A stretch of DNA of 64,000 nt from assembly GCF_000003815.2 (NCBI RefSeq), contig NC_049983.1:27609305-27673304 (forward strand), written 5' to 3'. Source of the DNA: Branchiostoma floridae. Lineage: Eukaryota; Chordata; Leptocardii; Amphioxiformes; Branchiostomatidae. The position numbers were made by a program, and so were the translations under genes. The notes beneath the pieces are model-generated. The model worked only from the letters and a program-made list of their open reading frames with translations. It ran no database searches and had not been told where the DNA came from. Of this stretch, positions 1 through 64,000 are shown in pieces; position 1 is the stretch's first letter, and each line of letters begins with the position of its first letter.

Positions 1-2760
1 CAGCTAAGTACCCTGTGGATGGGTTGCGATGATATTTGTAACGTAATTAGGTCACTGGTGTTGTGATCCTGATCTTTTCTATGCATTTTTGGCCTCCTGG
101 TGGTTGACCATGAAACTTTAGAAGGTGTCTTATTTTTATGTTTTAAGTAAACATGTGTGAATAACCTTGGGATGGATCGCTATGATTTTTGAGGTGTTAG
201 ATAGTTCTTGTGATCTGTAAGAAGTTACATTAGCTTGGGCCTCTTAGCGGCTAGTTTTGGAATTGCAGGGGCCTTGTTGTCAAAAACTACCGAGAAGGAT
301 AACTCAAGAAAGGAACAGTGGCTTGTCATGATTTCTGGCATGTAGGTAGCTCATACGAAGATGTACAAAATGGAAGATAGATCATGCAAAATAGGAGACA
401 ATTTGATTAATTAATGAGAATATTTTATCATAGTAGTTGTTTTGATGTGTATTTGTTGTCTTGGACATGATGTAGTCTTAACATTTTGGTGGAAGATAGC
501 TTGTGACATACATTAGCCAGTGGTACTAAACTCAAGAAGACCGGGCTTATCTTAACGGCACCACTGGACGATACATGATACATGACACACAACAGAAAAC
601 ATGTAAATGGGAACGTATGATGTACATGTATATATGGGGATTTATATCAATACTTGTTGCTTGGGGCTATGGGAAAGTTTCTTATATTTTGTGTTAAGGT
701 GATTGATGGAAGTGAGGTGTTGAAGGCGCTGTTCAGCATTTTATGAGTTGATATAATGTTGGCCGTATACGCATACCTTTGGAAGTCCGATGGAAAGAAA
801 AGTGGGGGAAAGAGGGGTCTTTCTACATGCAATTCGGAATTGTGTTGAGTGAATTGTGTTTAGACCATGTATGTTTATATGCATGACATCCTCCGGGAAC
901 TCGAAAATTGACGCGAGCATCCGAATAAAAAAAGTTTGGCCAAAACAAGCCTACCGCTGCCTGTGATCCACGAGTATTGTATTGTTGTAATTCTAATAAA
1001 CCAAATCAAAACAAAGTTGCGTTCATTATGGAGTCTATGTATAGTTAGGAAAGTTTGATTGAATATTACTAAACACGCAGAGCATGGTGTACCAAACAAT
1101 AGAGTATTAATTTTTGATCTATTATAACTTTGTCTTTGACTTTGGGACTTACTTTGGCATTCTAGGTCATTAGTATCTGTTTTCCGATTTTCTTTTGCAA
1201 TATCCGGCATATAATTGTCATTTTACAACAGCTTTGTACGATTCATAATATGTTTAAAATTTTCTTTTGGAAACGATTGAAAATTGATGCGCGTGCGGAT
1301 GTCGTCCATATAATGAAATCAACATGGCCATATTATGGAAGGCTGAATTAGCAGATATGTTTAGTTGTACATCTTTATCGGTCATGTGTTAAATTTGAGG
1401 TCTAATTTGTCAGTTTTCCTTTTTTTTCGTTGATTGGAAGGAGTAAGGTATGGGTTAGATTTAGAGCGGTTGTCAGTGTCTTGAACCTGTATTGTGTTGT
1501 GGAAAATTAAAGTTCTTATAGTTAGTAGTTATAGTTGGGAAATGAAACGTAAGTGACTTTTTTTTATTGACAACAGAACCGTCAAGATAAATCACCCTGA
1601 GGAACAACATTCATTCTAAGAACTAAAACTTAGTACAGTTAGTAATCTTTGTCCTTTCATAATTAATTGACCATGTTCCTTGCCAAGACCCCTCCACAGA
1701 AACCCAACCAACCCATAGAGAAGCACACTGAATATTCCATGGAGCGTTGGAGGTATGATGTCCAAGAACTCTTGTTGGTTTTGTTGTATTTAAACATAGT
1801 GAGAAGTACATGGTACACGGTTACATATTGCATCATATTCTAGTATGAAGTCAAGGGTCACATAAATCAATTTTAATTGCTATATGGTCGCTAAGTAATC
1901 ACCGTCCAGTGAACTTGGGAGCGTTGGATAAAATTGGCCACAAGGTTTAACTTGAATTTGTAATTAACATGTGTTCTTTGCAACCTATGATTTATTTCTA
2001 TAAATATCGATCGCATTGTAAAGGCCTCGTCACCCTGACTTATTACTTGAGCACTGTTGCTGCGAGTTATTTTTCACCTGTAGTCTACCAGTATTGAAGC
2101 AATGAATCCAGATGTAGGCCGCTTAGTTACCGTTACCGACGATAGGTGCTTAGTTACCGTTACCGACGATATTTTCTCCTCCATCGTAGCGTCGTACGCC
2201 GAACGTTTTAGAAGCAGGGGGCGCAGTAGTTTAACAATATTAGGTCGTGGTCAAAAACGTCATAGATAATCGCACGATCGGGTCAAAGGAGATTGAAGGA
2301 CAGTACCTGTAGCAACAGGAAAATCACAGGTACATCAGTCATCGCTAAGTGTCGAGTGACGAAACCTACATTTGAAAAGGACTTTGACCAAGTTCAAAAT
2401 ATATATCGTGCGATGTTTATAGAGCAAAGTACAGACCGCAAAGGGTAGATCCGGTCCCTCCGCGAGTCGCTGTACAAGGTAAGGACGCTTCACTATGTAC
2501 ATTGCTTTAGTGACTATAACTGTACACTATGCTTCATACATCAATACAATCATCAATATCCATAGACCACAAAATTTATGAGACAATCAGAAAGAGGGAG
2601 GGAGCATAAGAAAGACAGAGCGATAAAGCGATGACGTCTTCGTACGTGCGCAGCTGAAAAGGCTGTCTAGTCGTGCTAATCGTATTAATCGCAAGTTTTA
2701 CTTTTGTTCTTCACCAGTTAAGAAACTTGTTCATGACCTACTGCCACTCAGATATTTTGC
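1..2760. other. No gene recognised
   Basis: I see no splice-consistent coding exon and no recognisable protein family on either strand; the open frames are short and of non-coding appearance. The only structure noted is a 24-bp direct duplication (2121-2144 and 2148-2171) separated by 3 bp. Confidence 0.5.
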
Positions 2761-2989
2761 TCGAAACTCTTGAACTCTGTTAGCTCCGGGCCCTTTCTAA
2801 ATGTCGGGTCGCATACAATAACTGTTTCAGGATTATTTTGAACTTGCCTCGACGGCGTACAATGTTTGTTTACCACTCGACTGGCTCTTTTGAATCAAGG
2901 CGAAGGAGGGTATGTTATTCTTTCTTACATAGATTACTCTCCTCCCACAATTGTATCATCAAATGCTTGTAGACGTCTGACATGTACTA

Positions 2990-3125
2990 CTGCAACTTTC
3001 CCACAACTGTTATGGTCTGCTGTACAGATAGCTGTTTTTTTAAGTATATGTATGTTTGTATGTCCTTAAGTGTTGTGAGCCCTATGGGGCTTTCATACCT
3101 GAAATGAATAAATGAACAAACATAA
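2990..3125 (+). mobile_element. 3' end of a CR1/L2-like non-LTR retrotransposon
   Basis: The stretch ends with a 'gccctatggggctttcat' motif followed by short TGAA/TAAA-rich repeats (about 3100-3125), which is how the 3' tails of many CR1/L2-type elements in invertebrate deuterostomes end. No reverse-transcriptase coding sequence remains upstream, so this would be a heavily 5'-truncated copy. The assignment rests on the tail only. Confidence 0.35.
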
Positions 3126-3290
3126 ATAGCCATGCTAGTGTGCACCCTGCATTTTTTTTACAGAATGTTGCAATCGTACAGATTATTTTGACCAGAACAT
3201 CATTGTTTGGAAATAGCTTTAACATAAGTAGTGCAGTCATAACATATTCTTGCAATAATGAGCATAAGACAGCCAAGTACCTTGACAAAC

Positions 3291-3296
3291 TTTATT
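3291..3296 (-). terminator. Candidate poly(A) signal, BRICHOS copy 1
   Basis: AATAAA on the minus strand, about 380 bp past the stop codon, inside a block kept in all three copies (also 9877-9882 and 20616-20621). Copy 1 has a second AATAAA closer to the stop at 3548-3553, so which one is used is unknown. Confidence 0.45.
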
Positions 3297-3678
3297 CAAA
3301 TATTGAATGGAACAGCAGGCGAGATTAGCCTCGACAACATTTTCAATACGGTCCAAATAAAGTTGCGTAAAAACCATAAAGCTTGTTATACACTGAATCT
3401 AATGCGCACAGTTAGACAGTTACGTCTCCATTGGGATGTAAATCGATCGACAAAAAAGTGTATACATGTCTCCTGTCTCATTCAAAGGAGAATGCATTTA
3501 GAAAACAAGTTGATTTAGTTTATAATGGTGGAAATCTACATTTAATTTTTATTTCAGCACACACACAATAACACTTTTCACTTGTTTTGCACAAAGGCTT
3601 AAAACGTCAAACACAAAGGATTGTAAGAACCAAATTGCAGCTAAGACAAAAACCTTCTGACAGCCTGACAGATATTTC

Positions 3679-6027
3679 TCAAGGGCAGTAAGGTGTGCAC
3701 TGCCATCCTGTGCCCGTATAGTCATGGCGCCGGGTGCAGTCATAATAGGATGGTTCCTGAAATGGGTTACTAAGGCGTTGACAATTGTAGGTGTAGATGC
3801 ACCTGTTGGTCTTCAATTGGCAATTGTACCTCCAAAGCCACGGCTCACAGTTTACGATGAGCCGAGCAGTTTTGTTCCCTAATCAGAGAAAAAAACGGCA
3901 ATGTTGAGCATATCTGCCGTCAGGATGACTGAAATTGAATGGTTAAATCAGAGGACTTTTAAGGGCCACACCCTGAGTTTATTTCGGGTTGCTTTACACC
4001 CTCAAGTCTAGCGACAGCCTTAGCCAGCAAATTATATTGTAGCTGAATGACTGTATATAGGCTGAGAGGATATTCTTTCAGCTGAGTCATGATCATTCAA
4101 CTTATCTAATTTTGAAAAATTACAGGAAAAATCGTTATTTTCATGTGAAAAGTAATGCACAAAATCGGACGTTTCGCATTTGATAAAACCCATTGAAAAG
4201 ATTGTCAGGCATACCTGACTGTTGTTGTCAGAAAGAGGAAAACGCTGCGAGTGATCGAGCCAAGAAAATTCTACTACCACAATTTTTTCATAAACATCCA
4301 CGGAGTGCGGTACTGCAGCTTCGGACACAATCACACAACACCTCAGAGGTCAATCTGGGTCAAGGAATCGATTTACATTCTAGGCGTACGGATACCCTGA
4401 AATGAAGCTCAGGTCCAAACACAATTTTCACCAAAAGCACACCACTTCCTGCGCTTTAAGACATGTTCGTATTTAATGTACCTAATGAGAAATTCAAACC
4501 TAGTCGAAGAGCTAATCGAAATGTAGAAAATGATGTAAGATTTTACCTCCGTCCTGCTCGATGGATGCCCCAGGAACCACCTCCGTACTGTAGACAGGAT
4601 ACTTCTCGCACATCTGGGCCATCTGATCCCCCAACATGGACCGGTCCTTCACAGGCTGCGCGGCGGCGCGCTCGTAGGTCTCCTCCTTCTTCCTCTTGAT
4701 GATGGTGCTCCGTGCTTGTGGATTCTATAAACATAGGCGGGGTATTTAATGTCAATATTATAAAATCAAAGCTCATGGCGTCTTTTGTGACCGTAACTTG
4801 TAGTCCTAAGTGTTCTCTCTGTACATTGACAATTAATTTTCTGAAAGTTCACTCACCGCCATCTCGCTCAACCCTTCCTCCAGCTTGTCGATAGTCAGCA
4901 TATCGTCAGGCATGTGGGACAGGAAACAGACGTTCAGGTCCGGGAAGAGGGTCATCGCCAGACCCTGTAAAGTAAAATGCATGAATTTGTCAGTTACCAC
5001 CGCTAGACTACATCTGTTCTTCTTTTAAACATAAGTACCATAAACATGTGGGTGTAAATCGTGTTGTACGCACCGTGTTGTAGTCCAGCATGAACTGATT
5101 GGCAGTCACGATGTTGTGCTGAGGCACGTGGAACACGACGATCTGATTCTCCCGGTCTACGTCAGTCACTTGGTTGAAAATCGTTCCTTCCTCGTTGATT
5201 TGGACAGTGTACTGATGCTAAAAAGGAGAATTCGGATCATGAATCAGCAGCAACAAATGCACGAGTAGGTACATGTAATGGTTTCTCTCTGGAAATGTAA
5301 TTCCTACCATGACGTTATCTTAACCTGTCTGTATATGTGCCTGTAAAGCCGGTATAGCCGCCTTTGGTGTATCACACCAGCTTCTGTATCTGTATCTATA
5401 TAGCCGGTATAACCGCCCTTCGGCGTAACACACCAGCTTCTGTATCTGTATCTGTATCTGTATGGTTGGTATAACCGCCCTTCGGCGTAACACACCAGCT
5501 TCTGTATCTATATCTGTATGGTTGGTATAAATGCATTTCATACCAATGTCAAATCTGATCAAAGTATATTCAACGTCATTTCACTCCCTGTAGAATATCC
5601 TCTTGTACTTTTACCATTTGCCGTTTACAACATTAATCATTTTCAGATTGAAACATTAGATTCAACGGGGACAGATATACCTACATTGCAGGACAGGCTC
5701 ACTTGTGAAACCAAAGAAAAGCTGACATTTAAGCTGCACACTAATTTGTTGAAGATTTAAAATGTTATCTTCCCTACCTGGGTGGAGGGGGCCTTTTCCT
5801 CACACGTACAGGGGCATGTACAGGAGGGTGCCGCGTGGACGGTAGACAAAACCGCCAAGATGGAGAAGAGCAGAAATCCAGCCTGGGGAACATGAACAAA
5901 TGTTACATGTTACATAAAATGAAATAAACTACACCCTAGTTTTTTATGTTACATAAAATAAAATAAACTACACCCTAACTTGAAGAGGCAGCGCTATCAG
6001 CATAAGAGAGTCTTGATGGCTTACCAT
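3679..6027 (-). CDS. Secreted BRICHOS-domain protein, copy 1 (six exons, 245 aa)
   Basis: Exons read from GT-AG sites (minus strand): ATG 6027-6025 (then a phase-0 intron), 5882-5778, 5217-5074, 4964-4857, 4724-4547 and 3878-3679 (TGA at 3681-3679). The product starts with a signal peptide (MAGFLLFSILAVLSTVHA), then a CxCxCxC patch. A BRICHOS domain follows at about residues 37-165. The family's three invariant positions are present: Asp81 in LDYNTG, Cys97 in DLNVCFLSHM and Cys159 in MCEKYPVYSTEV. The last exon encodes a 66-residue tail with seven cysteines ending YCP. BRICHOS domains are intramolecular chaperones in secreted or membrane precursors. Signal peptide and size resemble gastrokines more than type II membrane members. 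The first five exons nearly match copies 2 and 3, but the last exon is strongly diverged. A basic KRKK run lies at about residues 130-133. Confidence 0.85.
5331..5530. repeat. Intronic minisatellite, 3 units, in BRICHOS copy 1
   Basis: A roughly 56-bp unit (CTTCTGTATCTGTATCTG, then GGTATAACCGCCCTTCGGCG) repeats about three times in intron 2. Unit length varies through gain or loss of TGTATC hexamers. The equivalent intron has about five units in copy 2 and about one and a half in copy 3, and a stray unit lies near 15090-15150. Open frames across it (YRYRYR-type) are spurious. Confidence 0.75.
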
Positions 6028-6127
6028 GACGAACCAGTGGACAGTCGGTCTCTTCGGTCGAAGATTCAGTCACAACAGCTTTTGCGTGGATGGTTGGGGT
6101 ATGTCACCAATCGAGCGGTGCACCCAA

Positions 6128-6133
6128 TTTATA
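6128..6133 (-). promoter_or_regulatory. TATA box of BRICHOS copy 1
   Basis: TATAAA on the minus strand about 100 bp upstream of the ATG, which predicts a 5' UTR of about 70 nt on the first exon. CCAAT/ATTGG motifs lie just upstream (about 6160-6175). The same arrangement is kept in all three copies. Confidence 0.6.
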
Positions 6134-6789
6134 GAGGTTTGAAACAATGAACCTGTCAATCAACCAATCAATCAAGTTGTTTGTTACACAAAAATTCTTG
6201 GAAGCAACACTTCCTTGACTTTTGTGTAAATTCTGCAAAGCGCTGACTCATGAGAACAGAACATAAGTTGCTGACTTGTTATTTGCAATATGTATTGGAA
6301 CGTGTCAATGTGGCTTGAGAACTCTAAGCTGTACCATTCATATATGTCATATAGTCATAGTAGTCTTACGTTGTCTTATCCTTGTTTCCTTTGGACTACT
6401 GAAAATATATCTTCCTAACTTTTTTGCAAATTGATTATGGAGGATAAACCTGTTTTCCAACTAGATCTCTTTTGCAAATCAATTCACAGCTAGGATGTAA
6501 AAACCTCTCTCCAACAAGATCTCTTCAGTGTCACTGACGAAAGACACCGGATGTTGTTTGAACATTCTGGCTATTTCTTGTTGACTCGTTAGCAAACCAT
6601 GTTTGGAACAGCAACAGGGGTTATTAAGAGTAGCTGTCATTGTCATAAACATATTGAAATTCCTTAATGTACTTAAATTGTTCCGACAGGTAATCATGCA
6701 CATCGAGATACTATTCTATAGTTTTGTCTGGAATCTTTCCAATGTGCGTGTGCTGACTGACAAGGGCGATTACATGCTCATGAGTCATG

Positions 6790-7015
6790 ACCGAACTGTA
6801 AGTTATGCCGCGAGTTGTTTTTTTCGGAGCCTTGTCCTTTGACAAAGGTCCTACACTTGTTTGTCACAGAGTACGTTTCCTTGTTAGATAATATTTTTGT
6901 TCCATGGCAGCAAACACACGCAGAGCCCGACTTAGAACCAGTTCCAAGAAATCCACTCCATCGCCATGTCCAACCGGGCGGTCCTTGCCCGGTCAACCGC
7001 CCTGACATTTAAGCC
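6790..7015. repeat. Dispersed repeat 'R1' (one of at least seven copies)
   Basis: A block of about 200 bp centred on TCCTTGTTAGATAAGATT, then AGCAAACACACGCAGA, then CCAACCGGGCGGTCCTTG. Related copies lie at about 7985-8150, 13445-13665, 16145-16310, 23945-24150, 25790-26000 and 26690-26815. Copies at 25.8 and 26.7 kb lie outside the triplicated segment and are more diverged, so this is a dispersed repeat, not just part of the duplication. No coding potential or tRNA boxes are apparent; class unknown. Confidence 0.55.
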
Positions 7016-7358
7016 TTTCGATTTCTTTGTCGTCAGAATTTGTAGACATTATCTTCATACCTCCACGATATATCTTTTTGTGAATATCTTGTTTTATCTT
7101 GTTTCATTGATTATATGAATTTGGCTGTAATCAATAATTTTTCTAAAAGATGGTCTTCTCTTTCTTGTAACTCTGGTATTTGAATGCAAGACTGTTTCTT
7201 GTATCAGTATCAGTCGGTACGTCCACCAGCTTATTGGTCATTTTGTACATCATGCAAAGTCTGGACATTTTCCTTCTGTCTTCAAGTGACATCCACTGCA
7301 AATCTGTTTTCATTTTGGTAACAGTGGCATCCCTGCTTGGGTCTGCACCCTTGCCAGT

Positions 7359-7890
7359 TTATCTTTGTCTTTCTTTGTATACGGGTCCCATACTGTTGCA
7401 TACTGTTGCATCATATTCAAGATTAGGTCTTACCCCGGCTGGGCATGCCCACAAGTTACGTTTGATCACCCCCAATGTCTGTTTAGCCTTGTTTGTTATT
7501 TTGTTAACATAGAAACCCCACTTCAGCCTAGTTGTTAACGTGACACCTAGGTATGGGTGTGTTTTTGTGGTTGCTAATGTCTGACCACAGAGCTGGTAAT
7601 GGGGCACATTTGGTGTTCGTTTGTTCGTAATGTGCATGATATAGCACTTGTCAGGATTGAAGTGCATAAGCCATTTATTTCCTTTGTCATTCTTCCAGCG
7701 TGTTCAGGTCTTTCTGAAGGACTTGTGAATCACTCTTTGTGGATACCTCTATATATAACAGGCAATCATCGGCGAATAACCGTATGTCTAGACGACAATG
7801 TTCCTTGGTATCTGTTACACTGTTGCTATTTAGAAGCGAGCTGACAAAGGCAGAACTACAAACTACCTGAAAACCTTTTATTTCCAAACC
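7359..7890 (-). mobile_element. CR1/L2-like reverse-transcriptase fragment B, copy in unit 1
   Basis: Minus-strand frames encode the palm and thumb part of a non-LTR reverse transcriptase: an RLFADDCLLY motif (YADD-box equivalent), then MHFNPDKCYIMH and a YLGV motif. The two parts lie in separate frames, so the copy is broken. It lacks the C-terminal part kept in the unit 2 copy (15250-16060), having lost about 1.4 kb at the 13.9-15.3 kb equivalent. Confidence 0.7.
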
Positions 7891-8869
7891 ACGTGCCCTA
7901 ATATAAACCTTCCTTCAACATGAATGAAACGTTAATAATGCTTTTATTGTGCTCAGAGACCTTTCCTCGTCTTCAAAGGTAGCAACATTTATTTTTCACA
8001 GAGTCTAAGGTTTCCTTGTTAGATAAGATTGTCGTTCCATGGTAGCAAACACACGCAGAACCCGACGTAGAACCAGTTCCTGGAAAATTACTCTATCGTC
8101 TTGTCCAACCGGGCTGACCTTGACCGGTCAGCTGCCCTGACAGAAACGCTTTTGAGTCTTTTTTTTGCGAAGGCAGAGGACGGCCATTTTGCAGGCTGAT
8201 TTCCACAAAAAGGACAATTGGAAGAACTATAGTTCACCGATTCGATTAAATCATCAATATTTAGCGCTATAGCTTTATAGATATTGTAGACATTGTATCA
8301 AATCTAAAGCATGGAAAGATATTGCACAGACACATAAATCAATTTTAATTGCTATACTTCAGCTGAGTCTACTTAGATGAACAAGACAAAATACATGTGC
8401 CTCCTGTAAATAAAGATTTGTTGTTTCTTTCGATAACCGTGTTCTATGTTTCAACTCAGAATACCAACTTTGTAGTCCCGTGCTTTAGCAGAATTTTTCC
8501 CTTGTATTTTTTTGCCATCCGCATTAGTTTTGGGGCTCTAATCAGTTGTGGAGTCTGGTGGAGGCTAAGTATTTCATACTGACCTCATGCGGAACTTGAC
8601 TATGTGCCTCTAAATAGCTAGACTTAAAATATATGAGACAGTGAGATAGTGAGATGGTTCAGTTAGTGAACAATAAAACACATCGCAGCTACTTCTACAC
8701 AGTAGAAGAGGCTGAATTGCGCATTTTAGACATTGTACTTCATACATGTGTAGCATCTATGAATTAATATACAATTACAAGAAGTCGTATTATAGAAATA
8801 AAGCAAAAGGAAACAAAACAAATTGTTATACAAAGTATAAATGAAGACTGTGACGGTGGATTAAGAGAC

Positions 8870-9740
8870 ATGGGAGATCTTTTCAGGTACATGTATTTAA
8901 AAGGTGGGTGAAGTATAGGATGGGGCTGTTTTTGTAGCGGTTTGTTTTGGTCGATGGAATGCAAAGTTTGTTCGCACATTTTTGGTCTCTACCATGGACT
9001 TCCGAACGTGTTGGAGGTAGCCAGCTTCTAAATATAGGGGAACTAATAATAAGAGATTTGGAAAACTTAAGGCTAAGGTTTTTCCTCCTGTTTTCTAAGG
9101 AGGGGAGACAAAAATGGGCTAGGGCTTCATCATAACATGTATAATGGAGGCCAAGGATAATTCTTAGGGCACGTTTTTGTACTCGCTCGATCTTCATGGA
9201 TTGCAGCGCCGTGATACTCGGGCTCCAAACTGGAGCAGCGTACTCTAAAGTAGGCCGTATGTAACCTTGATAGAATTCAATGAGATCTTGTGTGGAAAGT
9301 CCAAATCGTCTTAATTTTTTTCAGCCAAAAAAGGCGTGAACTTGCCTTTTGTGTGATGATGTCAACATGTTTGCTCCAACTAAGATCTTTGGCGAACCAT
9401 AGGCCAAGTATACATGCGTCTTCCGTGTATTCAAGGGGCGTATCGTTAAGTGAGATTGTCGGAGGAGGGGGGCAGTCTTTCATAAACGAAATCATTAGTA
9501 GTTTAAATTTTTCACCGTTTAGGATCATGTCGTTTTTTGACGCACAGCCATTTAATTCATTCAGGGATGTTTGTACTTGGCTGGGTTCATAGAACATTCT
9601 ACTTTCACATATTGATAAGTCGTCGACAAATTTATAACGGTCTAAAACGTCTTCTCTGAGGGCGTCGTTAATATAAATTAAGAAGAGGATAGGACCTAAT
9701 TTTGTGCCTTGGGGGACGCCAGACGAAATTTCTCTCCAAT
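8870..9740 (-). mobile_element. Non-LTR reverse-transcriptase fragment A, copy in unit 1 (frameshifted)
   Basis: Same insertion as 19639-20485. The minus strand encodes the QG-box and C-terminal RT region, but the frame is broken near 9200-9290, so this copy is dead. Its 5' truncation point abuts a GATA/GAGA simple repeat (about 9740-9795). It sits at the distal end of duplicated unit 1, just beyond the 3' end of BRICHOS copy 2. Confidence 0.7.
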
Positions 9741-9876
9741 ATGATGGATAGATAGATAGATGGAGAGAGAGAGAGAGAGGTAGAGAGATAGAGAAAACAC
9801 GTTTTTAAACTAAAACGTTGTAGTCAAAACAAATCTTTGTAGTAACGAACAATATGCAGTAAGTGCTTTGACAAAC

Positions 9877-9882
9877 TTTATT
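9877..9882 (-). terminator. Candidate poly(A) signal, BRICHOS copy 2
   Basis: Minus-strand AATAAA about 330 bp past the stop codon, within a block conserved with copies 1 and 3. Confidence 0.45.
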
Positions 9883-10209
9883 CAAATGTTGAATGGAACC
9901 ACAGGTGAGATTGACCTCGACAATGTAAAATGAAGTTGTGCGCAAATCAAACCGAATCTAATTCACACAGTAGGACAGCTACCTTGTGTAAACATATCTC
10001 ATTTTGTCTCATTCAAATGAGAAAGCATTTAGAAAACAAGTTGAGTTTAGTTTATCAATGGAAATCTACATTAACACACACGCAATGACACGTTTTACGT
10101 GTTTTGCACAAAGGCTTAAAACGTCAAACACAAAGGATTGTAAGAACCAATTTGCCAGCTAAGACAAAAATTTTCTGACAGCCTGCCAGATATTTTTATC
10201 TTAAATTTC

Positions 10210-12672
10210 TCAAGGGCAATAAGGGGTGCACTCCCAGCCAATGCCTGTGAAGTCATGGCGCCGGGTGCAGTCATAATAGGTTGGTTGCTGAAATGGGTTA
10301 CCATTGTTGTTACAGTTGTAGACGTAGACGCAGGTGTTGGTCTCACGTTCACATCTGTACATCCATGTCGTTGGTGGACAAGACAGGGTCAGAGTACGAG
10401 CAGTTTTGTTCCCTAAGCAGTGAAAAAATTGACAATGTTTAGCATATCTGCCGTCAGGATGGCTGAAATTGAATGGTTAAATCAGAGGACTTTTAAGGGT
10501 CACACCCTGAGTTTATTTCGGGTTGCTTTACACCCTCAAGTCTAGCGACAGCCTTAGCCAGCAAATTATATTGTAGCTGAATGACTGTATATAGGCTGAG
10601 AGGATATTCTTTCAGCTGAGTCATGATCATTTAACTTCTCTAATTTTGAAAAAGTACGGGAAAAATCGTTATTTTCATGTGAAAAGTAAGGCACAATCGG
10701 ACGTTGATGATAAAACCCAATTAAAAGATTTTCAGGCATACCTGACTGTTGTTGTCAGGAAGAGGAAAACGTTGCGAGTGATCAAGCCAATTATAAAGGT
10801 AATTCTAGTACTAATGTTTTTTTTTTAAATCATCCATGACGCGGCGTATTGCAACTTCGGAAACAATCACACAACACCTCAGAGGTCAATCTGGGTCAAG
10901 GAATCAATTTACATTCTAGGCGTACGGATACCCCGAAATGAAGCTCAGGTCCAAACACAATTTTCACCAAAAGCGCACCACTTCCTGCGCTTTAAGACAT
11001 GTTCGTATTTAATGTCATTTTGCAGTAACTAATGAGAAATTCAAACCTAGTCGAAGAGCTAATCGAGATGTAGAAAATGGTGTAAGATTTTACCTCCGTC
11101 CTGCTCGATGGATGCCTCAGGAACCACCTCCGTAGTGTAGACAGGATACTTCATGCACATCTGGGCCATCTGGTCCCCCAGCATGGAGCGGTCCTTCACA
11201 GGCTGCGCGGCGGCGCGCTGGTAGGTCTCCTCCTTCTTCTTCTTGATGATGGTGCTCCGTGCTTGTGGATTCTATAAACATAGGCGGGGTATTTAATGTC
11301 AATATTATAAAATCAAAGCTCATGGCGTCTTTTGTGACCGTAACTTGTAGTCCTAAGTGTTCTCTCTGTACATTGACAATTAATTTTCTGAAAGTTCACT
11401 CACCGCCATCTCGCTCAACCCTTCCTCCAGCTTGTCGATAGTCAGCATATCGTCAGGCATGTGGGACAGGAAACAGACGTTCAGGTCCGGGAAGAGGGTC
11501 ATCGCCAGACCCTGTAAAGTAAAATGCATGAATTTCTCAGTTACCACCGCTAGACTACATCTGTTAAACAGAAGTACCATAAACATGTGGGTGTAAATCG
11601 TGTTGTACGCACCGTGTTGTAGTCCAGCATGAACTGATTGGCAGTCACGATGTTGTGCTGTGGCACGTGGAACACGACGATCTGATTCTCCCGGTCTACG
11701 TCAGTCACTTGGTTGAAAATCGTTCCCTCCTCGTTGATTTGGACAGTGTACTGATGCTAAAAAGGAGAATTCGGATCATGAATCAGCAGCAACAAATGCA
11801 CGAGTAGGTACATGTAATGGCTTCTCTCTGCAAATGTAATTCCTACCATGACGTTATCTTAACCTGTCTGTATATGTGCCTGTAAAGCCGGTATAGCCGC
11901 CTTTGGTGTATCACACCAGCTTCTGTATCTGTTTCTATACAGCCGGTATAACCGCCCTTCGGCGTAACACACCAGCTTCTGTATCTGTATCTGTATGGTT
12001 GGTATAACCGCCCTTCGGCGTAACACACCAGCTTCTGTATCTATATCTGTATGGTTGGTATAACCGCCCTTCGGTGTAACACACCAGCTTCTGTATCTGT
12101 ATCTGTATGGTTGGTATAACCGCCCTTCGGCGTAACACACCAGCTTCTGTATCTGTATCTGTATGGTTGGCATAACTGCATTTCATACCAATGTCAAATC
12201 TGATCAAAGTATATTCAACGTCATTTCACTCCCTGTAGAATATCCTCTTGTACTTTTACCATTTGCCATTTACAACATTAATCATTTTCAGATTGAAACA
12301 GTAGATTCAATGGGGATAGATATACCTACATTGCAGGACAGGCTCACTTGTGAAACCAAAGAAAAGCTGACATTTAAGCTGCACACTAATTTGTTGAAGA
12401 TTTAAAATGTTATCTTCCCTACCTGGGTGGAGGGGGCCTTTTCCTCACACGTACAGGGGCACGTACAGGAGGGTGCCGCGTGGACGGTAGACAAAACCGC
12501 CAAGATGGAGAAGAGCAGAAATCCAGCCTGGGGAACATGAACAAATGTTACATGTTACATAAAATGAAATAAACTACACCCTAGTTTTTTATGTTACATA
12601 AAATAAAATAAACTACACCCTAACTTGAAGAGGCAGCGCTATCAGCATAAGAGAGTCTTGATGGCTTACCAT
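10210..12672 (-). CDS. Secreted BRICHOS-domain protein, copy 2 (six exons, 246 aa)
   Basis: Exons (minus): ATG 12672-12670, 12527-12423, 11756-11613, 11511-11404, 11271-11094 and 10412-10210 (TGA at 10212-10210). All splice sites and phases match copy 1. The signal peptide, CxCxCxC patch and BRICHOS Asp and two Cys are identical in position. The basic run is KKKK rather than KRKK. The tail exon has seven Cys (LSCPPTTWMYRC, later YYDCTRRHDF and CTPYCP) and is one codon longer than in copy 1. It is clearly different from the copy 1 tail but essentially the same as copy 3. Function is inferred only from the domain: a secreted precursor whose tail may be the released peptide. A pseudogene is unlikely because every frame and splice site is intact. 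Confidence 0.86.
11876..12178. repeat. Intronic minisatellite, about 5 units, in BRICHOS copy 2
   Basis: Same unit of about 56 bp as at 5331-5530, expanded to about five copies, in the same intron of the paralogue. Confidence 0.75.
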
Positions 12673-12772
12673 GACGAACCAGTGGACAGTCGGTCTCTTC
12701 GGTCGAAGATTCAGTCACAACAGCTTTTGCGTGGATGGTTGGGGTATGTCACCAACCGAGCGGTGCACCCAA

Positions 12773-12778
12773 TTTATA
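12773..12778 (-). promoter_or_regulatory. TATA box of BRICHOS copy 2
   Basis: TATAAA on the minus strand, about 100 bp before the ATG, at the same distance as in copies 1 and 3. The flanking promoter sequence is nearly identical to copy 1. Confidence 0.6.
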
Positions 12779-13999
12779 GAGGTTTGAAACAATGAACCTG
12801 TCAATCAACCAATCAATCAAGTTGTTTGTTACACAAAAATTCTTGGAAGCAACACTTCCTTGACTTTTGTGTAAATTCTGCAAAGCGCTGACTCATGAGA
12901 ACAGAACATAAGTTGCTGACTTGTTATTTCCAATATGTATTGGAACGTGTCAATGTGGCTTGAGAACTCTAAGCTGTACCATTCATATATGTCATATAGT
13001 CATAGTAGTCTTACGTTGTCTTATCCTTGTTTCCTTTGGACTACTGAAAATATATCTTCCTAACCTTTTTGCAAATTGATTATCTAGGATAAACCTGTTT
13101 TCCAACTAGATCTCTTTTGCAAATCAATTCACAGCTAGGATGTAAAAACCTCTCTCCAACAAGATCTCTTCAGTGTCACTGACGAAAGACACCGGATGTT
13201 GTTTGAACATTCTGGCTATTTCTTGCTGACTCGTTAGCAAACCATGTTTGGAACAGCAACAGGGGTTATTAAGAGTAGCTGTCATTGTCATAAACATATT
13301 GAAATTCCTTAATGTACTTAAATTGTTCCGACAGGTAATCATGCACATCGAGATACTATTCTATAGTTTTGTCTGGAATCTTTCCAATGTGCGTGTGCTG
13401 ACTGACAAGGGCGATTACATGCTCATGAGTCATGACCGAACTGTAAGTTATGCCGCGAGTTTTTTTTCGGAGCCTTTGTCCTTTGACAAAGGTCCTACAC
13501 TTGTTTGTCACAGAGTACGTTTCCTTGTTAGATAAGATTGTTATTCCATGGCAGCAAACACACGCAGAGCCCGACTTAGAACCAGTTCCAAGAAAAACCA
13601 CTTTATCGTCATGTCCAACCGGGCGGTCCTTGCCCGGTCAACCGCCCTGACATTGAAGCCTTTTGATTTCTTTGTCGTCTGACTTTGCAGACCTTATCTC
13701 CATACCTCCATGATATATTCAAAGTTTTTGTGAATATCTTGTTTTATCTTTTTTCATTGATTATATGAATTTTGCTGTAATAATAATAATAATCATCTGG
13801 TGTATTTTGCCAGCCAGTAGGTACCCAAAGTATGAGTAATGAGGCTGTTTAACGTGGTCGAGGCTCCAAAAGATGGTCTTCTCTTTTGACATGGAATAAG
13901 TTGTATGTGTGCGTGAAATTCTGTTTCCTTTGGCAGAACTACATTTCTTAACTAGAGTACCACGGCCGCATACCTTCGCCAAATGATTCTACACTTTAC

Positions 14000-14575
14000 A
14001 ACTGCTATAATGTATTAATTTTGTTTGTCATTAATATGCAAATAAGGTTGTCATTGGAGTAAATTATATTACTTGATCATCTCCTCCACCAAACAACAGA
14101 CATACACAATCTATGTTAAAATGATTTTTATCGCATTTTCTGCTAATTTATGCAAATGAGGTCATCATTTGCATAATTTATGTTCAACGATGCTCACCTA
14201 TACATAACTTCCAAATGCCACAAGTAAAAGTTCCCGTCATTTGCCACAATGACGTTATAGCATTCCCTCAATAATTACGCAAATTAGGTCTGTATTTTGC
14301 ATGACATATCTATAAATATTCTTCTCTTTCTCAGTTACAAATGTCACATGTTGCAATGGTCATATGATAGATCTGAGCGTGTTTAAACGATTTCCTGATT
14401 AATTATGCATATAAGATTCCTATTTGCATAATTATGAAGTTAGGGTTGTAGATCCGCTCGTAGATGACCTCCCTGACTCCGCGATCATACCACCATGGTT
14501 CACGGTCAAGGATGCCTGTCATATCGATGAAGGTTAGACATCTACTGGCAGGTAAAAAGATACGTAAAAAAACAA
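14000..14575. other. AT-rich spacer, no gene
   Basis: AT-rich sequence with repeated 'atgcaaat'-like and 'gcataat'-like motifs. No coding exon is seen. It belongs to a stretch of about 1.4 kb present in unit 2 but missing from unit 1. Confidence 0.4.
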
Positions 14576-14705
14576 TTACTCAAGCAACTGGATATGGTTT
14601 TGGAAACGATCAGACGTTTCAGATAACATCTGTTGTTTCTTGTCAGTGTCAATGTTATCTAAAACGTCTGACCGTTTCCACAACCATATCCAGTTGCTTG
14701 AGTAA
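14576..14705. repeat. Long inverted repeat: 54-bp arms, 22-bp loop
   Basis: Left arm 14576-14629 and right arm 14652-14705 are near-perfect reverse complements (each carries the AACTGGATATGG or CCATATCCAGTT core and the cagacgtt/aacgtctg core). The right-arm sequence recurs at about 59566-59620 and 63306-63360, always followed by a CCTGGATGT..AACCTACATCGACG stretch in those two, so it belongs to a dispersed element. Here two copies face each other. Confidence 0.75.
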
Positions 14706-15249
14706 CTGCTTTTTGGCGTAAGGATGTCTGTTGTCTCCAGTCTAAAGGAACGTTCTTGGTGTGGTAGAGGACGAGTATCCACATGTTCAACCGGCGTTTC
14801 TAGTTAGATGTAAACTTGTATTGAATTGTTTCTGCCAGTTCATTCTAGTGACGCTGAAGAAGAGTGATTGATGTCACTCGTAACGTCCGGAAGTAAATCG
14901 TTTTTTATCCAGTTGTAGAGATTGGATTGTATTTGGATATCGTTTACCTGGATGTGTAACATTCATAAACGTAAACGTACTAAAGTACTCGTTCCAAAAT
15001 AGTTTCACCAACGACTATTTTTGTTTACTATTTGTGTGTATAAAATATAAATCGTCAGAGATTATTTGTAGATATCGGGTGTACTTTGACCTCCCATATC
15101 TGTAACTGTATCTATATAGCCGGCATAACCGTCCTACGGCATAAAACACTAGATTCACAGGCACGCGGCGCGGCAGCAGCTGGTTACTTGTATAATACAC
15201 TGAACGACCCGTCACACTCAACTTTTGTATGTCTATCTGCAAGCGTTCT

Positions 15250-16060
15250 TTAAACCTCACCAGAGAAGATGTCCCTTATAGTTCTGGGAAAGTACGAATT
15301 TTTGAACACATCGATCCTAGGCTGGTAACTCTGGTATTTGAATGCAAGACTGTTTCTTGTATCAGTATCAGTCGGTACGTCCACCAGCTTATTGGTCATT
15401 TTGTACATCATGCAAAGTCTGGACATTTTCCTTCTGTCTTCAAGTGACATCCACTGCAAATCTGTTTTCATTTTGGTAACAGTGGCATCCCTGCTTGGGT
15501 CTGTACCCTTGCCAGTAAGAGTTTATATTTGTCTTTCTTTGTATACGGGTCCCACACTGTTGCATACTGTTGCATCATATTCAAGATTAGGTCTTACCCT
15601 GGCTGGGCATGCCCACAAGTTGCGTTGAATCACCCCCAATGTCTGTTTATCCTTGTTTGTTATTTTGTTAACATAGAAACCCCACTTCAGCCCAGTTGTT
15701 AACGTGACACCTAGGTATGGGTGGCTTTTTGTGGTTGCTAATGTCTGACCACAGAACTGGTAATGGGACACATTTGGTGTTCGTTTGTTCGTAATGTGCA
15801 TGATATAGCACTTGTCAGGATTGAAGTGCATAAGCCATTTATTTCCTTTGCCATTCTTCCAGCGTGTTCAGGTCTTTCTGAAGGACTTGTGAATCACTCT
15901 TTGTGGATACCTCTATATATAACAGGCAATCATCGGCGAATAACCGTATGTCTAGACGACAATGTTCCTTGGTATCTGTTAGACTGTTGCTATTTAGAAG
16001 AGAGCTGACAAAGGCAGAACTACAAACTACCTGAAAACCTTTTATTTCCAACCCACGTGC
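15250..16060 (-). mobile_element. CR1/L2-like reverse-transcriptase fragment B, copy in unit 2
   Basis: In order on the minus strand: an RT palm with RLFADDCLLY (about 15960), then NPDKCYIMH and YLGV segments, then the C-terminal part (RRKMSRLCMMYKMTNKLV; FPRTIRD) that is typical at the end of CR1-like ORF2. Frames are broken between segments, so it is a relic. It is the longer sister of 7359-7890. Confidence 0.7.
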
Positions 16061-16784
16061 CCTAATATAAACCTTCCTTCAACATGAATGAAACGTTAAT
16101 AATGCTTTTATTGTGCTCAGAGACCTTGCCCGTCTACAAAAGTAGCAACATTTATTTTTCACAGAGTCTAAGGTTTCCTTGTTAGATAAGATTGTTGTTC
16201 CATGGTAGCAAACACACGCAGAACCCGACGTAGAACCAGTTCCTGGAAAATTACTCTATCGTCTTGTCCAACCGGGCTGACCTTGACCGGTCAGCTGCCC
16301 TGACAGAAACGCTTTTGAGTCCTTTTTTTGCGAAGGCAGAGGACGGTCATTTTGCAGGCTGATTTCCACAAAAAGGACAATTGGAAGAACTATAGTTCAC
16401 CGATTCGATTAAATTATAAATATTTAGCGCAATAGCTTTATAGATATTGTAGACATTGTATCAAATCTAAACCATGGAAAGAGATTGCTCAGACACATAA
16501 ATCAATTTTAATTGCTATATTTCAGCTGAGTCTACTTAGATGAACAAGACAACATACATGTGCCTCCTGCAAATAAAGATTTGTTGTTTCTTTCGATAAC
16601 CGTGTTCTATGTTTCAACTCATAATACCAACTTTGTAGTCCCGTGCTTTAGCAGAATTTTTTCCTTGTATTTTTGAGCTATGTCCAGTATCAGGGTGAAG
16701 TGCACGAAGTTAGGGTGTACGAAGTTGTACGAAGTTGTACTAAGTTACAACCGTTTCCCACTGGCTTTGATGCTATATCGGGAG

Positions 16785-17330
16785 TCACAGATGACGTCAA
16801 AACATTTATTGGATGACGTCATCTAACTTTGGACAGTGGGCAGGGTAGGTCAACAAGTGTACGAAGTTGTCCTAAGTTGTGCAAAGTTACGTGACGTCAT
16901 CTAACTTCGGACAGTGGGTAGGGTAGGTCAACAAGTGTGCGAAGTTGTCCTAAGTTGTGCAAAGTTACGTGACGTCATCTAACTTCGGACAGTGTGCAGG
17001 GTAGGTCAACAAGTGTGCGAAGTTGTCCTAAGTTGTGCAAAGTTACGTGACGTCATCTAACTTCGGACAGTGGGTAGGGTAGGTCAACAAGTGTGCGAAG
17101 TTGTCCTAAGTTGTGCAAAGTTACGTGACGTCATCTAACTTCGGACAGTGGGTAGGGTAGGTCAACAAGTGTGCGAAGTTGTCCTAAGTTGTGCAAAGTT
17201 ACGTGACGTCATCTAACTTTGGACAGTGGGCAGGGTAGGTCAACAAGTGTGCGAAGTTGTCCTAAGTTGTGCAAAGTTACGTGACGTCATCTAACTCTGG
17301 ACAGTGGGCAGGGTAGGGCGGCATGTGTAC
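16785..17330. repeat. 78-bp tandem array with CRE palindromes (left subterminal)
   Basis: About six to seven units at exactly 78-bp spacing (GTGCGAAGTTGTCC starts near 16937, 17015, 17093, 17171 and 17249). Each unit carries TGACGTCA, the full cAMP-response-element/ATF palindrome. The array lies inside the left end of the TIR element. Confidence 0.85.
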
Positions 17331-17820
17331 GAATTTGTCCAAAGTTAATACATAGTAAAAACTTATATATGTGTAAATAAGATACACACCACTCACGCAT
17401 ATAAACAAATAAAATATAGATGCACATTAATCAGCACAAAATCAATGTTCATGCATTGTAAAAAATTTCATTTATTTCACTTTTTTTGTCTTTTATTTCT
17501 CCTCTTAACGTTCGTTTTAACAATGCACACAAAATAATTTACGTTCACTCTTAATATTATATTTCCCTTTTTTTACGTCACTTCTAAATACAAGTACCTG
17601 AAAACATCTCCCCTATCTATTTATAAACTACATGTATTGCAGTCATCTTTCACTACTTTGTATCATAAGAAGTAGTAGTTGTTATTTTATTCCTTGTAAT
17701 TTAACAATTAATTGAAGTACTTCCACCATTTAGTACATAAGTAAACCCAGCAGACGGACTACCACTGTCCGTATGGTCTTTCCGCAACTTCGTGTAAACA
17801 TCAGTCACAAGTTCTTGAAT

Positions 17821-18592
17821 CTATTTGCAGATAGTAGATTTCCCAGCACCTGCCAAGACAACAGGTAAATGTCATTTTGATCCCCGCTAATAGATGTTTA
17901 AAAAGAATAGAACAAATGAAATAAAAGCAGCCGTGGCGCAATACAGAGATTGAAAAACGACACCATTCTACGAACGCATTCCAGGTTCGAATTAAAAAAA
18001 AACACCTGAGCAAATGACGTAAATGTCTGTTGGTGACGTTAAGCAAAAGAATGTTCGACAAGGTATGGTTCTAGAAATGACGGTTGTAAATTTTGAACAT
18101 ATAACGTTATATCTACATTTAATCAAACGTTTGATTTGAAACAATAAAAAAGGTGTTTATAAGTAAATCTACCTGTTGGCAGGCAGATGGCTGTCCACAT
18201 GTACAGAAGAACATTTTCCCTCCATTTGGTGTCAGGTGGAGAGACTTGTGCATGGCTTACAGCAAAAGCCGCGACCGTGATAAGGCTATATAAAACAGCC
18301 ACCATTGGCACGCACAAAACAGATGCAACAGCACAACATCCCTGTGAAGAATAAGACAAATCTTAATAAAGATAAGTAATCTGCATTCTGATAAAAAATA
18401 TGTTGTTTTGTAAGATGTAACTTCTAAAGAATAGAAGATTTATGAATCAAAAGTCAGAACTCAAAACATATCAAGGTGCGATTAATACGACTAACCCACC
18501 TGAACAAGTTCTTCCGGAAAATCCTTCCAATCAAACTCGACTTTCCAGGACGAATGGAGATTTGTAGCCTTCAAAGAGTTACTGCACGACAT
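17821..18592 (-). CDS. Possible three-exon cargo gene inside the TIR element (96 aa)
   Basis: Exons (minus): 18592-18500, 18341-18173 and 17849-17821 (TAG), with GT-AG sites and matching phases. The predicted product has a soluble start (MSCSNSLKATNLHSSWKVEF), one strong hydrophobic segment (about residues 35-60) and ends LPTGAGKSTICK, a fragment resembling a nucleotide-binding P-loop but cut off by the stop. I do not recognise the family. It may be a gene fragment captured by the transposon, the remains of a longer GTPase- or ATPase-like gene, or a chance set of open exons. The last intron contains one of the element's direct repeats. Confidence 0.35.
17930..18100. repeat. Internal direct repeat of the TIR element (with 18661-18853)
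   Basis: This stretch (core GAAAAACGACACCATTC, later TTCTAGAAATGAC) recurs in the same orientation at 18661-18853 with scattered differences, about 740 bp away. The pair brackets the first two exons of the putative cargo gene. Confidence 0.7.
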
Positions 18593-18948
18593 GATATGAT
18601 ATAATTTGTCCGTAAATCCCCCGTTAAGAAAGTCTATTTCGTCAAAGACACAGACTAAAAAGTAGCCGTGGCGACTTCAGCGCCACACGGTTTCAAACTG
18701 TTAGACTGAAAAACGACACCATTCGAAGAACGCATTCCGGATTCGAATTACGAAAACACTTGAGTTAGTGACGTAAACGTCAGATTGTGACGTCTAAGAA
18801 GATGAGAACATTAGAAGAAAGGTTCTAGAAATGACAGTTGAGACATTTGAACGTAACACAGAAAACGTGTAGACGCGTAGTGTAGTATATGTATCGCCAA
18901 AGTCATGCTAGGCGACATCTTCCTAGGAATACGCGACCTGATCAGTAC

Positions 18949-19180
18949 ACCCGGCTGACTGTCCAAAGTTTAGATGACGTCATGGTTAGCGTGACGTCAT
19001 AACTTCGGACAAGTTCGTACAACTCCGTACATCACCCGGCTGACTGTCCAAAGTTTAGATGACGTCATGGTTAGCGTGACGTCATAACTTCGGACAAGTT
19101 CGTACAACTCCGTACACCACCCGGCTGACTGTCCAAAGTTTAGATGACGTCATAACTTCGGACAAGTTCGTACAACTTTG
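18949..19180. repeat. 85-bp tandem array with CRE palindromes (right subterminal)
   Basis: Three units starting at about 18951, 19036 and 19121 (CCGGCTGACTGTCCAAAG). The first two carry two TGACGTCA-core sites each, the third one. In reverse complement the unit resembles the left 78-bp unit (tgacgtcatctaa..tttggacagt), so the two arrays look like independently expanded parts of one long inverted repeat. Confidence 0.8.
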
Positions 19181-19638
19181 GACAACTTTGGACAACTTCA
19201 GACATCTAACTTAACTTAGGACAACTTCGTGCATTTCACCTGATACTGGACATGGGTGGTATTTTTTTGCCATCCGCATTAGTTTTGGGGCTCTAATTAG
19301 TTGTGGAGTCTGGTGGAGGCTAAGTATTTCATACTGACCTCATGCGGAACTTGACTATGTGCCTCTATATAGCTAGACATATATAAATATATGAGACAGT
19401 GAGATAGTGAGATGGTTCAGTCAGTGAACAATAAAATACATCGCAGCTACTTCTACACAGTAGAAGAGGCTGAATTGCGCATTTTAGACATTGTACTTCA
19501 TACATGTGTAGAATCTATGAAAATATACAATTACAAGAAGTCTTATTATAGGAATAAAGCAAAAGGAAACAAAACAAATTGTTATACAAAGTATAAATGA
19601 AGACTGTGACGGTGGATTGAGAGACTTGGGAGATCTTT

Positions 19639-20485
19639 TCAGGTACATGTATTTAAAAGGTGGGTGAAGTATGGGATGGGGCTGTTTTTGTAGCGGTTTG
19701 TTTTGGTCGATGGAATGCTAAGTTTGTTTGCACTTTTTAGGTCTCTACCATGAACTTCGGAACGTGTTGGGGGTAGCCAGCTTCTAAATATAGGGGAACT
19801 AATCAGAGATTTGGCAAACTTAAGGCTAAGGTTTTTCCTCCTGTTTTCTAAGGAGGGGAGACATAAATGGGTTAGGGCTTCGTCATAACATGTATAATGG
19901 AGGCCAAGGATAATTCTTAGGGCACGTTTTTGTACTCGCTCGATCTTCATGAATTGCAGCGCCGTGATACTCGGGCTCCAAACTGGAGCAGCGTACTCTA
20001 AAGTAGGCCGTATGTAACTCTGATAGAATTCGATGAGATCTTGTGTGGGGAGTCCAAATCGTTTTAATTTTTTCAGCCAAAAAAGGCGTGAACTTGCCTT
20101 TTGTGTGATGATGTCAACATGTTTGCTCCAACTAAGATCTTTGGAGAACCATAGGCCAAGTATACATGCGTCTTCCGTGTATTCAAGGGGCGTATCGTTA
20201 AGTGAGATTGTCGGAGGAGGGGGGCAGTCTTTCATAAACGAAATCATTAGTAGTTTAAATTTTTCACCGTTTAGGATCATGTCGTTTTTTGACGCCCAGC
20301 CATTTAATTCATTCAGGGATGTTTGTACTTGGCTGGGATCATAGAACATTTTATTTTCACATATTGATAAGTCGTCGACAAATTCATAACGGTCTTCTCT
20401 GAGGGCGTCGTTAATATAAATTAAGAAGAGGATAGGACCTAATTTTGTGCCTTGGGGGACGCCAGACGAAATTTCTCTCCAATAT
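19639..20485 (-). mobile_element. Non-LTR reverse-transcriptase fragment A, copy in unit 2
   Basis: One open minus-strand frame of about 280 codons: SSGVPQGTKLGPILFLIYIN (RT domain 4/5), EFVDDLSI (the catalytic YxDD box as FVDD), LGLWFSKDLSW and the RT thumb, ending near 19639. The 5' part (endonuclease and fingers) is missing and the truncation abuts a GATA/GAGA repeat at about 20488-20535. The domain order fits a CR1/jockey-type non-LTR element. The unit 1 copy (8870-9740) has a broken frame. Confidence 0.8.
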
Positions 20486-20615
20486 GATGGATAGATAGAT
20501 AGATGGAGAGAGAGAGAGATAGATAGAGAGAGAGAACACGTTTTTAAACTAAAACCTTGTAGTCAAAACAAATCCTTGTAGTAACGAGCGATATGCAGTA
20601 AGTGCTTTGACAAAC

Positions 20616-20621
20616 TTTATT
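20616..20621 (-). terminator. Candidate poly(A) signal, BRICHOS copy 3
   Basis: Minus-strand AATAAA about 330 bp past the stop, in the same conserved block as in copies 1 and 2. Confidence 0.45.
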
Positions 20622-20948
20622 CAAATGTTGAATGGAACCACAGGCGAGATTGACCTCGACAATGTAAAATGAAGTTGTGCACAAATCAAACCGAATCTAA
20701 TTCACACAGTAGGACAGCTACCTTGTGTAAACATATCTCATTTTGTCTCATTCAAATGAGAAAGCATTTAGAAAACAAGTTGAGTTTAGTTTATCAATGG
20801 AAATCTACATTAGCACACACGCAATGACACGTTTTACGTGTTTTGCACAAAGGCTTAAAACGTCAAACACAAAGGATTGTAAGAACCAATTTGCCAGCTA
20901 AGACAAAAATTTTCTGACAGCCTGCCAGATATTTTTATCTTAAATTTC

Positions 20949-23206
20949 TCAAGGGCAATAAGGGGTGCACTCCCAGCCAATGCCTGTGAAGTCATGGCGC
21001 CGGGTGCAGTCATAATAGGTTGGTTGCTGAAATGGGTTACCATTGTTGTTACAGTTGTAGACGTAGACGCAGGTGTTGGTCTCACGTTCACATCTGTACA
21101 TCCATGTCGTTGGTGGACAAGACAGGGTCAGAGTGCGAGCAGTTTTGTTCCCTAAGCAGTGAAAAAATTGACAATGTTTAGCATATCTGCCGTCAGGATG
21201 GCTGAAATTGAATGGTTAAATCAGAGGACTTTTAAGGGTCACACCCTGAGTTTATTTCGGGTTGCTTTACACCCTCAAGTCTAGCGACAGCCTTAGCCAG
21301 CAAAGTATATTGTAGCTGAATGACTGTATATAGGCTGAGAGGATATTCCTTCAGCTGAGTCATGATCATTCAACTTCTCTAATTTTGAAAGATTACAGGA
21401 AAAATCGTTATTTCCATGTGAAAAGTAATGCACAAAATCGGGCGTTTCGCATTTGATAAAACCCATTGAAAAGATTTTTCAGGCATACCTGACTGTTGTT
21501 GTCAGAAAGAGGAAAACGTTGCGAGTGATCGAGCCAATTATAAAGGTAATTCTAGTACTAATTTTATCTTTTTAAATCATCCATGACGCGGCGTATTGCA
21601 ACTTCGGACACAATCACACAACACCTCAGAGGTCAATCTGGGTCAAGGAATCGATTTACATTCTAGGCGTACGGATACCCCGAAATGAAGCTCAGGTCCA
21701 AACACAATTTTCACCAAAAGCGCACCACTTCCTACGCTTTAAGACATGTTCGTATTTAATGTCATTTTGCAGTAACTAATGAGAAATTCAAACCTAGTCG
21801 AAGAGCTAATCGAGATGTAGAAAATGGTGTAAGATTTTACCTCCGTCCTGCTCGATGGATGCCTCAGGAACCACCTCCGTAGTGTAGACAGGATACTTCA
21901 TGCACATCTGGGCCATCTGGTCCCCCAGCATGGAGCGGTCCTTCACAGGCTGCGCGGCGGCGCGCTGGTAGGTCTCCTCCTTCTTCTTCTTGATGATGGT
22001 GCTCCGTGCTTGTGGATTCTATAAACATAGGCGGGGTATTTAATGTCAATATTATAAAATCAAAGCTCATGGCGTCTTTTGTGACCGTAAATTGTAGTCC
22101 TTGTTCTCTCTGTACATTGACAATTAATTTTCCGAAAGTTACTCACCGCCATCTCGCTCAACCCTTCCTCCAGCTTGTCGATAGTCAGCATATCGTCAGG
22201 CATGTGGGACAGGAAACAGACGTTCAGGTCCGGGAAGAGGGTCATCGCCAGACCCTGTAAAGTAAAATGCATTAATTTCTCAGTCAGTTATCACCGCTAG
22301 ACTATATCTGTTCTTCTTTTAAACAGAAGTACCATAAACATGTGGGTGTAAATCGTGTTGTACGCACCGTGTTGTAGTCCAGCATGAACTGATTGGCAGT
22401 CACGATGTTGTGCTGAGGCACGTGGAACACGACGATCTGATTCTCTCGGTCTACGTCAGTCACTTGGTTGAAAATCGTTCCTTCCTCGTTGATTTGGACA
22501 GTGTACTGATGCTAAAAAGGAGAATTCGGATCATGAATCAGCAGCAACAAATGCACGAGTAGGTACATGTAATGGTTTCTCTCTGCAAATGTAATTCCTA
22601 CCATGACGTTATCTTAACCTGTCTGTATCTGTGCCTGTAAAGCCGGTATAGCCGCCTTTGGTGTATCACACCAGCTTCTGTATCTGTATCTGTATGGTTG
22701 GTATAACTGCCCTTTATACCAATGTCAAATCTGATCAAAGTATATTCAACGTCATTTCAATCCCTGTAGAATATCCTCTTGTTGTACTTTTACCATTTGC
22801 CATTTACAACATTAATCATTTTCAGATTGAAACATTAGATTCAACGGGGACAGATATAAATGCATTGCAGGACAGGCTCACTTGTGAAACCAAAGAAAAG
22901 CTGACATTTAAGCTGCACACTAATTTGCTGAAGATTTAAAATGTTATCTTCCCTACCTGGGTGGAGGGGGCCTTTTCCTCACACGTACAGGGGCACGTAC
23001 AGGAGGGTGCCGCGTGGACGGTAGACAAAACCGCCAAGATGGAGAAGAGCAGAAATCCAGCCTGGGGAACATGAACAAATGTTACATGTTGCATAAAATA
23101 AAATAAACTACACCCTAGTTTTTTATGTTACATAAAATAAAATAAACTACACCCTAACTTGAAGAGGCAGCGCTATCAGCATAAGAGAGTCTTGATGGCT
23201 TACCAT
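20949..23206 (-). CDS. Secreted BRICHOS-domain protein, copy 3 (six exons, 246 aa)
   Basis: Exons (minus): ATG 23206-23204, 23061-22957, 22511-22368, 22254-22147, 22018-21841 and 21151-20949 (TGA at 20951-20949). Lengths and phases are the same as in copy 2. The signal peptide, BRICHOS Asp and Cys pair and the seven-Cys tail are intact. It is closest to copy 2 throughout, including the tail exon. Intron sequences are also highly similar to copies 1 and 2, so the duplications are recent. The minisatellite in intron 2 is reduced to about one and a half units. Confidence 0.85.
22622..22710. repeat. Intronic minisatellite remnant in BRICHOS copy 3
   Basis: One and a half units of the same repeat found at 5331-5530 and 11876-12178, in the same intron. 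Confidence 0.65.
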
Positions 23207-23302
23207 GACAAACCAGTGAACAGTCGGTCTCTTCGGTCGAAGATTCAGTCACAACAGCTTTTGGATGGTTGGGGTATGTCAGCAATCGAGCGGTGCACCC
23301 AA

Positions 23303-23308
23303 TTTATA
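23303..23308 (-). promoter_or_regulatory. TATA box of BRICHOS copy 3
   Basis: TATAAA on the minus strand about 100 bp upstream of the ATG. The leader is 4 bp shorter than in copies 1 and 2 through loss of GCGT-type sequence near 23263. Confidence 0.6.
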
Positions 23309-24199
23309 GAGGTTTGAAACAATGAACCTGTCAATCAACCAATCAATCAAGTTGTTTGTTACACAAAAATTCTTGGAAGCAACACTCCATTGACTCTTGG
23401 GTAAATTCGGCAAAGCGCTGACTCATGAGAACAGAACATAAGTTGCTGACTTGTTATTTGCAATATGTATTGGAACGTGTCAATGTGGCTCGAGAACTCT
23501 AAGCTGTACCATTCATATATGTCATATAGTCATAGTAGTCTTACGTTGTCTTATCCTTGTTTCCTTTGGACTCCTAACATTTGTCTTCCTCACTTTTTTT
23601 GCATATTGATTATGGAGGATTAACCCGTTCTTTAACTAGTTCTCCTTTGCATATCAATTCACAGCTAGGATATAAAAACTCTCTCCAACAATTTCCACTA
23701 GTGTCATTGACGAAAGACACCGGATGTTGTTTGAACATTCTGGCTATTTCTTCTTTAGTCGTTAGCAAACCGCGCTTGGAATTAAAACATGGACATATTC
23801 ATATTCCTTAATGTACTTAAATTGTTCCGACAGGTAATCATGCACATCGAGATACTATTCTATAGTATTGTCTGGAATCTCTCCCGTGTGCGTGTGCTGA
23901 CTGACAAGGGCGATTACATGCTCATGAGTCATGACCGAACTGTAAGTTATGCCGCGAGTTTTTTTTCGGAGCCTTTGTCCTTTGACAAAGGTCCTACACT
24001 TGTTTGTCACAGAGTACGTTTCCTTGTTAGATAAGATTGTTATTCCATGGCAGCAAACACACGCAGAGCCCGACTTAGAACCAGTTCCAAGAAATCCACT
24101 CCATCGCCATGTCCAACCGGGCGGTCCTTGCCCGGTCAGCTGCCCTGACAGAAAACGCTTTGGGTCCTATTTCTTGCGAAGGTAGACCTGAATTCACCA

Positions 24200-26980
24200 T
24201 TAAGCGTTACCAAGACACCCCCCCTCTCATGCATACCCTCAAGGTAGTCGGGCATTTTGCAGGCTGATGCCCACACAAATGACAATTGCAAGAACTATTC
24301 TTTCACCGACTCGACGACATTTCAAAAGTTTTGTGCAATATCCTTATAGATATTGTAGACATCAAGCCTTGTATATGGAAAGATTGCAAGATTGCACAGA
24401 TATGAAGGAGGCAGAATTCGCCGGAGAGATAGTAGAGTAAGAGACCTGGGAATGATTGTTGACCAAGAGACCGAGCCGCCAGATAATGGCAACTTGCTGC
24501 GCTCATGAAACGCCCCCGTCAGCGCTGGATTGTACTAACTGTCATCCCTTGAGCTGAGTTATCCTCCTCACCAGAAGCTCCGCTTCCTCTATCTGCTTCG
24601 GGTACCTTCGGCATCCGTCGGAACCCGCCGTCGGAACGTTCGGCACCCGCTCGGGTGATCCCGAGTACTAAATATTTGAATCACACTCGGAACACAAACC
24701 CGGGAATTTCAGCACGGGCGATTAAACAACAATTCCTTGGCTTACCGCATATAGTGACACGAGCGTGTCTTCCTTCAGATTTTCACCCTTTCTTTCGTAT
24801 TGCCCTAAGACCGAGTTGAATTGCCTAGTCGTTGCAAGAGTTTGTAACTCAGCTTCAGCTGAGTGACTAAAGAATTCCATAAGCAAAATAAAGGACGATC
24901 TTTGGCTTTGTTGTATTTAAGTCACATTGTTATATATTGCATTGCAGGGCTGGAAATCCTGGGTGCATGTTCATCTTGGTGCACCCAAAATTGGAGCTGT
25001 GCTCCCAGATATTTTCATAGCTTTACATATGTAAATACACGTATACACATATTCTTGACATCTAAGTGTTAGAGAGATGTCAAAATGTCTGTCATAGTAC
25101 TTGGTTAAGACTATTTTGTTGCAATTTTCGACACTCCAAAACTGTTCAACTCGGTTGCCACAAAACCCGGGGGGGGGGGGGTGTACAGAGCCCGATGTTG
25201 TAAAAGAAAACCCCGACAGTAATTCTTTAGAGTCATGAGAAAAAGCTCTAAGGCCAAGGCTTTGTGTGAGGCTTTTATAAAAATGTCATCCAGTTATCTT
25301 GTTTGGATTGTTTAAAATCTATAATTTTTTCCCTCCGTGGCAGTGCTTTGTGTCACCCTTACGCGATGTTAACTACGCTTTGGGACCATAATCAGTCACA
25401 TTGATATTTCATCCAGATACTGAATAATTTATACACATATAAAAAGTAACTTGAATTGATATTGATACGCATTTCATTGGTATTATTTTGACATGCTCGT
25501 TTTTGTTTTAAACTTTGCGACTAAAATTTGAAAGCTGATCCCAAATATAAAAGCAATGAATAGTTCTCTAGAAACATACCTTTACTCTAGCAGTATAGAT
25601 ATATTAGATACAACAGAAATTTTATTGTTATTGTAATTTTCCAACGACATTCCATTTACAAATTTTCTGCCTGTTTTTTTAATCTTTATAGCTGAAAAAA
25701 AATAATTTCGTGAACTATTTCTATTTAGTTTTCTTAGTTATAAACAAAAGGACTAGCAATAAGAAGTGTAAACTACCTGACAACCTTCCATTCCCAACAC
25801 AATTTTCCCTTTGACAACAGTAGTAACACTTGTTTTTCATAAAGTACGTTTCCTTGTTAGATAAGACCGGAGTGTTTATTTGTTGTTCCATGTCAGCAAA
25901 CACACGCAGAGCCTGACTCAGAACCAGTTCCAAGAAAAAAACACTTTATCGTCATGTCCAACCGGGCGGTCCTTGCCCGGTCAACCGCCCTGACATTGAA
26001 GCGTTTTGATTTCTTTCTCGTCAGAATTTGTAGACATTATCTTCATACCTCCAATGAATGGTATAAATGAATATAAATGAATATACTATTTACGTATGTG
26101 CAACTTTAAGTACATGTTGCTCATATTACAAGTATGTGGTCACCGTTTACCACTAAGGAATGTGGTTCCCGTTTACCACTAAGGACACATTTACAGTAAC
26201 AATGCAAATTAGACCCAATTTTCTTAATTGTAACCTGTAAATCTTTCACCTGCCATAAAGTACAAATGTTATATGTTATCAAAGTCCTATTACACAAAAC
26301 ATTGGAATTATAGAATTTCCTCTTTTATCATGGGCATTAAGTCCTAATTTGCATGAATAACAGCAAATTGCATACATCTATTACTATGTCTAACATACCT
26401 TCATGCCAAATATCATGGTCATCCGAAGTTCACTTATTCACTTATCTTAGAAAGACCTTTAACAAAAACGTCTCTGCATTTCTAACAAACACCAAATACA
26501 CGTAATGAAAATCCATTCAGATTCTTATGTTTTGGTAATTACATACATCCATCTTGATGGTCTTCATCATGGATGTGATTAAGGTGCTCCTCCTCAAGAG
26601 TGCAGAGATTTAGGATGTAAGAAATTTGATAATTGATGAGCACCAGAATTGTCATGTATGTAATCTGTGGCTAGGGCTTTCAGCGAACATTGCCTTTTGC
26701 CCACACTTGGTTCGCATATGGTACGTTTCGTAATAGATAAGGCCTGAGTGTTATTCGTTCGATAGCACGTACACACATGCAACATATCATTGTCCGGTCA
26801 GCTGCCTTGATGATATTTATGCATTAGCCTATATAGCAGAGTCTGGTATTGCGGTTTTGGTGATTAGGTTCTTTGTCTTGATTGTAGACGTTTCATTTCC
26901 CTACGCTCTCACGCTGTTCCTATATTTCAGTTGTAAAACAACCGTGTAAATGTTGTGTGTGTGTGGGGGGGGGGGGGGCA
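24200..26980. other. Intergenic; no gene recognised
   Basis: No supported exon. The stretch holds two diverged copies of dispersed repeat R1 (25.8 and 26.7 kb), G-runs at about 25169 and 26965, and a short duplicated 'ccgtttaccactaagga' motif (about 26143 and 26169). Confidence 0.45.
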
Positions 26981-26984
26981 GGGT

Positions 26985-27215
26985 TAATAGATTAGCCTTG
27001 AGTGATATGGGGTATCTTTTAACATCCAATTAACGTCCTATCCGAGAGACGGTCCACGTCGAAGCTAGGTTCTCATTCGAACCTGAGTGAAGTGAGGAAG
27101 CCGTGTAAAGTGCCTTTCGCAAGGACATAAGATCGGTGACATGACAGAACTTGAACCCTGAACCACTTGCTTCTAAGCAGAACACACGTTATGTCACACG
27201 GTCACATAATTCTAA
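26985..27215 (-). mobile_element. tRNA-derived SINE, minus orientation
   Basis: In reverse complement it shows a B-box-like GGTTCAAGTTCTG, then CACTTTACACGGCTTCC, CACTTCACTCAGGTT and a GAACCTAGCTTCG..GGATAGGACGTTAA body. This is the same order as the fuller copy at 57795-58295. The copy is diverged and truncated. Confidence 0.6.
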
Positions 27216-27441
27216 CACAGTTTGTGCTGCACAGAATGGGTACAATATGTGCAATATATGATGTATTTGTCACCGTGATGCCTATAAATCCGACAGCTTT
27301 GTCACAAAGTCCCGTGGAACAGGGCTTCTAACTAGCCTCCAAGGTCCAGGTAACACAAATATGTTTGGGAAAGGTTGCTTGGTACGCAAAGGACCTTTTG
27401 TTTGCTCGGCAATAACATTGCATTGTTGTTTGCACAGGAGC

Positions 27442-27538
27442 CCCTGCTTCGTGCCGAATATTGCCAAACAAGCCACAGCTGCGTTAAACCTTGAACAAGT
27501 GATCCAACAAGAAACGGCAACAAGAGACCTACAAGGTA
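27442..27538 (+). other. Possible internal or 5' UTR exon
   Basis: A stretch of about 97 bp sits between an acceptor-like TTGTTTGCACAG and a donor-like CTACAAG/GTATGA, with one frame open (SPCFVPNIAKQATAALNLEQ onward). Start of transcription for the convertase gene 840 bp downstream is not otherwise visible, so this could be its leader exon. No homology recognised. Confidence 0.2.
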
Positions 27539-28377
27539 TGATACAGTTGTTTTACTTGACCAATACATAAAAAATGTCGATCAGAAATGCGTCCTTGACC
27601 TGCAAGAAAGAGAAAACGTATTCAAGATGTAAAAAGATTGTAGATATTGAAAAACAATCATGCTTGCTTTGTTCGCGGATAAGGGAAGAATAGTGGTTAT
27701 TATAATTGCTAACAGCAGCAATAGGAATCTAAATCTATTTAGTCCGTTATAGTCAATGTGTTTGTTGTTACAATATAAACATAAATGGCTATATTGCTGT
27801 AGCCGATGTGCGACGCAACTGAATTTAAAAAGACTGCAGTTGTTTCCTCGCCCGGTCACGTCTCCCGTGTTAATATTTAACCTGTGTTTAAAGCCTCCAT
27901 AGCTGTGGTGAGGTGAACGAAATATATGACCAATGGCCAGCTACATTTGAAGTTATGTTTTAGATCATATTATAGGTGTCTTATTCCTGACAGTGGCCGG
28001 AGGTGGCAGAAGCTGGCAGAAATAAGGTGATGGAACACAACAAAAAGTATATTTATATCTTCTGCCAACTTCTACCAATCTGCCATTACGTTTAACGCGA
28101 GACTATGGCTATTAAGTGAGTCAAGAATTCATAGCCATGTAACGTTGGGCATGGAAATAGATTCATAATGGTTTGTGTGTAAAGATACCAACTGAAAGTT
28201 ACCTTTTTCGCATGACTCTGCCGATGGAAACGCCAGAATCGTATTTAGCGTCGTAATATACACACATTCATTTTTTGACGACCTTGTTTCATACGGTCAT
28301 CATAAGCCACTGTCAAACATAGAATTTTAAAATGCGATGGTTGTTATTCACAAACATATCGGATTCCATTTTCGCAG

Positions 28378-31300
28378 ATGACGCTGCTCGTCTTAAGTCT
28401 TATTTGGTTGCGTATTGTGGCAACACAAACATCTTCGACAGGCACTTGGGCGGTTCAACTACAGGGAGGAGAGAAGGAGGCAAATGTTCTCGCGGACAAA
28501 ATGGACATGGTTTATGTCAGACATGTAGGTAGCATGTAGTAATTCATATTACGGCTCCGTGTGTACATTAGCAACTCACAAATCTTATTTACCTTTATGA
28601 GAGTAATCAGTGACTGATGAATTTTTCGTCTTTGAAATAATGTGCGTGTATGGTCTAAGAACCATTAAGACAGAGGCATATAAGTGGATGGGGTTTTCGG
28701 ACGGATTGAATCAGAAAGGCAATAAAAGAAGACGCATTTTGTGATTGGTACATTTCTGTATGCGACAGTCTTTGCCTTGTTGTAATTTGCATCATACATT
28801 CAGTCATTCATGAAATGTCACTCTTGATCTTCCAGGTTATTGAAGATTACTACCTCTTCAGAGAAAGGAATGGCATTAGGCGTAATGTAGACCAAAGAGG
28901 TGCACTGCTGCGTGCGGAGTCAAAGGTTCGTTGCATTGAACTACGTATCCGTATAAGTCTTTTTAGAGGTTAAAAGTAAGAAAGCATTACCGAAACGAAA
29001 GTATTACCATGTTTCAACAACGATGCAATGTCATGTTTGTCCAGGTGGAATGGTTCCAACAGCAAATGCCTCGCCCAAGACACCTCTACACCTCCGAGGA
29101 CACCACTGCCATCTGTACACCTAACAACCAGACCTATCCTGTACCACATTTCAATGACGAACATTGGATGAACAACCTGCAAACTTACTTGGTAAATATA
29201 CTCATTTCTTGATGGAGGAAATGGCATAAATTTGTTTATGCGGAAAGAAATTAATGCTATTCCTGTGAAGTTTCTACCTTTTGAGACTCCAAGCGTTAGT
29301 GTAAAGATGAAAGTTGGCGAAAGCAAAACATTTACCCGCTGTAAAATATTGATATTATATTATTCTGAAATACTATTTTAGTGTACAATACAAATGTAAC
29401 GATCAATCTTGTCACACTATTACACACTCTTTCTGATGTACATGCAGGTATTTCCATTAATGTTCGCATGTTTTAAGCTTATTGCTCACTTCATCTAGTA
29501 CTGCGGAAACGTTCACATGAACGTGCTGCCGGCGTGGGTTAGAGGCTACTATGGTCAAGGGGTTGTAGTTGGTGTGGTCGATGACGGCATATTCTTGGAG
29601 AATCCCGATCTTATGCCTAACATTGTGAGTATAACAGGACTTACGTATGAAGTGGCCAACTACTTGGCTAATAGATTTTTGACTAAACATGTGTTTATGA
29701 TTTTGTGTGTGGCCAAGCGTTTCCCCAAGAAACAACATACTTTGAGTACTAATTTGTACTTGAAGTGGGAGTTACGCAGCGTATGCTACTACTACTACTT
29801 CTACTAGTACCACTACTTCAGACTGACAAGAATTAAAAGCAGTATCATCAGTATCATGCGATACTTAAAAACTCGCCATTTCCATTTGCAGGCCGAAGGT
29901 CTGTCATACAGTGTCGTCGATGACTCCTTGGACCCAACACCATCAGCTGCTGTTTTCAGGTAGGCAAACGTTTTGCACGATGTATGTAATATGTTTCCTT
30001 TATATGTCGTTGAAAGTTTCTGCCCAAGAATGGTTTTGCATATGAAATGAATTGGTATATGATAAGGCTAAAGGTAATAATTTGAATATCCAACATCTGT
30101 TCGTTTTTTTTCTTACTTTTTGTAGCCATGGCACCAGATGTGCAGGAATAGTTGCCGCGAAAGCAAACAACAACTTCTGTGGCGTTGGAGTTGCACCTAA
30201 AGCCAAAATAGCAGGTGAGGTTTGAATTTTGCGATTCTTGCTGATCTATATTAAAGGGAATGAGCATCCTTGTTTTCTTTAATTTTCCATGCATTAATTT
30301 ACTCGCAGTTTCGTGAAAAATACCTTATCGTCATCACATCGACGCAAATTCCACTGTTGGGTTTTGATTGAGCTCATTTTGGGGTCATTTTTTGTACTAT
30401 TCCCCTGTAACGACAAAGGACACGAGAAGAACAACGTTGCCCTTTTATGCACTTGTCTGGCCTTCTGCATAAGGAATGCTACCGTTATTGCATGTTTGTC
30501 TGTGAAACAGGCGGAAATTATATACCATAATCTTTGGAAACACTTTAACTTACCACAGCATTGTACAATTCCATCTATGCGTAAATAATGTCATCATGTT
30601 TCAGGAATGAAGCTATTTGTTGGTGCCTCAGCTGACCTTACAGACGCTGAAGAAGCCCTGGCCTTAAGTCACAGCTACAACGACATCAGTATCTATTCCT
30701 GCAGCTTCGGTCCTTCTGACTACAACAACGTACTAGAGGGCCCTGACACTCTTACCTATGCCGCGATGAAATTGTCGGCTGAAAAAGTAAGATATCCATA
30801 TATAATTGAATATTACATACAATTGCTTTGTTATTTGTTGTTGTTGGGTGGGCCGACTACTCTCTCTTCGTAACCAGCTGCAGGGGCTGAATTGCGAGGC
30901 GCTTACAATAGGCGGGGCTAAATCGCAAGGGTCTGGCGCTCAGGTGACCTCAATACGACAGTAATTACCCCAGATGCGGCCATGGAACTGTAGGTTTTGA
31001 AACACTCACACCGGGAAGGACCCCTACTCTTTTCGAGAAGTGTGGTGGGATCTTTAACGTGCCCGGGGTGTGGCTTTTTCCAAACACAGGACCTCCATTT
31101 AATATCCTATCCGTAGGACGGCCCTCACCAAAGCTAGGTACTCATTATCACCCGCAGTGAAGTGAGGAAAGTCGTCTAATGTGCTTTTCCCAAGGGCACA
31201 AGATCAGTGACACATCGGCGGATTCGAAATCATTACCTCTGGGGTCTGAGTCAAACACCTTACCGATTGCGCCACACGATCCCACATTTTCTTATTGCTG

Positions 31301-33826
31301 TGAGGCATTTTCTTTGTCATAATTACATCTCACTCAGATCTATACAGTTACTACCTATATATTAGTACACCATGAGAATTTATACGGTTTAAGATCATTA
31401 CTTCTTATAGTTACCGTCTAAGGTGTTTTCTTACATTTACGTTTCATCATCGTTTTAAGCTTACGCATACGTTTCTAGGCGAGGCCCATGAAAAGCCTTT
31501 ATGGCTTCTGTCCTACCCCTGCATGCATTTATTTCCTAATTTGTTTTTAATGTCATGTATATATGTGCGAGAAAATAAGGAACTAAAAAAACTAATGGAC
31601 TCCATTGGATTTTTGTTTCAGGGCCGAAATGGGAAAGGATCAATCTACATGTTTTCCGCCGGCAATGGCGGGAATTACGGTGACAGCTGTGCCTACAACG
31701 GTTACATCAACAACATCTACGCCATCGGTATCAGCGCAGTACTGACGGACGGAAGTCTTGCGAGGTACGACGAGGCGTGCACCAGCATATTCGGAGTTAC
31801 CTACAGCAGGCAATATGATGACAATACAACCTTGGTAAATATCTTATTATGATTTTTTGTGCCAATAGTAGGGAGCCTGTTTATTTATACTGCTAGTGAG
31901 TAGAAATTTTCGATTAACTTAGCAACAATAATTGTGACTTCAAAATGCGATTCTGCGTTGGACTGGCCAACCCTAACCGCTGTGACCGCTTCTGTACCTA
32001 CAAATAGCGGGGAAGGCTTGTAGCAACAAGTCGCGTCAGTACTATATGATTGACATATGAAGTGCTTATCAATATTTTATTTACCATGGTAGGTGGTGCC
32101 GTACGGTCCGGGTGGCTGCAAAACCAAATTCTCTGCAACTTCTGCGGCTGCTGCTATGGGCTCTGGCGTCATAGCGCTCGTTTTAAGTGCAAAGTAAGTT
32201 GCTTCAACTATCTTGTCCAATTATATTCATATTACAAAAAAGACCATATGCCATGTATGTCAATTGAGTTGTATGGGGGAAATCCCACAGAGCTTACGTC
32301 TTTACCAAATGACAGTAATAGTTTCAATGAAGATGACTATTTCTCCCGTATTAACCAACGAAAATTACTTTATTCACAGCGAGGCACTATCAGCACGAGA
32401 TGTCCAGCATCTGATCGCAAGAACGTCAAAAAACAACGGTATTTGCGGAAATACATGGAAGATGAACGCTGCTGGTTTTAGAGGTGGGTTGGTGAACATA
32501 TTCATCAACTCAGTCTGTTTTGAAAACAGCAAAAGCATAATGAATTACATTGCTTTTTATTTCTGAAGTTGAATGAAATATCAACAATTTCAACAAAGGT
32601 TAGGCAGTAGTCATTTGTCAGGTTCAAGAGACTGGGCAATTATTAGTACAACAGTGTTGTTTGATATATCTGACATTAATCGTGGTAGGACCATTGTTAA
32701 TCGATAATTTCCTTTAACGTATGTAAACTGTTTGTTGCTTTTTTATTCAGTGAGTGACTACTGCGGATTCGGGCTGCTTGATGCCGGAAAGCTGACATCA
32801 TTAGCTGTCACCTGGAGGTCCGTTTCAGAGCAGGTCGTGTGCAGTTTGAAACAGATTGAGGATAGGTAAGATTTTACGTTTACTCGTTTCATACAAGTGC
32901 CTATAGCTGTTGGGATCTGATTTCTATGAGACTAAATGAGAGACCTTGTCCAGTATGTATATTTGCAGCAAAATACTATGGCTAATCATCTACTCTAGCC
33001 TGTACCAAACAGCATCAGCAATTTTTTGTATGTTAATATTGCATGAATAAAGTTAAAGGATCTGTTTTGTCTCGCTTTCTTTTGTTAAGGGTCATTCCAC
33101 GGGAGGGACAGCTCGAAACGAATGTCACCGTGTCTCCCAAAAACTGCGAAAACGGAACAATTCAGCAGTTGGAACACGTCCTGTTGACCGTGAACATTAC
33201 GTTCCCCCGCCGCGGCCACCTGCGAATCGCGATAACTACCCCCGAGAACACCACTTCCGTCATCGTCCCCGGTAGGCCTACTGACGAGGAGCCGGACCTG
33301 GCCTGGACATTCATGACCATCCACCACTGGGGCGAGAGGACGGAGGGAACATGGCTTCTGCACGTTGAAAATACCCATCCTCATCTGAACAACGCAGGTG
33401 AATGGTTGCAATTTGTGATGTATACGTAATTAACAATGCTTTACAAAACCCTGCAATGCTATACATTATGAGATCAAAATACTGTTGTCTATGCATATGT
33501 GTAGTGTGTATTAATGTACCTGGCTTCTTACACGGCAAGGCCCATATTGCTGGCTATCGCATTCGTAATTGTCTTAGGCAAATGTAGGCAAAGGTATATA
33601 TGTCAAGTGTAAAAGAACATTACTCTATTTTGCAGGCGTGCTGCATGATTGGGAGTTGAAGTTTCATGGAACAATAGATACTGCAGTACAAGATGGTGAA
33701 GTAGACAGCAGCATCGGTCCAGTTTGTTGCGACTTTTTCGTTCGGGACAGCGCTGCCATCACACACTCAACAACTTTAACCTTGATTAATCTTGTGCTAG
33801 TTTTGCTGTTCCACAACACCCAGTAA
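28378..33826 (+). CDS. Furin/kexin-type proprotein convertase (subtilase S8B), 13 exons, 626 aa
   Basis: Exons: 28378-28524, 28836-28925, 29045-29191, 29499-29624, 29892-29959, 30126-30214, 30605-30786, 31622-31834, 32093-32193, 32380-32483, 32751-32865, 33090-33397, 33636-33826 (TAA). Order in the protein: signal peptide (about 1-20), prodomain starting TWAVQLQGG, subtilisin domain with Asp156 (VVDDGI), His194 (SHGTRCAG), oxyanion Asn298 (SAGNGG) and Ser371 (FSATSAAAAMGSG), then a P domain (about 465-590; LEHVLLTVNITFPRRGHL, WTFMTIHHWGERTEGTW). Such enzymes cut secretory precursors after basic pairs. Oddities: the serine motif is ATSA, not GTSA; the prodomain end has RPRH instead of a clear R-X-K/R-R; the C-terminus (RDSAAITHSTT then LTLINLVLVLLF) looks like a GPI-attachment signal or short membrane anchor. 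The start is chosen as the first ATG giving a signal peptide in frame; an acceptor-like site just before it suggests an upstream leader exon. Confidence 0.88.
30930..31290 (-). mobile_element. tRNA-derived SINE in intron 7 of the convertase gene
   Basis: Reverse complement begins with a tRNA-like head (GTGTGGCGCAATCGGTAAGG A box; B-box-like region near 31225) and continues with the family body (CACTTCACTGCGGGTGAT, GGATAGGATATTAAATGG). Antisense to the host gene. Confidence 0.7.
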
Positions 33827-34255
33827 TCTCACCACGTCACATCATTACAGAATCTCATTGATCTGTCATTGTTCTGTACATGTGTGATATCTGCGGGATT
33901 GATTGGTAAAAAAACCTCTTTAATAGTCATGCAAGGCGTGCTTGCTTCCAGTCGGCTAGCCTTAAAGGCAACCATACAGGATTTAACCATTGTATCAGTC
34001 GAATGACATCACTGTAACTTACATTTTGCCACTAGAGCTCTGGAAGACCCATATGCTGAGACTGATGTCTAGTTTTAGCAATCTGCGAATCATATTGCTT
34101 TGTGACTAATTCTCAAGGCGATGTAGAAAAATACTGCAAGAATGTAACGTTGCAGACGAGTACTTGATGCAAACGTCTTGCGCAAAGGGATTGGTGTACC
34201 CACATATGTATACATCACATCAGCGAATTGATGTCTATCATATGTTATTACAAAA

Positions 34256-34261
34256 AATAAA
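34256..34261 (+). terminator. Candidate poly(A) signal of the convertase gene
   Basis: AATAAA 430 bp after the stop codon, in A/T-rich sequence. It is the nearest good signal that I see downstream. Confidence 0.4.
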
Positions 34262-35128
34262 TTGTTGCTCTATATGGTTACTAGTCCGTCTTGCATTCCT
34301 TTTTTCCTGAAACTTAAAGCCATTCGCCATTCATTTCATGACAAATACATATCCATTGTTTGTTACTGGCCAGATCAAAACTAGTTGCGTACATTAACGT
34401 CAGGGGTTATACGATTGAGTGACGGTTTGAGAGTGTAGGTAGTGTGGAGACTTTTACATGAAGAAGGTATGCGAACAGAAGGAAATATTGTCTGATCTGT
34501 CGAATTATGTTAAGCTTGAGTAACAACACTGTCATAGATACGAGCCTTGAGAAAACGACTTTTGGTACGAATTTTCTGCACTATTCCTATATGTTATTCT
34601 AAGCATTCTGGCCATTTTAACATCTACATAACTTCTGAACAGAGCGCTATAGAATTGTACCATCTAGCTGCCTTACATTACAATAACACATTCTGTGCAA
34701 CGGTAGTTCCGCCTGAGGGACAAAGATCTTCGTCCTGCTAGACAAACATTGCAAGGTATTGCGCAAATACGTCTGAAAAACGTGACCTAGTGCGTTTGCT
34801 TTTGCTGCCTCTTTAAACTAAAACTTTGTTCGATAACAGGTTGGCAACACGTAGGCAAACATAACGTGTTGCCACCCTGAAGCCCGCACGTCACTTCTGC
34901 TTCTTGGTCTCATTATCCGTCCGTGGAGTTTTCTGTGGCATGACCTGCTCAATTGACGCATTTTGTAAGTCCCCAAATTTGTATCAATCATGGGAGCTGT
35001 GCAAAAGGGCCAACTGGAATCAACTAGTACTTCTTGATCACATACCATTCCAGTTATCTTACGTCCAGATAAGCCGGCGTTATGTGTGCATAAGGATATC
35101 AAGTACTGTCTATAGCTCCATTGGGACA
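34262..35128. other. Intergenic; no gene recognised
   Basis: Nothing supported. A small hairpin is formed by GGCAACACG at 34842 and its inverted copy near 34867. Confidence 0.4.
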
Positions 35129-35844
35129 TACGAGGGGGGGTGATCATTATGGTTCCTTCGGGCTAACTAAGAAATAATAAGCACAACTCAAATTCTGAGG
35201 CACAACTTTATAGTATTGAAGCCTTTTATCAATATCCTCCAAATTACAAATCATAGGAGTCATTACTTTCCAGGGCATTCGTTTTATGCAAATTAGAAGN
35301 NNNNNNNNNNNNNNNNNNNNNNNNNNNNNNNNNNNNNNNNNNNNNNNNNNNNNNNNNNNNNNNNNNNNNNNNNNNNNNNNNNNNNNNNNNNNNNNNNNNT
35401 CCATTTATATATTTTTATACAGTACGTGGGATTATTAATAAGTCCTCGGTTTTGCGGAGAAATAATAAGCACAGCTCAGATTTCAAAGAATAGATGTCAA
35501 GTATAACGTCTTCTATAAATCTGTACCATAATTCAAATTATTGTGATCATTACTTTGCAGGCGACACCCAGTAACGTTAGGTAAGGGATAACGAAAAAAA
35601 AGTGGACAATTTATCTAAAACCTGAGGTGTGCGGGTCAAATGGTCAGATCACACTTCACCCTTCTTTTTCTCGCCACTTACCTTCTAATTTGCATAAAAC
35701 GAATGCCTGGAAAGCAATGACTCCAATGATTTGTAATTTGGAGAATATTGATAAAAGGCTTCATACTATAAAGTTGTGCCTCAAAATTTGAGTTGTGCTT
35801 ATTATTTCTGGGTTAGGCCGAGAACATATTGATCACCCCTCGTA
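35129..35844. mobile_element. Mariner-like MITE with inverted repeats of about 180 bp
   Basis: Left arm about 35131-35299 and right arm about 35680-35842 are reverse complements with few differences. Both end in CGAGGGG..TGATCA and are flanked by TA (35129-35130 and 35843-35844), the target duplication of Tc1/mariner elements. A 100-bp gap lies inside the left half. No transposase is seen. Confidence 0.7.
35300..35399. other. Assembly gap (100 N)
   Basis: Run of N inside the MITE at 35129-35844. Open frames drawn through it have no support. Confidence 0.99.
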
Positions 35845-36319
35845 TGTGCCATTTATCCAACCCTAATAAATTTCCCCATGACCTCAATAAAAAGCTGCCT
35901 GAGAGTATATTTGAATAAACATAAATAAACAACAAACAAGCACTTACGATGACCTGCAGTCGAATTTATTGGTCAACAGAAAATCGACGAATGTCACAAG
36001 AGTCGAGCGTATTTTTCGCCTGAAATCTATCCTTCACATTAGTCTAATGATTAGACGGGGCTTGGAGAGCTCACAGATGATCCCAAAGATCGTTCAGTGA
36101 TCGATGAAATGCTACGGAAAATGTTTTTAGAGCTCCCAGGGCTAATAAGTAACTAACGCTACTACTAATAATATCCGAGCAGCCCCCCCTCCCGTTATAA
36201 GCTGGCGCGTGAATTGTACTAAAATTAGATTGATAGAGTAAGATTAACGATAGAGACAGCAACCAAACAAGCCAAAGCACGAATGTTCTTAGTGTTGAGT
36301 CCCTGTTAGTAGCATCAGC

Positions 36320-36583
36320 ATGAAATTCTTACAGCGACTCACACCTTTCTCCGTGCCACCCCAAAACGCTTTTAACAGACGGCATTATTGCACCAGAGAT
36401 TTCTGCAAAACCAACGTAAATCGCCAGGAGTCCTCGTTGGCTGGAGAACAAAACATTCCAGACGTTATATCAAACCCCAGTCTATTCTTGTATAAACACC
36501 TGGCGATCATAATATCAAGAAATGATTTTGAAACAAGGAAGCTGCCAGACGAAGAAATGGAGTCAGTGGTTGTAACGGAGTAA
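36320..36583 (+). CDS. Unrecognised ORF, possibly a first exon
   Basis: An 87-codon frame. The start is basic and hydrophobic without acids (MKFLQRLTPFSVPPQNAFNR), as in mitochondrial targeting sequences. A good donor motif (GGA/GTAAGA at 36580) lies just before the stop, so this may be a first coding exon ending at 36579 in phase 2. I find no partner exon downstream before the minisatellite, and I do not recognise the protein. It could equally be chance. Confidence 0.25.
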   Translation: MKFLQRLTPFSVPPQNAFNRRHYCTRDFCKTNVNRQESSLAGEQNIPDVISNPSLFLYKHLAIIISRNDFETRKLPDEEMESVVVTE

Positions 36584-36679
36584 GAAAAGTATACGTCTAT
36601 AGTATAACGTTAGGTCCATTCCGCACAAACGAAATAAGTTCAGTTCAGTTCATCCATTTGGTGAAATCATGAGATCCCA

Positions 36680-37063
36680 CTAGGAAACAAGATGCCCCCT
36701 ATTAAGATAGCCTAACAATATCTGTGATCTGTTTAGGGTAGACGTGATTGAAGCACGTAGGTAGTAAAGATCAACAAAAGCTGGCCTTGTGTCCAGCCAT
36801 TGCGAGACAGGTGTTGACAGACCATCTAATATGGAGGAATGACGTACGACAGCGAGAGGCTTGAAGAGTAACCGACGCGTTTTCTGGACGATAAACATGG
36901 GTTCGACAGCAAATACGTGACCGGTGACAAAACGTTTGTCCCAACTCTGCCTAGCAAGGCGCCAGCCTGCGTACCTGAACGAGTTCCGCCTGGCGGAGCC
37001 GTCAACTTTAACTACCACCTGCTCCTGAGGCGATCCCGCCCGGGGCTGCCCTGGCACAACCAC
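36680..37063 (-). CDS. Unrecognised ORF of 127 codons, perhaps repeat-derived
   Basis: Open minus-strand frame rich in Arg, Ser and Leu (contains SARRNSFRYAGWRLARQSWD). Its base composition is higher in GC than its surroundings. No domain recognised; the local repeat density suggests that it may be a piece of a mobile element. Confidence 0.2.
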   Translation of the reverse strand: MVVPGQPRAGSPQEQVVVKVDGSARRNSFRYAGWRLARQSWDKRFVTGHVFAVEPMFIVQKTRRLLFKPLAVVRHSSILDGLSTPVSQWLDTRPAFVDLYYLRASITSTLNRSQILLGYLNRGHLVS

Positions 37064-37122
37064 AGACCTGGAATGGCATCATGGTAGACGCCAAACGCTT
37101 ATTAATTCTATTTAATTAAAGT

Positions 37123-37988
37123 GCTCCAATACTGGTCGGATGGTACCCAGAGTGTCAGGAGCCCCAGTACCGGTCGGATGGTACCCAGAGTGTAAGGAGC
37201 CCCAGTAAAGGTCGGATGGTACCCAGAGTGTAAGGAGCCCCAGTACTGGTCGGATGGTACCCAGAGTGTAAGGAACCCCAGTACTGGTCGGATGGTACCC
37301 AGAGTGTCAGGAGCCCCAGTACTGGTCGGATGGTACCCAGAGTGTAAGGAGCCCCAGTACTGGTCGGATGGTACCCAGAGTGTAAGGAGCCCCAGTACTG
37401 GTCGGATGGTACCCAGAGTGTCAGGAGCCCCAGTACTGGTCGGATGGTACCCAGAGTGTAAGGAGCCCCAGTACTGGTCGGATGGTACCCAGAGTGTCAG
37501 GAGCCCCAGTACCGGTCGGATGGTACCCAGAGTGTCAGGAACCCCAGTACCGGTCGGATGGTACCCAGAGTGTAAGGAGCCTCAGTACTGGTTTGATGGT
37601 ACCCAGAGTGTCAGGAGCCCCAGTACTGGTCGGATGGTACCCAGAGTGTAAGGAACCCCAGTACTGGTCGGATGGTACCCAGAGTGTCAGGAGCCCCAGT
37701 ACTGGTCGGATGGTACCCAGAGTGTAAGGAGCCTCAGTACTGGTCGGATGGTACCCAGAGTGTAAGGAGCCCCAGTACTGGTTTGATGGTACCCAGAGTG
37801 TAAGGAGCCCCAGTACCGGTCGGATGGTACCCAGAGTGTAAGGAGCCTCAGTACCGGTCGGATGGTATCCAGAGTGTAAGGAGCCCCAGTACTGGTCGGA
37901 TGGTACCCAGAGTGTAAGGAGCCCCAGCACTGGTCGGATGGTACCCAGAGTGTAAGGAGCCCCAGTACTGGTTGGATGGTACCCAGGC
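37123..37988. repeat. 38-bp minisatellite, about 22-23 units
   Basis: Unit reads GTCGGATGGTACCCAGAGTG then TAAGGAGCCCCAGTACTG, with substitutions (TCAGG for TAAGG, ACCGG for ACTGG). The 38-bp length is not a multiple of three, so any one frame cycles through three phases every 114 bp, and frames stay open on both strands. The proteins predicted across it are by-products. A 100-bp gap begins 48 bp later. Confidence 0.95.
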
Positions 37989-38035
37989 TACCTTATGGCT
38001 GCCTTGGCCGAGCTGGGCTCAAAAGTAGGCTCTAA

Positions 38036-38135
38036 NNNNNNNNNNNNNNNNNNNNNNNNNNNNNNNNNNNNNNNNNNNNNNNNNNNNNNNNNNNNNNNNN
38101 NNNNNNNNNNNNNNNNNNNNNNNNNNNNNNNNNNN
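38036..38135. other. Assembly gap (100 N)
   Basis: Run of N that removes the 3' part of the minus-strand gene at 38136-40018. Confidence 0.99.
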
Positions 38136-40018
38136 TGGAGCCTGCCAGACTCGGTACGTCATCTTCTGTCGCCTCGGTGAACAGGAGTTTGAACGAAACC
38201 GTGCCTGGTGGAAATGTGACGTCATCTTTGAGCGCTGGCTCCCATGGCTTCTCCCAGAAGTCGCTGATTGTTTTGGCCCCGAAATCGTTGTAGAAGCTCA
38301 GAGCCCAAGTCTGCAGCTAAAAAAAGGGCATACGTGGTACCATGTCAAAAAGCGCCCGTATAGTTTACATTGAAATGACTAAAAACCAACTACACGGCAA
38401 TAAAACAAGAACCCAGACTTAAACCATTCATTCAGTAGACTAGGGTCTACACCTGATGAAAAGTGGAGTCAGAATAAAAGTTCCCTTTGGTGTTTTCATC
38501 AGGTCAAAGTCAGCCCAAATTCCAAATTTAGGGACATGTGCAAAATTGACCTACGTTCAGGGACTGCTAAGAAAATACTGTAAATGCAGAAACTTTCGCG
38601 GTGGTTTAATGCTCGCGGTTTTCGCTGTTGCCACTTCACCCCGAATTTAAAACCACCGCGAACATTTTTCCATGGCAGTAAGAGACTACAGTGCATGTTT
38701 CTACCGCGAACTTAAAACCACCGCGAAAAGTCCTTTTTCCAAAATCACGAAAAGTGACCTACTTCTGGTAGCAGCCGCAGATAAGCAGCCGTACGCTAAA
38801 AAGACAAGAACCCAAACTTTGCAAAGATTCATCTGATAGCTAATGTTAGGTATCTAACGTTATACCTGTTATAGATTTTAGTCAAAAATATTTTACACTT
38901 TGAGACTTACAGTTCATGAAAGTTGGGCAAAAAATAAAGTTTTTTTGAAGACTGCAAACACGGTCTTGTTTTGAGGCTGCCCATGGACTGAAAACTATAT
39001 GTACATTGACTTTACACCTATTTTGTACAAAATTGGACATTAGTCTAACAAGACCCTTTTCTATTTTTCGTTTTGATAAAGCATTTGGTAATGATCGGGT
39101 CCTAAACATGGCCAATATCCATATTGTTGACATGTTGACAAAAGTCTGTGAAAATGGCTCAAAGCTTGTTTGGGCTGTTGCCATGGCAATAATGAGTTTT
39201 GGCCGGAAAGAAAGCTATTTTGAGGGCTTGCGTGGGCCAAGTACTATGACTGTGCAAAATATGAGCCAAATCAATTTTTTGACCCTGAGCACTATTGTTT
39301 TGTTAAGGCCCTGGTATTTCCATTACTGAATACTGTACAGGATGTGACTACGGCGCTATATCGCGAACTCAAAACAACTACCGCGAAACTAAATCTACTT
39401 GAGATCGTGTGATCATGAGGCGTAATCGGCAAGGTATTTGGCTCAGAATCTATAGATTTCGGGTTTAAATTCTGTCATATATATCACCGATTTTGTGCCA
39501 TTGGGAAATTCACTTTACACGAACACATTGTCCTCGTCTGTTACGAGCAAATAAGATTTAAAAGCAAACATCCACACGATTTTGAATGCTATTACAATAA
39601 CTGGTATGTAGTCGTAATGAAACGAATGTCTTACCCATTTCTGGTCCTTCAAACCGAAGTACTGTGGTTCAGTAGGCCTCTCCATGGTCAAGCCGTGAAT
39701 AGGCTCACGCCCAGAAGGTGGGTAGGCCATCCACGGGGCGTGGTACCAACGATCGGGATGCGTCCCGTTGTTCTCCACACGGAAATCACACTCGGTGTTT
39801 CCGTCAAAGCAGTAGTGGAGGACAGTGTCGAGGTAGTCCATCGGGCTCGTCTTGAAGTCGATCTTCATCCAGGGCAGCTTCTTGAAGTCTTCTTTCGGCT
39901 CTTCAGCAGGGAAATTAAAACTTGGAACGAACAGATCCCCATGGTAGTTCGCCGGGCGAGTGTTGTAGGCTGGCTTGAAGGCTATTCGAGCTTTATGTTC
40001 CCAAAAACTGACGGCCAT
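38136..40018 (-). CDS. Partial gene of an uncharacterised conserved family (two exons visible)
   Basis: Exon 1 is 40018-39635 (128 codons from ATG) and ends at a GTAAGA donor. The next exon starts at 38316 (after TTTTTTTAG) and runs into the gap at 38135. The join reads DQKWLQTWALSFYNDFG in frame. Distinctive motifs: LPWMKIDFKTSPMDYLDTVL, RWYHAPWM, SGREPIHGLTMERP, and after the intron FPPGTVSFKLLFTEAT and DDVPSLAGS. From memory, this motif order is that of an uncharacterised protein family common in bacteria and fungi; I cannot name it or its activity. No signal peptide is evident at this start, and an upstream exon is possible. The 3' part is lost to the gap, and the neighbouring minisatellite makes misassembly possible. 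Confidence 0.65.
38575..38745. repeat. Dispersed 'TTCGCGGTGG' repeat with nested inverted copies
   Basis: Within an intron of the preceding gene. Carries CTTTCGCGGTGGTTTAA, then inverted AAAACCACCGCGAA at about 38650 and again at about 38713. A related fragment (TACCGCGAAACTAAATC) lies at about 39379. Looks like a short non-autonomous element; class not determined. Confidence 0.5.
39400..39530 (+). mobile_element. Truncated tRNA-derived SINE head
   Basis: A tRNA-like head (GATCATGAGGCGTAATCGGC, later GGGTTTAAATTCTG as B box) is followed by the family's GATTTTGTGCCATTGGG and CACTTTACACGAACAC. Truncated after about 130 bp. Confidence 0.55.
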
Positions 40019-40229
40019 CACTTGTTTTTATTCTACAAGTCTGCGTGCGTGCCCAGATATGTCCAACAACAAAATGTTTCCTAAGGAACGCACTTGACGG
40101 TGCACATCCAAAATCCCTCCGAGTCGGGAATACACGGTAGAAATAGTGCATGGTGACCACAGGGTTTCCAAAGTGGTTTAAGGTCACATTGCTTTTCAAA
40201 TGTAAAAGGATACACTTCAAGCACTAGCA

Positions 40230-40860
40230 GGTGGCTGTTAAAAAGTAAGAAGTGGTTATTTTGTCGTAAAGTGATAAGGGGTTCGAAACTTTAATAACAA
40301 TACATCTGTGTATGCTTCCGCGCTGGTTGTGAGTGATCCCCCTCCCCTCACACACAAACACACATTGTCGTCTGTTACGTTAGGAGTTGCCATGGTGGTT
40401 GATACACGCCGTAGCATGGCAACTTTTCAGGGGAGGTCCACAAACGTATAGAATAGCACCCGTGGCATTCAGTAGATACGTGACCAGTGGTCTAGCTGAC
40501 AAAACTGCATGCTTATTGTTGATTATGTAAAGATTACCTCTGTCAATGCCAAATCAATAGGTTTGCCTATTCATTTCACACAAGAAGTGTTTCATTTCGT
40601 ATTTTTTAACCCTATGTCGAGATGCTCATTTAAGTAAACGGCAAAGTTGTAAATATGAAATTGGATAAGGTATCCACGCAGCTGGCAGCGTTGGCGGCAT
40701 TTGGAACTTTGGACAAATTGCTCATCTTTTGAAAGTCAATAAATGATATTTGCAACGAGCTGGAAAACTATGAACACATGTTGTTTGAACGTACTGGACT
40801 AAGGAACCTCTGGGGCGGAACAAATATCACTGAGGATAATCAATCAATCAATAATGTATT
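40230..40860. other. Intergenic; no gene recognised
   Basis: No supported exon on either strand. Confidence 0.4.
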
Positions 40861-40869
40861 GTTGGAATG

Positions 40870-42683
40870 TAACAAATGTAAAGTAAAGTTTATTTGCAAG
40901 TTCTTGCCCGAGGGCTAATTGCAACATGAAACATACAGGAAATATAATAAACATACATAAAATGAAATACTTGTGTATAGATAACAATGGTGACAAGTGT
41001 AAACAAGTGACTATTCTATCAATGATATGGGCTGCTGAGAGCTACAATCTACGCATTTGGGGTTTGACTTCTTTTCTGGAAGCAGTGGAAGACGAAGTGA
41101 CCCACTTTTTCTATGATGAGTGGGTTATGTGATGTTAGCAGCGTAATAGTTTTGTTTTCGTCGGTAAGCGTTTGGAAATTTTTGTGGATTTTGCATGCCT
41201 CTTCAAATAACTCTTTTCTTTCCTGGTCGTTAGAGAGGCAGTTAGAAATAAAATGTATTTCGTCTTCCACCGGTTTTGCAATGCAATGGTTACAGGTTCT
41301 TTCGCCCACAGGTAGCTTTTTGTACCGTCCTCTCTCAATTTCAAGGGGGTGGGCGCTAATTCTAAGTTTGCACATTGCCGATCTGACCTCGAATTTATCT
41401 AGTAACGTTAAATAGGTTTCCATTGAGTATCCCTTCTTTAGTTTCTTGAAAAATCTTAACTTACCATTATCTGTCGATAGTCTATGAGAAAATAACTGGA
41501 TATATACATCTTCCAACCTTTTTCTTAACGATGTACAAATAAACTTAATGTCTAACTCTGAATTCATAGAGTTCCATAGGTAAGAGTAACCAGCATTATC
41601 TAGAATTTCCTTTACGTGTTGTAACCAGTGTTTCTTACGGCTGTTACTCGGTATATATTGCTGACAGAGTAAAGCGTCTACTTGTAAGGGATGTGTTGAG
41701 AAGTCTAACTGTTTGAGGCGTAGCCAATACTTAACTGTACGTATGGATATGTCTATATCTATTGGGTACATTCCAAGCTCCGCTCTACTAGCTATGTTAC
41801 TTGAATTTCTATGTACACCGAGAACATTTTTACAAAAGCGGTTCTGTGTAATTTCTGCTGGGCAATTATCATCTGAATAAGCTTTACCCCAAATCTCACA
41901 ACCATATAATATAATAGGTTTAATACATGTACTAAATAGTTTGATCAGAGCCTTTGGAGACAGAGATGAATGCATGAGGGATTTGAGACTGAAAATGGCT
42001 TTGCGTGCTTTCAAGGACAGTTGTTTCTTTGCTAGAGAATAGGTACCTGAGGGGGATAACGTCAGGCCTAAGTAAGAATAGGAGGTTGCAATATCTATAG
42101 TATCTGTACCGAAAGTAAATTTCATGTTTTTAAAGATTCGCCCGAGTTTGTTGAAAATCATAACTTTGGTTTTCTTTAAGTTCACCTGAAGTTTCCATTT
42201 CTCACAAAATGCATGAAGTTTGTCCAGAGCACATTGTAGACCTGTTTCAGACTCTGAAAACAACACTACGTCGTCAGCATATAGCAGAGAGGATACAAGT
42301 AGATTGTGCAGGGAGGGTGGAGCACAGTCAGGGCTGTCTAAATCTTTTACCAGGTCATTTATAAATAAGTTAAAAAGAGCAGGGCTGAGGTTGCACCCCT
42401 GCCTTACACCTCTGTCTGTTGTGAATAGGGGGGTCAGACCAGCTGACGTTTTGACACAAGTTTGTGGGTTACTATACATGGATTTTATTACGCTGTACAA
42501 TTTTCCGCCTATTCCTGAGTTCAGTAATTTATAACGAAGGCCTTCCCGCCAAACACTGTCAAATGCTTTTTTAAAATCTACGAAGCATGCATACAGGCGT
42601 TTGTTAGTGTTATTGTATTTAGATATTAGTGTGTCGATGACAAAGAGGTTATCATGTAGTATTACTTTGCTGACAATCTCCAA
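40870..42683 (-). mobile_element. 5'-truncated non-LTR retrotransposon with a 544-codon RT frame
   Basis: One uninterrupted minus-strand frame (42683-41049). Motifs in order: FVDFKKAFDSVWREGL (RT domain 3), GVRQGCNLSPALFNLFINDL (domain 4), LLYADDVVLFSES (catalytic YADD), LGLTLSP, and a Cys/His cluster near the end (CNHC..DEIHFISNC). The N-terminal endonuclease is absent, so it is a 5'-truncated insertion. The 3' tail runs to about 40870 with an AATAAA on the minus strand. An intact frame of this length suggests a fairly recent insertion. Confidence 0.85.
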
Positions 42684-42779
42684 GATGGAAGGATGACGCT
42701 AGAAAATTACTGCAAGACGATGTATACGATACTTTTGTGTTATTCTGCTCTTTGTACAGAGTTGACATAGAATAAAGTG

Positions 42780-43390
42780 CCATGCTGCTCATCCTATTCT
42801 ACTGAGTATTTATTTCAGCTTCCAGGGAAAGGTTGTCTATCACAGTGGACCCTAGGTAAGTAAACTTGGAAACCACTTCTAACTCATAATTGTTGATGGT
42901 GACTGCTGGGAGGTGATCAACTCCCTGGCACATCACTTGTGTTTTCTTTATGCTTATAGCTAAGCTGAAGTCCTGACAGACAGCGGAGAAGTTGTCCAAC
43001 AATGTCTGTAGTTCACAGAGTGAGCTGCCAGTGCAGCATCATATCTGCAAATATAAGATCAGCACTTAACGGATTTTGGTTTGAGCTTTAAGTCTGGACA
43101 AGTTGAAAAGTTTCCCATCCGATCTGGTATGGAGATAGACTCCTTCAGCCGAAGAGCCGAAGGCATTTTTCAGCATGACTGCAAAGAAAATGCCAAACAA
43201 GGTTGGGCCAAAACGCAGCCCAGCTTTACCCCACTGCGGATGTCAAAAGCTTCAGAGGACGATCCATCAAGCTGGACGACTCATTTTATACCCGTGTGAA
43301 AGGACTGGATCATTCTGAGAAGTTTCGAAGGGCATCCGATCTTGACAAGTATTTTGAATAGGCCATCTCTGGTGACAAGAAACAACATGC
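42780..43390 (-). mobile_element. Degenerate second reverse-transcriptase relic
   Basis: Minus-strand pieces resemble a different non-LTR RT, in order: TRDGLFKILVKIGCPSKLLR, then SGVKLGCVLA (a decayed G-x-Q-G-C box), then FSLAISIKKTQVMCQ and KFTYLGSTV. In-frame stops (for example within the first 60 codons) and frame changes show that it is dead. It abuts the 5' end of the element at 40870-42683. Confidence 0.6.
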
Positions 43391-43889
43391 AACTAGTCAT
43401 CTGTAAAATATGCATTCATGACCATCGTTTCTGAGCTTTACTCAAACTCTTGATTTATTCTCTGTTTGGTAAAACGTGTAAGATAACGCATTACAGTTAC
43501 AGGCAAAATTAGTAAACATGTAAAAATAAAATGATTTACATATGTCTTAAGTGAAAAAAGAGAAAGAGAAAAAGAGAGGTTCTACATCATAATGCATAAG
43601 TAAGAGAATAGTGAAGTATAATTTACATATGTCCCGCTCATATACTGTTGATAGACTTGAGGTAATGAATATTATTACATCTGAATCTAGTTTAACGATG
43701 TCGAAGACAAGCACAGATAGAGTAAAATACCAATGTCGCCGACAACATATATATCACGTACGCCAGAAAACCAGACACTCAGACAAAACAACGTCGTCCA
43801 TTCACGCAAACAGTGCATTGTGATCGACACCTGCATGCTTGGTGCGTGCAAGCGATGCCTGAAGTTCAAAGAGAACTGTAATTAAGCTA

Positions 43890-44130
43890 GCCGTTTACTC
43901 ACCTCTTGAAAGGCAGTGAAGTGCTCCGTTTTCACGCATGAAGGCAGTGAAAGAACGTCAAGCTTGCTGTTTACTCAACTCTTGAAAGGCAGTGAAGTGC
44001 TCCGCGATCCGTTCTCACGCATGAAGGCAGTGAAAGAACTTCAAGCTTGCTGTTTACTCAACTCATGAAAGGCAGTGCAGTGGTCCGATCACACGGTTGA
44101 AGGCAGTGAAAGGCAGTGAAGTGGTCCATA
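43890..44130. repeat. Tandem repeat of about 80 bp, three units
   Basis: Units share TGAAAGGCAGTGAAGTGCTC, a CACGCATGAAGGCAGTGAAA stretch and TCAAGCTTGCTGTTTACTCA. They begin near 43906, 43983 and 44067. The array runs up to the assembly gap at 44144. Confidence 0.75.
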
Positions 44131-44143
44131 GAACCTTTTGTGC

Positions 44144-44243
44144 NNNNNNNNNNNNNNNNNNNNNNNNNNNNNNNNNNNNNNNNNNNNNNNNNNNNNNNNN
44201 NNNNNNNNNNNNNNNNNNNNNNNNNNNNNNNNNNNNNNNNNNN
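44144..44243. other. Assembly gap (100 N)
   Basis: Run of N immediately upstream of the first EGF half-exon. Confidence 0.99.
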
Positions 44244-45493
<1,250 letters not shown>

Positions 45494-45569
45494 TAGCCTG
45501 GATACCATACCCCAACCTCAGATATCGATACTTGAGATCGGGCTGGGGTTTAATTTGGTAACCAGGCTA
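45494..45569. mobile_element. 76-bp hairpin MITE
   Basis: TAGCCTGGATACCA at the left and TGGTAACCAGGCTA at the right pair as inverted repeats, with an inner CCCCAACC/GGCTGGGG pairing, so the whole unit can fold into one stem. Confidence 0.55.
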
Positions 45570-45639
45570 TCAACATTCCAGATTATGTTCTCTCTGTATC
45601 TCACTAAGCGTGTTTTTAAACATGAGAATATCTTGAATG

Positions 45640-45765
45640 ACGACACTGGCCAACTATATGTGTATTAGTTAGATAAGCGTTAAGTTATAGAACTGTAGTT
45701 ATGTAGATGCCATATACTTTGTACCCCGTACAATTGTTGTGCAATAAAACTATATATGATCAACC
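45640..45765 (+). mobile_element. 3' tail of a non-LTR retrotransposon
   Basis: The stretch with AACTGTAGTTATGTAGATGC, then TTTGTACC and TTGTTGTGCAATAAAACT matches, in opposite orientation, the tail of the retrotransposon relic at 48570-49025. Confidence 0.55.
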
Positions 45766-46422
45766 CTGCTTTCATCCTCGCTGCCCTCATAATGGCGGAG
45801 GTGGTGCCGCTCCGCCGCTCGATCTCGCATCATGTAAGGAGTGCTGCGTCCGTTCGGACAACTGATCACTTGTCCTTGACATACTGAGCGAAGCATAGTA
45901 CCACTGTACAGTAGTAGTGACACTAGTATCATGAACTGTATGATGCAGCTGCTATAGCCTAGTGAACCCCCGTTATATGCTAATGAGCCCTCCCGAAGTC
46001 GGGACGCATCTACACGCGCGCGGAAGTTGTCGGGGACCCCTGCTAAGCTATCGGGTGAAAACTCGGAGGACCTTTTGGGAGAAATTTTGCCAACATCTTG
46101 ACGGCGATATCTGCAGTTCCATCTAGACGCTGAATAAAGCTGTCGGCGACAAGCTATCGGCTCCTAGATCGTGTCTAGATCGTGCTATTTATGATACCCA
46201 CCGTAGTCAATCTGGTGGAGACTCGCAGATATCGGGAAAAAACTGTGCCTTTTTTAGATGCACAAACACTAGTAAAAGCAAGAGTTCGTAGACCTCAGAC
46301 TTGCATGAAATGTATTGGATGTTTGTAGACTTATTACATGTATTTCTCCTGTCGCGACCTTTAAAGTGATTCCTCTCCATCGTTCCTGGACCGAATGACC
46401 TGGAATTTGACACGTTGTTTAT

Positions 46423-47300
46423 GTCGCGATTGTAGCTTAGGCTTGAAGTTCCGGCCTGGCAGACTTGGTATAATTGGAAAGCTCCCTTAGTAAGGAATAG
46501 AAACTTTAGGGTGCAAACCGCAAAATCTTCGGATACTTCCTTCTCGAGATATTCTTGAGTATACGGACCCTGTTTAGGCGCAACCGCTAGCTCCTTTCTT
46601 GAGACCCAGCCTGCCACGGCAGCGGGTAGGGTGATGACTTAATGTCGCGATTGTAGCTTAGGCTTGAAGTTCCGGCCTGGCACACGTTGTATCATTAGAA
46701 AGCTCCCTTAGTAAGGAATAGAAAGGTGCAAACCGCAAAATCTTCGGATACTTCCTTCTCGAGATATTCTTGAGTATACGGACCCTGTTTAGGCGCAACC
46801 GCTAGCTCCTTTCTTGAGACCCAGCCTGCCACGGCAGCGGGTAGGGTGATGACTTAATGTCGCGATTGTAGCTTAGGCTTGAAGTTCCGGCCTGGCACAC
46901 GTGGTATCATTGGAAAGCTCCCTTAGTAAGGAATAGAAAGGTGCAAACCGCAAAATCTTCGGATACTTCCTTCTCGAGATATTCTTGAGTATACGGACCC
47001 TGTTTAGGCGCAACCGCTAGATCCTTTCTTGAGACCTAGCCTGCCACGGCAGCGGGTAGGGTGATGACTTAATGTCGCGATTGTAGCTTAGGCTTGAAGT
47101 TCCGGCTCGGCAGACTTGGTATCATTGGAAAGCTCACTTAGTAAGGAATAGAAAGGTGCAAACCGCAAAATCTTCGGATACTTCCTTCTCGAGATATTCT
47201 TGAGTATACGGACCCTGTTTAGGCGCAACTGCTAGATCCTTTCTTGAGACCCAGCCTGCCACGGCAGCGTGTAGGGTGATGATTTAATGTCGCGATTGTA
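46423..47300. repeat. Satellite of about 216 bp, four units
   Basis: Unit starts GTCGCGATTGTAGCTTAGGC at 46423, 46643, 46859, 47074 and (partial) 47289, giving spacings of 220, 216, 215 and 215 bp. Contains GAGATATTCTTGAGTATACG and CAGCCTGCCACGGCAGCGGG. A minus-strand frame of 136 codons across the first unit is not convincing as a gene. Confidence 0.9.
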
Positions 47301-47345
47301 ACCTCACAGGTATATCCAAGGACCGTGGATTAATGAACTCCACAG

Positions 47346-47474
47346 CTGTGGACTTCATCGATATGTAGTGATGAAATCCACGGGCATTCCGCCGCTAATA
47401 CTGACATTTGGCTGTGGACTTCATCAGTATGTAGTAATGAAATCCACGGGCATTCCGCCGCTAAAACTGACATT
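47346..47474. repeat. 66-bp duplication, two units
   Basis: CTGTGGACTTCATC..TATGTAGT..ATGAAATCCACGGGCATTCC repeats at 47346 and 47412, between the two larger satellites. Confidence 0.8.
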
Positions 47475-48322
47475 TTGGGTACTCAAATCACTTTTTACCT
47501 TTTGCCCACGGGTTTTACTTTGATATTCAAGTGTTGAAAGTAACGCACATTTTGTTTGAAATTTCGGAAGTCCGATCGTAAGGGGTCGCTTTTTTGCGGT
47601 TACCGAAGGGTTCGCTTAGCGGTTAGCGGTTATCCCCCAGGTGAGCCTTCATTCGTATGTAGAAAAGTTACAAAGTAATTTTGGGTACTCAAATCACTTT
47701 TTACCTATTGCCCACGGGTTTTACTTTGATATTCAAGTGTTGAAAGTAACGCACATTTTGTTTGAAATTTCGGAAGTCCGATCGTAAGGGGTCGCTTTTT
47801 TGCGGTTACCGAAGGGTTCGCTTAGCGGTTAGCGGTTATCCCCCAGGTGAGCCTTCATTCGTATGTAGAAAAGTTACAAAGTACTAGTAATTTTGGGTAC
47901 TCAAATCACTTTTTACCTTTTGCCCATGGGTTTTACTTTGATATTCAAGTGTTGAAAGTAACGCACATTTTGTTTGAAATTTCGGAAGTCCGATCGTAAG
48001 GGGTCGCTTTTTTGCGGTTACCGAAGGGTTCGCTTAGCGGTTAGCGGTTATCCCCCAGTGAGCCTTCATTCGTATGTAGAAAAGTTACAAAGTAATTTTG
48101 GGTACTCAAATCACTTTTTANNNNNNNNNNNNNNNNNNNNNNNNNNNNNNNNNNNNNNNNNNNNNNNNNNNNNNNNNNNNNNNNNNNNNNNNNNNNNNNN
48201 NNNNNNNNNNNNNNNNNNNNNNNNNNNNNNNNNNNNNNNNNNNNNNNNNNNNNNNNNNNNNNNNNNNNNNNNNNNNNNNNNNNNNNNNNNNNNNNNNNNN
48301 NNNNNNNNNNNNNNNNNNNNNN
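47475..48322. repeat. Satellite of about 206 bp, three units plus an unresolved gap
   Basis: Unit begins TTTTGGGTACTCAAATCACT and contains a GGGGTCGCTTTTTTGCGG stretch and GGTTAGCGGTTATCCCCCAG. Starts fall near 47473, 47679, 47891 and 48096. The 202-N gap (48121-48322) begins inside the fourth unit, so the array length is probably underestimated. Confidence 0.85.
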
Positions 48323-48597
48323 CGCTTTACACGCAGTAATACGCGGAAATCGCGGTAATGCGAGTACATAGCGTTCTTACAGCGCAGACACAACGCACCA
48401 TGAGCGACCGTATAACGAATGCACACATAGATCACGATTTAGTACCGTGCGTTCTGCGATCGCTTTACGCATACTACGCGTACTGATAGCGTGATCGACG
48501 CACACTCCAGATTTGGAATAAATACGAAGGTGCATCTGACTCCAGACAAAAAAAATCATCTCAAGATGTATAGAACTTTATTGCACAACAATTGTAC

Positions 48598-48674
48598 GAG
48601 GTACAAAGTATGGCATCTACATAACTACAGTGCTTATAGCACTGTAGTTATGTAGATGCCATACTTTGTACCTC
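48598..48674. repeat. Perfect palindrome: 37-bp arms, 3-nt loop
   Basis: Left arm 48598-48634 and right arm 48638-48674 are exact reverse complements (each contains CATCTACATAACTACAG or its complement). The arm sequence is also in the retrotransposon tail at 45640-45765, so two tails joined head to head could have made it. Confidence 0.85.
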
Positions 48675-48738
48675 TTAACTTTAGTTAAGGCTTATCTAAC
48701 TAATACAGGAGTTGTATTATGGGATAAGTTTCTTACAA

Positions 48739-49030
48739 TCATTGGAGGCTTTTACAATCATTTGGGGAATTTCTAATGTCTAAGCCTTCTTTGATATATT
48801 TTCCTATATCTGCCATGCAGGGATTTTCACATGTCATAATGTATTTGAATTTGCACTTCAGGTCCATTTGGATAAATCCTTGTGTACAAAATGACAGCCT
48901 TCTGTATAGAGAATTGCGTATATCGGAATATTTGGGACATACAACCATAAAGTGATATTCGTCTTCTATTAGCTCTGGACAGAATGGACAAACCCTCTGG
49001 TCGATAGGGATTTTTTGGAATCTTCCGGTT
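48739..49030 (-). mobile_element. C-terminal relic of a non-LTR retrotransposon
   Basis: The minus strand reads IPIDQRVCPFCPELIEDEYH then FMVVCPKYSDIRNSLY, a Cys/His cluster typical of the end of non-LTR ORF2, then about 60 more codons, with a frame change near 49000. The tail continues to about 48570 with an AATAAAG on the minus strand. Confidence 0.65.
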
Positions 49031-49488
49031 TATGATGTCAGATCCAGGCCAGGACTGACGAATTTGTACCGGGGGCATGGAGAGATGGTCACAACTTGCA
49101 GGACACCATGAATGCAGGACACTGGTCCCAACAGAGCCTCCAGGGACGGGAAGATGTAGAGGAACCTGCTCAAGCACTGGGTCAATTTGTGTGACACACG
49201 TGCCATTTTGTGTAACAGATATTTGACTAAATTTGCTGATAATGGCACTTTTGTGTGTGTGTAGAACCACATGATATAAAGGTGCAATATAGAGCCATAT
49301 TACAACTTTGAAAGAGGGCGTAAGGTTTCATAATTGTTTAATTTACGTGTTTGATAAAGATCTTGAATACGTTTTGTGGTGTGTATGGGTGTGATCTTTA
49401 TAGTAGTTGAAATACTAAGATGATAGGGGAAATCATTAAGGACAAAGTGAAAACAAACACAATCTTACAAGTGCACATAATTTCGTAA

Positions 49489-50401
49489 CCCTATCTAGAC
49501 CAGGGGGGGGGGCTAAAAGTGCCCGCGCCGACTTTGACGTCGTATAACTAGCGAACGACGTGTGCTAGGACTACGAAACTTGGTGACTTTTCGTAAAATA
49601 TTGTTGGCAACAATTCTGCGAAAAAAGTTTTAGTTTGTGATTTTTTGTGTTGCCATGGCAACGGGTTTCTGACAGGCATATTTTCCCAAATTTACTAATT
49701 TCAGTTTGAATTATGGGATTTCATGGTTTAATTGCTAGATCAAACTTGTTTATTAATATCATTAACATCCTGTGTAATTTTAAGTAATATTTTTTATTTA
49801 AATATTCATAATTTATGCTAATTTGATGACGTAATGGGTCAATATCCAAGATGGCGCACATTGTCATTTTCAACGATAAATACATGTAATTTTTACTCAA
49901 ATACCGTCAAAATCTTTTATTTTCTTACAAAACACAATCACTTGATCATTTTCAGTCCATTTCTATTGGGTTTTGGGGTTATATGTGGAAAAAGTCGTAT
50001 TTAAGAAAATTCACGGTTGTCGATCCAAGATGGCGGACAAATGACGTCATTTTCTGACGTCATATAGACGTCAGTGTCGTCGCCATTGGCAACATAAGAC
50101 TTGGCAGACTTAGTCACCAATAAGATAAGCTTTATTGTCATCATTTTGCTCATTATATTTAAACATAGCGGAAATTTCATATTTTGACGATTTTAGCCCA
50201 AAATATGACATTATGATGTCATAATTACGTCATATTACGTCATAACGATACCAAAATTACAAAAAATATAAAACTCTACTAGTACATTATACCCTCCAAA
50301 TTTGATGATCGTAACCCAAGCCGTTTTGAAAATACGACGGGGGGGTCAAAAGAGCCCCCCCTTGGTCCCAGGGATCCCAAAAAAGCCTGGTCTAGATAGG
50401 G
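49489..50401. mobile_element. 913-bp non-autonomous TIR element
   Basis: Perfect 16-bp terminal inverted repeats: CCCTATCTAGACCAGG at 49489-49504 and CCTGGTCTAGATAGGG at 50386-50401, each followed inward by a G- or C-rich run. No coding potential inside; several 'aagatggcg' and 'tgacgtcat' motifs occur. The target duplication is unclear. Confidence 0.7.
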
Positions 50402-52030
50402 CTTTAAGGTAAATGATGGCCCACATTTCTGTAAAAGCACAGTGTCACTGCTTTACTGCTTCGCAAATGAATAAAAAAAGCCTCTTCACTGTTTACTTGT
50501 CAATGTTCTACTTGCACTGCCTGTAAACAAAGGCATACGTAGTACAAAGGGTTCCTCTAACAAAAATACTCTATTGGCAGTGCTCGCAAACAAAAGTATA
50601 TGTAACACAAACTGTTCCTCTGACACACCTGAAATGCGTTTGGAATACAGTTAGCACCAGGTGCGTCAGGCATGCGTTCGGTAGACGTTGTGTGCGTCCG
50701 GAAAACGCCCAACATACGTACCCCATACGAATCTATTCGCAGTACGGAAAATTTTGTTGCGCATTTCAGTTGCAATCATACGCATCTCATGCGAAATGAA
50801 AACGCTGAAGTCGTAATTCAAACGCCAGATGGGCTCGACGTACAATTTAATTTATTCCAAAAAAATTCCAAATGTTGGGCGTTCGGCCGCGTATTGACAA
50901 AATTTCATGCGGAACTCACGCGCACTTGAAAATATACGCAGGTGTAAACCCACCTTTAGGTTCATTCACGTCACGGTAATCTCCAAGCAGATGTTGGGGG
51001 AGCTTAGGTCGTTACGACTTCGAAGCTGCCCTTATCTGTGAATTCCGCTTCATGAAGGTACATCACAATCAATGTGGTTACAAGAAATATGTAAGATACG
51101 CCGATGCTGATTACTTGATAGTGCATTTGTCCACAGAAATCAATTAAATTGTGTGGTACAATTAACAATCCTATGCAAGATGGTTAACGCCAGTGTTCTC
51201 TATTCTCTTGAATGCGTAATCAAGAATTAAGATGGTGCTATTTTCCGTCTCTCTTTTTTCTTTGGCCTTAGCAAACTTGAGAAATGTTAGTTATATCATG
51301 ATTTGCTGCTGTACAACAGAACTATATAGAAGGAAGTAATTCTCTCGTTGAGGAGTCTGGAGGGCCTGTTCGAGAATTTTCTCAACATACTTAGACTCTT
51401 ACGTCTAAGCGTTGATATAGCCTTGGAAACAACCAGACCCGCCGCCAGATCGCATGCTTGCTACTTTAGGAAACGTTACTTGTACAGAAATTGCTGCTTC
51501 ACAACAGAAGAATTATCACGTAACATTTGTGACCTCGAAAGGCCTTGGGTCTGTTAACATGCCATTGTGTATGTAGACTTTATTACCTGTGAAAACATGT
51601 GAGGTGGATAAACAGTGCCACGACACTGCCGGGCAAATAAATGAGAGGACAAAGGGGGTAGTTCTCACTTTGTGGAGTTTGGAGGGCCTCCCCAAGAATT
51701 TTCTTAACATGTAGACTTCAAAGCTTTATTATAGCATCCCCGCGAGATTGTATGCCTAATGCTTCCAAAGTTGAGAAAAAGAAACAGGTAGTCGTCTGTG
51801 ATTTACAAGTCATATCGGCGCACGGAATTTCTGCATTGTCTACTGGGTCAACGCGGTAAGTGCCCCTCAACTATTACGTTGCCCTCTATGTGAACTCACG
51901 TTGCAACGATCGACTGATTGCAAGTGTAAACAATATAGGCCAGGGTCCATTCACGGTAATGTCTAAGCAGATGTTGGGTGAGTCTAAGTCGTCACCTTTA
52001 CCAAGATGCGCTTTTCTGCGACATACTGTT
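50402..52030. other. Intergenic; no gene recognised
   Basis: No supported exon. A diverged duplication of about 60 bp (GGAGGGCCT..CAAGAATTTTCT type) occurs at about 51345-51400 and 51665-51715. The 'atgcgttcgg'-rich stretch at 50640-50940 looks repeat-derived. Confidence 0.4.
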
Positions 52031-52130
52031 TATCGTGGCATCGTGTGGCGTAATCGGTAAGGTGTTTGGCCCTAACTCCAGAGGTCCCTGTTTCAAAACA
52101 CTCGACAAAACAAGTACACTCCGCGAGGTC
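52030..52130 (+). mobile_element. SINE head, tRNA-like
   Basis: GTGTGGCGTAATCGGTAAGG (A-box region) and GGTCCCTGTTTCAAAAC (degenerate B box) match the heads of the other tRNA-derived SINEs here. It lacks most of the body. Confidence 0.5.
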
Positions 52131-52430
52131 CGACCTAGGTGAGTCTGTGTAAACAGACATGTAGCGTACTGCATTGAGTTATGCAACACTCACTTCAGTG
52201 GTCATATGAATATTTCTTTAAATAGTGAGATGATGAGGTGATGAGAGCAAGGATATACAGGTATGCTAATGACACGCAAACAACGTGGGAGAATTCGAAT
52301 TACTGAGCGTAATGACTAGTCTATTAGTACCTGACTCTCACCTGTCCCTTTTCTGTTTCTACAGGTTTATAAGTGATGGACAACCTGTTTCTCCTAACAC
52401 ACGAGAACTGAGTAAAAGCTACAGGCCATC

Positions 52431-55400
52431 ATGAATGGTGTTGAAGACAATAGTCATGGTAAGTATTTATTCTGTGCCTTCTATCCCATGTTGCAATCAA
52501 GAAAGAATGCATTTTGGATTCTACTTTGTTTTTGCTTCGAGAAATCTACATGGAAATGCATATAGTTCCACTTAAATGAGAATCAAAGAGAGCATAAAAG
52601 AGAATGAAATGTTAACAATCATGCAGTGCTGCAGTGACGAAAAGATAAATGATGAAATACATGAAGAATGTGCCCTAAATCGTAGACAATAAGTAAAAGG
52701 TTGGAAGATCCTGACAGCCAAAACATCCCTACATTGTACTAATGGCAGATTAAGCATTTTGAAAAAGAAAGTTGATGGTGGTATCAACTGGAAAGAGCAC
52801 TTGTCCTGGGTCAGAAAGATAACAGCATTGTTAGAGGGGGCAGGCGATATGTTTTATAGTTTTGTAAATATTTTTGCTACTTCTCAGGTGTTGTTCGGAA
52901 GTATTTCTATTTCATCAAAGAAGAGGTGAGCTCGGACTGGAAGGACCTCGCATATCAACTTGGAGTTAAACAAGCAGACATTAACAACATTGCTGGTAAA
53001 AAACAAGATGACAAGTCTTGCTGTATGGACTTGTTGTGCGAATGGCTCGAAAGTAATGGAGCGAGAGCCACCATAGAGGTCCTGATGGAGGCTCTGTCTG
53101 AGGCAAAGTTACAGAGTATCGTAGATGAATTGAAGACAAAATATCCTGGTAAGATATAGTTATTGTATGATTCTAGCATATTTTACATGACTGCAGCTAT
53201 TTATCCATGTAGTTGTACCAAAACTTCCTAGCTTAGCGTTTGAATGAAGCATGTTTTAAGCCACTTATCCGTCCAAACGCATGCTTGTAATTATTTTTAG
53301 GTTAACAAAACGCACCGTACCTCAAGTAACCTTGAAATATAAAATGTTTTTTATTGCTATCTGTTGTCCAGCGGAAATTAACATCATTATAATCAACTTG
53401 TTTTTATATTACAATATGACTTTTTGCATTGAATTTATCTTCAGAGTTAACCGAACAGAGACAACCAGTTGGAGCAAACCAAGCACAGACAGGTGATCAC
53501 ATTATCTCTATAAGCATGTTTGTTAATATCACGTGTGGTGTGACAGTTTGATGTGGCAAATATCTGTATTTCCTGGATTGTGGATTGTTTTATTCACCAT
53601 TTTATTTCTGCCATGAAATGCTTCATATAGAGCCGAAAATGTTTCTTACTAGTTCCCAGTTAGGTCCCTACTTCATAAAACCAGACCAAGGCAGGTATGA
53701 TTTGTTTAGTACAGGTAATTTAGCATGGTATTATAAAACTATTTCAACCTACAGCAACTGATTCGGTCAGTTGTCATATGCATTGCACACTGACCTAGGT
53801 CCAATTATATCTTACAGAAAGCATTGTATGAGCAACCTCACAAAAGGGTAATGGTGTGAAGTGTCTTCTAGCATTGCACTGACTTAGGTCCAATTATATA
53901 TTACAGAAAGCATGAAGGCTCCAGAAGGATTGAAGGCTTTGGAGACTACAAATGACAGCGTCAAGTTGGGATGGACAAAAGTCAACTCGAACCAGACTAG
54001 TGGCTACCGTCTGGAACAGTCCATTGCGTTTGAAGAAAACTGGGTGTCTGCACAAGGCGACAGGAAACTGTTACCTGCTACAATCACAGAGTTCACAGTT
54101 GTAGACCTGTCACCTTACAAGGAGTACCACTTTTGTGTGAGATCAGCAATAGACAGGATGGGCAAGCTTGTCCTCAGTGAGAGATCTGTGCCGCTTTATG
54201 TTGTGGCCAAACAACCATGTAAGTACGTTTGTGAAGTTTAGACATCCAGGATAAGATAAATAGATGATGGTTCAAACTCTTCTTCTGGATAATAGCCTAT
54301 TTAGCCTATGCATTGAAAAGATTTTGAATTTCTTGAAGTGGCTATTTTAAAATCAGTGCATAAGACAATACTTACAGAGAAAAGGAGGCTTATGTATTAC
54401 TATCACACATGATTGATTGTATTTGATTCTAACCATATACTGAATTAGGTATATGAGGAAAATTTGCATAATGTTTTACTTGGCTAAATTATCCTAGTTG
54501 CCAAATACGCCTACTGTCGGTGTGTTATTTTCTCTTCATAGAGACATTTCATCGATGTTTCGCATCTTATCCTCAACATTTGCATCTCAGCAGTCTTTGT
54601 TGTCAAATAAACCTACCTACCTAACTATTTACCAGATCAGCCATACCGACCGAGAAACTTAAAGCTGACAGACCACACCCACGCATCTCTCTCACTGACA
54701 TGGAAAGAGCCTTCACCAGCTGATGATGTCAACCCAGCCTGCTACGAATATGTCGTTGAGATGTGCGCTCATGGTAACGACCAAGGTGTTAAAAGATGGA
54801 CAGAGTACTGCAGGACAACACAATGCAATTGCCCTATAAATGATCAGGACAATGGAATCTACCGGTTCCGGGTATCAGCCAACAATACGGAAAATGATGT
54901 AACCAGCCTTCCAGAAGAAATGGGTAGGACATTTAAGCAATCAAACTCTTGTTAAGTTGTAGTCTTAGATCAATGTTTGTGTAATAATTTCACAAGACAT
55001 TAGGAAAATAATATAATGATAATATGTACGTATGCAAAAAATAAACGCTAAAGTCAAAGACAATGTTACTGATAAACAGTTAATGAAGCCTGTTTGGGTT
55101 CTGATCTCTAGACATGTTTAATTTCAACGGGATGATCATTTTTGTCATTATGAAGTGTTTTCAAATCATCTCATTATGTCGTTTTTCAGGAGATCCAGTC
55201 ATACCTATTCATATAAAGACAAAATCTGAATGGTTGATAGAGGTTCTCAAAACCTTCTGGCCTTTTTCTGCCACAACTCAGCCAAGAAGCCAAGAGTCAG
55301 GAAGCATCATCTTCAACATCTCTTGCCATGACCTGGAAGGGCTGCGTGATCTGTGGATGAACTATAAACTGGGGAAAGTCAAGAAGTTTTTCGAGAACCT

Positions 55401-57670
55401 CTTTGCCCGCCTGGCAAGACTTTCCTCCGTGCAGACAGATACAGAACTTGAGATCAGGATTGACAAGGAGGACTTCTACAGCTGTCGTCGACATCTGCTG
55501 CTGACCATGCCTACCAGTAAAGGCTTTCGGGTGGTGAGACTTGGAGAGGGTGATTCCAGAGGCGAGTGTGTCTCATTTTTTTAAAGCTTTTATCTCCTGA
55601 TAGAAGATAGAAAACAGTCCAAACAGACCCGTAGCAGTTATTAAGATTTTATGCACTATATCCATACACAGGGCGCTTATTATCAACAGGCTTGATAAGT
55701 CCTCTGATTCCTTTCAAGTTAAAGTTCAAATTACCTAAAGCCTAAATGAGAAGAGCTCGGCATCTGGTGTATACGGCCACAATTCAGTCCTCTAAGAAAG
55801 TAAAACTATTTGGTGTCCAATAATCTAAATTTGCCCAATGCCACGGAATATTCTAGATATTATATGTGTATGTGTTGGGTGACCTCAGAGTTCACTGAGA
55901 TGAGGTCTGTATTGCCAGGTCTGACTGTGCTTAATATTGACTTACCTAATACAATTTACATGTTACAATACTAACTACATGGCATCTCCAACAGGCACAC
56001 GGCTGGGCCTGAGTGAGGATTACCCAGTCTACTGCAAACCGATATCTCACAAGACAACCTGCTCGCAGTTGGACTTTCTGGACCCTGCAATACCCGTCGA
56101 CCAACTTGGTAGGTGTCAACGCACTCGCGCCATCCTAACACTTGTGTTGGTGTTTCATTGTGTGTATGAGAAGTGTATGAACGCATCGAGAGGTAGCTGT
56201 GTGTAGGGGTGATGCAGAAAGTATCTTTTTTAATTGATGAGCACAAAGTAAGACAGCAATGGACCCTGCAATACTCATCGACCAACTGGTTGGAATAATT
56301 ATAATAAACATGGCTTGTATTTTGGAAGTGATCAGTAAAAATTGGAACAATTGGGATGCCCTATTTCAGTTGGGGTGCCCTATTTCATCAACAGTCAGTG
56401 AGTCTATAGTGAAAAATATGATTTCAACATTTAGATAGATAATCATATGCTCATGTACTGTACTGATATTGACGCCATTTATCCTGAGCAGGTCTGGACC
56501 GTGACGAGCTGTCGGCCCTCCCATGCCTCAACAGACAGGTTCACTGTTCAAGCCTGCCAGGCCTAGACCTGGCTGTGGTGAGAGAGGACCTGTCCTACAA
56601 ACAAGGGGACAGCTCTAAACTGAGGGCTGCTGTCCGAGCTAGCAGGGAGAAATCACAACGACTGGAGGTTCAGCTCCATGCAGCAAAGACGCAGCTAGAG
56701 ACAGGAAGACAGGAAACAAAAGCCCTGAAGAAAGGGGTCGCCAAAATGACAGAGGAAAGGGAAAAAGCACAGAAAATCATTCTGGAACACAAGATAGAAA
56801 TCGAACAGTTACAGGAGACAAACAAGAACTGGGAAGAAGGGATGCAAAGATCCAGACAACAGACAGAGGCCTTGATGCTCAATCTGAGCAGGGAGGTTAC
56901 CAGGCTGACAAAAGAGAAGGAGAAAGCACAGAGAATTCTCCAGGAACAGAAGATAGAAATTCAACACCTGCAAGAGAACAACAAAAGCATGACAGCTACT
57001 ATAGAGGAACTGTTGCATGCTAAACACACAGCAAAGGGTGAGAGTGGGGAGCAGGTCCATGGGAGAAAGGAAGGTCTAGGGTCAGAGAAGGGGAGAAAGG
57101 GAGAACAAGAGAAGGGGGCATACACAGGGGAGACTGGCCCATGGAAGAAGGAAGAATCAGGTAAGAGAAGTCAGTCTGAGAAAGACAAATGGTTTCCGTC
57201 AATCAAGCTCAATCAAGCAATAAAAGATGATCAAACAGGTATGGGATTATGCAAAATTGTCATATACATTCAAATCAAAATTGAACATTATCAACAGTTG
57301 CTTAATTTTGTTTTCTATTTTCATTTTTTTTCTTCCAAATTTAATTAAGCCGTCAGTGATAACTTAAAAGATAATCTACGGCTTTCCCGTGACTTCAAGG
57401 AACAAAAGGTGAATTAACTCCTTTGTCTTGTGCAGCTAAATACAAAATAATGCACTTGGAAAGTTCTTCAAAGAGCATTTTGTGAGTAGTACCTTTTTCA
57501 TAGACATTGAGCCACCGTCCACATCTCAACCTAAGAAGACAGTCCCTCGTGGTGAAGAAGATGCCGAAGCCAGGAAACAAGTCAAAGCTGACCCAGATGG
57601 TGCAGGACCAAGTGGGTCAGGAGAGATGGATCAGGAACCACAGACTTCTCACTCAGCAGGTGTGAATTAA
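52431..57670 (+). CDS. DEATH - FN3 - FN3 - alpha/beta region - coiled-coil protein (about 711 aa)
   Basis: Exons, all joined in phase 1: 52431-52458, 52888-53148, 53445-53492, 53907-54218, 54636-54923, 55190-55561, 55995-56108, 56492-57037 and 57504-57670. Exon 2 is a DEATH domain (about residues 15-95; VSSDWKDLAYQLGVKQADIN). Exons 4 and 5 are single FN3 domains (VKLGWTKVNS..SGYRLEQS; ASLSLTWKEPSPADD). Exon 6 (about 313-436) has an alpha/beta pattern (SIIFNISCHDLEGLRDLWMN; ELEIRIDKEDFYSCRRHLLL) that reminds me of the TRADD N-terminal region, but only loosely. Exon 8 is a long charged coiled coil with two similar heptad blocks (EEREKAQKIILEHKIEIEQL, then a near-copy). DEATH domains recruit signalling partners in apoptosis and innate immunity, so an adaptor role is inferred. 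Exon 6 seems to end at a GC donor. The protein may extend further if the GTGTGA donor at 57660 is used. Confidence 0.8.
55562..55994 (+). other. Probable GC-AG intron
   Basis: Exon 6 of the DEATH/FN3 gene must end at 55561 (AGAG/GCGAGT) to join exon 7 at 55995 in phase 1. No GT donor nearby keeps the frame, and reading through meets a stop within 8 codons. The acceptor is CTCCAACAG. Confidence 0.5.
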
Positions 57671-57794
57671 GTTTTTTTGGTTACTTAAATAATGATAAAA
57701 ATGATAGAGAATATTGTTCATATTCTGTCAGGCTTTGTGGCCAACACTGATCCAAACAAATTTATTAAGCTCACATACCCACAGTATTAATAAC

Positions 57795-58295
57795 AAGAGG
57801 TGACCGTGTAGCGCAGTGGTAGTTTCATCGGCCCGTGACCGAGAGGTTGCGAGTTCGAATCCGCCTGCTGTGTTACCGATCTTGTGCCCTTGGGAAAGGC
57901 ACTTTACACGACTTTCCTCACTTCACTCAAGTGAAAATGAGTACCTAGCTTCGGCTTGGGCCGTCCTTCGGATAGGACGTTAAATGGAGGTCCCGTGTTC
58001 GGGGAGAGCAACACCCCAAGCACGTTAAAGAACCCGCCACATGTCCGAACATCCACCCGAGCGGATCAAACCATTCCGGCCAAAATAGAGGTAGGGAATC
58101 TCCCGAGCAGTCCTCGTAACCCCTGCTTCGCCTATTGGGTCAGTTAGTCCTCACTCATAGTGAGCAATTGGGCTGGTCTCAATCATGATGTTTCTGACCT
58201 AGGGCGAAGAGTTTCTGTTACAGTTCCAATTATGTAACCCGTAACCTTGAGTGGCCTTCATGGCCTTGTTACGTGGTGACCATTGAGTAAAAAAA
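57795..58295 (+). mobile_element. Full-length tRNA-derived SINE (about 490 bp)
   Basis: Starts with a tRNA-like head: A box in GTGTAGCGCAGTGGTAG and B box in GAGTTCGAATCC, spaced as in a tRNA promoter. Body: CTTGTGCCCTTGGGAAAGGC, CACTTTACACGACTTTCC and GGATAGGACGTTAAATGG. Ends in an A-rich tail at about 58289. It is the reference copy for the truncated relatives at 26985, 30930, 39400, 52030 and 60235. Confidence 0.85.
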
Positions 58296-58299
58296 AAAA

Positions 58300-59130
58300 G
58301 GTCGACCACCTCATAACTTTATCTTAGCAAAAGAAGGCTGCTGCATTTCCTCATAGATTATGCAAATGAAGACTGATTTTCATGCTTAATATTTGTCAAT
58401 GTTTACTTTTACTAAGCTCACTAATTCCTTACATTTAATTGATGAAATGAAATTATAACCAATTGCGACCATAGAATCATTGAATTATCATAGCACGGTC
58501 AGCGAAGTGCGAAGCATTGAGAAGCGGGAACGTTGGTGATGGTGCTCATTATTCTATAGCTTCGAGTTAATTTTTCAAACTAGGTCATCAGAATACTGCA
58601 ACCTTTTCCCCATGACATAGTCATCTATTTCCAGCAGACATATCGCGGGATCATATTCTAAGCTCGGGATTTGTTACGAATCCGTTCTCGGATTCGCATG
58701 CAATCGTCAAAAATACGGAAAAATACCTGTGTACGTATTCACCAGGATTCCAGGTCGTGCAGTGCTATTGAGCTTGATTGAGGTGAATTGAGGACGCATC
58801 AGAAAAAGCGAAATGCACCATCAAGCACAAGTAGGAAAGTAAAGAAAATTATATTTACTGACAATTATGACAAAAAATGATATTAGATATCGTTTTATTC
58901 ATATTTACCATGGATTTTTTTTAATGATTATGTCATCAATTTTCAATGAAAGTTCATTTTCTGCACGAGAAGGATACGTCTCGGAAAAGTAAAACTTGGA
59001 TGATTAAGCCTTCAATCTCAAGCGCAGTTATTTTTCTTCCTCCTGTTTTAAACATGATAGTCATGTATACATTTTATCTACGTTCCCTGTTTTATACATA
59101 TTACAAAATACTGCAGCCTTTGACATGACA
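58300..59130. other. Intergenic; no gene recognised
   Basis: AT-rich, no supported exon before the gap. Confidence 0.4.
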
Positions 59131-59558
59131 NNNNNNNNNNNNNNNNNNNNNNNNNNNNNNNNNNNNNNNNNNNNNNNNNNNNNNNNNNNNNNNNNNNNNN
59201 NNNNNNNNNNNNNNNNNNNNNNNNNNNNNNNNNNNNNNNNNNNNNNNNNNNNNNNNNNNNNNNNNNNNNNNNNNNNNNNNNNNNNNNNNNNNNNNNNNNN
59301 NNNNNNNNNNNNNNNNNNNNNNNNNNNNNNNNNNNNNNNNNNNNNNNNNNNNNNNNNNNNNNNNNNNNNNNNNNNNNNNNNNNNNNNNNNNNNNNNNNNN
59401 NNNNNNNNNNNNNNNNNNNNNNNNNNNNNNNNNNNNNNNNNNNNNNNNNNNNNNNNNNNNNNNNNNNNNNNNNNNNNNNNNNNNNNNNNNNNNNNNNNNN
59501 NNNNNNNNNNNNNNNNNNNNNNNNNNNNNNNNNNNNNNNNNNNNNNNNNNNNNNNNNN
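59131..59558. other. Assembly gap (428 N)
   Basis: The largest gap in the window. Exons of the DEATH/FN3 gene or parts of the flanking repeat could be hidden here. Confidence 0.99.
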
Positions 59559-59665
59559 ATTCTATCCGAAACATCTGACCGTTTCTAAAACCATATCCAG
59601 TTGCTTGAGTAACTATTTTTTGGTGTATCTTATTACCTGGATGTCTAACCTACATCGACGCGTCT
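59559..59665 (+). repeat. Dispersed repeat related to the 14.6-kb hairpin
   Basis: Contains CATATCCAGTTGCTTGAGTA and ACCTGGATGTCTAACC then CTACATCGACG; a second copy lies at 63303-63410. Probably the end of a dispersed mobile element. Class unknown. Confidence 0.55.
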
Positions 59666-60234
59666 TTCATCTTCGCAAGCTGATAGCTTTTCCTTTAGAT
59701 ATTAGATAACGAAATCAAGTGAAGATGAAGACTAACTGTGGCTGTAAACATTTTCTAGCAGCGTTTTATTTTCAACATCACAAATTGTAAACCCAATCTT
59801 TAAGGAATTTGTCTTGAGATTTTCATGTAATAAGAAGACGTCGTGCTATGTTGACTTAAAGACGTATGAACGGAGTGGTAATGTGTTATTTTCATGAAAC
59901 TTTCGGCATCTCCTTTTCAGACTGTCCGCTAAGAATCTTTAGAATTGTAGCTATCTTTCTTGTGGCAAGACATTATATGTAGTCTTGAGACTTACTTGTG
60001 GTAAGAAGACGCTGTGTAGAGTTCAGCACCAGTAGATGTCGTGACGTCTTTGTTAGAAGAACTCAGCCGCATCCTTCACTTCAAACACTGCACGTTCCCA
60101 CGTACTTCCGCTGCTCTCGTTCCCACGCACTTCCGCACTTTCCCGTAGATGATACCAGCTGGAAATGTATCATCAGTGTTATTACCTTGGTTTTGGTTTG
60201 GTTTGGTTATACAGATCTCCATTAGTGACTGATA

Positions 60235-60435
60235 TGTCACTATTCTTCCTGGAGTCCGGGTGATTTGTAAAGAATCACCAATTCTAGACGGAAGGATTTT
60301 GCACCATCGCACACCGCAACATCGCACGTGTGACGGGTTCTTTAACGTGCCTGGGGTATGGCTCTCCCCAGACACGGGACCTCCATTTTACGTCCTATCC
60401 GAGGGACGGCCCTAGCCGAAGCTAAGTACTCCGGT
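60235..60435 (-). mobile_element. SINE 3' portion, minus orientation
   Basis: Reverse complement carries the SINE body (GCTTCGGCTAGGGCCGTCC, GGATAGGACGTAAAATGGAG) and tail. The tRNA-like head is missing. Confidence 0.6.
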
Positions 60436-60439
60436 CATC

Positions 60440-61475
60440 TAAAGAGACGGATCAACAGTCAAACCTGGATTCAACGACCACTTACGGGGGCTGATAAATT
60501 GGTTGCTGGTGACAGGCGGTTGCTTTTATGCCACTTTGGCGCAAATACCTACCACCACCACCCCCCTCCATAGAACATGCACCTACAGGTTTAACCAATC
60601 AGCATGGCTGACAGTACTTACGTCATGGTCACGTGAGTGCCAACACATTTTTTGACGTATCATATAACAGAAAACGAGGTATTGCCGAGGAAAACATACC
60701 CACCCTGACGCAAATTGCGGCAGATATAACCCGCTATACATCAGGCACACAAAGATATAACTTTCCAACATTGGGGTCGGGGTGGGAGTGGTAATACTTC
60801 TATCTTCATCTCATTCAACCACCCAACAATTGCCGATAAAAACATACATCAGGCCCGACTCCTGTCCCATTCGGTAAAGTAGCTCCTTTATCCGCGCTCC
60901 TTGCAAGACCGAACCAGAAGAATAAGCGTATTGATTTTTGAGTTTCCCAAAGCGGCGCCCCAATTTGTCAGCTTTATCTATTGTTCTGCTGGGACGCCGT
61001 ATGGGAGAAATCGACCGTATTTCATCCAGTCTCCTTATACATACAAGCCTAAGGGTTATTTTCAAGAGATGATATCTTAGATATCGTATCTGCGAACTAT
61101 CTGCCAAGACATGCAGTTTTCTTTGATAAATGATGGTAGTGAATTCACTTGTTCATATGCTTCATACATGTATTCGTATATATGGCTATCTTTCCATCCG
61201 TCCATCCATCTATCCATCCACCTAAAGGTATCAATAGAAATACATAGATGCACACATATGTATACAAAAACTAGCGTATCACAAACTAGTATGGAATGTG
61301 CATTTAATATTGCACCCCGTCATGATCAATTCCCCCATCTTTACTGAACCGTCCCTAACTCCCATCACCCTCTCCACACCTCTAATGACACGTCCCCGGG
61401 TACCGCCGTTTTCTCGGTATTTATTGTTGCCGACGGCATTTTGATAACAGAAACTGTTTTACAAGGAAATTGCAG
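60440..61475. other. Intergenic; no gene recognised
   Basis: Short open frames only. A CCATC-rich simple stretch lies at 61194-61222. Confidence 0.4.
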
Positions 61476-61606
61476 CGATACAAGTCATCACCCTCACACG
61501 GGCCATCAACATCCCGTCGCCATGGTAACGGAACACGCAGAGAACTCATCACCCTGACACGGGCCATCAAAATCCCGTCACCATGGTAACGGAACACGCA
61601 GAGGAC
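61473..61606. repeat. Tandem duplication of about 65 bp
   Basis: TCATCACCCTCACACGGGCC..CCATGGTAACGGAACACGCA occurs twice, starting at about 61486 and 61548, with a few substitutions. Confidence 0.8.
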
Positions 61607-61609
61607 TAT

Positions 61610-62420
61610 CGGGTTACATGTTCCTGCTGCATATGTTATACCGGGGTGTTGGATAAGCGCATTTGAGATTTAGAGGAAGTAAGAAATGTGTCGTCGGTTT
61701 CGAAGCACGAAAGGTGGCGATATCTGGGACCAACACCTGGTGAACAACATACCACACACAGATTGTGAAATCTTTTAAGGGCAGTCTACACGTATGCAAT
61801 ATAGTGGCTGCGCTTCCTTTCAAAGCATGGACAGCCAGTACATGCGCTACTGTTTCAAATCTACGCACGCCAATGCCTCAGGTTTACCAGGCTTTGAAAC
61901 ACTTTGTTCTCGTATCTGCATTTACTTTATTTAGTTTCAAGTACAAATAAGAGCTTTGCTAGGTTGATCTGCTTCGATTTGATGTTATCAATGTACAGTT
62001 TTGAGTACAACTTTTTTTTCTACTTTCATTTGATTTATTCTCCTTGCTAACGCTAAACCTTCCAAGTACAAGGATGACAAAATGGTCCTGTTTCGTTTGG
62101 GCTAAACCAGGGCTGTCCCCAGGACTCATCTTGCTATTCTTGGACGGACGGGAATCTACTTGATGGGAGGGACAAAAATTTCACCCAATCTTTCTTATTC
62201 GTTTTTATCCCGTTTTCCTTTTTACAAGAGATGCCATCTGGTCAAAGCGTTAAAACCTATCACATTCATCATTCAAGTACAATCCAATCTCTGGATAAAA
62301 AACGAGATATACTTCGGGACGTTTCGACTGACAGCCATCATTTTCATACATTCCGTTTGTCACACAGCCTGCTTGAAAATCGTATGGCATCAAAATCGTA
62401 CGACGATCGCACGACTAGTA
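61610..62420. other. Intergenic; no gene recognised
   Basis: No supported exon. The stretch at 62220-62280 is related to 62725-62780 (CATCTGGTCAAAGCGTT in both). Confidence 0.4.
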
Positions 62421-62424
62421 CTTA

Positions 62425-62678
62425 TACCCCCCTCACATTAAGCGCGATTCGATCGGACGACGAGTCTGCGAGCTNNNNNNNNNNNNNNNNNNNNNNNNNN
62501 NNNNNNNNNNNNNNNNNNNNNNNNNNNNNNNNNNNNNNNNNNNNNNNNNNNNNNNNNNNNNNNNNNNNNNNNNNGGGAAATCTCCCATTTCTTCGTCGGC
62601 ATCAGGGTCATGCCTCCTCATAAAATAGAGCTCGCAGGCTCGTCGTCCGATCGAATCGCGCCTAATGTGAGGGGGGTA
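62425..62678. mobile_element. MITE with inverted repeats of about 50 bp and TA flanks
   Basis: Left arm about 62427-62474 and right arm about 62630-62676 are near-exact reverse complements (core CGATTCGATCGGACGACGAG). They end in CCCCCCTCACATTA and are flanked by TA (62425-62426, 62677-62678). A 100-N gap lies in the middle. Confidence 0.7.
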
Positions 62679-62739
62679 TTATGTGACCGCCCCCTTAGTC
62701 TTATCAATTCTTATTCCCTTTTCTTTCTTACACGAAATG

Positions 62740-63195
62740 TCATCTGGTCAAAGCGTTGAAAGCTCATGCATGCATTACAAACCCATCCTCCCCATGCAGG
62801 TCTAAGTGAAGGCGTGAGTTGAGATCTGTATCGTGGTTAATGAGGCGCGAAAGGTCACGGCCGGACATCACAACATCACGTTGGGAGAGGAGTGAGTGTT
62901 TGAGTGAATGAGTGAGTGAGTGAGTGAGTGAGTAAGTGAGTGAGTGAGTGACCTGAAGTGGGTAACTCTAGTACCTATGGAGCGGTTCAAAGAAAATGTA
63001 AGATGACCTCAGGGATGGATCGAGGGAGAGACAAAATTACAAAGAGTTACAACGAATGTCATCAGCAGGAGATGAAAGCTCATGCATTTATTCCCAAGCT
63101 TTCCAAACCTATCCTCCCCATGCAGGTCTAAGTGGAGGCAGATCTGTATCGTGGTTACTGAGGCACGAAAGGTCGCGGCAGGACCGGTCCAACAC
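62740..63195. repeat. Diverged duplication of about 130 bp
   Basis: GAAAGCTCATGCAT..CCATCCTCCCCATGCAGGTC..GATCTGTATCGTGGTTA at about 62758-62860 recurs at about 63074-63180. A (TGAG)n simple repeat lies between them (62897-62951). Confidence 0.65.
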
Positions 63196-63302
63196 CACGG
63201 CTCATTGCCTTTCAGGTCTACCTGACACCGGGAAATATCACTTAGGCTGGACTAACGCTGTGTTGGGGTTGACATCAATAGTGTCTTTGAATTTATGGAC
63301 TG

Positions 63303-63410
63303 TTGTCTGAAACGTCTGACCGTTTCCAAAATCATATCCAGTTCTTGAGTATTAAACGGCGCATGCTTTTTGGTGTATATATTACCTGGATGTCCAACCT
63401 ACATCGACGT
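63303..63410 (+). repeat. Second copy of the 59.6-kb dispersed repeat
   Basis: ACGTCTGACCGTTTCCAAAA, then ATATCCAGTT..CTTGAGTA and ACCTGGATGTCCAACC. The order is the same as at 59566-59665, with a small insertion after CTTGAGTA. Confidence 0.55.
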
Positions 63411-63754
63411 ATTGATTACATTTTTGTACGAAATTTATTTTGGATTTTCCACGTGCGTTGTGGTATTCTTTGTATTCTTATGTATGATGAGCTTTACCGC
63501 ATGTGGTTATCTTACATTTGCATTTATGACAAGAGGCTTTCCCCATACTCCCCAAGGAAAGGTTAGGCTCCAATGTGCTTTGTCGGGCTTTCAATTTTGT
63601 ACGGTGTTAATCTTTGTTCAGCAAGGCAAAAAAGAAACCTGTCCTCACCTCAAGACTGGAAAAAATAAAAAGGCAAGCAAACAAAAGCAAACTGAAAAGA
63701 CATCAAGAACAAGCCGGAGCTAAACTTTGTCTGGGAAATACCACCCCCTATCAA

Positions 63755-64000
63755 CCACACTCCCTTCAGTCCGAACAACAGTCGGAGCCTGACTTTCGCT
63801 TAGATAGTACCGCCCCCCCTCCCTCGCCCCCCCCCCTTCAGTCCGAATATCAGTCGGAGGGTAACTTTCGCTTGGAAAGTAACCCCCCTCTAAAGCCCCC
63901 CCTCTAAAGCCCCCCTCTAAAGCCCCCCTTCTAAAGCCCCCCTCTAAAGCCCCCCTTCTAAAGCCCCCCTCTAAAGCCCCCCTCTAAAGCCCCCCATTCT
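63755..64000. repeat. Two-unit repeat followed by a (CCCCCTCTAAAG)n array
   Basis: CCTTCAGTCCGAA..CAGTCGGAG..GACTTTCGCTT-type units occur at 63767 and 63836. From about 63880 to the window end the sequence is a C-rich array of 12-13 bp units (CCCCCCTCTAAAG with occasional extra T). Open frames over it (PPP-, KPP-rich) are not genes. Confidence 0.85.

Follow-up and report, generated by a model that had tools for sequence, protein, structure and literature searches.

Gene models and domain order

The window analysed (the whole 64,000-nucleotide stretch of Branchiostoma floridae contig NC_049983.1) carries a tandem array of three BRICHOS genes, which we read, with a probability of about one half, as encoding secreted gastrokine-like proteins whose BRICHOS domain helps to fold a disulfide-rich C-terminal tail that mostly stays attached, gene B having arisen by crossing-over. 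The spliced translations gave three intact copies of six exons each, all of them on the minus strand, to which the coding and motif coordinates below refer: gene A (3679..6027, 245 amino acids; exons 6027-6025, 5882-5778, 5217-5074, 4964-4857, 4724-4547 and 3878-3679), gene B (10210..12672, 246 amino acids; exons 12672-12670, 12527-12423, 11756-11613, 11511-11404, 11271-11094 and 10412-10210) and gene C (20949..23206, 246 amino acids; exons 23206-23204, 23061-22957, 22511-22368, 22254-22147, 22018-21841 and 21151-20949). All introns have GT/AG borders, exon 1 consists of the Met codon alone, and the spliced frames are open for 245, 246 and 246 residues, respectively. This agrees with the initial annotation, which had proposed three intact six-exon genes with a BRICHOS domain and a separate tail exon, and whose outer limits (3679 and 23206) proved exact. 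There were no differences between the B and C proteins (0/246 residues), so the three genes encode two proteins. A TATAAA motif is located 102-106 bases upstream of the ATG in the three copies (6128..6133 in gene A, from 12778 in gene B and from 23308 in gene C), and an AATAAA motif downstream of the coding span (3291..3296, from 9882 and from 20621, respectively); gene A has additional AATAAA/ATTAAA motifs at 3553 and 3546.

The proteins follow the order of the BRICHOS superfamily, in which a hydrophobic region and a linker precede BRICHOS and a C-terminal region follows it: a hydrophobic start resembling a signal peptide, as judged by eye; a CTCPCTC segment; the BRICHOS domain; and a seven-Cys tail encoded by one exon. 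A profile search for BRICHOS had been set beforehand as a check, and the A and B proteins, the latter representing the identical C, both matched Pfam PF04089 over the cut-off of 25 bits (A, residues 77-165, 43.7 bits, E 3.4e-11; B, 42.4 bits, E 8.5e-11). A conserved Asp and a Cys pair define the superfamily, according to PMC2751770; these residues, noticed already in the initial annotation, are present in A and B as Asp81, Cys97 and Cys159, their match to the superfamily positions being read by eye. The domain is carried by exons 3-5, which with their introns span 4547..5217 in gene A, 11094..11756 in gene B and 21841..22511 in gene C. Chance is not a reasonable origin of these genes, since frame, splice sites and six exons are kept in three copies and the domain score is far over the cut-off.

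A constant chaperone part and a diverged tail exon

Variation between A and B ahead of the tail is small (12/537 bases, 5/179 residues, dS 0.053). Introns 1-4, compared after removal of a minisatellite (5321-5539) from intron 2, are also nearly alike (0-2% different), and the constancy of the chaperone part is therefore probably explained by homogenisation and not by selection at the protein level.

The tail has its own last exon (3679..3878 in gene A, 10210..10412 in gene B, 20949..21151 in gene C) and comprises 66 residues in A and 67 in B and C, whose tail proteins are identical, with seven Cys in each case, as had been proposed. The A and B tails differ at 50/198 bases and 23/66 residues, with a dS of 0.561 (95% 0.29-1.05) and a dN/dS of 0.45 that falls to 0.09 in the last third; the A tail exon is, by this measure, anciently diverged from the B/C tail exon. 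The Cys spacing (8-6-5-14-12-3) is identical in the A type and the B/C type. In the variable centre 20/38 residues differ, yet all nine C/W/Y/F positions of B are unchanged in A (hypergeometric 0.0003, for residue classes picked after viewing the alignment; 0.041 for the conservation of the seven tail Cys alone). This Cys and aromatic framework, kept while the remaining residues vary, makes the tail a likely client of the BRICHOS domain.

Positive selection as the sole cause of the tail divergence was rejected, given that dS (0.56) is also high and that the last third has the low dN/dS mentioned above. A divergence island strictly limited to the exon was weakened by two further tracts, which indicate that old sequence also lies outside the tail exon: a patch of intron 5 (A, 4270-4329) in which about 30% of the bases differ (17/60 from B, 18/60 from C), and a 3' flank diverged by 13%. 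The tail is better explained as an old tract that patchy conversion passed over than by positive selection alone; conversion of this kind would account both for the near identity of exons 1-5 and for the age and divergence of the tail exon. Neither Pfam nor PDB sequences gave a match to the tail up to an E of 10, and the whole protein matched PDB sequences only weakly (best, ribosomal S8, E 0.42 and 0.96). Neither extra copies nor stray tail exons were detected in the window by tblastn (best match outside the three genes, E 0.20).

Gene B is a mosaic of A-like and C-like parts

A breakpoint scan of informative sites placed a recombination interval of gene B at 11239..11343 (exon 5 start/intron 4). 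Left of it, in the 3' half, B is C-like (96.1% identical to C); right of it, in the 5' half, it is A-like (96.4% and 96.9% identical to A in the two A-like parts). The best single breakpoint left 21 mismatches at 269 informative sites, and 0/10000 shuffles were equally good. Unequal crossing-over between A and C inside the gene would have produced B, placing the C tail on the A 5' half.

The copy number might instead be partly an assembly artefact, with two haplotypes joined in a row and B as a chimera or an allele. Lancelets are highly polymorphic, and the B/C and A/B stretches, about 3-4% apart, would be possible for alleles of such an animal; the half A-like, half C-like composition of B is also what a chimera would give. 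However, the array contains no N run (the first of the window is at 35300), the self-comparison showed nothing beside A that corresponds directly to the B-C spacer (16675-19258), and ordinary alleles would not differ as much as the A and C tails do. We consider this explanation doubtful, though worth keeping in mind.

The tail as a possible antimicrobial peptide

The proteins share with the annelid BRICHOS antimicrobial precursors (arenicin, alvinellacin, nicomicin, HfBRI) an apparent signal peptide, an acidic BRICHOS proregion and a putative C-terminal client: the proregion of the array (residues 37-179) has a charge of -10.9 in A and -9.9 in B. A tandem array in which the chaperone part is constant and the tails have diverged would also suit host-defence precursors in which a convertase cuts after K-T-A-R and the freed tail acts on microbes, and Cys-rich peptides linked to BRICHOS do occur among worms: HfBRI-75/-91 have 11 Cys and, like the A, B and C tails, no clearly cationic property (PMC10745061), and AmBRI-44a is defensin-like with four disulfides (named in PMC11767717). 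In the worm precursors a dibasic site stands directly ahead of a cationic C-terminal peptide, according to PMC6265681 and PMC10745061. In contrast, neither a dibasic pair nor an RX[K/R]R site was found between Cys159 and the first tail Cys of A and B, where there is only K-T-A-R, overlapped by an N-K-T glycosylation sequon; the dibasic pairs present lie within the BRICHOS domain and within the tail. The A, B and C tails are not the cationic peptides of such precursors either: their charge is +1.8 (A) and -1.6 (B, C) after K-T-A-R, and +3.8 (A) and +0.8 (B, C) for the whole tail. The number of tail Cys is odd, and the alvinellacin pattern, as given in PMC5431198, is the reverse of that of the array, the antimicrobial peptide being identical between paralogs and the BRICHOS variable.

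Cleavage motif and charge thus set back the antimicrobial precursor as first choice, and we judge it unlikely. From the first interpretation of this locus, the BRICHOS domain and the layout of a secreted precursor stand, as does the view that the tail is probably the client; its antimicrobial, arenicin-like role for the tail was not upheld, in view of the lack of a preceding dibasic or furin site, the weak charge and the odd Cys number.

The K-T-A-R sequence could be a weak convertase site. A furin-like convertase gene adjoins the array in divergent orientation, a neighbour that would suit the host-defence reading; it has altered residues in what we take to be the furin substrate pocket. ARAGORN predicted no tRNA genes, and Rfam gave no match at gathering scores.

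Relationship to gastrokines and other BRICHOS proteins

The layout of the three genes is most like that of the gastrokines. GKN1, GKN2 and GKN3 have a possible signal peptide, BRICHOS and a C-terminal region with Cys, and the GKN1, GKN2 and group B genes are colocalised, both according to PMC2751770; A, B and C differ in the seven-Cys tail of 66-67 residues (compared with the C terminus of GKN1) and in the extra CTCPCTC segment. Among six human BRICHOS regions, used as provisional reference sequences, the best score was obtained with GKN1 (z 9.7 for A, 12.0 for B), followed by GKN2 (8.7, 8.5) and CNMD (7.8, 7.3), and the lower ones with TNMD (3.9, 3.3), SFTPC (3.2, 2.4) and ITM2B (0.1, 0.2), the last a true BRICHOS member at chance level, indicating that the score is insensitive. 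Given this insensitivity and the provisional nature of the human sequences, the top rank of the gastrokines is no more than a lead. The tail did not resemble the C terminus of the provisional GKN1 sequence (394/500 shuffles scored as well for A, 428/500 for B).

It seems very unlikely that the array encodes a relative of chondromodulin and tenomodulin, acting in the extracellular matrix through a Cys-rich effector domain. CNMD was third among the six provisional sequences and has in common with the array BRICHOS a QPVKD stretch, and a BRICHOS followed by a C-terminal region with conserved Cys is described for LECT1 (CNMD) and TNMD in PMC2751770. However, gastrokines score higher; in chondromodulin and tenomodulin a membrane segment separates off an N-terminal region, whereas the hydrophobic stretch of A, B and C stands at the very start, with no cytosolic part ahead of it, and reads by eye as a signal peptide rather than as a membrane segment; and the tail does not clearly align to the C termini of the provisional CNMD and TNMD sequences, for which 63 and 127 of 500 shuffles (A) and 287 and 263 of 500 (B) were as good.

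Amphioxus and lancelet BRICHOS proteins are mentioned in PMC2751770 and PMC11579453. The amphioxus sequences that Hedlund 2009 (PMC2751770) puts in a 'divergent group' share BRICHOS with the array; the passage concerned gives neither their sequence nor their layout. Our literature search, over sources available in part, returned such mentions of lancelet proteins and no description of genes of the array type. In viral contigs 79 stretches matched one of two patterns, both taken from the N-terminal part, and none coded a relative.

Proposed function and significance

As gastrokine-like secreted proteins, A, B and C might work as follows: within the secretory pathway the acidic BRICHOS would bind the tail while it is unfolded and help its folding and disulfide formation, and the protein would leave the cell mostly uncleaved, perhaps to reach a mucosal surface. 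At least one of its 13 Cys would be left over to form an inter-chain disulfide like that of the GKN2-TFF1 heterodimer (PMC7350206). We give only a slim chance to a broader proposal, a constant BRICHOS foldase joined to a swappable, diversified, disulfide-rich tail by unequal crossing-over near the exon 4/5 boundary, with the neighbouring convertase maturing the product.

If the tail is indeed the BRICHOS client, it would lengthen the short list of known clients rich in disulfides, and the pairing of two tail types with a near-constant chaperone would offer a direct test of whether BRICHOS reads the client sequence or merely the unfolded state. A gastrokine-like secreted cluster outside vertebrates would, if true, bear on the origin of the mucosal gastrokines.

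Gene models and copy relationships

The three tandem genes of the array, all on the minus strand (A, 6027-3679; B, 12672-10210; C, 23206-20949), were rebuilt exon by exon. Each has six exons, the first coding for Met alone, with introns 1-4 in phase 0, intron 5 in phase 1 and GT/AG ends, and the encoded proteins have 245 (A), 246 (B) and 246 (C) residues, bearing out the three intact six-exon genes of the initial annotation. TATAAA starts at 6133 (A), 12778 (B) and 23308 (C), and AATAAA lies downstream at 3296 (A), 9882 (B) and 20621 (C); gene A has two additional motifs of the latter kind, at 3553 and 3546. The BRICHOS domain, likewise claimed there, was confirmed by Pfam profile search as the single family in A and in B (residues 77-165). 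The tails, C-terminal regions of 66 (A) or 67 (B and C) residues coded by exon 6, matched no Pfam family and no PDB chain when searched alone at E up to 10.

Of 738 coding bases, 4 distinguish gene B from gene C, and their 246-residue proteins are identical; between A and B, 62/735 bases and 28/245 residues differ. Of the 269 informative sites in a three-way alignment of the duplicated units, 163 group B with C and 106 group A with B; along them, gene B matches C on the left and A on the right. A single breakpoint fits best when placed between 4693 and 4797 of A (11239-11343 of B), where it leaves 21 mismatches, and none of 10000 shuffles was equally good. A single unequal crossover between A and C may have produced B, and the identities of its C-like stretch to C (96.1%) and of its A-like stretches to A (96.4% and 96.9%) are those expected from such an origin. 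Mis-joined haplotypes could give the same picture; there are no N runs within the array. Minus-strand reverse transcriptase ORFs were observed at 8883-9804 and 19639-20562, in the duplicated unit next to the BRICHOS genes, and at 41049-42698; Pfam RVT_1 was found in all three stretches scanned (9280-9804, 19642-20562, 41052-42698).

Divergence along the genes

Between A and B, exons 2-4 and introns 1-4 differ by 0-2% (excluding 5321-5539, the minisatellite stretch in intron 2), the 5' flank by 1.0%, exon 5 by 5.1%, intron 5 by 4.0% close to exon 6 and by 8.2% elsewhere, exon 6 by 25% (centre, 35%) and the 3' flank by 13%. The corresponding A-C values are 0-1% (exons 2-4), 1-5% (introns 1-4), 5.1% (exon 5), 5.0% and 6.8% (intron 5), 25% (exon 6), 12% (3' flank) and 7.9% (5' flank). 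The exon 6 centre, chosen post hoc from the A-B profile, differs from the 3' flank (Fisher p 1e-6), the near part of intron 5 (p 3e-13) and the exon's last third (p 0.001). Codon analysis gave dS 0.053 and dN 0.014 upstream of the tail, and dS 0.561 (95% 0.29-1.05) and dN 0.253 within it, with dN/dS of 0.75 in the centre and 0.09 in the last third; thus, the tail exon is old throughout, silent sites included, and purifying selection acts on its end. Intron 5 contains another old patch (A 4270-4329; 17/60 positions different to B, 18/60 to C). Conversion of the remaining gene would explain this pattern. The intron 2 minisatellite (56-62 base unit) has unequal copy number in A (5328-5530) and B (11890-12176), and it is not among the tandem repeats listed for gene C.

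Tail and processing

Both tail types, A and B/C, share the Cys spacing 8-6-5-14-12-3. In the variable tail centre 20 of 38 residues differ between A and B, but A retains each of B's nine C/W/Y/F positions (hypergeometric 0.0003, residue classes picked post hoc; 0.041 for the seven Cys alone). This conservation suggests that the tail folds as a disulfide domain whose surface varies. There are 13 Cys in all, four in the CTCPCTC segment before BRICHOS, two inside the domain and seven in the tail; with this odd number, a monomer must leave one or more of them without an intramolecular partner.

The segment from Cys159 of BRICHOS to the first Cys of the tail contains neither a dibasic pair nor RX[K/R]R; its sole candidate cleavage site, K-T-A-R (182-185), is overlapped by the sequon N-K-T (181-183). 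Dibasic pairs elsewhere lie in BRICHOS (130-133) and in the tail, at 229-230 (A) or 230-231 (B). BRICHOS antimicrobial precursors, as described in extracts of two papers, have a dibasic motif and cationic peptides (PMC6265681, PMC10745061), whereas genes A and B have no such motif there and net charges past K-T-A-R of +1.8 and -1.6. HfBRI-75 and -91, with 11 Cys, are however described as being without pronounced cationic property (PMC10745061). In excerpts of reviews, the lancelet antimicrobial peptides listed are of other kinds (BjAMP1, big defensin, ribosomal-protein peptides) and the named BRICHOS ones come from marine worms (PMC11767717, PMC10608444, PMC12734493).

Neighbouring genes

A furin/kexin-family proprotein convertase gene (about 28378-33429, plus strand) lies head to head with gene C. 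Its layout is a start and prodomain (by eye), an S8 catalytic part, a P domain (E 1.9e-19) and a stop; the joined exons match furin at E 2.3e-93, single S8 exons scoring under the Pfam cut-off. Where furin has VDGP and CDGYTN, the aligned residues here are LEGP and YNGYIN, two Asp that we take to be S1-pocket acids being replaced by Glu and Asn. Its position beside the array may be due to chance.

Further plus-strand features are an EGF-like domain ORF (45140-45496, E 6.3e-11) and adjoining ORFs at 52860-54955, perhaps one gene, with a Death domain (E 1.8e-14) and fibronectin III domains (E 1.7e-9; 1.3e-4, under the Pfam cut-off). A minisatellite at 37126-37986 (38-base unit, 22.7 copies) has several frames open on both strands, and tandem repeats at 46421-47300 and 47472-48120 have periods of 215 and 206 bases.

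Relatives of the family

Among six provisional human sequences, the BRICHOS part ranked GKN1 first, then GKN2 and CNMD; ITM2B, a true BRICHOS member, was at chance level, indicating an insensitive score. Extracts of a 2009 superfamily paper describe colocalisation of GKN1 and GKN2 with a third family and place amphioxus BRICHOS sequences in a divergent group (PMC2751770); a later paper, also in extract, mentions BRICHOS in lancelets (PMC11579453). A description of a seven-Cys-tail BRICHOS family in lancelets was not found in the extracts of open-licence PMC literature on BRICHOS or gastrokine and amphioxus. The gastrokine ranking is a lead and, being based on provisional sequences and an insensitive score, keeps the probability of our best explanation at about one half: that these are secreted gastrokine-like proteins, whose BRICHOS domain would help to fold a mostly attached, disulfide-rich tail.
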